32,071 bases of DNA from Acholeplasmataceae bacterium (GTDB lineage Bacteria > Bacillota_I > Bacilli_A > ML615J-28 > CAG-313), in NCBI GenBank assembly GCA_012838945.1, contig DUOG01000013.1:1-32071 (forward strand), in the 5' to 3' direction. Below, piece after piece: positions 1 to 32,071 of the stretch. A model generated the notes under the pieces. The model was not told the DNA's origin, ran no database searches, and was given only the letters and a program-made list of their open reading frames with translations. Position 1 is the stretch's first letter, and each line of letters opens with the position of its first letter. The position numbers and the translations under genes are program-made.

Positions 1-7
1 AGATTTG

Positions 8-16
8 TGGTATAAT
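8..16 (+). promoter_or_regulatory. rplS promoter, extended -10
   Basis: The sequence TGGTATAAT is a perfect extended -10 element (TG-N-TATAAT). The -35 region lies outside the window. Transcription would begin near position 23, directly at the leader hairpin of rplS, giving rplS its own promoter. Confidence 0.65.
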
Positions 17-21
17 ATATA

Positions 22-92
22 AGTCTAATAAGGGTATTAGACGTGTAACACGGTATTCCGCTGCATTATGCATGAATGCTTTAGTGAAGGAG
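22..92 (+). promoter_or_regulatory. rplS 5' leader with hairpins (L19 leader candidate)
   Basis: A perfect 8-bp hairpin, GTCTAATA-AGGG-TATTAGAC, occupies 23-42. It is followed by a small CGG-TATT-CCG hairpin and a GCATT...AATGC hairpin just before the ribosome binding site. Firmicutes carry a described L19 leader that mediates autoregulation of rplS, and position and structure here fit that idea. I cannot run a covariance-model search, so identity with that family is inferred from position and from the hairpins. Confidence 0.5.
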
Positions 93-102
93 TGTGAATA
101 TT

Positions 103-450
103 ATGAGTCAAAAATTAATTGAAGCCGTTACTTCAGAATATTTAAGAAACGATATTCCTGAATTTTGGCCTGGCGATAACGTGAGAGTTCACGTTAAAAT
201 CAAAGAAGGCGATCGCGAACGTATTCAAATTTTCGAAGGTTTGGTAATTAAACGTCAAGGTGGCGGCATTAGCGAGACATTTACAGTACGTAAGATTTCA
301 TCTGGAATCGGTGTTGAAAGAACATTCCCAGTTCATACACCCAATGTCGCTAAAATTGAAGTTGTACGCCGTGGTAAAGTGCGCCGTGCTAAATTACATT
401 ACATTCGTAAATTATCTACAAGAGCGGCTCGTATTAAAGAAAAACGCTAA
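103..450 (+). CDS. rplS: 50S ribosomal protein L19
   Basis: L19 sits at the interface of the 30S and 50S ribosomal subunits. The 115-residue product matches the family over its whole length: the N-terminal helix, the core '[25 protein letters not shown]', '[22 protein letters not shown]' and the basic C-terminus '[11 protein letters not shown]' are all typical. The ORF track starts at a GTG at 94, but the GAAGGAG ribosome binding site (86-92) touches that codon. The ATG at 103 has a normal spacer and is the start. The gene has its own promoter, leader and terminator, so it appears to be a single-gene unit, at least at its 3' end. Its usual upstream neighbour trmD would lie outside the window. 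Confidence 0.97.
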
Positions 451-453
451 TTC

Positions 454-478
454 AAAAGGATGCATTTTGCATCCTTTT
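454..478 (+). terminator. rplS terminator
   Basis: An 11-bp perfect stem, AAAAGGATGCA-TTT-TGCATCCTTTT, starts 3 nt after the rplS stop and runs into a T-rich stretch. This is a Rho-independent terminator. It also shows that the track's start at 460 for the next ORF lies inside a hairpin. Confidence 0.85.
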
Positions 479-522
479 CACCTTTTATATTAGGCATTCA
501 TATACTAATGCGAGGTGCAATC

Positions 523-1782
523 ATGTATTTTTTAGTAGGGATTAAGGGGAGCGGAATGGCAGCTCTGGCGCTTATCTTAAGTGATTTAGGTTATGAAGTT
601 GCTGGAAGTGATGAAAGTAAATATTACTTTACTGAGGATAAATTAAGAGAAAGAAAGATTAAAATTTACCCCTTTAGTAAATCGAATATTAAAGAAGGAT
701 ACATATATATAATTGGTAATGCTTTTGAAGAGGGGATCGAAGCAACCAAAATAAAAGAATGTGGATATCCGTATTATAAATATCATGAGTTTATTGGAAA
801 ATTTTTTGAAGGAAAGAAAATTGCTGTTAGTGGAACTCATGGTAAAACTACTACAACAACCCTTCTTAAGGATATGTTTTCTGCCAAGAAAATATGTTAT
901 CTAATTGGTGATGCTAGCGGAAAGGGATGCCCAAATTATGAGTATTTTATCTTTGAGGCGTGTGAATACAAAAATCATTTTTTAGCCTATTCACCAGACG
1001 TTTTAATTATTAATAATATTGAGCTAGATCATGTTGACTTTTTTAAAAATGTTAAGGAAGTATTTAAATCATTTAGTAAATTAGCCAATCAATCAAAGAT
1101 AGTTATTGTAAATGGTGATGATAAATATGCATCTAAAATAAAACATCATAATAAAATAACCTTTGGTTTTAAGAAAAAGAATGATGCTATAATTGAAATC
1201 ATTGATCAAAGAAATGGATATATTATTATAATATATTACAACAATGAGAAATATCGCTTTATCTTACCGTTTACCGGTCTCCATATGATTTATAATTTTG
1301 CATCAAGTTTCCTTGCTGCTTTAACTTGTGGTATTGGTTTAGATGAAATTAATCAGGCATTAATAAACTTTAAACTCCCCAAAAGAAGGATGAATATCTT
1401 GAGTTATGGTGAATCATTTTTGGTGGATGATTATGCTCATCATCCAACTGAAATAAAAGCTTTGTATCAAGCCCTAAAACAAAAGTTTCCTAACTATCCA
1501 TTGAGGGTTATTTTCCAATCACATACCTATTCAAGGACCTTTTGTTTCAAAAAAGATTTTGTTAAAGCATTGATGCTTTTTGATGAAGCATATGTTGATA
1601 AAGTCTTTTCATCAAAGAGAGAAAAAGAAAATGATACATTAGAAAAAAAGGTAAATAAAGCTTTTAAAATGTTTCCTCACTTTAATTTGGATGTTTTAAA
1701 TAGGATAAAAAAGGATGAAAAAGCCGTTTGGATATTTATGGGTGCTGGCACTGTAAATGAATACATAAAAGTAATAAAATAA
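523..1782 (+). CDS. murC: UDP-N-acetylmuramate--L-alanine ligase (MurC)
   Basis: MurC adds L-alanine to UDP-MurNAc using ATP, the first peptide step of peptidoglycan precursor synthesis in the cytosol. Visible motifs: N-terminal dinucleotide-like fold 'FLVGIKGSGMAALAL'; ATP-binding loop 'GTHGKTTTTTLL' near residue 105; 'FEACEYKNHFLAYSPD' and 'NNIELDHVDFF' in the central ligase domain; 'DDYAHHPTEI' and 'FQSHTYSRT' in the C-terminal domain. At 419 residues it is close to the usual 430 or so. The track start at 460 lies in the rplS terminator; the ATG at 523 has GAGGTG six bases upstream. No other mur gene is nearby. Variable stretches are very AT-rich (about 22% GC in three 60-base lines), well below the neighbours. 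Mpl, the muropeptide ligase, is a related alternative, but the motifs read as Firmicutes MurC. Confidence 0.9.
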   Translation: MYFLVGIKGSGMAALALILSDLGYEVAGSDESKYYFTEDKLRERKIKIYPFSKSNIKEGYIYIIGNAFEEGIEATKIKECGYPYYKYHEFIGKFFEGKKIAVSGTHGKTTTTTLLKDMFSAKKICYLIGDASGKGCPNYEYFIFEACEYKNHFLAYSPDVLIINNIELDHVDFFKNVKEVFKSFSKLANQSKIVIVNGDDKYASKIKHHNKITFGFKKKNDAIIEIIDQRNGYIIIIYYNNEKYRFILPFTGLHMIYNFASSFLAALTCGIGLDEINQALINFKLPKRRMNILSYGESFLVDDYAHHPTEIKALYQALKQKFPNYPLRVIFQSHTYSRTFCFKKDFVKALMLFDEAYVDKVFSSKREKENDTLEKKVNKAFKMFPHFNLDVLNRIKKDEKAVWIFMGAGTVNEYIKVIK

Positions 1783-1786
1783 TAAC

Positions 1787-1814
1787 AATGAAAAAGACTA
1801 ATTTCTTTTTCATT
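1787..1814 (+). terminator. terminator after murC
   Basis: A perfect 11-bp stem, AATGAAAAAGA-CTAATT-TCTTTTTCATT, begins a few bases after the murC stop. The stem is A/T-rich and the U tract lies inside the 3' arm, so it is a moderate terminator and could work in both directions. Confidence 0.6.
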
Positions 1815-1818
1815 TCCA

Positions 1819-1847
1819 TTGATAAGTAGGTCGAAATATGGTATACT
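1819..1847 (+). promoter_or_regulatory. promoter of the LacI-family gene
   Basis: TTGATA (1819-1824) and TATACT (1842-1847) are separated by 17 bp, and the -10 is extended by TG (TGGTATACT). This is a strong sigma-A-type promoter 35 bases upstream of the regulator's ATG. I see no clear LacI-type palindrome next to it. Confidence 0.75.
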
Positions 1848-1881
1848 TATTATGAAAAGAGAAGGAATAAGAGGTGATTAA

Positions 1882-2898
1882 ATGAATCAAGTTAAAATCT
1901 ATGATGTTGCAGGGGCTGCCGGTGTTTCATTGGCGACAGTATCACGGGTTTTAAATCATCCGGAAAAAGTAAAACCGGAGACGCGAGAAAAAATTGAAAG
2001 AATTATTAAGGAGTTAGGGTATAAACCCAATTTAAATGCTAAAGGATTAGCAAGTTCTAAATCAACCACGGTTGCGGTTATGGTTCCCGAACTGTCCCGA
2101 AGTAGTATTGCCGAAATGATTAATGGAATCGCAGACTGTGCCCGACGCAGAGGATATTTACTCAGATTGTTTGTTTTCAATCCTCCAGCCAACTCACCAC
2201 TTACTCCAATTGAATCCGAAAAAGAGTTATGGAGGGATGTTGTAGCCTCCGGTGTTGATGGTGTTCTTTATGTTAATGATGAAATTACTGATGAGCATTT
2301 AGAATTAATCACTGATGCATCTAAGCATGTAGTGTTAACCAATACAGTATGTAATGACCCTAGTGTTCCTTCAGTTTCCATCGATTATCAAAAAGCTGCT
2401 TATCAAATTACGAAGACAATGATTGAGCGAGGAAATAAAAATATTTGGTTAATTACTTCTGCTAAAAAGTATGTTGCTAACGATTTAAAAGTTAATGGAT
2501 ATTTAGAAGCAATGAAGGAGGCCGGATTAGAACCACAAATCATTCCGGTATCTGGCAAAACCGAACTCAATGAAGTGACTTATCGTGAACTTCTTGATAG
2601 CAAGAAACATCCAGATGTTGCGATTGTTGTGCGTGACTCAATGGCCGTGTCATTCTTAAATATTGCAAGAACCTTAGGAATTAAAGTTCCTGAAGATCTT
2701 CAAATCGTTGGATTCCAAAATACCCGTTATGCCGTTCTATCAAGACCTAAATTGACTTGTATAAATACTCCAATTTATGAATTGGGTGAACAAGCAATGG
2801 ATTTATTGACCAATCTCATGGAAGACAAAATGGAGGAAGTCGGCGATCTCCAAAAACTTATTGACTATAATATAGTCTGGCGTGAAACAACCAAGTAG
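1882..2898 (+). CDS. LacI/GalR-family transcriptional regulator
   Basis: A sugar-responsive DNA-binding repressor or activator. The N-terminal helix-turn-helix and hinge are textbook: 'VKIYDVAGAAGVSLATVSRVLNHPEKVKPETREKI' followed by 'ELGYKPNLNAKGLAS'. Residues from about 60 to 338 form the periplasmic-binding-protein-like effector domain, with 'DGVLYVNDEI', 'VSIDYQKAAYQITKTMIERG' and the C-terminal 'LQIVGFQNTRYAVLSRPKLTCINTPIYELGEQAMDLL'. Length 338 is normal. Start: ATG at 1882 behind GAGGTGATT. Ligand and target are unknown. Its C-terminal region resembles CcpA-like regulators in general layout, but I cannot decide between a global CcpA-type and a local regulator. A LacI/cre-like site in the promoter at 15860 is a possible target (inference). 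Confidence 0.92.
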   Translation: MNQVKIYDVAGAAGVSLATVSRVLNHPEKVKPETREKIERIIKELGYKPNLNAKGLASSKSTTVAVMVPELSRSSIAEMINGIADCARRRGYLLRLFVFNPPANSPLTPIESEKELWRDVVASGVDGVLYVNDEITDEHLELITDASKHVVLTNTVCNDPSVPSVSIDYQKAAYQITKTMIERGNKNIWLITSAKKYVANDLKVNGYLEAMKEAGLEPQIIPVSGKTELNEVTYRELLDSKKHPDVAIVVRDSMAVSFLNIARTLGIKVPEDLQIVGFQNTRYAVLSRPKLTCINTPIYELGEQAMDLLTNLMEDKMEEVGDLQKLIDYNIVWRETTK

Positions 2899-3127
2899 GT
2901 TAGGACCTAGTAGTTTATTAAATGGTAATATTAGAGACTTAGTGGATGGTGAAAACTAAGACCATTAATAAATGAATTACACCTAACTGGTATCTACAAC
3001 TTAATATTGAGTGCAAAGCTTTTTGCTTTGAATTAAGGTGGTACCGCGAGTAAAATCGTCCTTAAAGTATAAACTATTATATATGATATATTTATATATA
3101 ATAGCTAACTTTAGGGATTTTTTAATT
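2899..3127 (+). promoter_or_regulatory. tyrosine T-box riboswitch (leader of tyrS)
   Basis: The leader has the full T-box layout. Stem I closes by GTTAGG (2899-2904) with CCTAAC (2982-2987). The internal loop has AGTA on the 5' side and GAA on the 3' side, and the specifier TAC (2978-2980, Tyr) is followed by A. The upper stem pairs TTATTAAATGGT with ACCATTAATAAA, and a GGATGGTG apical bulge motif is present. The antiterminator carries the T-box 'AGGTGGTACCGCG' near 3037. A competing terminator, CCTTAAAGT...ACTTTAGGG with an inner CTATTATATAT/ATATATAATAG stem and a T run, ends near 3123. Uncharged tRNA-Tyr would pair with the UAC specifier and the UGGU bulge and allow read-through. Its promoter must lie in the 3' end of the LacI gene; TATAAT at 2866-2871 is a candidate -10. 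Confidence 0.95.
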
Positions 3128-3145
3128 ACACAAGGAGGAAATACT

Positions 3146-4378
3146 ATGAAACTATTTGAAGAATTAAAATGGCGTGAGTTGATTTATGACACGACCAGTG
3201 ATGAAATTGAAAAGGTATTGAATGAAGATAAGGTTACGTTTTATTTAGGGGCCGACCCAACAGCAAACTCCCTTCATGTTGGTCATTTGGTTGTTTACCT
3301 ACTTGCCAAGCGTTTAGAAAAAGCTGGCCATCGTCCGATCTTTTTAATCGGTGGGGCAACCGGTTCAATTGGTGATCCAAAGCCAGGGAGTGAACGCCAA
3401 CTACTTGATATGGAAACCTTAATGAAAAATGCTAACAGTTTACACAAACAAGTTAAGAATTTATTCAATTGTGAAATGGTTAATAATTATGATTGGACTC
3501 ATTCAATTGATGTTCTTACTTTCTTAAGAACATATGGTAAATTCTTCAACGTTAATTATATGATTAATAAAGATACAGTTAAATCGCGTCTTGATACCGG
3601 TATTTCTTATACGGAATTCTCATATCAAATTCTCCAAGCACTAGACTTTGAGCACTTATACCGAAATTATAATTGTACCCTTCAAATTGGCGGCCAAGAC
3701 CAATGGGGTAATATTACTGGTGGAATTGAACTTATCCGAAAGATGAATGGTTCCGAAGCAAAAGCTTATGGCTTAACCGCTCCACTAATTACAAAGAGTG
3801 ATGGAACAAAGTTTGGTAAGACTGCTGGTGGTTCAGTATGGCTTGACCCAGAACTCACTAGTCCATATGCTTTCTATCAATTTTGGATTAATACCGCAGA
3901 TGGAGATGTAGTCAAACGACTCAAACAATTTACTTTCTTGAGTAAAGAAGAAATTGAAGCGTTAGCTGAATCAGTAGAAAAAGAACCACATCTTCGAAAG
4001 GCTCAAAAAGCCCTAGCCGAAGAGGTAACAACTTTAGTTCATGGTCGTGAAGCCTATCTTCAAGCTGTTAAAATATCAGAAGCTTTATTTAGTGGTAATG
4101 TTTTAGAGTTATCAGGTAAAGAAATCCTAATGGGCTTTGAAGGTTTTGAACAAACTGAATTAGAAGAAGATATCAATTTAATAGACCTACTAGTCTTATC
4201 AAAAGCGGCAGTTTCCAAAAGGGAAGCAAGAGAGTTCATTAAAAATGGTGCTGTTTTAGTTAATGGAGAAAATGTTCGTGATTTAGAATTCGTTGTTACA
4301 AAAGAAAGGGCCATTGATCAAAAATACACTGTCATTCGCCGTGGTAAGAAAAACTACTATCTAATTGCACATTTATAA
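3146..4378 (+). CDS. tyrS: tyrosyl-tRNA synthetase
   Basis: Charges tRNA-Tyr with tyrosine in the cytosol; class I aminoacyl-tRNA synthetase. Seen: the HIGH-type motif in 'YLGADPTANSLHVGHL' near residue 44, tyrosine-pocket signature 'QILQALDFEHLYRNYNCTLQIGGQDQWGNI', the KMSKS-equivalent 'KFGKTAGG' near residue 222, and a C-terminal S4-type RNA-binding domain ('SKREAREFIKNGAVLVNGENV'). The 410-residue length is normal for TyrRS. The track begins at a GTG inside the T-box (3038); the true start is ATG 3146 with AAGGAGGAA upstream. It is controlled by the T-box and followed immediately by a terminator, so it forms a single-gene unit. Confidence 0.97.
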   Translation: MKLFEELKWRELIYDTTSDEIEKVLNEDKVTFYLGADPTANSLHVGHLVVYLLAKRLEKAGHRPIFLIGGATGSIGDPKPGSERQLLDMETLMKNANSLHKQVKNLFNCEMVNNYDWTHSIDVLTFLRTYGKFFNVNYMINKDTVKSRLDTGISYTEFSYQILQALDFEHLYRNYNCTLQIGGQDQWGNITGGIELIRKMNGSEAKAYGLTAPLITKSDGTKFGKTAGGSVWLDPELTSPYAFYQFWINTADGDVVKRLKQFTFLSKEEIEALAESVEKEPHLRKAQKALAEEVTTLVHGREAYLQAVKISEALFSGNVLELSGKEILMGFEGFEQTELEEDINLIDLLVLSKAAVSKREAREFIKNGAVLVNGENVRDLEFVVTKERAIDQKYTVIRRGKKNYYLIAHL

Positions 4379-4403
4379 GAACCCGAACAAGGGTTCTTTT
4401 TTT
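4377..4403 (+). terminator. tyrS terminator
   Basis: AAGAACCC-GAACAA-GGGTTCTT followed by a run of T forms a compact Rho-independent terminator that overlaps the tyrS stop codon. Confidence 0.9.
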
Positions 4404-4470
4404 GATGGAAAGACATAATAAGTTTTTTTACCGTGCGTATTTTATGAGATAATTTAGTGCCGATTAAATC

Positions 4471-4486
4471 TATAATATGTTATACT
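4471..4486 (+). promoter_or_regulatory. candidate promoter of the serine hydrolase-lysA operon
   Basis: Two overlapping -10 candidates, TATAAT (4471-4476) and the extended TGTTATACT (4478-4486), precede the operon. No convincing -35 is visible at the right distance. The second would place the start of transcription only a few bases before the GAGGTG ribosome binding site at 4492. Confidence 0.45.
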
Positions 4487-4503
4487 TATTAGAGGTGATA
4501 AAA

Positions 4504-5574
4504 TTGAATGATAAATTATTGGGTATCAATAAACTAATTGAAGAAGCTATTAAGGATGGAGCTTTTCCGGGTGCTGCTTATGCATTAGTTACTCCGGAAG
4601 GAACCTTTGTTAATAACTTAGGAAACATAACAACTGATCCTAATCCGATCCCAAATACAATTGATACGATTTATGATTTGGCTTCAGTTTCTAAAGTTGT
4701 TTCAACAACTACTTGTATTATGAAATTAATTGAAGAGGGTAAGATTAGACTATATGAGCGAGTTAGTACCTACGTCCCTGAGTTTTTGTGGAAAGATGTA
4801 ACGGTTTGGGACTTATTAACTCATACTTCTGGTCTGCCAGCAGATGTTATTCGTTCTAAAGAAATCTTGTCAAAAGAAGAGTTGTGGAAACGAATCTTTT
4901 TGGATCATTTAATTTATCCAAAAAACACTAAAATTGTTTATTCTGATCTTGGTTTTATCATTCTTGGTCGCATTATTGAAAATGTAACCGGAACGACTCT
5001 TGACCAATATGCTCATAAAAATATCTTTGAACCATTAGAAATGATGGATACGGGTTATAACCCTAAAGATAAAGAACGCTGTGCCCCAACCGAAGCAAGA
5101 GCCGATCGAGTTTATAACGGAATGCTTCAAGGACAGGTTCATGATGAAAAGGCCTTTATTTTAGGCGGAGTGGCTGGACATGCAGGATTGTTTTCAACCG
5201 CTGGAGATTTAGCTCACTTTATCCAAATGATTTTAAATAAGGGGAAATATAATGGTAATCAAATACTATCGCAAGCTAGTATTGATTACTTCTTTAAACC
5301 ACAAGTTGAAGAAAAAGTTGGCATATCATTAGACACCAGCAAGCGAAGTTTAGGTTGGATTGTTAAGGGAAGTTACAGTTCGGCGGGTGACTTAGTCAGT
5401 GATGAGACAATCCTACATACTGGATTTACCGGCACAAATATTTGGATTGACCGAAAGAATGAGATTGGCTTTTGTTTGTTAACTAATCGAGTTCATCCTA
5501 CTCGTGACAACTTAAAAATTATCGACGTGCGAACCCGAATTGGAAATTATATTATTGCTCATTTTGGAAAGTAG
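4504..5574 (+). CDS. serine hydrolase, beta-lactamase (class C)/AmiE-like family
   Basis: Cytosolic serine hydrolase of the beta-lactamase-related fold, which includes DD-peptidases, esterases and the B. subtilis MurNAc-L-Ala amidase AmiE. Catalytic motifs are complete: 'SVSK' (SxxK, Ser about 61), 'YSD' (Y-x-N/S position, about 146) and 'HTGFTG' (KTG position, about 304), plus 'HTSGLP' typical of the group. No signal peptide or lipobox is present. The track starts at ATG 4477, inside the promoter; the ribosome binding site GAGGTG (4492-4497) points to TTG 4504, giving 356 residues. It leads a tight five-gene operon with GNAT, PIG-L, S66 peptidase and LysA. In that setting a muropeptide amidase or D-amino-acid peptidase is attractive, but substrate is inferred only. 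An esterase or resistance enzyme is possible. Confidence 0.82.
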   Translation: MNDKLLGINKLIEEAIKDGAFPGAAYALVTPEGTFVNNLGNITTDPNPIPNTIDTIYDLASVSKVVSTTTCIMKLIEEGKIRLYERVSTYVPEFLWKDVTVWDLLTHTSGLPADVIRSKEILSKEELWKRIFLDHLIYPKNTKIVYSDLGFIILGRIIENVTGTTLDQYAHKNIFEPLEMMDTGYNPKDKERCAPTEARADRVYNGMLQGQVHDEKAFILGGVAGHAGLFSTAGDLAHFIQMILNKGKYNGNQILSQASIDYFFKPQVEEKVGISLDTSKRSLGWIVKGSYSSAGDLVSDETILHTGFTGTNIWIDRKNEIGFCLLTNRVHPTRDNLKIIDVRTRIGNYIIAHFGK

Positions 5575-5584
5575 AGGTATGAAA

Positions 5585-6574
5585 ATGGAAATCAGAAACT
5601 TTAATGTTACTAAAGATAATATCTTAGAAATGGTTAATTTGTGGAATGAGGTTGTAAGTGAACGTGGATTTTATAAACCTCATACTCCTGAAAGTATGGA
5701 AAGACTACTCTTTAATAGTCCGGAGTTTTCCAGCGAAGGTGCTTTTGGAGCCTATGTAAATGGAAGGCTAATTGGCTTTAGTTGTGGCATTATCCGAAAA
5801 GCTGAACTAGAAAATCCTGAAGCAGTAGGTTATGTTAATGCGGTAGTGGTTAAGAAGGAATATCGTAATCAAGGAGTGGGAAAAGCACTGCTTGAAAGTG
5901 TGGAAAACTATTTCAAAAAACACAATAAGAAAGCAGCGCGTTGTGTCTTTTTAGATCCGGTTAATTATCCATGGTATATTCCAAATACCGATAAACATGA
6001 TCATCCGGGTTGTCCGGCTGTTCCGATCAATAGCCCAGAATACTTTTTCCTTTTACATAATGATTATAAGGTTGAGGGTTTTATTGATGCATTCCATCTT
6101 CCTCTAGATGAATATCAAATGCCTCAATCAGTAGTTGAAAAGATCAAAGAAAATGAAGCCAAAGGAATTAAAATAGAACTTTATGATGCCAGTCGTCACT
6201 ACGGGTTAGAAGAGTTTTATCAAAACATTCAAAACCCTTCTTTTGAAAGAGCGATAAGAAGTAATTTAGCACTTGAAAAACCTAATCCATTCTTAGTGGT
6301 TAGTGTTGATAATAAGGTTGTTGGTTGGACTGGAGCTATGTATACTGAAGAATCAGGACGAGCACATTTTGATGGAATTGTAATTGACTCAACTATTCGT
6401 GGTGGTGGTGTTGGTAAGGCATTATTCTGCACCTTGTGTCAATATTCCAAAGAACATGGTTCTAAATTTATGACCTTCTTTACTGGTCTGGAAAATCCAG
6501 CTCGAAACATCTATTTATTTGCTGGGTTCAAGATTATACAATCATTTGCGATTATGAAGAAAGGATTGAGATAA
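5585..6574 (+). CDS. tandem GNAT acetyltransferase
   Basis: Transfers an acyl group from acyl-CoA to an amine, in the cytosol. Two GNAT domains are visible: the N-terminal one carries the CoA-binding motif 'EYRNQGVGKALLESVENYF' near residue 95, the C-terminal one 'STIRGGGVGKALFCTLCQYSKEHG' near residue 272 followed by 'NPARNIYLFAGFKI'. Total 329 residues, a normal size for tandem GNATs such as the MshD type. Several ATGs are possible; the GAGGT ribosome binding site (5574-5578) best fits ATG 5585, although ATG 5579 is only two codons upstream. The stop overlaps the next start as TAATG, so translation is coupled with the PIG-L gene. An acetyltransferase next to a deacetylase suggests work on an amino-sugar or peptide amine; the acceptor is unknown. 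Confidence 0.85.
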   Translation: MEIRNFNVTKDNILEMVNLWNEVVSERGFYKPHTPESMERLLFNSPEFSSEGAFGAYVNGRLIGFSCGIIRKAELENPEAVGYVNAVVVKKEYRNQGVGKALLESVENYFKKHNKKAARCVFLDPVNYPWYIPNTDKHDHPGCPAVPINSPEYFFLLHNDYKVEGFIDAFHLPLDEYQMPQSVVEKIKENEAKGIKIELYDASRHYGLEEFYQNIQNPSFERAIRSNLALEKPNPFLVVSVDNKVVGWTGAMYTEESGRAHFDGIVIDSTIRGGGVGKALFCTLCQYSKEHGSKFMTFFTGLENPARNIYLFAGFKIIQSFAIMKKGLR

Positions 6575-7275
6575 TGAGTAAAGTAATAATGGCCATTGGG
6601 GCCCACATCGGAGATATGGAATTAACTGTTGGGGGTGTCCTTGCAACCGAAGCTTTAAAAGGAGCTAAAATTGTAACGGTAGCCTTAACCGCCGGAGAAC
6701 GCGGCAATCCTAAAGGTGTTAGTCAAGAAGATTATCGTAAACAAAAGGTTGCTGAAGCAAAAGCTTTTGTTGATACCTTAGGACCAAATAATGAAGCCAT
6801 CGTTTTTGAATATCGTGATGGTGAACTACCAAACAATGAAGAAGTTAGAATTCAAGTAGCTGAATTAATTAGAAAATATAAACCATCAGTTATTTATACT
6901 CACTGGAAAAGTACAATGCATAAAGATCATAATAACACTCATCTCATTGTTCCTGAAGCACAATTTTTTGCGGGGATCGATGTGGGTGAAAAGGTAAAAG
7001 GTGAGCGCCACTATGCACCAGTTTATTTTGCGGAAAACTGGGAAGATGCAGATGACTATGTACCATATATATATACCGAAGTATCAATTGAAGGATATCA
7101 ATTGTGGTGTGAAGCCATAAGAAAACATTGGTTTATTATGAATAGTTCATCGTTCAAATATTATGATTATTATACTCACTTAGCACGTGTCCGTGGATGT
7201 TTGGCTAATGTGATGTACGCTCAAACCTTTGCTGTCTATGACCGCCAAAAGAGAATCATCCAAAAACAAAGTTAG
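6574..7275 (+). CDS. PIG-L/LmbE-family deacetylase-like protein with altered AHPDD motif
   Basis: The family removes acetyl groups from GlcNAc-containing substrates (MshB, BshB, archaeal diacetylchitobiose deacetylase) with a zinc ion. Seen: the N-terminal motif reads 'AHIGDMEL' (residues 10-17) where the family has AHPDDxE. The zinc-ligand positions His11 and Asp14 are kept, but the Asp that acts as general base in MshB is Gly13. The third ligand motif 'HKDH' is present near residue 116. Length 233 is normal. It overlaps the GNAT stop by one base and the S66 ORF at its 3' end. Either another residue provides the base, or the activity has changed. Some relatives may share this variant; I cannot check. 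Confidence 0.82.
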   Translation: MSKVIMAIGAHIGDMELTVGGVLATEALKGAKIVTVALTAGERGNPKGVSQEDYRKQKVAEAKAFVDTLGPNNEAIVFEYRDGELPNNEEVRIQVAELIRKYKPSVIYTHWKSTMHKDHNNTHLIVPEAQFFAGIDVGEKVKGERHYAPVYFAENWEDADDYVPYIYTEVSIEGYQLWCEAIRKHWFIMNSSSFKYYDYYTHLARVRGCLANVMYAQTFAVYDRQKRIIQKQS

Positions 7276-8182
7276 AAAGGTTATCAAAGGGGCAACACTA
7301 GGAATTGTTTGTCCCTCCTTTTATACTACCGCAGCCGAAAGAGTTGAAAGGTTTTTATCGTTACTAAAGCAACGTGGATATAATTATCGATTGGGAAAAT
7401 CAACTTATTCCCAAGATGGATATCTAGCGGGAACTGATGATGTGCGCGCTAATGACTTGATGGAGATGTTTCTTGATGATGAGATTGATGCAATCATCTG
7501 TTTGTTGGGAGGCTTTGGGGCTTCAAGAATAGTGGACAAACTAGATTATCAACTTATTAAAAATAATCCCAAGTTATTAATCGGCTTTAGTGATATAACT
7601 GTTTTGTTAAATGCACTTTATTTTAAAGCAGGAATCCCAAGTGTCCATGGTCTTGTTGGCACCTTCTTAGGTCATCCAGAAATTGATGAAGATAGCATTA
7701 ATGATTTTTTTGAAATCTTTAATAGTGATTATCAAGGACGCATCTTAAAAAACTACCAAACTCCAGCCCTTACTTTAGTTCCAGGTGTCAGTGAAGGAGT
7801 CATTGTTGGGGGCAATTTAAGTTTAATTACTGCACTTCTGGGCACCCCTTATGAAATTGATTTTACGGATAAATTGGTGTTAATTGAAGAAGTTGAAGAA
7901 AAGCCCTACCGAATTGATCGAATGTTTTCTAGTTTAAGATTAAGTGGAGCCTTAGAAAAAGCCAAAGGTTATATCTTCGGCAAGTTTACTGAATGTACGG
8001 GGCCCACTAAATCATATCAAGCTTTAATCAATGAGTATTTTAAAGATTTAAATGTACCGGTTATTTATGAATTTCAAACTGGACATGAGCTTCCTTTCAT
8101 AAACGTCCCTATTGGTTTAAAAGCAAAATTGGATGCACATAATAAAGAGATAACAATCTTAGAAGGCCTATATCAAAAATAG
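7238..8182 (+). CDS. S66-family LD-carboxypeptidase / MccF-like peptidase
   Basis: S66 enzymes cut amide bonds next to a free carboxylate: LdcA removes D-Ala from murein tetrapeptides in the cytosol, MccF inactivates microcin C. Seen: nucleophile motif 'GFSDIT' (Ser about 118), Glu region 'LIEEVEEKPYRIDRMFSSL', and His in 'TGHELPFINVPIGLKA', so the Ser-Glu-His triad is intact. The fold start 'GATLGIVCPS' is family-typical. The start is uncertain: a TTG at 7229 and an ATG at 7238 both lie inside the PIG-L gene and lack a clear ribosome binding site, while AGAAAGG (7274-7280) follows the PIG-L stop with no ATG, GTG or TTG after it. In this operon an LdcA-type muropeptide role is favoured; MccF-like detoxification is the alternative. 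Confidence 0.85.
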   Translation: MTAKRESSKNKVRKVIKGATLGIVCPSFYTTAAERVERFLSLLKQRGYNYRLGKSTYSQDGYLAGTDDVRANDLMEMFLDDEIDAIICLLGGFGASRIVDKLDYQLIKNNPKLLIGFSDITVLLNALYFKAGIPSVHGLVGTFLGHPEIDEDSINDFFEIFNSDYQGRILKNYQTPALTLVPGVSEGVIVGGNLSLITALLGTPYEIDFTDKLVLIEEVEEKPYRIDRMFSSLRLSGALEKAKGYIFGKFTECTGPTKSYQALINEYFKDLNVPVIYEFQTGHELPFINVPIGLKAKLDAHNKEITILEGLYQK

Positions 8183-8196
8183 ATGGAAGTGAAACC

Positions 8197-9486
8197 TTGT
8201 TAACAAAATCAATGACAATTAAAGAAAATCATTTGTATATTGGGAGTTTTAAAGCAAGTGATCTAGCCAAAAGATATGGGACTCCCGTAATCATTTATGA
8301 CGAAGAAGAAATAAAAAAACAAATTGAAGCCTTTATAAAATACTTTAAATCAAATAAATATCAAACTCATATTGTCTATGCTTCCAAGGCTTATCTTTCT
8401 CCATATATCTGTCAATTAATTGATGATTACCAAATGGAGATTGATGTGGTTAGTTTAGGAGATCTTTATTTGGTTGAAAGTAGTGGATTCCCTTTATCAA
8501 AAGTGTTGTTTCACGGCAACAATAAATCACTAGCTGAACTAGAGTATGCAGTAAGTCATAAAGTTGGAATCCTTGTGGTTGATAACTATGATGAATTGAT
8601 GACGATTATGGAACTTGCAGAAAAGTATCAAACTGTTGTTAATACAATGTTTCGCATCAATCCAGGGATTGAAGCATCCACTCATGAATACATTCAAACT
8701 TCGCTATTAAGCAGTAAATTTGGTGAAAGTATTTTTGATGAAGAAACAATTGATAAAGTGATGAAACTATATGAAAAAAATCACCTCGTCCACTTGCTTG
8801 GTTTTCATGCTCATATTGGTTCTCAAATTGTTTCAGAAAAACCCTTTATCGCTTCTGCAAAAACATTAATTGAATTTACAAAAAAAATTCAGGACCAATA
8901 TAACTATAAACTTTCAGCAGTAAATTTAGGGGGCGGCTTTGGCATCAAATATTTAGATAGTGATGAAGAATGTGACCTTAGCCACACTCTACCAAAGATG
9001 ATTGAAAGTATTGATGAATTGATAAATGAATATGAGTTATCAATCTCTGATATATATATCGAACCAGGAAGAAGTATTGTGGGAAAAGCAGGTTTTACTC
9101 TTTATCAAGCGGGCATTATTAAGCGAACCTACGGTGGTAAGAACTTTTTGTTTGTCGATGGGGGAATGACTGATAACATCAGACCTGCTCTTTATCAGGC
9201 AAAATATACCGTTAAAATTGTGGATAAAATGGAAGATGAACCAATCTTGAAAGTCGATGTTGTTGGCAAGTGTTGTGAATCGGGCGACATCGTCAGTAAA
9301 GATGTGATGATACCAATGGTATCAAAAGGAGATTATGTTGGTGTCTTTGTCACTGGTGCCTATGGATATGCGATGGCATCCAATTATAATGGAGCATTAA
9401 AGCCACCGGTAATCTTTGTTTCCAACGATAAAATAAAGGTAGTTAGTCGGAAGGAAAGTGTAAAAGATTTAATGAAATTATATTAG
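8197..9486 (+). CDS. lysA: diaminopimelate decarboxylase
   Basis: PLP enzyme that converts meso-diaminopimelate to L-lysine in the cytosol. Residues seen: Schiff-base Lys in 'VYASKAY' (Lys about 64), 'FHAHIGSQ', glycine loop 'LGGGFGI', 'EPGRSIVG', 'GGMTDNIRPALYQ', active-site 'CESGD', and C-terminal 'GAYGYAMASNYNG'. The IRPALY and CESGD motifs are characteristic of true LysA. Length 429 is normal. Start TTG 8197 has TGGAAGTG five bases upstream; an internal ATG at 8212 lacks a site. No other lysine-pathway gene is in the window, and the operon partners are hydrolases, so salvage of diaminopimelate from murein peptides is a reasonable inference. A related decarboxylase acting on another amino acid (as in the BtrK branch) is less likely. 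Confidence 0.92.
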   Translation: MLTKSMTIKENHLYIGSFKASDLAKRYGTPVIIYDEEEIKKQIEAFIKYFKSNKYQTHIVYASKAYLSPYICQLIDDYQMEIDVVSLGDLYLVESSGFPLSKVLFHGNNKSLAELEYAVSHKVGILVVDNYDELMTIMELAEKYQTVVNTMFRINPGIEASTHEYIQTSLLSSKFGESIFDEETIDKVMKLYEKNHLVHLLGFHAHIGSQIVSEKPFIASAKTLIEFTKKIQDQYNYKLSAVNLGGGFGIKYLDSDEECDLSHTLPKMIESIDELINEYELSISDIYIEPGRSIVGKAGFTLYQAGIIKRTYGGKNFLFVDGGMTDNIRPALYQAKYTVKIVDKMEDEPILKVDVVGKCCESGDIVSKDVMIPMVSKGDYVGVFVTGAYGYAMASNYNGALKPPVIFVSNDKIKVVSRKESVKDLMKLY

Positions 9487-9499
9487 GAAGGTAATTTTA

Positions 9500-9555
9500 T
9501 TTACATCTTAACAAGCGATTTATACATCTTACCGGCTCATATATTTACATTTTTA
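9500..9555 (+). repeat. three direct repeats, probable LytTR binding sites
   Basis: TTTACATCTTA (9500-9510), TATACATCTTA (9521-9531) and TTTACATTTTTA (9544-9555) are spaced 21 and 23 bp start to start, about two helical turns. The first two share the exact octamer ACATCTTA. LytTR regulators bind pairs of 9-10-bp direct repeats at about this spacing. The two best copies lie just upstream of the -35, and the third overlaps it, in front of the operon that encodes a LytTR protein. Autoregulation is inferred. Confidence 0.65.
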
Positions 9556-9572
9556 TATACTTTAAGTATAAT
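9544..9572 (+). promoter_or_regulatory. promoter of the lipoprotein-LytTR-DUF3021 operon
   Basis: TTTACA (9544-9549) and TATAAT (9567-9572) are 17 bp apart. Transcription would begin near 9579, right at the GCGGAGG ribosome binding site, so the 5' leader would be only about a dozen bases. Confidence 0.75.
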
Positions 9573-9590
9573 TTAATTGCGGAGGTAGAT

Positions 9591-10241
9591 ATGAAATTCA
9601 AAAGTTTCTTCGTCGCTCTAACCTTAATATTTTGTATCTTGTGCTTAGGTGGATGCGATGAATCCGAAGCCGAAGGTGCCTTAAGAAGATTAAAAAGGGC
9701 AATGAATGAGGTCATATCAATTGCGGTAGAATTGGACTTGCTGAATGACTCCCATCTCACCCATACTGAGCTTGCCATTGAGACGGGATTCATGAAAGAT
9801 TCGACTGGGTCACTTCCTAAACCAGTTGAGTGCGAAGCATTACTACAAGATGTTGTTAGTATTCGATCCGCTCATATTGATATTATAGACACCATTGCCC
9901 ATTTAAATTTGTTAAAGGACAAGATCGAATATCTTATAAACAAAATAAGAAATAATGAAGCATTATCAGCGCAACTCGATATTGAATACATTAATCAAGT
10001 TATTAAAAGTATTCAAGATGAAACGAAGGCTTTAAAAGATACCATTGGTGGTGTGTTTAGAGTTTATCGTTTAAAAGTTGAGCCACATTTAGGTAATGTG
10101 GTTGCCAAAGCAGAAGAACTTAAGACAACTTTTGAAGGTATTATATCATCTCTGGCGAGCCGAGAATTATCGCTAAAAAGGGTTGCGAATCATTTAATAG
10201 ATATTGAATATGAATTTTCTATAATGGTTGTTCAAGAATGA
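9591..10241 (+). CDS. predicted helical lipoprotein of a LytTR system
   Basis: I do not recognise a named family. The N-terminus 'MKFKSFFVALTLIFCILCLGGCDE' is a lipoprotein signal: basic start, hydrophobic core, and a near-consensus lipobox L-G-G-C with Cys at residue 22. The mature part is nearly all predicted helix with heptad-like patterns ('LNLLKDKIEYLINKIRNNEALSAQLD'), so an extracytoplasmic coiled-coil or helical bundle is likely. Length 216. Start ATG 9591 has GGAGG at a good distance. Its TGA overlaps the LytTR ATG (ATGA), so they are co-translated. Being first in a LytTR-DUF3021 operon, it may be a sensor, an effector or the system's output; this is inference. Confidence 0.75.
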   Translation: MKFKSFFVALTLIFCILCLGGCDESEAEGALRRLKRAMNEVISIAVELDLLNDSHLTHTELAIETGFMKDSTGSLPKPVECEALLQDVVSIRSAHIDIIDTIAHLNLLKDKIEYLINKIRNNEALSAQLDIEYINQVIKSIQDETKALKDTIGGVFRVYRLKVEPHLGNVVAKAEELKTTFEGIISSLASRELSLKRVANHLIDIEYEFSIMVVQE

Positions 10242-10714
10242 AAATAACATTAGTTCATGTTGATAACTTGAATGAGATGGAAATCACCATTCGCCACAAT
10301 AACCCTAGTGAAGCGGCTCGAATTAAGAGGCTTCTTGAAGCCTCTCAATTTAAACTTGAGGTTAAAGACAGCAGTGCTATTGACACAACAGAAGTCTTGA
10401 TGATTGATCCCCATCAAATATATTATTTTGAAAGCGTGGACGACAAAGTCTTTTGTTATTTGGCAAACGAGACTTATGAGACTAATTATAAATTATATGA
10501 ACTCGAGGAGATCTTAAGTCAATTACCGTTTTTGAGAGTAAGTAAGGGAGTAATTGTTAACATATCGATGATTAAATCATTTAGGTCTGCTTTAAGTGGT
10601 AGGCTTATATGTACCTTAAACAATGATGAACAAATCGTAATTTCCCGAATGTATGTAAAACTACTCAAAGAAAAACTCGGTGTTAATAGGGGGTCAAATA
10701 ATGAAAGCAATTAA
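10238..10714 (+). CDS. LytTR-domain transcriptional regulator
   Basis: Stand-alone DNA-binding regulator of the LytTR type with no receiver domain. Residues about 45-155 carry the LytTR domain: 'DPHQIYYFESVDDKVFCYLANETYETNYKLYELEEIL', 'FLRVSKGVIVNISMIKSF' and 'GRLICTLNNDEQIVISRMYVKLLKEKLG'. The first 45 residues are a short N-terminal region often seen in this group. Length 158 is typical. It starts at an ATGA overlap with the lipoprotein and overlaps the DUF3021 gene by 14 bases. In the described streptococcal LytTR regulatory systems (HdrRM, BrsRM) such a regulator is held inactive by the membrane protein encoded next to it and activates its own operon. The repeats at 9500-9555 fit that behaviour. 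Confidence 0.92.
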   Translation: MKITLVHVDNLNEMEITIRHNNPSEAARIKRLLEASQFKLEVKDSSAIDTTEVLMIDPHQIYYFESVDDKVFCYLANETYETNYKLYELEEILSQLPFLRVSKGVIVNISMIKSFRSALSGRLICTLNNDEQIVISRMYVKLLKEKLGVNRGSNNESN

Positions 10715-11108
10715 GAAATTTGTCGTTGATTTAGGTATTACCTATGTCATAGTAGTTGCTCTATCATTAATTGTAGCTACTTATTTAAAACATTATTACA
10801 ACCGTGAACTGCCTTTTATAGCAACTACAGAAAGATTATTATATATTGCAATCTTAATTACGGGTGCAATAACCCTAATTCGTATTGAAAAAATTAATGT
10901 AATCATTCGCTTAATATTAAGTTATGCAATGGTATTACCAACAGGATTTATTGCTAAGAAAACCTTTGGCGTGACAATATTTAAAACTCCATTGATCCTA
11001 ATTTATGCTTTGGTAATCATTACAATTATATATGGAATATCACTTTTCATAGCAAAAACTAATTTGTCAAAAGAAGCACAAGAATTAAATAAACTCATTA
11101 GAAAGTAA
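10701..11108 (+). CDS. DUF3021-family membrane protein, LytTR partner
   Basis: Small integral membrane protein of 135 residues with four hydrophobic segments (about residues 10-30, 45-62, 68-88 and 98-118) and a charged C-terminal tail 'KTNLSKEAQELNKLIRK'. DUF3021 genes commonly follow a LytTR gene, and in streptococcal LytTR systems the membrane partner inhibits the regulator. The track starts at GTG 10680; the ATG at 10701 is preceded by AGGGGG and gives the expected short cytosolic N-terminus. It overlaps the LytTR reading frame by 14 bases, which points to coupled synthesis and a fixed ratio of the two. A terminator-like hairpin follows directly. Confidence 0.85.
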   Translation: MKAIKKFVVDLGITYVIVVALSLIVATYLKHYYNRELPFIATTERLLYIAILITGAITLIRIEKINVIIRLILSYAMVLPTGFIAKKTFGVTIFKTPLILIYALVIITIIYGISLFIAKTNLSKEAQELNKLIRK

Positions 11109-11138
11109 CCAGGCCAAGGTCCGGTTATTTTCTTTTTC
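11107..11138 (+). terminator. terminator after the LytTR operon
   Basis: AACC-a-GG, loop CCAAGGT, CC-GGTT forms a short G/C-containing hairpin with one bulged A, followed by ATTTTCTTTTTC. It overlaps the DUF3021 stop codon. The stem is short, so some read-through is possible. Confidence 0.6.
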
Positions 11139-11140
11139 TA

Positions 11141-11170
11141 TTGAATTTTTAAACTAAAATATGTTATAAT
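11141..11170 (+). promoter_or_regulatory. promoter of the dipeptidase-GHL10 operon
   Basis: TTGAAT (11141-11146) and TATAAT (11165-11170) are 18 bp apart; the -10 is extended (TGTTATAAT). The predicted start near 11177 gives a leader of about 65 bases that contains a palindrome at 11200-11216. Confidence 0.7.
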
Positions 11171-11199
11171 TAATATAGGTAAAGAACTATAAATATATA

Positions 11200-11216
11200 T
11201 GAGAAATCATTTCACA
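11200..11216. promoter_or_regulatory. palindrome in the dipeptidase leader, operator candidate
   Basis: TGAGAAATCATTTCACA is symmetrical around C11208 with a single mismatched pair. It lies about 25 bases after the predicted transcription start. The GAAAT-N-ATTTC core resembles operators of RpiR/MurR-type sugar regulators, but no such gene is in the window. It could also act as a small RNA hairpin. Confidence 0.4.
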
Positions 11217-11242
11217 GTGACTTCCAGGATTGGAGATAAGAT

Positions 11243-12136
11243 ATGGATATATATGATAGCCATGCTGATATCTTTTATGATTTATGGCAAAAACACCTTC
11301 AAGGTATAACTGATCCCTTTGGAAAATACCACTTAGAAAACCTCACCAAAGGTGGCGTTAAGGGTGGTATATGGGTGGTTTATTCCGATGAAGATTTTGA
11401 TGTTTTAGAAGCTTATCGAATTGCCTTAGAAGAATATGCCCCTTACCGAGATCGGTTTGATGTCATCTATGGCTTAGAAGGACTAAGAAATGTTAAAGAT
11501 TTAGCAGCATTTGATCATTTATATCAAATGGGCATTCGCCATGCTATGCTCACTTGGAATGAGGCGAATCATTTAGCTACTGGTGTTTTGGGTAACCCAA
11601 ATCGCGGACTAACCCCGGAAGGGAAAGAATTCTTGCATTACATGGAAACAAAAAAGATGATTGTTGACCTTTCTCATTTAAATGAAAAGAGTTTTTATGA
11701 GGTTCTAGCAACTACTAATAAAAATATCATTGCCTCTCATTCCAATGCATATCGGTTATGTCCTCATCTACGCAATCTTACTGATGAACAAATGAAAGCG
11801 ATTGCTGAGGTGGACGGGGTGATTGGGGTAGTGGCGGCTCGTAATTTTGTGTCATTCAACCGGGATTTACAAAACGTCAAGGGTTTAGTTGATCACATTG
11901 ATTATATCTCCAATTTGATTGGTGTAGAACATGTGATGTTAGGATTAGACTTTATGAATTACTTAGGTAACTATAACAATTCTAATCTTGATGATTTAAA
12001 AAATGCTTCTGATTTATCTGTTTTAATAAAAGAAATGGAGATTAGGGGTTATCACAAAGAAGAAATTGAAGCAATTTGTTATAAAAATTATATAAAGGTA
12101 AAGGAGAAGGTTTATGAAAAAAGTACTAGTAATTAG
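11243..12136 (+). CDS. membrane dipeptidase (peptidase family M19)
   Basis: Zinc-dependent dipeptidase related to renal dipeptidase; bacterial members hydrolyse dipeptides, often with a D-residue at the C-terminal position. Metal ligands visible in order: His and Asp in 'DSHADIF' (residues 6-10), the bridging Glu in 'YGLEGLRN', His in 'DLSHLN', and His in 'ASHSNAYRLCPHLRNLTDEQ'. The last stretch is the family hallmark. The 297-residue length is at the short end of the family. No signal peptide, so cytosolic despite the family name. Start ATG 11243 has GGAGA upstream. Its 3' end overlaps the next gene by 23 bases. Beside a glycan hydrolase it fits digestion of dipeptides from murein stems (inference). 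Confidence 0.92.
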   Translation: MDIYDSHADIFYDLWQKHLQGITDPFGKYHLENLTKGGVKGGIWVVYSDEDFDVLEAYRIALEEYAPYRDRFDVIYGLEGLRNVKDLAAFDHLYQMGIRHAMLTWNEANHLATGVLGNPNRGLTPEGKEFLHYMETKKMIVDLSHLNEKSFYEVLATTNKNIIASHSNAYRLCPHLRNLTDEQMKAIAEVDGVIGVVAARNFVSFNRDLQNVKGLVDHIDYISNLIGVEHVMLGLDFMNYLGNYNNSNLDDLKNASDLSVLIKEMEIRGYHKEEIEAICYKNYIKVKEKVYEKSTSN

Positions 12137-14426
12137 TTGTTTGTTGATGGCACTCTTTTTAGGACTAGCAGGAGTCCAAAAGGTTAGTGCTAATACGGAT
12201 TATCAACCAAAACTTTTTGAGCTAAGAGGTGTTTGGGTTGCTACCGTTAGTAATATTGATATTAAAAAGCAATTTGGAACAACGGAAACACAGATTAATC
12301 AATATAAACAACAATATATTGATATCTTGGATACCTTGGAAAGATACAATATTAATACGGTCTTTTTCCAAGTTCGTCCTGCCAATGATGCTTTTTATCG
12401 TTCGGAATATAATGCGTGGAGTATGTTCTTATTAGGCGATGGCCGCGATCCGGGTTGGGATCCACTTGAGTGGATGATTGAAGAAACCCATAAACGAGGA
12501 ATGGAGTTCCATGCTTGGTTAAATCCATATCGGGTTAGTGCCAGTACAATGACACCTAATCCTGATCAAACTGTTGAAGAAATGAAATGGTCCTATATTC
12601 AGTATCGTCAACAACAAGTGGAGGGTCAAAATATTAAAAACCCACTCTATCGAAAAGTTACTGAAGGATCTCCTGAATATAAGGAATTGATGGAACAATT
12701 TGTTTATGGACTGAGAGAAAATAAAATATTCTTAAATCCAGCTAAACAAACAACCATTGATTTTATTACTGATACTGTTGAAGAAATAATGGTTAAATAT
12801 GAAGTGGATGGAATTCATTTTGATGACTACTTCTATCCATCTGGTGGTATTGAAACCGCAATCGAAAATAAAGACTATGCTCAATATGGAGCAGGTATGA
12901 CCCTTAATGAATGGCGTCGCAGCAACGTTGACCGAATGGTAAAAGCAGTTCATGATGCGGTTAAGGAATTTAATAACTCGGGAGTTCGCAGTCGAAAAGT
13001 TCGCTTTGGCATTAGTCCAGCAGCAGTTTGGGCTTCAGGTCGCCTTAATGCAGGTTCGCGCTATATGCCAGGGGGAATGGATGTCCCAGGTGTCAACTAC
13101 AGTAGTTACTTTGATCTACATGCAGACACAAGAAAATGGGTATTAGAAGAATGGATTGACTATATCCTTCCTCAATGCTATATGGACTTTTCTTATGAAG
13201 GTGATTACCGAGCCGTTGTAAATTGGTGGGCAAATACCGTCAGTCAAACAAATGTAAAACTTTATATCGGTCTTGCGCCATACCGTTATGCCGGCGATAG
13301 TCCATGGAAAGACCCAGAGATTATTCAAGATCAATTACTATATAATAGTCGTAATCAAAATATCAGTGGAGCGGTTTTATTCTCATATAAAAACTTACCA
13401 CATCAACCAGGCAATAATCCCCTAAATGCAGCAAACTATTATGTGCGTCAACTATGGTCTAGAAAAGCATTGACACCAATCTATGCTGGCGATCAAGCTT
13501 TACCAGTTGCTTCAACTGAAATTTCTGGTTCTCGCACTAGCTATGGACATCAAGTATTCTTTGATGAAAAAGAAAATGCCCTTGGATATGTATTGTATCG
13601 CTATGGCATTGATGAAACAGTAACTGACAGTAGTGATAAGATTTATAAAGTATTCAATCAAACTACTGGAAGTAAACGCCATCGAATTGATGTGGAAGAT
13701 ACCAATGATTACAAATATGTGTTAAAAATCGTTGACAAAAGTGGAGCCTTCCAAGGTTCTCAAAACGTTTATTTGACTACCGACTTCCCACAAAATCAAG
13801 CGCCTGTTATTAGTAATTTAGTGATTTTTGGTGGAAATAATCAGTTGCCACTTTTCACAAAAGTGCCAATCACTTTTGAGGTAAGGGATAATGAAAGTGA
13901 AAGTGTGCAAGTAACTCTTGAAATTTATGAAGGTACAAGACGTCACTTGAATGTCACCCTCACTCCAAAGAACGGCAACCAATACGAATATATGTGGGAA
14001 ACCTTACCGATTGAAGTATCGGGATTGATTGCTAGAGTTACGGCCTTTGACGGATCTGATCAAACAGTTCTCGAAAGTGCACCATTTGATATTGTGATTG
14101 CTCGCCATGAAAAACCAACTGGTTATAAAATTAAAGTTGAAGATAACAAAGTAATTATTACTAATGCTACCGGCTTAGAATTTAGTTTTGATGGTAAAAA
14201 TTATTTTGATGAAACCGAATTTGATGCTCCTGATACTAAAGAATTTGATCTTTACATTAGAGTTAAAAAGTCAGGTGATTTGGAAGCATCACTTCCTGTT
14301 ATAGAAAAAGTAAAAGTATCAAGTGGTGGTTCCGGCAGTAGCTGTCAGTTTGGCTCAACCGCCCTCACAGTCTTTTCGACATTAAGCTTAGCAGCTATCT
14401 TCCTATTATTAAGAAAAAGAGGTTAG
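12114..14426 (+). CDS. secreted, C-terminally anchored GHL10 (DUF187/DigH-like) glycosyl hydrolase
   Basis: GHL10 proteins are TIM-barrel glycosyl hydrolases; E. coli DigH (YddW) of this family cuts peptidoglycan strands that lack stem peptides. Seen: signal peptide 'MKKVLVISCLLMALFLGLAGVQKVSAN' with A-x-A-type site; catalytic domain about residues 35-420 with 'ELRGVWVATVSNID', 'NTVFFQVRPANDAFY', 'FHAWLNPYRVS', 'DGIHFDDYFYP' and 'YILPQCYMDF'; then beta-rich, Ig/FnIII-like segments to about 690. The tail 'SSGGSGSSCQFG' plus a hydrophobic helix and 'RKRG' looks like a C-terminal sorting or anchor signal with a Cys. Start ATG 12114 lies inside the dipeptidase gene behind AAGGAGAAGG. Total 770 residues. 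The cytosolic paralogue follows three bases later. Confidence 0.88.
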   Translation: MKKVLVISCLLMALFLGLAGVQKVSANTDYQPKLFELRGVWVATVSNIDIKKQFGTTETQINQYKQQYIDILDTLERYNINTVFFQVRPANDAFYRSEYNAWSMFLLGDGRDPGWDPLEWMIEETHKRGMEFHAWLNPYRVSASTMTPNPDQTVEEMKWSYIQYRQQQVEGQNIKNPLYRKVTEGSPEYKELMEQFVYGLRENKIFLNPAKQTTIDFITDTVEEIMVKYEVDGIHFDDYFYPSGGIETAIENKDYAQYGAGMTLNEWRRSNVDRMVKAVHDAVKEFNNSGVRSRKVRFGISPAAVWASGRLNAGSRYMPGGMDVPGVNYSSYFDLHADTRKWVLEEWIDYILPQCYMDFSYEGDYRAVVNWWANTVSQTNVKLYIGLAPYRYAGDSPWKDPEIIQDQLLYNSRNQNISGAVLFSYKNLPHQPGNNPLNAANYYVRQLWSRKALTPIYAGDQALPVASTEISGSRTSYGHQVFFDEKENALGYVLYRYGIDETVTDSSDKIYKVFNQTTGSKRHRIDVEDTNDYKYVLKIVDKSGAFQGSQNVYLTTDFPQNQAPVISNLVIFGGNNQLPLFTKVPITFEVRDNESESVQVTLEIYEGTRRHLNVTLTPKNGNQYEYMWETLPIEVSGLIARVTAFDGSDQTVLESAPFDIVIARHEKPTGYKIKVEDNKVIITNATGLEFSFDGKNYFDETEFDAPDTKEFDLYIRVKKSGDLEASLPVIEKVKVSSGGSGSSCQFGSTALTVFSTLSLAAIFLLLRKRG

Positions 14427-14429
14427 TAA

Positions 14430-15689
14430 ATGATTAAGTTAAAAAAATACCAAAGTGATGAGTTTGTTACATATTATGATTCAGATGAAGTGGTTACACT
14501 TCCCGAACTTTATGAAAAACGACCAAATGATGTAAGAGGTGTTTGGGTATCAAATGTTGCTAATATCGATACACCGATTATGAAGGAAAAAACAGAATAT
14601 CAAGAATACTTACAAAAGATGATGGAAAACATTGCTTCATATAACATCAATACCGTTGTCTTTCAAGTTCGTCCGGCTAATGATGCTTATTACCCTTCTA
14701 AATTAAATCCTTACTCTCGTTTTATTACTGGAGTAGAAGGAAAGGACCCAGGATTTGATGTCTTAGATTATGTCATCAATTTAGCAAAAAAATATAACAT
14801 TAAAATCCATGCATGGATCAATCCTTATCGAGTAAGTGTTCGTTCTTTAACTAATGACAACCTTACAGTTGAAGAGTATTTGGCTACCCTTGATGATTTA
14901 AACTTTGCGAAAAGAAATCCACATTTAACAATTCAAGATTCTTCTGGCAAGTTAATATTACGACCAGCAGCCCCTGAAGTTATTGACTTTGTGGCTCAAA
15001 CTATTATGGAAATTGTGGAAAACTATGATGTAGAAGCGGTTCATATTGATGATTATTTCTATCCATATGCTAAAATTGATGAAGCTTTGGAGCAAGAAGA
15101 TTATGATAAATATGCCCTTCCAAATGAGAGTTTTGCTGATTTCAGACGTCGAAATGTTGACAACATGATTAAGCGAATTTATGATGATTTAAAAGAATTT
15201 TTTGTCAAAACAGGCAGGAAAGTATTGTTTGGTATAAGTCCATTTAGTGTCTACCGAACTAATAAAAAATATAAAGAAACTGGATGGGAAAAAGGATCAC
15301 GCCATAGTGGTGGGGCTCTTGAGTGCTATACCGATTTATATTCAGACATCTATAAATGGATGAAAGAAGGATGGATCGACTATGTCGTTCCTCAAGCTTA
15401 CTTCCCATTTGAACGAAAAGATATCACTTATCATGATATTGTTCGCTGGTGGAGTGAAATTTCTAAGACAACTAATACAACCTTATACATTGGCCAAGGG
15501 CTTTATCAAATGGGAGCTAAAGATAAGCCAGAATGGTCCAGCCCAAATGAGATTGCCAATCAATTAAAATACAATCAAAACTTTGATAACATCGAAGGAA
15601 CAATCTTTTTTACCTACCATGATTTAGTTAAATCGGATAATGAAATTAAAAATCAAGCTTTAGAAACGATAAGAGACTTGTGGAAATAA
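14430..15689 (+). CDS. cytosolic GHL10 (DUF187) glycosyl hydrolase
   Basis: Paralogue of the preceding enzyme but without signal peptide or membrane segment: the 419 residues start 'MIKLKKYQSDEFVTYYDSDEV' and lead directly to the barrel. Shared motifs: 'DVRGVWVSNVANID', 'NTVVFQVRPANDAYY', 'IHAWINPYRVS', 'AVHIDDYFYPYA' and 'WIDYVVPQAYFPF'. The C-terminal beta domains and anchor of the secreted copy are missing, as expected for a single-domain cytosolic form. It starts three bases after the upstream stop, behind GAGG, so both are made together, and a strong terminator ends the unit. The pair suggests cutting of long glycan outside and of imported oligosaccharides inside. Exact bond and substrate are not shown by the sequence. 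Confidence 0.85.
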   Translation: MIKLKKYQSDEFVTYYDSDEVVTLPELYEKRPNDVRGVWVSNVANIDTPIMKEKTEYQEYLQKMMENIASYNINTVVFQVRPANDAYYPSKLNPYSRFITGVEGKDPGFDVLDYVINLAKKYNIKIHAWINPYRVSVRSLTNDNLTVEEYLATLDDLNFAKRNPHLTIQDSSGKLILRPAAPEVIDFVAQTIMEIVENYDVEAVHIDDYFYPYAKIDEALEQEDYDKYALPNESFADFRRRNVDNMIKRIYDDLKEFFVKTGRKVLFGISPFSVYRTNKKYKETGWEKGSRHSGGALECYTDLYSDIYKWMKEGWIDYVVPQAYFPFERKDITYHDIVRWWSEISKTTNTTLYIGQGLYQMGAKDKPEWSSPNEIANQLKYNQNFDNIEGTIFFTYHDLVKSDNEIKNQALETIRDLWK

Positions 15690-15690
15690 G

Positions 15691-15730
15691 AAAAATGCTT
15701 AAGGGTGACGACCATCCTTAAGCATTTTTA
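15691..15730 (+). terminator. strong terminator after the GHL10 pair
   Basis: A perfect 14-bp stem, AAAAATGCTTAAGG / CCTTAAGCATTTTT, with an 11-base loop starts just after the stop codon. The A and T ends of the arms would let it work in either direction. It separates the dipeptidase-GHL10 operon from the transport operon. Confidence 0.92.
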
Positions 15731-15859
15731 CTGTCATCTTTGAAATACCATTTTTTTCTCTATTTCCATTTATTATATTTAATACCATATTATAGGTAAA
15801 AATGGCCTGTTTTTGGCTGTCCAATTAATGGAATTGGCAAATTTGGTGTTATATTCTGC
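15731..15859. other. AT-rich spacer with a palindrome
   Basis: This part of the 247-base gap before the GH20 gene holds no ORF. It contains CCAATT-AATGG-AATTGG (15821-15837), a perfect 6-bp inverted repeat about 23 bp upstream of the -35, in the usual place for an activator or an upstream repressor site. Nothing else is recognisable. Confidence 0.4.
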
Positions 15860-15888
15860 TTGAAAAAAAACGCTTTCTATTATATAAT
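15860..15888 (+). promoter_or_regulatory. promoter of the GH20-ABC transport operon
   Basis: TTGAAA (15860-15865) and TATAAT (15883-15888) are separated by exactly 17 bp. It is one of the best sigma-A-type promoters in the window and probably drives the long operon that begins with the GH20 gene. Confidence 0.8.
15867..15878. promoter_or_regulatory. LacI-family/cre-like operator in the promoter spacer
   Basis: AAAACGCTTTCT contains the AANCGNTT core of LacI-family and CcpA cre sites and lies wholly between -35 and -10. Binding here would block RNA polymerase, so repression is expected. Against the 14-base cre consensus there are three outer mismatches. The LacI-type regulator at 1882 is a possible binder, as would be a CcpA elsewhere. 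Confidence 0.55.
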
Positions 15889-15936
15889 ATATTAGTATTA
15901 TAGGATAGCCCTTTTTTATAATAATGAGGTGAATTT

Positions 15937-17787
15937 ATGTATCAAATTATTCCCTATGTAAAAGAGAAAGTATACCTTGATGGTAAAATCAAAATATCAG
16001 AGATCAAAACCTTCTTTTGTGACCCTCTTTTACTAGAAATAGCTCCTGAAGTTCAAAAGATCTTTCCTCAAATTACCCTAATAAATGATTTAGAAAAAGC
16101 AGATATCATCATAAGTTTAGAAGCATTTGCGAAAGAAGAGTACAAGATCGAAATTGATAATAATAAAATTTTGATTAAAGCGGGCTTTCTTAACGGATGC
16201 TTTTATGCATTAATGACCTTAAAGCAAATTATTGCTCAAGTAGATGATGAAGTGTATAACTTAGTTATTCACGACTTTCCATCACTCGCAATTCGGGGCT
16301 TTATGATGGATATCTCACGTAACAAGGTTCCTAAACTCGAAACGCTAAAAGCGTTTGTCGATAAGATGGCGGAACTTAAGTACAACCATTTTGAACTATA
16401 TGTTGAAGGCTTTTCCTTTGAATATCGTAGCTTTAAAAACTATTTAGAAGAAGAAGGATATATTACCGTTGAAGAGTATATTGAACTAGAAAAATATTGT
16501 GCGAGTAAAATGATTGATCTTGTTCCAAATCAAAATGGACTTGGCCATATGACTGATTGGTTACAACATGATGAGTTTAAAGATTTGGCTGAAAGTCCAG
16601 ATGGTTTCTTTATTTGGGGAGCTCATCGAGCACCAAGTACTCTTAATGTCACTGATGAGAGAAGTATCAAACATGTCAAGCGCATGTATGATGATATGTT
16701 ACCTTACAGTAATTCACCTTATTTTAATATGAACTTTGACGAACCGTATGAACTAGGTGAAGGTAAAAGTAAAGAATATTGTGAGAAACACGGAAAAGAA
16801 AAGGCGTTTATTGATTATTTAAATACACTATATCAACATGTAAAGCAATACGAAAAAACTGGTTTGATCTGGGGTGACTTTTTGCTAAAGCATCCTCAAA
16901 CCTTAAAACAACTTCCTGAAGATTTAATCTTCATTGATTGGGGTTATCACAAATCTTATCCGTTTGATGAGCATCTTAAGATGTTAGCCGAACTTAAGAT
17001 TCCTTTTATGGCGGCACCGGGAACAAGTACCTGGTCATCAATTACTGGAAAGATTGATGATATGATGATGACTGTTAAAAACAGTACCACGCACACAAAA
17101 TTAAATCACGGATTAGGAGTCTTAATGACTGACTGGGGCGATATGGGCCATCTTCAATATCTGCCTGTTAGTTATCCAGGTTTAGTTTATGCGGCTAGCG
17201 GTATGTGGGGGGAACTCCCAGCAACCGAAAAAGAAGTAATTGCCTATCTTGATCAGGCAATCTTTCAAGATGAAGCACAGATAATAGGACGTTTATTATT
17301 TGAATTGGGTCGTTATGACCGCTTAGAAGGTATCTATCGTGATTATGGAACTAAAACTTTCTCGGTAATCTTATGGGCCGATTTGACCCAAAATGAATCG
17401 GATCCACTTAATGCCTTTATCGATAAGATGAAATCAAATCTTATTGATGAAAATCACTATACAAAGCTAGTAGAACACTCAGATCATTGGGAACAAGAAT
17501 TAGCGGAAGCCCAACCAAAGTGTGCTGATGCTGAGTTGATTTTAAAGGAAATTAAGTATAGTATTCGCTTACTAAGGTTACTATGGAAAGCCAATCGTGC
17601 CTTTGATCAATCACTTGATCAAGATCGTCGAGAAACCTTCATTGACGAATCAATTAAAGGTTTAGCTGAGCATCGTGACCTTCATTTGGAGGCTTGGGAT
17701 GCTAGAAATAAACATGGAGGATTTGATAAGAGTTATGGCCGTTTAGCCAACCTTATCAAAGTTTTAGAGAAATGGCGTCAACAATAA
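15937..17787 (+). CDS. GH20-type beta-N-acetylhexosaminidase, cytosolic
   Basis: GH20 enzymes release terminal GlcNAc or GalNAc by substrate-assisted catalysis with an Asp-Glu pair. Seen: an N-terminal GH20b-like alpha/beta domain (residues about 1-115) ending 'VIHDFPSLAIRGFMMDISRNKVP', then the barrel with 'KMAELKYNHFELYVEGFSFEY', 'LVPNQNGLGHM', and the catalytic pair in 'FNMNFDEPYELGEGKS' (Asp-Glu about 268-269). A helical C-terminal region (about 470-616) follows. No signal peptide, so it would act on imported oligosaccharides. Start ATG 15937 has GAGGTGAA. It is the first gene after the regulated promoter. Sequence context departs from the classic 'GGDE', so specificity could differ from chitobiose-type GH20 enzymes. 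Confidence 0.82.
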   Translation: MYQIIPYVKEKVYLDGKIKISEIKTFFCDPLLLEIAPEVQKIFPQITLINDLEKADIIISLEAFAKEEYKIEIDNNKILIKAGFLNGCFYALMTLKQIIAQVDDEVYNLVIHDFPSLAIRGFMMDISRNKVPKLETLKAFVDKMAELKYNHFELYVEGFSFEYRSFKNYLEEEGYITVEEYIELEKYCASKMIDLVPNQNGLGHMTDWLQHDEFKDLAESPDGFFIWGAHRAPSTLNVTDERSIKHVKRMYDDMLPYSNSPYFNMNFDEPYELGEGKSKEYCEKHGKEKAFIDYLNTLYQHVKQYEKTGLIWGDFLLKHPQTLKQLPEDLIFIDWGYHKSYPFDEHLKMLAELKIPFMAAPGTSTWSSITGKIDDMMMTVKNSTTHTKLNHGLGVLMTDWGDMGHLQYLPVSYPGLVYAASGMWGELPATEKEVIAYLDQAIFQDEAQIIGRLLFELGRYDRLEGIYRDYGTKTFSVILWADLTQNESDPLNAFIDKMKSNLIDENHYTKLVEHSDHWEQELAEAQPKCADAELILKEIKYSIRLLRLLWKANRAFDQSLDQDRRETFIDESIKGLAEHRDLHLEAWDARNKHGGFDKSYGRLANLIKVLEKWRQQ

Positions 17788-17890
17788 TCGGTTGGCTGCC
17801 AATGCCATTAACATTAAAAGATACATTGATAGCTGGAAAGAAAAGGCCAAGTTGCCAATCTTTTTTAGCCAACTACGAAGAGGTGAAAGT
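17788..17890 (+). promoter_or_regulatory. intercistronic spacer with long-range inverted repeat
   Basis: The 103-base gap between GH20 and the binding-protein gene is the longest inside this operon. GTTGGCT (17791-17797) pairs perfectly with AGCCAAC (17867-17873), just upstream of the GAGGTGA ribosome binding site. It may be a processing or stability element that sets a higher level of the binding protein. The track reads this spacer as coding (start 17792), but it has no ribosome binding site there. Confidence 0.4.
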
Positions 17891-20863
17891 ATGAAAAAAT
17901 TATATTCTGCGATAATTTTGATGGCGATACTTGCGGTTGTAACAAGCTTTTTTCCAAAAGAAGTAAAAGCAACAACTTCATCGTATCGTCAAAATCCATA
18001 TGCATATAAAACATTGTCTAATACTAGCGATGAAATTTTGCCATATGAGGATTATCTTCAAGCTTATACTCAAGCGTTTCCAAACAAAGAAGTTGTTATT
18101 AATGCTTGGGATTTAGCAGGCCACAATGTTACCGTAAATGAAGATGAAGATAATGTTAAATTATCTGATTTAAAAATAGTGGAACACGATGGTCAAAAGG
18201 GTTTATTTACTCCTGAAAGAGGAACTGTTAATTGGTCCTTTGAAGTTGAAGAAGAAGGATATTATCATATTGTTTTAAAATATTATCCAACAACTGAACA
18301 AGGAAAGAGTTCTTCAATCGAACGAAGTCTTCAAATAAAAAATGAAATTCCTTTTGTTGGTGCTGATACATTTGTTTTCTATCGTGTTTGGGGAAATCGT
18401 GACAACGAAATCGCCCGCGACGTTAACGATAATGATATTAAGCCAAAGCAAGTTGAAAAACCAGCTTGGCAAGAAGTATATCTAGTTGATGATATGGGTT
18501 ATATTAGTGATCCTTACTTATTCTATTTTGAAAAAGGAACTAATACCATTAGCTTTCAAGCCATTAAAGAACCTTTAGTAATTGACACTATTAAATTGGT
18601 TCCAAAATTAGATATCATTGATTATAACGAATATAAAACAGTGGTGGCTGGAAAAGAAAATAAAGTTCCAGAAAAAACTCAAATTAGAATCGAAGCAGAA
18701 AATGCAGTATACAAATCTTCTCCAACCCTTTATCCAATAAGTGACCGTGCAAGTATGTTAACCGAACCTTATGATGCATCAAAGATTCGTTTAAATACCA
18801 TTGGCGGTACTAACTGGAAGATCCCTGGTGATAAGATTACTTGGGAATTTGATGTTGACCATGCCGGCTATTACAATATTTCAATGCGTGCCAAACAAAA
18901 TCAAGTGCGCGGAATGTATTCGAGCCGAAAAGTTTATATTGATGGTGAAATCTTATTTGAAGAATTAAATGACACTAACTTCAGATATAACAATAGATGG
19001 CAAAACGTTACTTTAGGTAATGAAGATGGTGCCTTTCTATTCTACTTTGAACCAGGTTCTCACACCATCACAATGGAAGTTACTCTAGGTAAGTATGGGA
19101 CTTTAATTCAACAAACTGAAGCAGTTATTGATGAATTAGGATCACTTTATCGTGACATTATTCGCTTTACTAGTGTTAACCCTGACCCGGGTCGTGACTA
19201 CCAACTTACTAGACAAATCCCTAACCTATTAGAACGTTTTGAAAAAGCAAGTGCAGAGTTAAAGTTTATCTCTAGTGAGATAGCTCGTATCTCTGGTGGT
19301 AAGAGTGATAAGACTGGTGTTATTGACAGTGTAGTTGTTCAATTAGATGACTTAATTAAAAAACACCGTTCAATCCCAACTCGTTTACTCCAATTAAACA
19401 ATAATATTTCTTCTCTAGGTAACTTATTGATTCTATTACGAGAATTACCATTAACTATTGACTATATCTTGATCCATACTCCAGATGTTAAATTGCCACG
19501 CGCTAATGAAAACTTCTTTGAAAGAATATGGAATGGTATTGTTCAATTCTGGAATTCATTCTTCAATGACTATTCAGCAATCTCTAAAACAGTAGGTGCT
19601 GAAGAACGAACTAGTATTGAAGTTTGGATGACAATGGGACGTGACCAAGCCAACGTGCTTCGTCAACTCATTGACGAAAGTTTTACCCCTGATACAAATA
19701 TTGGGGTTGACTTAAAACTCGTAAGTGGTGATGTTCTCTTAAGAGCAACCTTAGCTGGTATTGGACCAGACGTTGCGATTAACGTTGATAGTACCTTACC
19801 GGTAAACTATGCACTACGTAAAGCTGTTTATGATATTAGTCAGTTCCCTGACTATCATGATTTTGTTGGAACTTATCTTCCATATGAAGAAAAGCAGTTC
19901 CATCCTAGTGCTTTAGAACCGTTTACTTTTAATGGTGGTGTTTATGCATTACCGGAAAAACAAACATTCTTAATGATGTATGTTCGTGATGACATTGTTG
20001 CTGATCTAGGACTTAAAGTTCCAAAGACATGGCTAGAAATCATTGAGATTATTCCTGACTTACAAGCTAATCAATTACAGTTCTACCTACCAGTAAACGA
20101 AGCTGGAGCATCAGCATTGAACCCAATCTTTGTTTCTATGCTCTATCAAAATGGTGGAGAACTATATATAAACGATGGTAAAGAAACTGGTTTATTAAGT
20201 AAAGAAGCAATGGACACGTTTGAATTCTGGACTGAATTCTATACCCTCTATTCCTTCCCTAAATCAGCTAACTTTATTAACCGTTTCCGTACTGGTGAAA
20301 TGCCAATGGGTATTGCTTATTATGAAGCATATAACACATTAAGTGTTTTCGCTCCTGAGTTACGTGGTAAATGGTCATTCCACCCAATCCCTGGAACTGA
20401 GAGAGTTGATGAACATGGTAATGTATATATCGATAATACTGCTACTACCATTGGTTCAGGTGTTGTTATGTTAAGACAACCAGCAGAAAAATCTGAACAA
20501 GTACGTAATGATTCATGGGAATTTATGAAGTGGTGGACAAGTACTGAAACTCAAGTTCAATTTGGACGTGAGATGGAAGGTATCTTAGGCCCAGCCGCTC
20601 GTCATAATACCGCAAATAAATTAGCTCTTGAACAATTAGCTTGGCCAGCCAAAGACCAAAGAGCGTTGATTGAACAACAATATAACATTAAATCAATTCC
20701 GCAAGTTGCTGGTAGTTATATTGTTGGACGTGAAGTAGAAAATGCTTTCCGTCGTGTTATCAATGATTTGGCCAATGCACGCGAAACCCTTTATGAATAC
20801 TCGCTTTCAATTAATCGTGAAATTGATCGTAAACGTAAAGAGTTCGACTTACCACTAGCTTAA
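17891..20863 (+). CDS. oversized extracellular solute-binding protein (family 1) with beta-sandwich domains
   Basis: Substrate receptor of a carbohydrate ABC importer, about twice the usual size (990 residues). Seen in order: signal peptide 'MKKLYSAIILMAILAVVTSFFPKEVKA'; two carbohydrate-binding-like beta-sandwich segments, about 60-230 and 260-410 (the second begins 'IRIEAENAVYKSS', typical of CBM6/35-like folds, and both contain 'WEFDV/WSFEV' and 'FYFE' strands); a helical linker about 430-560; and a solute-binding domain about 575-960 with 'WMTMGRDQANVLRQLIDESF', 'GPDVAINV', 'FNGGVYALPEKQTFLMMYVRDDI' and 'GSGVVMLR'. There is no lipobox Cys and no C-terminal membrane segment, so how it stays at the membrane is unclear. 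The track start at 17792 is rejected; ATG 17891 has GAGGTGA. Permeases follow after 18 bases. Confidence 0.85.
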   Translation: MKKLYSAIILMAILAVVTSFFPKEVKATTSSYRQNPYAYKTLSNTSDEILPYEDYLQAYTQAFPNKEVVINAWDLAGHNVTVNEDEDNVKLSDLKIVEHDGQKGLFTPERGTVNWSFEVEEEGYYHIVLKYYPTTEQGKSSSIERSLQIKNEIPFVGADTFVFYRVWGNRDNEIARDVNDNDIKPKQVEKPAWQEVYLVDDMGYISDPYLFYFEKGTNTISFQAIKEPLVIDTIKLVPKLDIIDYNEYKTVVAGKENKVPEKTQIRIEAENAVYKSSPTLYPISDRASMLTEPYDASKIRLNTIGGTNWKIPGDKITWEFDVDHAGYYNISMRAKQNQVRGMYSSRKVYIDGEILFEELNDTNFRYNNRWQNVTLGNEDGAFLFYFEPGSHTITMEVTLGKYGTLIQQTEAVIDELGSLYRDIIRFTSVNPDPGRDYQLTRQIPNLLERFEKASAELKFISSEIARISGGKSDKTGVIDSVVVQLDDLIKKHRSIPTRLLQLNNNISSLGNLLILLRELPLTIDYILIHTPDVKLPRANENFFERIWNGIVQFWNSFFNDYSAISKTVGAEERTSIEVWMTMGRDQANVLRQLIDESFTPDTNIGVDLKLVSGDVLLRATLAGIGPDVAINVDSTLPVNYALRKAVYDISQFPDYHDFVGTYLPYEEKQFHPSALEPFTFNGGVYALPEKQTFLMMYVRDDIVADLGLKVPKTWLEIIEIIPDLQANQLQFYLPVNEAGASALNPIFVSMLYQNGGELYINDGKETGLLSKEAMDTFEFWTEFYTLYSFPKSANFINRFRTGEMPMGIAYYEAYNTLSVFAPELRGKWSFHPIPGTERVDEHGNVYIDNTATTIGSGVVMLRQPAEKSEQVRNDSWEFMKWWTSTETQVQFGREMEGILGPAARHNTANKLALEQLAWPAKDQRALIEQQYNIKSIPQVAGSYIVGREVENAFRRVINDLANARETLYEYSLSINREIDRKRKEFDLPLA

Positions 20864-20881
20864 GGAGGAGTTTGATTCAAA

Positions 20882-22105
20882 ATGCAACGAAATAAAAAGA
20901 AAAAACTAACTAAAGAAGAAAAAATCGCCCTCCGCGCGGCTATAAAAGCCAAGAAAGCTCAGTGGCGAGAAGAAGATAAGTTATTTGATCAAGAAACAAG
21001 AGAACGGCTTGAAGATATTAAAAAAGAGCTTGCTGAAAGCAAACTTGTAAAAGCCGAATTTCTTAAAAAGTTAAAAGAAGATCCAAAAAATCAAGAACTT
21101 AAGGAAGAGTATATTGAGTTCAATAAAAAGCATGAACATATTCTTCAACGTTATCGAATCGAGAAAAACCGTCTTTCACTAGGTTATAAATTAGACCGCT
21201 TTAGTAAAAGAGGTGGAAGACTTCGAAGAGAGTTATATATCAACCGCCAATACTATTATTTAGTGGCACCATATACATTCTTATTCTTAGTCTTCACGGT
21301 TATTCCGGTTATAATGTCACTTATCATTAGTTTTACCTACTTCAACTTGTTGGAATTACCACGCTTTGTTGCTTGGGAAAACTATATGAGATTGTTTATT
21401 GATGACAAGATATTTGTTATCGCAGTTCGAAACACATTAATCTTAGCGGTTATTACTGGACCAATATCATATATTGCTGCCTTCGTCTTTGCCTGGCTAA
21501 TTAATGAATTGCGTCCAAAGTTAAGAGCCTTTATGACTCTTATCTTCTATGCCCCATCAATTTCTGGGAACGTGTATCTAGTTTGGAAGTTAATCTTCTC
21601 TAGTGACATCTATGGGTATGCAAATGCCTTTCTCATAAAATGGGGGTTCATTAATGAACCAATAACCTGGCTGCAGGAGCCTAAGTATATCCTAGCAATC
21701 GTTATTGTTGTTCAATTATGGCTCTCACTTGGGGTAAGCTTCCTGGCCTTCATTGCCGGATTGCAAAATGTTAATAGGGAACTTTATGAAGCGGGTGCCG
21801 TTGACGGTATCAAAAATAGATGGCAAGAACTATGGTATATTACTTTACCACAAATGAAATCACAATTAATGTTCGGGGCCGTTATGCAAATTACATCGAG
21901 TTTATCGATTGCGGAAGTTACGACCAATATTGCTGGGTTCCCGTCAATCGAGTATTCAGCCCATACGATAATCAACCACTTGACGGACTATGGTACGCTG
22001 CGACTTGAGATGGGTTACGCTTCGGCGATTGCGACGATCCTATTCATTGTTATGATTGTGGCTAACGTTCTTGTTCGTAAAATTCTTAGAAGGGTAGGTA
22101 ATTAA
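20882..22105 (+). CDS. carbohydrate ABC transporter permease 1 (MalF/UgpA type)
   Basis: Inner-membrane subunit of a CUT1-type sugar importer. The transmembrane part begins near residue 125 ('YYYLVAPYTFLFLVFTVIPVIMSLIISF') and has six predicted helices. The ATPase-coupling EAA loop is 'ELYEAGAVDGIKNRWQELWYITLPQMK'. Unusual: the first 120 or so residues are a highly charged, helical, probably coiled-coil cytosolic extension ('LTKEEKIALRAAIKAKKAQWREED'). Length 407, against about 300 for typical members. AAGGAGGAG lies 11 bases before ATG 20882. It forms a pair with the next gene. No ATPase gene is in the window; a shared MsmX/UgpC-like ATPase elsewhere is expected. Confidence 0.9.
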   Translation: MQRNKKKKLTKEEKIALRAAIKAKKAQWREEDKLFDQETRERLEDIKKELAESKLVKAEFLKKLKEDPKNQELKEEYIEFNKKHEHILQRYRIEKNRLSLGYKLDRFSKRGGRLRRELYINRQYYYLVAPYTFLFLVFTVIPVIMSLIISFTYFNLLELPRFVAWENYMRLFIDDKIFVIAVRNTLILAVITGPISYIAAFVFAWLINELRPKLRAFMTLIFYAPSISGNVYLVWKLIFSSDIYGYANAFLIKWGFINEPITWLQEPKYILAIVIVVQLWLSLGVSFLAFIAGLQNVNRELYEAGAVDGIKNRWQELWYITLPQMKSQLMFGAVMQITSSLSIAEVTTNIAGFPSIEYSAHTIINHLTDYGTLRLEMGYASAIATILFIVMIVANVLVRKILRRVGN

Positions 22106-22107
22106 TT

Positions 22108-23133
22108 ATGGCAAAAGAAGCTATTAGAGTTGATGATGATCAACTGGCTGGTGCCCCCCTTTCGAAAGAGGAACAGAGGATTATTAAGCGCCAACAGCGC
22201 AAACTAAGAAAGTTTAATATTGTTGATGAAAGCCAATTAAAAGGCTTATCAAAATTTATTTATAATTACAAGAAAAAGCGTCGTATTAAAAGACGTAAAC
22301 GAGTTAGTCGAAGCTTTGCTGGTGACATGGGGCTCTTCTTGGTATTACTTCTCTTTGGAGCCTTTAGTGCTTACCCATTAATTTACTCGATTACTGCTGC
22401 TTTTAAACCGCTTAATGAATTGTTCCTTTATCCTCCGCGACTCTTTCCACAACAATATGTTATGGATAACTTTATTGACCTAGCGAGTTTAATGGAACAA
22501 TCCTGGGTGCCATTCTCTCGATATTTCTTTAACACCATCTTTATTACCTTAACGGGAACAGTTGGACACGTTATTATCGCGTCAATGGCAGCTTATCCAC
22601 TTGCTAAGCATAATTTCTTAGGTAAAAAATTAATATTCTCATTAGTTGTTTACTCGTTGATGTTTGCTCCACAGGTAACAGCAACCCCAAGTTATATTAT
22701 GTTTAGTACTTTAGGGCTAATTGATAGTCAATGGGCAATTATCTTACCAGCCTTTGCCTATACTTTAGGGCTCTACTTGATGAAACAATTTATGGATACG
22801 ATTCCAATGGAACTCATTGAATCGGCCAAGATAGATGGTGCCAGTGAATTTAAGATATATTGGAAGGTTATCATGCCGATTGTTAAACCGGCTTGGTTGA
22901 CCTTAATTATCTTGTTATTCCAACGCTTATGGAATACGGATGGTGGTGTTTACATTTATAGTGAACAATTAAAACCGGTTAGTTATGCGCTACATCAAAT
23001 TATTGCTCAAGGTGTTGCTCGAGCAGGTACAGCTTCGGCGGTACTCTTAATTATGATGGTTGTGCCAATTACCGTCTTCATCCTATCTCAAAGCCAAATT
23101 ATCGAAACGATGGCCCATTCTGGTATGAAGTAG
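22108..23133 (+). CDS. carbohydrate ABC transporter permease 2 (MalG type)
   Basis: Second permease of the first pair. About 70 N-terminal residues are cytosolic and very basic ('YKKKRRIKRRKRVSRS'), then come six predicted helices from 'DMGLFLVLLLFGAFSAYPLIYSITAAFKP', a MalG-type start. EAA loop: 'ELIESAKIDGASEFKIYWKVIMPIVKP'. Length 341 against about 280 for typical members, the excess being the N-terminal extension. It starts two bases after the first permease stops, so both are made in equal amounts. 'AAFKPLNELFLYPP' is the usual region after helix 1 in CUT1 MalG-type proteins. Confidence 0.9.
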   Translation: MAKEAIRVDDDQLAGAPLSKEEQRIIKRQQRKLRKFNIVDESQLKGLSKFIYNYKKKRRIKRRKRVSRSFAGDMGLFLVLLLFGAFSAYPLIYSITAAFKPLNELFLYPPRLFPQQYVMDNFIDLASLMEQSWVPFSRYFFNTIFITLTGTVGHVIIASMAAYPLAKHNFLGKKLIFSLVVYSLMFAPQVTATPSYIMFSTLGLIDSQWAIILPAFAYTLGLYLMKQFMDTIPMELIESAKIDGASEFKIYWKVIMPIVKPAWLTLIILLFQRLWNTDGGVYIYSEQLKPVSYALHQIIAQGVARAGTASAVLLIMMVVPITVFILSQSQIIETMAHSGMK

Positions 23134-23146
23134 GAGGTAACAAAAG

Positions 23147-24931
23147 ATGAAATACAAAAAATATTTAATATTATTGGTTGTATCATTTGCTTTGGTTATC
23201 TTTACTTCAACAACCAAAGTAAGTGCCGCAAGTTATAATTATGACTATTGGCATAACATCGTCTATTCATCAGAAGGTTTATCTCATAAAGACACTTTCT
23301 ATGATCAAGACATTCTTAATCCTAATGGAACAACACCTGTTGATGCTAATGGAAACCAATTGGTGAAGTTCAACACTTTAGAAGATATGGCAGTTTACGG
23401 CGAAAGAATTTATGTTCTCGACGCCAAGACCAGAGACAGTAAAACTTTAACCTTTGGTGGTGACCCTACAAGTGTTGATGGTGCTAGTACCGTTTATGTC
23501 TTAGATAAATCATTTAACTATGTCGGCCAACAATCAGTTTTTGCCATCACAAAAAGTGCTAAAGCGCAGTTAGAACGCTTCTACACTTATTTTGATGAAG
23601 AAAAGGGCGAAACAGTTCGCGTTTATGAAACTGAAAATGCCAAAAATAATTATCAAGATCGCGTCTATATCCCTTATCCTGATGGATTTACGCCTAAAAC
23701 AAAATCGGGATTAGATCTTGCGGAAAATACAGCTGTTATCTTAAGAAATGCAAGAGGTATTACGGTAACTAAAGATGCTTTATATATTGCCGATACCGGC
23801 CATTACCGCATTTTTAAATTAGATAAAGATACTTATACTGTAACTGGTGTATACCTTACACCAAATGATGAAACTTTCAGAAATCCATGGGTGTTCTCAG
23901 AAGCATCTGATGGTAAGCAATTATTCTATCCGATCAAATTAGCGATTGACGTCGCTAACCGGGTTTACTGTGTTGCTGATCGTATTTATGAAGGTATCCT
24001 TGAGTTTAATGACAATGGTGAGTTCAACCGTTTCTTAGGGGTTAATAAGGTTGTACCTAACCCGCTAAAAGCATTCTGGACTAAAATTATGACTGAAACT
24101 CAAATTGCTCAAATTGCTTTGGACTTACCACCGATGTTCACTAATCTTTCGATTGATAAAAAAGGATTCTTATACACAACTTCTAAACCAAGTGATAACA
24201 CTCAAGCAACAAATTTGATCAAAGCAATTAACACTTCTGGTAAAGACGTTTTAAAACGAAATGGTTACACTGAGCCAAGTGGAGATGCTGTTTATATTGG
24301 AGCTTCCACGAACCCTCAAATACCAATCGGACCATCATCATTGAATGCTATTACAGTTAGTGATAATGGTATTTATACGGCTGTTGATACTAAACGAGGT
24401 CGAATGTTTACTTATGATAATGAAGGAAATCTACTCTATATCACTGGTGAAAAAGGTACTTTATCGCATAACCTTAATGAACCAGTAGCTATTAGATATT
24501 TAGGAAATGACATTGTTGTAGTTGACCGCGAATCACGCAGTTTAATTAGATTCCAAGTAACTAAATTTGGTTCTTTGATTAATGAAGCAACTGAACTTTA
24601 TAATCAAGGTCTTGTCATTGAAGCTGAATCAATTTGGCGCGAAGTTCTAAAAATGAATTCTAACTATGAGTTAGCTTATGTTGGAATTGGTAAGAGTCTC
24701 CTTCGTCAAGGAAAATACAAGGAAGCTATGGAAAACTTCAAAATGGGTAATAACAAAACATATTATTCTAAAGCCTTCCAAGGTTATCGAGATGAATTCT
24801 TAGAAGAAAACTTCGGTATTATCATGACTTCATTAGTAGCAATTGTTGTTGCTTATGGTGCTTATAAAGGCTATAAGTACATAAAACGTCGCAACGAAGA
24901 AGATTATGAAGGAGGCGACGAAAATGCTTAA
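23147..24931 (+). CDS. secreted NHL-like beta-propeller with TPR and C-terminal membrane anchor
   Basis: No described enzyme family recognised. Signal peptide 'MKYKKYLILLVVSFALVIFTSTTKVSAAS'; then repeated NHL/propeller-like blades, for example 'EDMAVYGERIYVLDAKTRDS', 'RGITVTKDALYIADTGHYRIFKLDKDT', 'LNEPVAIRYLGNDIVVVDRESRSLIRFQV' (to about residue 475); a tetratricopeptide pair about 484-545 ('EAESIWREVLKMNSNYELAYVGIGKSLLRQGKYKEAMENF'); and one membrane helix near 558-580 followed by a short charged tail. So most of it is outside the cell. Propeller plus TPR suggests binding of glycan and partner proteins; this is inference. Start ATG 23147 behind GGAGG. It overlaps the Yip1 gene by 8 bases. 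It lies between two permease pairs, suggesting a structural part of the uptake machine. Confidence 0.78.
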   Translation: MKYKKYLILLVVSFALVIFTSTTKVSAASYNYDYWHNIVYSSEGLSHKDTFYDQDILNPNGTTPVDANGNQLVKFNTLEDMAVYGERIYVLDAKTRDSKTLTFGGDPTSVDGASTVYVLDKSFNYVGQQSVFAITKSAKAQLERFYTYFDEEKGETVRVYETENAKNNYQDRVYIPYPDGFTPKTKSGLDLAENTAVILRNARGITVTKDALYIADTGHYRIFKLDKDTYTVTGVYLTPNDETFRNPWVFSEASDGKQLFYPIKLAIDVANRVYCVADRIYEGILEFNDNGEFNRFLGVNKVVPNPLKAFWTKIMTETQIAQIALDLPPMFTNLSIDKKGFLYTTSKPSDNTQATNLIKAINTSGKDVLKRNGYTEPSGDAVYIGASTNPQIPIGPSSLNAITVSDNGIYTAVDTKRGRMFTYDNEGNLLYITGEKGTLSHNLNEPVAIRYLGNDIVVVDRESRSLIRFQVTKFGSLINEATELYNQGLVIEAESIWREVLKMNSNYELAYVGIGKSLLRQGKYKEAMENFKMGNNKTYYSKAFQGYRDEFLEENFGIIMTSLVAIVVAYGAYKGYKYIKRRNEEDYEGGDENA

Positions 24932-25559
24932 AAAGATCTATAATGATTGCGTAAAATTTCCTACTTATATCTTGACGCATCCGTTCAAAGGATATAATTT
25001 GTTCAAGGAAGAAAAGCAAGGAAAAATGAGCGTTGCTATCACCTTCTTAGTAATCATTGCGCTCTTAAATATAATTAACTATCGCTATTTAGGATTTATT
25101 ATTAATAATAACAATCCTCGAGCATTTAATAGTTTATTAATCATTGTTTACTCAATTGTTCCTGTTGTTTTATTAAGTGTAGCTAACTGGAGTGTTACCA
25201 CCCTTATGGATGGTAAAGGTAAGATGAAAGAAATCTTTATGATGGTTTGTTATTCTTACTTTCCTGTTATCATTACCGGAATTATTACATTAGTCCTAAG
25301 TCAAGTTGTTATTGAAGATGAAATTCAATTCTTATCATTACTTAATGGTGTTGGTTATTTCTTAATGGCCTATATGATCTTTATGGGATTAATCAGTATT
25401 CATGAGTATGGACTATTCAAGACAATTGCGACTATTGTAGTTACAGGTGTTGCTGCATGTATTATCTTGTTCGTCGGATTATTGATATTTGACTTATCAC
25501 AACAAATTTACGGATTCTTGTTCTCGCTCTATCGCGAGGTCAAAACAAGGTTCTTCTAG
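24924..25559 (+). CDS. Yip1-family membrane protein
   Basis: Integral membrane protein of 211 residues with about five predicted helices. The N-terminal 'FPTYILTHPFKGYNLFKEEKQGKMSVA' and central 'NWSVTTLMDGKGKMKEIFMMVCYSYFPVI' are typical of bacterial YIP1-like proteins. No catalytic motif is seen and the function of bacterial members is unknown. The track starts at ATG 24906, but the ribosome binding site GAAGGAGG (24909-24916) follows that codon, so ATG 24924 is the start. It overlaps the propeller gene by 8 bases, indicating coupled translation. I suspect a membrane scaffold for the neighbouring propeller or permeases (inference). Confidence 0.8.
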   Translation: MLKKIYNDCVKFPTYILTHPFKGYNLFKEEKQGKMSVAITFLVIIALLNIINYRYLGFIINNNNPRAFNSLLIIVYSIVPVVLLSVANWSVTTLMDGKGKMKEIFMMVCYSYFPVIITGIITLVLSQVVIEDEIQFLSLLNGVGYFLMAYMIFMGLISIHEYGLFKTIATIVVTGVAACIILFVGLLIFDLSQQIYGFLFSLYREVKTRFF

Positions 25560-25571
25560 AGGGAGGATAAT

Positions 25572-28349
25572 ATGACATTGAAATGGCCAAAATTTTTGAC
25601 ATTTAAAAGAACTTTACTAATTACATTGTTGTTAATCCTCTTAATTGTTGGGTTAGTCTTTGTATTAGGTGGATATAAACCAGCAAAACCGGTTTTAAGT
25701 GCGAAAGATTTCTCTTTCGAGGGTTTTACTGAGTTTAAGAGTTTTACTGAACAAGACAAACAAGTTCAAACTGTAACAAGTGAAAATGGACGCTTTGTCT
25801 TCAAGTTTGATCCAGTAACAACTTATTTCTCGATTGAAGATAAAGTAACTGGACACACTTGGTATTCTAATCCGACTGAAGAGGATGAGTTTGAAACTAA
25901 CAAAGGGACAGTTGAATCTCAAAAATCAACATTGATTCTTGAATATATTACTCCAGTTGGTGGGACAAATACATTTGCTAATTACACTTACAGTATTTAT
26001 GACTTTAATGAAGAACAAACTGAAGGTGGATATAATTTAGATCTTGCCCCAACTTTCTCAGTAAAATATGAAGGAAATAAGGTTACTGTTTTATACGAAT
26101 TAGTTAAAAAAGGTATCGACTACACTTTCTTCCCTGCTCGAATATCACAGGAACGTTTAGAGCATTTTATTGCTGAAAACAAACGAATGGTAGAAGAAGG
26201 GGTTCCGGGTGTTGTCGAATTAGATAACCGTGACCTTAACCGTTTAAAGATCATTTATTATGAATTAGATGAAAAGACTGAGCCAGATCGACCTTTCTAT
26301 AAGTTAAAGAAGGCTCATGAAAATATGAGTGGATTAGAGATTCAAAACCTCTATCGAATCTTATATGTTAACTGTGGTTATACTCGTGAAGATGCTGCTT
26401 ATGATAATGCGATGTATGGTGTCTCCATTAACATGGACCGTCCACACTTTAGTATCGCAATTGAATATGAAGTTTCAAACGAAGGATTAAAGGTTACTGT
26501 ACCAGCAAAATCAATTATTGAACGTGGTAGCCAAAAAATCGGTAAAGTAAAAATATTACCATACTTCACTACAGCTAAAAGAGGAACTGAAGGATATATG
26601 GTTATTCCTGATGGTTCTGGAGCAGTAATGAATTTTGACAATGACAAATTAGCCTATGGTGGATTTGGTAAACGTGTTTATGGTAGAGATACATCATATT
26701 ATGATGAGATCAAACCAGTTCCAACAGAAGATGTTTTACTACCGATGTATGGCTTAGTTAACAAAACAGCTGATACAGGAGTTGTTGTTACCGCAGATAA
26801 TGGTGCAACAATGTTAAATCTTTATGCGGATATTAGTGGTCGTATTGACTCGTATAACCGTATCAGTTATGAAGCGTTCTTGCGCGAAGCTCAAACCGTT
26901 TGGATTGGACTTGGTGCAGCCGCAAAACCACACGTTAAGTGGACAGAAGAACGCTTATTAAATGACGTAGAATTGAACTATCATTTCTTAGAAGCTAAAG
27001 ATAACAACTATAACGATATGGCTAAGTTCTATCGTCGTTATCTCGGATTAGAAGACAATGATAAGACTACATCTACTGTCTTAAATCTTGAGTTAATTGG
27101 TAGTTATGACTATGATACCAACTTCTTAGGTATTGGTTATACTGCTTATGATTCTCTCACTACTTATAAACAAGCAATGGAAATCATTGAAGAAATGAGA
27201 GGTCACGGAGCAGAATACATTAATGTCCTCTATCGAGGATGGCAAGAAGATGGACTCACCAATCCAAGCATTTCTAAGTTAAGCCTCAGCAAAGTGATTG
27301 GTGGTAAAAAAGGATTGAAGGAATTTGTTGAATACACTAAAAATAATAATATTAACTTCTATCCATATTTAAGTTTCAGTGAATTTACATCTTTTAATGA
27401 ATCATTCGGAAGACAACATTATTCATCAAGAACTGTTGGAAATGACTTCTCATATCGTTATCCATACAATCCATCCTTCGGTATCTTTGACATGAATCTT
27501 GATGAAATAATGGTAGTATCACCAAAATACTACACTACTTTCATGAGCAAATTCATTAAAGAATTCAATAAAAAAGTTGGAATTAATTCCGTAGCATTTG
27601 AATTCTTAGGCTCAAGCCTTGGTGGCGACTATAAGAAACGCCAATTATTCTATAAGGAATCAGCAATGATTGAACAAATTCAATCATTACAAATGGCAAA
27701 AGAAAACGGGATCGATAATATTAATCTATTTACTCCATATCAATACGCCCTTCCTTATGTATCAAATGCTTTAGAAGTTCCTTATACATCAACCTCTTAT
27801 GAAATCTTAGACTACTCAATTCCATTCTATCAATTAGTGGTTTCTGGAAGCTTTGACTATAGTGGTATGAGTTACAATGCTAATGACGAAAAAGGTATGA
27901 TGTATCACCTAATGAGAATGTTGGAAACAGGATCAAATGTTCAATTCACTTTCTCATATGAGGATTCAGCAAAACTTATTCAAACTAAATATAACAATTA
28001 TTATTACACCCAATATTCTAAATGGTTAAGTGAAGTTGATTTCTTAGTTAATAGCCTTAATGAATTGAAAATCCATGAAGGTGTATTGGTTCAACATGAG
28101 CAATTAGCTAATGACATCTTTAGAGTAAAATACAGCAATGGTATTGAATTCATCCTTAACTATACCGAACGGGTACTTAATAATAATTTAAGTTCATATG
28201 GCGTTGTTCGTGGAAACCTTATTGAGCGAATCGATTTAGGTTTAGGATTAGAAAAAGAAGTCTATGAACGAGCTGAAATTATCAACAATATCGTTGATGG
28301 TAATATTAAAAATCAAATTATTATTTATAGAAGTGGAGGCGCGAGATAA
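25572..28349 (+). CDS. membrane-anchored DUF5696-type protein, possible TIM-barrel glycosidase
   Basis: A 925-residue protein with one N-terminal membrane helix ('TFKRTLLITLLLILLIVGLVFVLGG') and the rest outside. Residues about 60-470 look beta-rich ('NGRFVFKFDPVTTYFSIEDKVTGHTWYSNP', 'GYMVIPDGSGAVMNF' near 343). Residues about 500-800 look like an alpha/beta barrel ('GAEYINVLYRGWQEDGLTNP', 'NNINFYPYLSF', 'INSVAFEFLGSSLGGDY', 'GIDNINLFTPYQYAL'); a small beta domain ends it. The PDGSGA motif and size match proteins I recall as DUF5696, found beside sugar ABC transporters in Paenibacillus-like bacteria. Beta-sandwich, barrel, beta-domain order is like several glycoside hydrolase clans, so an unassigned glycosidase is possible. 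ATG 25572 has GGGAGG. Its stop overlaps the next ATG (TAATG). Confidence 0.65.
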   Translation: MTLKWPKFLTFKRTLLITLLLILLIVGLVFVLGGYKPAKPVLSAKDFSFEGFTEFKSFTEQDKQVQTVTSENGRFVFKFDPVTTYFSIEDKVTGHTWYSNPTEEDEFETNKGTVESQKSTLILEYITPVGGTNTFANYTYSIYDFNEEQTEGGYNLDLAPTFSVKYEGNKVTVLYELVKKGIDYTFFPARISQERLEHFIAENKRMVEEGVPGVVELDNRDLNRLKIIYYELDEKTEPDRPFYKLKKAHENMSGLEIQNLYRILYVNCGYTREDAAYDNAMYGVSINMDRPHFSIAIEYEVSNEGLKVTVPAKSIIERGSQKIGKVKILPYFTTAKRGTEGYMVIPDGSGAVMNFDNDKLAYGGFGKRVYGRDTSYYDEIKPVPTEDVLLPMYGLVNKTADTGVVVTADNGATMLNLYADISGRIDSYNRISYEAFLREAQTVWIGLGAAAKPHVKWTEERLLNDVELNYHFLEAKDNNYNDMAKFYRRYLGLEDNDKTTSTVLNLELIGSYDYDTNFLGIGYTAYDSLTTYKQAMEIIEEMRGHGAEYINVLYRGWQEDGLTNPSISKLSLSKVIGGKKGLKEFVEYTKNNNINFYPYLSFSEFTSFNESFGRQHYSSRTVGNDFSYRYPYNPSFGIFDMNLDEIMVVSPKYYTTFMSKFIKEFNKKVGINSVAFEFLGSSLGGDYKKRQLFYKESAMIEQIQSLQMAKENGIDNINLFTPYQYALPYVSNALEVPYTSTSYEILDYSIPFYQLVVSGSFDYSGMSYNANDEKGMMYHLMRMLETGSNVQFTFSYEDSAKLIQTKYNNYYYTQYSKWLSEVDFLVNSLNELKIHEGVLVQHEQLANDIFRVKYSNGIEFILNYTERVLNNNLSSYGVVRGNLIERIDLGLGLEKEVYERAEIINNIVDGNIKNQIIIYRSGGAR

Positions 28350-29509
28350 TGGATAACAATAATGTTCCTGAAAAAGTTTCTTTTTCCGAGAAACTAAAAA
28401 ATGCTTTATTGAGTCTTCTTTCAACAATCTTACTCGCGCTTAAGAAATTCTTTACGCTTCCCTTCTTTGTTAAGGTTGGAAAAGTAATTGCATGGCCGTT
28501 TGTTAAGGTATGGCCTTATATCAAATGGTTCTTACATAAAATTAGTTTTCCATTTAGATGGTTGAAAAAGAAAACTTATAATAATCTTTCCCATCAAGGG
28601 AAAAAGGTTGTTTGGTCATTTATCTTCTTATCACCAGTAATTATCGGATTCTTATTGTTCTTTATTTATCCGTTAATTATGTCAGCCATTTACTCAATTA
28701 GTCAATTTAGACCATTGCCTGAGGGTGGCTTTGACATCGTCATCGGTGAGTTTATTAAAGAAAATGGTGATGGAACAACTACGGTTATTAAAGATTTATT
28801 CTATAACTTTAAGGTTGCTTTACAAGAAAATAGACACTTCCCCGTTGAACTAGTAAACACTATTAAGAACACCGTAATTGATGTATTCGTTATCACAATC
28901 TTTAGTTTGTTGGTTGCGGTTATGTTAAATGGTGAGTTTAAAGGTCGGGGAATTGTGCGCGCTATTTTCTTCCTTCCTGTTATCTTTAACTCGGAAGCCA
29001 TTACTCAAGCATTGTCAAAATATCAGCATGTTGATGCTCTTCTCAACCAAATGGGAAGTGGGGCCTTGACTGCAGTATTTAACCTAGAGATGTTCTTGAT
29101 TAATGCCGGGATTCCGAATACGTTGATAACGTTCTTGACAAGTATTACAACAGCAATCTATCGTACGATATCATATTCGGGTATTCAAATCTTGATTTTC
29201 CTTGCTGCTATCCAATCAGTTCCGGGCCATCTTTACGAGGCAGCAACTATTGAGGGAGCAACTCAATATGAGTCATTCTGGAAGATTACCCTTCCGATGG
29301 TTTCCCCAATGATCATGACTGTTGTCGTGTTTACAGTGGTCGACAGCTTCATGCGTTCACCAATTAATACTGTTATCAATACGACCTTCAACCAGTCAAA
29401 CTATGGTCTGAATGCAGCCATGAACTGGATCTACATGGGGGCAACCATTATATTACTAGTAATCTTTATTGGCCTATTGTCAAAGGTGGTGTTCTATTAT
29501 GACGAATAA
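28349..29509 (+). CDS. carbohydrate ABC transporter permease 3 (MalF/UgpA type)
   Basis: First permease of the second pair, 386 residues. A roughly 85-residue N-terminal region has aromatic amphipathic stretches ('FFVKVGKVIAWPFVKVWPYIKWFLHKISFPFRWLKKK') that could lie along the membrane surface. The core starts 'VVWSFIFLSPVIIGFLLFFIYPLIMSAIYSISQF', typical of MalF-like CUT1 permeases. EAA loop: 'HLYEAATIEGATQYESFWKITLPMVSP'. A periplasmic-side insertion around 'IKENGDGTTTVIKDLFYNF' follows helix 1. It shares one base with the upstream stop codon (TAATG) and overlaps the next permease by 11 bases. It differs clearly from permease 1, so it is not a recent duplicate. Confidence 0.9.
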   Translation: MDNNNVPEKVSFSEKLKNALLSLLSTILLALKKFFTLPFFVKVGKVIAWPFVKVWPYIKWFLHKISFPFRWLKKKTYNNLSHQGKKVVWSFIFLSPVIIGFLLFFIYPLIMSAIYSISQFRPLPEGGFDIVIGEFIKENGDGTTTVIKDLFYNFKVALQENRHFPVELVNTIKNTVIDVFVITIFSLLVAVMLNGEFKGRGIVRAIFFLPVIFNSEAITQALSKYQHVDALLNQMGSGALTAVFNLEMFLINAGIPNTLITFLTSITTAIYRTISYSGIQILIFLAAIQSVPGHLYEAATIEGATQYESFWKITLPMVSPMIMTVVVFTVVDSFMRSPINTVINTTFNQSNYGLNAAMNWIYMGATIILLVIFIGLLSKVVFYYDE

Positions 29510-30584
29510 GACGGAAAAGAAATTGGCAAGAAAAGAACGGATAGAAGAACTAAAAGCTCAGGCCATCGAAACTTATGAAAAAATCAGAGCGGATTTAAAA
29601 AATCCGGTTCGAAAGGCAGTTCGAGCTCGTAAGGTCTCACTTGCTTCTTCGAGATTGATTCGTTTTGTAGTTATCTTTGGTTTATCGTTCGTTATTATAT
29701 TCCCACTATTCCAACAATTAACTTTAGCTCTTAGACATCCTAATGATATCAATGATCCACTGATTGTTTGGATTCCTGAAACATTCTCGTTCTTGAACTT
29801 TAAGATTGCGGGGACAATGTTAAACTATTGGAGGGCTTTGTGGAATAACATTAAAGTTTCATCCATAGTTATGGTGCTTCAAATTGCATCAACTGCTTTA
29901 GCAGGATATGCTTTCTCTAAGTTAAGATTTAAGGGTAGTGAAGTCCTCTTTTGGATCGTTATGATTACATTAATCGTTCCTCCACAAACCTTAGCGATAC
30001 CGAAATTAGTATTCTTTAATAACTTTGACATCTTTGGTATTATCAAGCTAATTAAAGGAAGTGGCCTAAAATTAACCGGTGTTGGTAAAACATCTTCCTT
30101 CTACATTATGGCCGCAACCGGTCAAGGTATCAGAGCAGCACTATTCATTTATCTATTCAAACAATTCTTCCGGGGCTTACCGGTTGAACTTGATGAATCA
30201 GCTCAAATCGACGGTGCTGGCGTATTTAGAACATTCTGGAGTGTAATGCTTCCAAATGCTCGTGGGGTTATGATTACTGTTGGGCTTTTTGCCTTTGTGT
30301 GGCAGTGGAATGACGTTTACTTTACGCGCCTCTTTGAGGTCAGTGATACGGCTTATCCACTACTGACAGCGCAATTATCCCAAATCACTGAACGTTTACC
30401 GCACTATTTGAAGACCTATGGAATGGATTCCTTAGTATCAGAAGACTTGCGGGGGAATGATTACTTCGTTTCACTCATATCTCATACAGCAGCGTTCTTG
30501 ATGATGTTACCGCTCTTAATCGGATATCTATTTGTTCAAAGACACTTTGTTGAAGGTATTGAACGAACAGGTATTGTTGGTTAA
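29499..30584 (+). CDS. carbohydrate ABC transporter permease 4 (MalG type)
   Basis: Second permease of the second pair, 361 residues from ATG 29499. The track's start at 29469 (TTG) lies deep in the previous gene and is rejected; AGGTGG lies upstream of 29499. The first 55 or so residues are charged and helical ('TNKTEKKLARKERIEELKAQAIETYEKIRADL'). Six predicted helices follow from 'LIRFVVIFGLSFVIIFPLFQQLTLALRHP'. EAA loop: 'ELDESAQIDGAGVFRTFWSVMLPNARG'. It overlaps permease 3 by 11 bases, a translational coupling that fits a 1:1 heterodimer. No ATPase or second binding protein follows in the window. Confidence 0.9.
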   Translation: MTNKTEKKLARKERIEELKAQAIETYEKIRADLKNPVRKAVRARKVSLASSRLIRFVVIFGLSFVIIFPLFQQLTLALRHPNDINDPLIVWIPETFSFLNFKIAGTMLNYWRALWNNIKVSSIVMVLQIASTALAGYAFSKLRFKGSEVLFWIVMITLIVPPQTLAIPKLVFFNNFDIFGIIKLIKGSGLKLTGVGKTSSFYIMAATGQGIRAALFIYLFKQFFRGLPVELDESAQIDGAGVFRTFWSVMLPNARGVMITVGLFAFVWQWNDVYFTRLFEVSDTAYPLLTAQLSQITERLPHYLKTYGMDSLVSEDLRGNDYFVSLISHTAAFLMMLPLLIGYLFVQRHFVEGIERTGIVG

Positions 30585-30660
30585 AAAATTATTATAATAT
30601 AAGTAGAGGAAAATCCATTATTCAGATAAAATAATGGTAGTGTGAAAGGTAAGTGTTGAT
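30585..30660 (+). promoter_or_regulatory. spacer with -10 candidate and hairpin before yesL-like gene
   Basis: TATAAT (30593-30598) could be a -10 but has no good -35. CCATTATT (30615-30622) and AATAATGG (30630-30637) form a perfect 8-bp hairpin. No T run follows, so it is not a standard terminator. It may be a leader hairpin or an mRNA processing site that partly separates the YesL and NAGPA genes from the permeases. Confidence 0.4.
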
Positions 30661-31281
30661 ATGGATTCACGAAAACTAACAAACAGCAAAGTTTATCAAG
30701 TGTTTGACTTTATAATGCGTTTAATTCTGTTGAATCTATTAGCACTTACCTTTTCTTTTCCGATTATTACCTTTCTTACAAGTTTAGTCGCAACTCATGA
30801 TGTAATTAAGCAATACATCAATGATGGAAGCACCGTTGTTTTCCGCCCATTTTGGGAGTCGTTTAAAAGAAACTTCTTTAAGACAGTAATTTTACAAATA
30901 GGTATTATTGTTGCAGGTTTTCTGTTGGGTAACAGTTTATTGTTCTTTTACAATCATACCGTTGATGGCGGAATATATGCATTTGGGTTTTATTTAACAA
31001 TGTTAATTATATTGGTGCTTTTCATCATCTTAGTCAATTATCCTTTGACTTGTGTATACTTTAAGGGTTTAAAAGCAACACACTATCTCAAACTTTCAGC
31101 ATTATTTGCTTTTAAAGATTTGTCAATTAGTTTAATTGATGCTATAATATATGTAGGCTTTGCTTTATTAGGCTTTATTGCCTTTCCTGTATTAATCTTT
31201 GGGGGAATAAGTGTTCCGGTTTATTTGATTGTAAAGATAAGTCGGAAGCACTATTACCATATATCAAAAAATTATGAATAA
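30661..31281 (+). CDS. YesL/DUF624-family membrane protein
   Basis: A 206-residue membrane protein with about five hydrophobic segments. The N-terminus 'VYQVFDFIMRLILLNLLALTFSFPIITFLTSLVATHDVIKQYI' followed by 'FRPFWESFKRNFFKTVILQIG' is the DUF624/YesL pattern. Members commonly sit next to CUT1 sugar permeases in Bacillota; their function is not established, and a role in assembly or regulation of the transporter has been suggested only from context. Start ATG 30661 has AAAGGT ten bases upstream, a weak site. The gene is followed after 21 bases by the secreted phosphodiester glycosidase. Confidence 0.85.
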   Translation: MDSRKLTNSKVYQVFDFIMRLILLNLLALTFSFPIITFLTSLVATHDVIKQYINDGSTVVFRPFWESFKRNFFKTVILQIGIIVAGFLLGNSLLFFYNHTVDGGIYAFGFYLTMLIILVLFIILVNYPLTCVYFKGLKATHYLKLSALFAFKDLSISLIDAIIYVGFALLGFIAFPVLIFGGISVPVYLIVKISRKHYYHISKNYE

Positions 31282-31302
31282 TTAAGGAGGAGAAGAGTAA
31301 AA

Positions 31303-32071
31303 ATGAATTTTAAAAAGTTCTTTGGCTTTTTATTATGTTTGCTAGCAGTGGTTCTTTTTGGTGCTACACAAGTGAAAGCGGTTGCACCAAGTTCCCAAAT
31401 AGTAGAAAATGTTTCTACCCAAGTGTTGAACTTACCTGAAGGTGTTGAATTCCATATTCGTAAGGATAAAACAGCTCAAAATGGTGACATTACAGCAGCA
31501 AAACGTGATCAAAACGTTCAAGCAATCGTTGTTCCAAAAGCAGCAGAAACTGTTGAACTAGTTGTTTGGGCCGCTGGTGACGATCACAAGTGGGGCCGCG
31601 CCACTTTACGTTCATCAATTGTTGACTTTGAAAGAAGAAACCCAGGCTATCGCGTTATCGCTGGGGTAAATGGTGACTTCTTTGATATTAGTGATACTTT
31701 CCAACCTAGTAGTGCCCACGTAAGTGCTGGTGACGTTTGGAAAAAAGATAACCGTCCATATAAAACGTTGGGTATTTTCCCAGACAAATCTTACATCATT
31801 GGTCAAATGACAACTAATAACTACTTGAGTCTTAAGACTGTTGAAGGACGAATCGTTACTTCAGAATTCAAAATTGACGTTGAAAACAAATTACCTACAG
31901 GTAATGAAGTTGCATTATTCTTCCCAGGTTCTGCTCAAAAACTAAATGTAGCTGGATATAACGTTTATAAAGGAAACTATGATATTTATCGTGTTTCTAA
32001 AGACATGGGTTATGTAACCCCTAAACCTTTAGGAAAATTCCTTAAAGGTGAGATTGTTGAAAAATCATCTA
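31303..32071 (+). CDS. secreted phosphodiester glycosidase (NAGPA-domain) protein, partial
   Basis: Missing from the ORF track because it has no stop within the window; about 256 codons are visible and the gene runs off the end. It starts at ATG 31303 with AAGGAGGAG 10 bases upstream. Signal peptide 'MNFKKFFGFLLCLLAVVLFGATQVKA'. The segment 'RNPGYRVIAGVNGDFFDI' is the hallmark of the phosphodiester glycosidase domain (PF09992), named after human NAGPA, which cleaves GlcNAc-1-phosphodiesters. 'AHVSAGDVWKK' and 'TLGIFPDKSYIIG' fit the following strands. Bacterial members occur in exopolysaccharide and cell-wall contexts. Here it could remove GlcNAc linked by a phosphodiester from teichoic-acid-like or wall-linked glycans (inference). 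Further domains or an anchor may lie beyond the edge. Confidence 0.85.
   Translation, partial: MNFKKFFGFLLCLLAVVLFGATQVKAVAPSSQIVENVSTQVLNLPEGVEFHIRKDKTAQNGDITAAKRDQNVQAIVVPKAAETVELVVWAAGDDHKWGRATLRSSIVDFERRNPGYRVIAGVNGDFFDISDTFQPSSAHVSAGDVWKKDNRPYKTLGIFPDKSYIIGQMTTNNYLSLKTVEGRIVTSEFKIDVENKLPTGNEVALFFPGSAQKLNVAGYNVYKGNYDIYRVSKDMGYVTPKPLGKFLKGEIVEKSS

Follow-up and report, generated by a model that had tools for sequence, protein, structure and literature searches.

A tightly conserved eight-gene module, probably an importer of large glycans, with peptidoglycan cargo in an Acholeplasmatales-type bacterium

Genes and signals at the locus

The window, that is, the whole stretch of DNA analysed here, is the complete contig C51 (32,071 bases) of the 1.69 Mb draft genome of an Acholeplasmatales-type bacterium. 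From position 15937 to the contig end, eleven ORFs run in the same direction, as the initial annotation had read them, and a Pfam search bore out the families it had given to all of the named genes, every one of which lies on the + strand. The genes and signals of the locus are as follows:

4477..7275, + strand: PF00144 hydrolase (possibly AmiE-like), double GNAT, and PIG-L deacetylase (Pfam search)
7229..8182, + strand: LD-carboxypeptidase, S66/LdcA (PF02016/PF17676; conserved)
8197..9486, + strand: LysA-type decarboxylase (PF02784/PF00278)
11243..12136, + strand: M19 dipeptidase (PF01244; conserved)
12114..14426, + strand: secreted GHL10 glycoside hydrolase with a C-terminal membrane anchor (PF02638; helices 4-22 and 748-766)
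14430..15689, + strand: GHL10 glycoside hydrolase (GHL10b) without signal peptide (PF02638; kept 5' of GH20)
15689..15733, + strand: terminator-like hairpin with T tract, bounding the unit (-22.9 kcal/mol, z -6.6)
15860..15888, + strand: promoter-like site TTGAAA-17-TATAAT 5' of GH20 (11/12 matches; consensus match only)
15937..17787, + strand: GH20 beta-N-acetylhexosaminidase without signal peptide (PF00728/PF02838)
17891..20863, + strand: giant solute-binding protein (SBP), ~990 aa (PF13416; ORF 17792-20863, likely start 17891)
20882..22105, + strand: permease A1, MalF-type (PF00528; EAA loop EAGAVDGIKNRWQELWYITLP)
22108..23133, + strand: permease A2, MalG-type (PF00528; EAA loop ESAKIDGASEFKIYWKVIMP)
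23147..24931, + strand: extracytoplasmic beta-propeller (NHL) and TPR protein with a C-terminal membrane helix (PF01436, weak TPR; TM 551-569)
~24924..25559, + strand: Yip1-domain membrane protein, five helices (PF04893)
25572..28349, + strand: DUF5696 protein (PF18952, 474 bits)
28349..29509, + strand: permease B1, MalF-type (PF00528 at 25.3 bits, just below the cut-off of 26.4; EAA loop EAATIEGATQYESFWKITLP)
~29499..30584, + strand: permease B2, MalG-type (PF00528; EAA loop ESAQIDGAGVFRTFWSVMLP)
30661..31281, + strand: YesL/DUF624 membrane protein, accessory (PF04854)
31303..32071, + strand: phosphodiester glycosidase (NAGPA), 5' part, truncated by the contig end with the remainder on contig C136

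The hairpin at 15689-15733 and the promoter-like site at 15860-15888 mark the start of the unit just 5' of the GH20 gene, and the functional neighbourhood reaches upstream to about 4477. No intergenic terminator-like sites were found in the GH20-NAGPA run, in agreement with the earlier claim that no strong terminator lies among these genes; the + strand matches at 19837, 28587, and 28735 are all intragenic, and terminator-like matches total 12 against a shuffled mean of 10.2. The overlapping starts (8, 1, and 11 bases) described in the initial annotation hold with Yip1 starting at the ATG at 24924 and permease B2 at the ATG at 29499; gene overlap is not proof of one physical complex or of fixed stoichiometry. 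The final 38 bases of C51 are identical to the initial 38 of C136, and NAGPA joined across the two contigs is a 634-aa protein that matches PF09992. A LacI-type regulator gene was observed near the locus, at 1882; an operator search for it (palindromes and shared words 5' of units) returned AT-rich words only.

The giant SBP has a signal/anchor helix, two beta-sandwich domains, a helical linker, and a C-terminal MalE-like binding domain. Its AlphaFold model (pLDDT 84) matched MalE-type sugar-binding proteins in Foldseek. In contrast to the usual SBPs of Gram-positive bacteria, a lipobox-like motif was absent in 58 of 63 SBP homologues, and many of the homologues appear anchored N-terminally. 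All four permeases of the window have EAA loops, and both pairs therefore look capable of ATPase coupling. No ATPase gene was found linked to the locus; one OB_MalK (MalK-type) ATPase is encoded elsewhere in the genome. The proteins of the module are membrane-anchored by different means, as had been proposed: DUF5696 by one N-terminal helix, the propeller protein, which also has a signal peptide, by its C-terminal helix, and Yip1 by its five helices.

The eight-gene core and its DUF5696 subunit

The core order SBP–permease A1–A2–propeller/TPR–Yip1–DUF5696–permease B1–B2 was intact in every one of the 61 distinct DUF5696 loci that had sufficient flanking sequence (at least 8 kb upstream and at least 2.4 kb downstream). 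Automatic calling returned the complete block in 59 of these loci, and it was recovered in the other two once all ORFs had been scored. Breaks in the order at L084 and L169 were only apparent, as re-reading of the ORFs traced them to an artefact of the greedy gene caller. Related genomes were taken as separate in these counts, so that the numbers show linkage and not independent events. This conservation of order is far beyond chance. Co-conservation of the neighbours had been named beforehand as one of the points on which the idea of a single machine could fail, and it is what we found at all 61 loci.

The core block is also widely distributed. DUF5696 homologues were found in 27 of 30 relatives, and the block recurs in loci of 20 relatives, down to ~30% identity, to the extent that the stretches cover it. 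A scan of named genomes found it in Izemoplasmatales, Peloplasma, and Clostridia as well, and a phylum-wide search added 39 regions with the same block, which spans Acholeplasmatales-type Bacilli to Clostridia. When the giant SBP was used as the starting point in the 30 relatives, 36 of its 40 genes had DUF5696 5.2–9.0 kb downstream on the same strand; the remaining four comprise one with the full module (G006:C11) and three truncated by contig ends. DUF5696-like matches lacking the module at G001:C12 and G009:C10 were weak and partial, and were judged to be different proteins. Matches below the Pfam cut-off were short barrel segments and were set aside, and those of ~600 aa just above it proved to be GH129-type enzymes and not DUF5696.

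We found no mention of DUF5696 in open-access papers (subscription papers lay outside the search), and no description of the module in the open-access literature on DUF5696 or on Yip1 with ABC importers. The eight genes are best read as one conserved module, in which an importer of the CUT1 type has two pairs of permeases and additional subunits; this putative sugar-polymer importer of eight parts is tightly conserved and, in the open-access literature searched, undescribed.

To consider the role of DUF5696, a comparison of folds was required, since a sequence search of the PDB gave one weak 66-residue match only. The protein is built of its membrane anchor helix, a beta-sandwich, and a TIM barrel (AlphaFold model, mean pLDDT 71), and Foldseek matched the model best to GH129 (E 1e-27) and then to GH101. 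In hhalign, the barrels of DUF5696 and of seven GH129-type proteins were aligned with 98.6% probability; the one comparison protein that was checked matches NagBb at 4e-147. The YLDVF Asp and SSEE Glu of GH129 (the catalytic Asp435 and Glu478 of NagBb) fall at positions with no conserved acids in an alignment of 38 DUF5696 members. The window protein has Glu and Phe there, and its relatives have Lys, Thr, Ser, or Tyr. The strongest conservation in DUF5696 lies elsewhere (IPDGSG, PFYQLVxSG). As it lacks conserved catalytic acids, DUF5696 is probably a non-catalytic part of the module, serving in glycan binding or docking.

Two other readings of the operon were weighed against these data. One is that it holds two independent CUT1 importers, the SBP with A1/A2 and a B1/B2 pair served by a distant binding protein, with the propeller, Yip1, and DUF5696 proteins as passengers. 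The complete EAA loops in both pairs mean that either could stand alone, and a second, smaller SBP gene is present near some modules. We consider this reading unlikely, however, because the order is unbroken in 61 loci across great distances, with DUF5696 invariably between the permease pairs, and because no SBP gene in the window adjoins B1/B2. Fusions also argue for joint function: the propeller and Yip1 share one ORF in 29 loci and have an ORF each in 30, and B1 is fused to B2 in four. In the other reading, DUF5696 would be an active enzyme, a glycosidase from a new family related to GH129, and would trim the glycan at the membrane; its clear GH129/GH101 fold and its profile similarity to GH129-type enzymes are in keeping with this. 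DUF5696 could have an unusual catalytic mechanism; yet, with acids not conserved at the GH129 Asp/Glu positions and the most conserved motifs located elsewhere, we regard enzymatic activity as quite improbable.

Peptidoglycan cargo and the source of the wall

The enzymes that accompany the module vary between loci. Relatives from both families have much of the window's upstream series 5' of the module. In f1 and f2 relatives, GH20 precedes the SBP, most of the relatives examined also have the trio of PF00144, double GNAT, and PIG-L ahead of the module, and the LysA gene is conserved beside the module in wall-less relatives, in one of which M19 is fused to LysA. The sole PDB match of the PF00144 protein under 1e-20 is an esterase, and the protein is possibly AmiE-like. 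Downstream in relatives are GH3 and NagB, then NamZ, MupG, a BadF-type kinase, AnmK, MurQ, EtfB, and EtfA, the series ending with a FAD-linked D-lactate dehydrogenase-type protein. In two relatives (G002 and G026), the upstream series, module, and downstream series follow one another without a break. The present genome has the part from NamZ to the dehydrogenase on another contig, C35, which carries a GH3-MupG fusion; the closest matches to its GH3 part are GH3 N-acetylglucosaminidases, including YbbD/NagZ. Of 30 genomes, 25, the present one among them, have a MurQ that scored above the equivalog cut-off, and NamZ was found in 25 of the 30. The MurQ etherase together with NagZ/NamZ, the combination that marks a recycling locus, is present on C35 here, and in G002 and G026 it is contiguous with the module. 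No PTS genes were seen within the annotated stretches. The initial annotation had proposed an amino-sugar glycan as the substrate; a tie to such a glycan stands for this lineage, and the glycan can be refined to what is most likely peptidoglycan.

By simple hydropathy, signal peptides were absent in GHL10b, GH20, M19, LdcA, and the PF00144, NamZ, and GH3/MupG proteins. As most of the depolymerising enzymes lack one, the main digestion probably takes place inside the cell. This distribution, together with the missing catalytic acids of DUF5696, speaks against the earlier claim that the machine itself trims the glycan.

Outside the order, the cargo is different. Modules in Clostridia travel with GH43/RicinB and GH30, others with GH16/CBM6 and a PF10091 protein, and that of Peloplasma with GH130. 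YesL adjoins the module in the f1 family and is displaced or absent elsewhere. Because the eight core genes are kept at loci beyond the order while the cargo there is another, YesL, NAGPA, and GH20, which had been counted as machine parts, are placed outside the obligate core, as cargo. A DUF5696 tree, made by a quick method and with some long branches, has one supported group of 37 rows that comprises the window and peptidoglycan-type loci. GH20, GHL10, NamZ, MurQ, or NagB was found in the locus or adjoining stretch in 33 of these rows, the other four being truncated by contig or stretch ends, and none of the five was found in the 26 rows of another, distinct group. The GHL10-linked loci L158, L159, and L170 lie outside the 37-row group. 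Given the differences in cargo by lineage and the grouping in the tree, we read the module as an importer of large glycans in general, not specific to peptidoglycan, one branch of which is dedicated to peptidoglycan.

With genes for MraY and two PBP transpeptidases, the present genome is read as that of a walled bacterium. Acholeplasmatales are independently reported to mix walled and peptidoglycan-deficient lineages (PMC10868615), and eight relatives (G006, G016, G017, G021, G022, G024, G025, and G026) were found without MraY and PBP transpeptidases (PF00905), their wall-lessness being judged from genes absent in draft genomes that are 93–98% complete; G006, with 6% contamination, is a weaker case. 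All eight retain the module, NamZ, and MurQ. Retention of these genes where wall synthesis is missing points to foreign peptidoglycan as food, which the wall-less relatives would probably obtain from the walls of other bacteria. Walled members may both feed on foreign wall and recycle their own. That the module marks wall recycling as its sole role was rejected, since the wall-negative relatives retain it.

GH20, NAGPA, GHL10, and the double GNAT are not peptidoglycan-specific, GH20 and NAGPA alone being compatible with chitin or host glycans as well, and one relative (G015) keeps the module, GH20, and a NagB match without NamZ or MurQ above cut-off. The substrate might then be chitin, mucin, or another host glycan, with the peptidoglycan genes as neighbours by chance. 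We find this very unlikely, as LdcA, LysA, M19, NamZ, MupG, AnmK, and MurQ target peptidoglycan sugars or stem peptides, and in G002 and G026 their genes form a single run with the module. That the locus serves a growing cell to recycle its own wall, and not to feed on foreign wall, is somewhat unlikely. That the present genome is walled is in favour of such recycling, as is the use of MurQ, NagZ, and AmiE in Gram-positive recycling (PMC5061867), to which MupG also belongs (PMC6262408). However, the importer of the known route is the PTS MurP (PMC5061867, PMC6262408) and not a large ABC machine, and the eight relatives without either wall-synthesis marker keep the module, NamZ, and MurQ.

A proposed importer and its relation to known systems

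Overall, we think it likely that the eight genes encode an eight-part importer of large glycans with peptidoglycan as its cargo here, the complex, transport, substrate, and flux all being read from the genes. The giant SBP, with its extra beta-sandwich domains, would catch glycan at the cell surface, and an anchored propeller/TPR-Yip1 unit and DUF5696, the latter probably binding the chain without cutting it, would keep the captured glycan close to the membrane. The two MalFG-type permease pairs with their ATPase-coupling loops would then import it, and both would draw on the MalK-type ATPase that is encoded elsewhere in the genome. Both cores may work on the same captured chain; alternatively, one of the pairs may serve a different fragment. 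In this lineage, the surface GHL10 enzyme would generate peptidoglycan fragments that, once imported, would be cleaved inside by the GHL10, GH20, NamZ, GH3/NagZ-type, and MupG enzymes. Stem peptides would be taken to amino acids by the amidase-like enzyme, LdcA, M19, and LysA, and muramic acid would be converted by AnmK/MurQ to GlcNAc-6P and D-lactate for use by NagB and by lactate dehydrogenase/EtfAB. More tentatively, the module may represent a new class of polymer importer, in which two cores joined by a dead-glycosidase-fold protein and the propeller/TPR-Yip1 unit thread long glycans inside for digestion, letting wall-less bacteria live on foreign peptidoglycan.

Such an importer would give one testable job to families of unknown role: DUF5696, the transporter-adjacent bacterial Yip1, and the propeller/TPR anchors. 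The locus would also provide a complete and named route by which gut and rumen Bacilli, relatives that lack wall-synthesis genes among them, use peptidoglycan as food. It is, moreover, a candidate for the genetic basis of bacterial digestion by mollicutes such as Anaeroplasma bactoclasticum. It raises the mechanistic question of why one binding protein should need two permease pairs.

The module resembles CUT1 importers of the MalEFGK2 type in its MalE-fold SBP, its MalF/MalG-type permeases with EAA loops, and the MalK-type ATPase in the genome. It differs in its permeases, with two pairs for each SBP at all 61 loci where CUT1 has one, in an SBP of twice the usual size that is usually without a lipobox, and in its obligate propeller/TPR-Yip1 and DUF5696 partners. 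DUF5696 itself shares the beta-sandwich and TIM barrel fold of GH129/GH101 hydrolases (NagBb, ZgGH129, and EngBF); unlike them, it lacks the conserved catalytic Asp/Glu, has an N-terminal membrane anchor, and is locked to an importer.

With the recycling clusters of Bacillus subtilis (murQ-murR-murP-amiE-nagZ-ybbC/namZ) and Staphylococcus aureus (mupG-murQ-murP-murR), the gene set here has in common NamZ, a NagZ-type GH3, MupG, MurQ, and the AmiE-like hydrolase family. In contrast to those clusters, the ABC module stands within the cluster where the PTS MurP would be, LdcA, LysA, M19, GHL10, GH20, AnmK, and D-lactate dehydrogenase/EtfAB are added, and the set is retained without wall-synthesis genes. 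Clustered capture, import, and enzymes with a nearby LacI-type regulator gene are also features of Bacteroidetes and Gram-positive PULs. The Pfam search found no SusC/SusD pair among the proteins of the window, and in place of that Bacteroidetes pair there would be single-membrane import via an ABC-type module. The likeness drawn in the initial annotation, PUL-like in spirit, is nevertheless a fair one for a conserved module tied to an amino-sugar glycan in this lineage.

Genes upstream of the module

window 2893-3066: T-box leader 5' of tyrS (Rfam RF00230, 96.7 bits)
window 9591-11108: genes in the LysA-M19 dipeptidase interval, coding for a small lipoprotein, a LytTR regulator and a membrane protein of four helices

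Because the T-box leader spans 2893-3066, the tyrS start at 3038 in the ORF listing is too early, and the true start is probably the ATG at about 3146. Between LysA and the M19 dipeptidase, the LytTR regulator and four-helix membrane protein resemble a two-gene regulatory pair. No lipoprotein/LytTR/four-helix trio was recognised in the upstream stretches of the relatives' loci.

Module variants and wall genes in relatives

L086:2935-14263: eight-gene module (candidate glycan importer) of Peloplasma aerotolerans M4Ah, with a GH130 phosphorylase upstream

As a named strain carrying the module, M4Ah is a possible bench organism. Short-type modules, in which permeases B1 and B2 form a single fusion protein of about 620-640 aa, were observed at four loci (L188, L190, L194 and L206). 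DUF5696-like proteins were also found without the eight-gene module in two genomes of genus g2, in a gene context common to both loci (L209 and L210).

Two species of one genus, g9, were unlike in their wall genes: MraY and PBPs were present in G029, and neither was found in G017. This suggests that wall loss occurred inside a single genus.

Surface signals and lactate

window 14300-14426 (gene end): C-terminal signal of the secreted GHL10
protein end on contig C136: C-terminal signal of the joined NAGPA
L113:3215-6289: protein with a C-terminal signal
L127:103-3501: D-lactate dehydrogenase-type FAD protein and EtfAB, near MurQ

In all three proteins a Cys lies immediately ahead of a membrane helix, followed by a basic tail (SSCQFG..RKRG, GGCGGS..KRKH and GGCKGG..RKRH), an arrangement that recurs across several surface proteins in the window genome and its relatives. 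These ends resemble a sorting signal of MYXO-CTERM-like type. The L127 set, a likely route for muramic acid-derived lactate, is similar to the electron-bifurcating lactate dehydrogenase.

Follow-up and report, generated by a model that had tools for sequence, protein, structure and literature searches.

The importer cassette around the DUF5696 gene

The window, that is, the whole 32,071-nucleotide stretch of DNA analysed, carries a cassette of eight genes in the order SBP-P1-P2-NHL/TPR-Yip1-DUF5696-P3-P4 (Table 1). The first-pass annotation had located the DUF5696 gene between the parts of an importer, and a binding protein gene (17891-20863) and permease genes (20882-23133 and 28349-30584) were indeed found around it. 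The EAA (ATPase-coupling) motif is kept in all four permeases; no ATPase is encoded in the cassette, and the genome holds a single OB_MalK (MalK/MsmX-type) ATPase. An oligosaccharide-type binding protein, EAA-motif permeases and a MalK-type ATPase encoded elsewhere are also the features of CUT1 ABC importers that share an MsmX/MsmK ATPase. CUT1 importers have one permease pair, whereas this cassette has two (P1/P2 and P3/P4), conserved across loci, together with fixed NHL/TPR, Yip1 and DUF5696 components.

In the AlphaFold2 model of the binding protein (pLDDT 86.7), a pair of beta-sandwich domains at the N-terminus is followed by a helical segment and, C-terminally, by an oligosaccharide-binding fold; Foldseek matched the model to MalE3 and other sugar-binding proteins. 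With its approximately 990 aa this protein is more than twice the usual size, and across lineages it is far more conserved than DUF5696. The NHL/TPR protein has an N-terminal signal (residues 1-19) and a C-terminal membrane segment (551-569). The accessory DUF624/MusI-family gene that follows the cassette was present in 11 of 81 loci, the window included.

Table 1 Features of the locus, with window positions and the evidence for each.
Feature	Positions	Strand	Description and evidence
GH20 beta-hexosaminidase	15937..17787	+	Variable accessory enzyme; GH20 E 1.7e-13; catalytic DE kept (NMNFDEP, D268-E269)
Cassette gene 1, solute-binding protein (SBP)	17891..20863	+	990 aa from ATG 17891; SBP_bac_8 E 3.8e-17; AlphaFold2; Foldseek
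Cassette gene 2, permease P1	20882..22105	+	BPD_transp_1; family consensus retains the coupling-helix motif
Cassette gene 3, permease P2	22108..23133	+	BPD_transp_1; EAA-type motif
Cassette gene 4, NHL-repeat and TPR protein	23147..24931	+	NHL E 2.6e-7; TPR weak
Cassette gene 5, Yip1-domain membrane protein	24906..25559	+	Yip1 E 3.2e-14
DUF5696 protein gene	25572..28349	+	925 aa; membrane-anchored GH129-like barrel protein; Pfam PF18952 E 9.7e-142; AlphaFold2 model; PDB fold matches
DUF5696 N-terminal membrane helix	25593..25667	+	Residues 8-32, basic N-terminus before; AlphaFold2; hydropathy segment 15-33
DUF5696 beta-sandwich region	25770..26990	+	Residues ~67-473; invariant motif GY-x-x-x-PDGSG; AlphaFold2
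DUF5696 (beta/alpha)8 barrel	27078..28067	+	Residues 503-832; AlphaFold2; Foldseek 5opq; hhalign to GH129
DUF5696 codons 677-678 (Glu-Phe of FEFLGSS)	27600..27605	+	Strand-4 end, GH129 nucleophile position; alignments, register uncertain by one residue
DUF5696 codon 720 (Phe)	27729..27731	+	Strand-5 end, GH129 acid/base Glu position, no acid; alignments
DUF5696 codon 747 (Asp)	27810..27812	+	In the strand 6-helix 6 loop; conserved acid specific to DUF5696; alignments
DUF5696 codon 769 (Asn)	27876..27878	+	Invariant, loop after strand 7; alignments
DUF5696 C-terminal beta domain	28086..28328	+	Residues 839-919, beta strands; AlphaFold2
Cassette gene 7, permease P3	28349..29509	+	BPD_transp_1 E 1.4e-5, just below Pfam cut-off; EAA motif
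Cassette gene 8, permease P4	29469..30584	+	BPD_transp_1 E 7.3e-11; EAA motif
DUF624/MusI-family membrane protein	30661..31281	+	Accessory; DUF624 E 1.8e-9; MusI_fam E 3.4e-16, below cut-off

Fold of the DUF5696 protein and its relatives

The DUF5696 ORF starts with an ATG directly preceded by AGGGAGG, a strong ribosome-binding site; promoter and terminator scans revealed nothing beyond chance level. PF18952 (DUF5696) was the sole Pfam match of the encoded protein (residues 273-868; 474 bits, the curated cut-off being 25.6) and covered positions 2-599 of the 612 in the profile. An AlphaFold2 model built from 61 aligned orthologues (mean pLDDT 87.3, pTM 0.86) bore out the domain order proposed from the sequence, namely an N-terminal helix, a beta-sandwich, an alpha/beta barrel and a C-terminal beta domain. 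Barrel strands 1 to 8 span residues 503-509, 549-555, 595-600, 673-676, 716-720, 732-734, 762-764 and 789-795. Hydropathy revealed a single membrane segment; by the positive-inside rule, this one helix and its basic N-terminus point to a type II anchor that would leave the barrel outside. Within the beta-sandwich, D347 (in the GY-x-x-x-PDGSG motif) and D373 were each kept in 81 of 81 orthologues.

The barrel had been predicted to be of a retaining-glycosidase type, and Foldseek, hhalign and a profile search of the PDB agreed in placing it nearest to GH129 and then to GH101. The best Foldseek match was the GH129-like 3,6-anhydro-D-galactosidase 5opq/8rzk (E 1.7e-30; TM-score by target 0.69 for 5opq), followed by GH129 NagBb (5wzn, E 1.5e-23) and by GH101 structures (E approximately 1e-14 to 1e-17). 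Fold comparison with GH31, GH66 and GH101 had been suggested: GH31 and GH36 matched more weakly than GH129 and GH101 (E 3e-13 for GH36) and GH66 was absent from the 50 best PDB matches, which rules out GH31 or GH66 as the nearest fold. Using the DUF5696 profile, hmmsearch against PDB sequences recovered ZgGH129 (E 4e-11), collinear over the N-domain, barrel and C-domain, and NagBb (2e-5). Profile-profile alignment by hhalign to four GH129 proteins gave an E-value of 6.5e-15 over 491 columns, and in the reciprocal search the GH129 profile recovered the window gene (E 1.8e-5). These four proteins (L032-L035) were assigned to GH129 through one of them, L033, which matches NagBb 5wzn with an E-value of 3e-146 and shares 41-62% identity with the others.

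DUF5696 thus shares its three-domain architecture and barrel with GH129 NagBb (5WZN) and ZGAL_3152/DagB (5OPQ, 8RZK), its best structural and profile relatives. Unlike them, it is membrane-anchored and has neither the strand-5 Glu (E478 in NagBb) nor the metal ligands, and the strand-4 Asp (D435 in NagBb, D486 in ZGAL_3152) is not retained across the family. The GH101 enzymes EngBF and SpGH101 have a similar barrel, but their catalytic D764/E796 are not conserved in DUF5696. Profile and sequence comparison thus make DUF5696 a homologue of GH129, whereas its catalytic positions keep it out of that family.

Neither PF11308 (Glyco_hydro_129, at E<=1) nor PF12905 (GH101) matched the window protein; the PF11308 scan of the phylum, the window's genome included, gave no match anywhere and is hence uninformative. 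Weak matches of the DUF5696 profile in cassette-less genomes were, in the sample inspected, GH13 alpha-amylases (L036, L037) or the true GH129 proteins, and not DUF5696. The GH13 matches fit the description of the GH101 barrel as alpha-amylase-like (PMC8106489). The true GH129 enzymes, a family formerly named GHL1 (PMC5765458), occur in a few genomes of Bacilli, never within a cassette of this kind, and are probably intracellular; Pfam labels all four as DUF5696, with better E-values than for GH129. A single-sequence search of viral contigs with the DUF5696 protein detected no relative, and we found no mention of DUF5696 in the open literature (subscription journals lay outside the search).

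Catalytic positions in the DUF5696 family

From the alignment and established knowledge of NagBb, we take E478 to be the strand-5 partner of its D435. D435 is the strand-4 catalytic residue (PMC5698469), and equivalents of D435 and E478 were present in all four GH129 rows. The corresponding positions were scored in 120 DUF5696 genes, and individual residues in the set of operon-linked orthologues (n=81). Two peptides, FEFLGSS and YRGWQED, had been proposed to contain catalytic acids at strand ends. Both exist and do lie at such ends (residues 676-682, strand 4, and 554-560, strand 2), but their conservation does not support catalysis in the form proposed. Of the 81 operon-linked orthologues, 1 has Glu at the position of E559 and 15 have an acid at that of D560; as neither residue of YRGWQED is conserved, both are rejected as catalytic. 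E677 of FEFLGSS does occupy the nucleophile position, yet no more than 4 of the 81 have Glu there, and 2 have Asp.

At the strand-5 position (719-722) an acid was found in 25 of 120 genes, and acids at both canonical positions in just 18. Strand-5 acidity is thus at the background of the barrel (17-20%, the median of all barrel positions being 17.5%), whereas strand 4 lies well above it. On a family tree of 112 rows, computed without the columns of these catalytic positions, the minimum number of state changes was 19 for strand 4, 14 for strand 5, 9 for the pair and 3 for 747/748. So low and flickering a canonical pair indicates that selection has not maintained the canonical retaining mechanism. 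The GH129 metal ligands (His/Asp residues mutated to Ala in 5wzq) are not kept in the window protein, where L553, R555 and Y599 align with H300, D302 and H346 of L033, and family members seldom, if at all, retain them. Of the membrane-bound glycosidase that had been proposed, the fold and the membrane anchor thus stand, and a conserved acidic pair at the canonical positions does not.

The absence of a conserved acidic pair had been named in advance as the outcome that would speak against a glycosidase. No such pair occurs at the canonical positions; another one, formed by 677/678 and 747/748, is present in 88 of 120 genes, which leaves some probability, albeit a low one, for a glycosidase. DUF5696 might accordingly be an active enzyme with a relocated acid/base, with E677 (or an acid at 678) as the nucleophile and D747 as the acid/base, which would trim oligosaccharides at the membrane just ahead of uptake. 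Such an arrangement would resemble clan GH-D (GH27/31/36), in which strands 4 and 6 each end in an Asp, and GH36 structures were among the Foldseek matches mentioned above. A strand-4 acid at 677/678 is found in 91 of 120 genes (76%, against the 17.5% median), and the span at 677 ranks 8th in acidity among 329. At 747/748, where the GH129 rows have Gly, 116 of 120 genes have an acid, so that an active pair deserves weight. There is also the precedent of ZGAL_3152, a GH129-like enzyme with catalytic acids other than those of NagBb (PMC5698469). Against this, D747 lies 13 residues beyond strand 6 in the model and not at its end, the strand-4 state changed at least those 19 times, and 29 of 120 genes have no strand-4 acid at all, among them the nearest of the relatives compared (L050, 43% identical), which has Lys-Asn there in an intact cassette. 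We therefore regard a relocated active pair as unlikely, albeit the most serious of the alternatives.

Outside these positions, N769 was found in 80 of the 80 orthologues with a residue there and in all 40 copies sampled at class level (see below). Together with G556, G561, G680, D747, Y815 and W818, it is one of the conserved barrel residues that sit in catalytic-face loops. At the end of strand 3 (residues 598-600, window 27363-27371) the window protein has Pro-Tyr-Leu, and 74 of 120 relatives have an acid.

Linkage of DUF5696 to the cassette across genomes

Wherever the contig reached far enough, the cassette order was intact in each of 80 loci compared. Since these 80 were the best-scoring matches of a scan of the whole collection, 40 further copies were drawn from class-level genomes regardless of context; all of them, some very divergent, were in the cassette, that of L185 being truncated by the contig end. 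Hosts included Paenibacillus, Cohnella, relatives of Acholeplasma and Izemoplasma, Clostridia and Treponema. The NHL protein was detected in 67 of 198 genomes, every one of which also has DUF5696, itself present in 68 genomes when the four GH129 cases are not counted. The four true GH129 genes, which come from the same class, served as a control: in contrast to DUF5696, they had no neighbour corresponding to any of the seven other cassette genes. The obligate place of this gene in a single importer cassette is thus the main point, and one that the first-pass annotation had missed.

Some components are fused. The NHL/TPR and Yip1 proteins form one polypeptide of approximately 660-700 aa (approximately 1000 aa in L174) in more than 25 loci, including L148-L188, L076, L093 and L105, and P3 and P4 one of 615-630 aa in L166, L178, L179 and L180, where the DUF5696 copies have approximately 722 aa. 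These fusions suggest that NHL/TPR and Yip1, and likewise P3 and P4, are physical partners. We found no paper on the NHL/Yip1/permease combination in the open literature.

Proposed role of DUF5696

A constant cassette and the missing conserved catalytic residues make a part of the importer likelier than an ordinary enzyme. We consider it probable that DUF5696 descends from a GH129/GH101-type glycosidase and was recruited as a fixed, mostly non-catalytic subunit of an unusual carbohydrate ABC importer. The subunit reading is based on genetic linkage and the gene fusions, and the linkage is compatible as well with an extracellular enzyme that belongs to a fixed pathway. The barrel would stand at the external surface of the membrane, in a complex with the permeases, the NHL/TPR protein and the Yip1 protein, and its pocket (W557, N769, D747) may hold or orient the end of an oligosaccharide and hand it over to the binding protein and permeases; alternatively, it may serve to stabilise the complex. 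One MalK/MsmX-type ATPase encoded elsewhere would probably drive all four permeases. In the literature searched, a four-permease ABC importer with DUF5696 as a probable pseudo-glycosidase subunit is without description.

A more specific proposal, which we advance tentatively and by analogy, is that DUF5696 could be the equivalent in bacteria of SLC3 heavy chains, with a catalytically dead GH129-type barrel acting as a structural and glycan-receiving subunit, with one large binding protein serving two coupled permease pairs and the NHL/TPR propeller and the Yip1 membrane protein as further fixed parts. 4F2hc and rBAT are single-pass proteins whose alpha-amylase-family ectodomains serve amino-acid transporters, and 4F2hc has lost its catalytic residues (PMC8537225). 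The likeness, a single-pass protein with a large extracellular glycosidase-family barrel that serves a transporter, is not membership, as 4F2hc and rBAT are eukaryotic GH13-family proteins with SLC7 amino-acid transporters as partners.

How far the barrel still handles sugar bears on a further possibility, that it binds none and serves solely to stabilise the permease complex or to set its spacing. Stability and trafficking are the main concerns of 4F2hc and rBAT (PMC8537225), and DUF5696 is the least conserved component, with a median pairwise identity of 0.29, compared with 0.43 for the binding protein and 0.60 for P1/P2. Such low conservation would fit a loosely constrained scaffold as well as a part that faces varied glycans. 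The many conserved barrel residues in catalytic-face loops argue against a pure scaffold, although the density of invariant positions is no higher there (8%) than in the bottom loops (9% of 22), and conservation taken loop by loop gave no clear separation of a binding from a scaffold role. We judge a pure scaffold improbable. Least credible, and in our estimate quite improbable, is a mixed family with a common transport role, in which some lineages (e.g. Paenibacillus, with a strand-4 Asp and a strand-5 Glu) would have enzymes and others, the window's included, pseudoenzymes: the 18 two-acid members, such as L063 (SLRDLG and LMEGGN), show no different cassette, the family as a whole scarcely ever has the metal ligands, and with strand 5 at background their two acids may co-occur by chance.

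If the favoured reading of DUF5696 as an importer subunit is true, a family whose sole annotation is DUF5696, distributed over Paenibacillus, Mollicutes-related gut bacteria, Clostridia and Treponema, would gain a fold, an origin and a role, and bacteria would have an example of their own in which a glycosidase became a subunit of a transporter. The eight-gene importer, widespread and equipped with two permease pairs, would likewise be recognised as one machine, on which one could test concretely if ABC importers can couple a single binding protein to two pairs of permeases.

Accessory enzymes and likely cargo

The real enzymes that adjoin the cassette differ from locus to locus. Upstream of it in the window (7229-9486, 11243-15689 and 15937-17787) lie genes suggesting murein or amino-sugar salvage, which encode an S66 LD-carboxypeptidase, a PLP-dependent Orn/DAP/Arg decarboxylase, an M19 dipeptidase, two GHL10 proteins and the GH20 enzyme. 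One of the GHL10 proteins matches Cwp19 (E 8e-70), a protein with peptidoglycan hydrolase activity (PMC5765458). Genes for NamZ (exo-muramidase) and GH3 adjoin the cassette in seven loci of Acholeplasma/Izemoplasma-type genomes (L052, L053, L054, L056, L058, L060 and L065), downstream of P4 and DUF624; the 68 flanking genes gave 7 NamZ and 7 GH3 matches, and four genes were checked individually. Cultured members of these groups mostly lack a wall, and the presence of such enzymes at their cassettes hints at scavenging of the peptidoglycan of other bacteria. Other enzymes, e.g. GH30, are found at Paenibacillus loci, and GH26 occurs commonly in the flanks sampled; the cargo thus seems to differ between lineages. 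For the window, the neighbouring genes indicate that the cargo is probably an amino-sugar glycan, e.g. a peptidoglycan fragment.

A further gene (31303-32071) is cut by the end of the window. Its homologues lie in tandem downstream in L050 and L051, and the first copy in L050 (16318-20233) is a Pfam NAGPA phosphodiester glycosidase.
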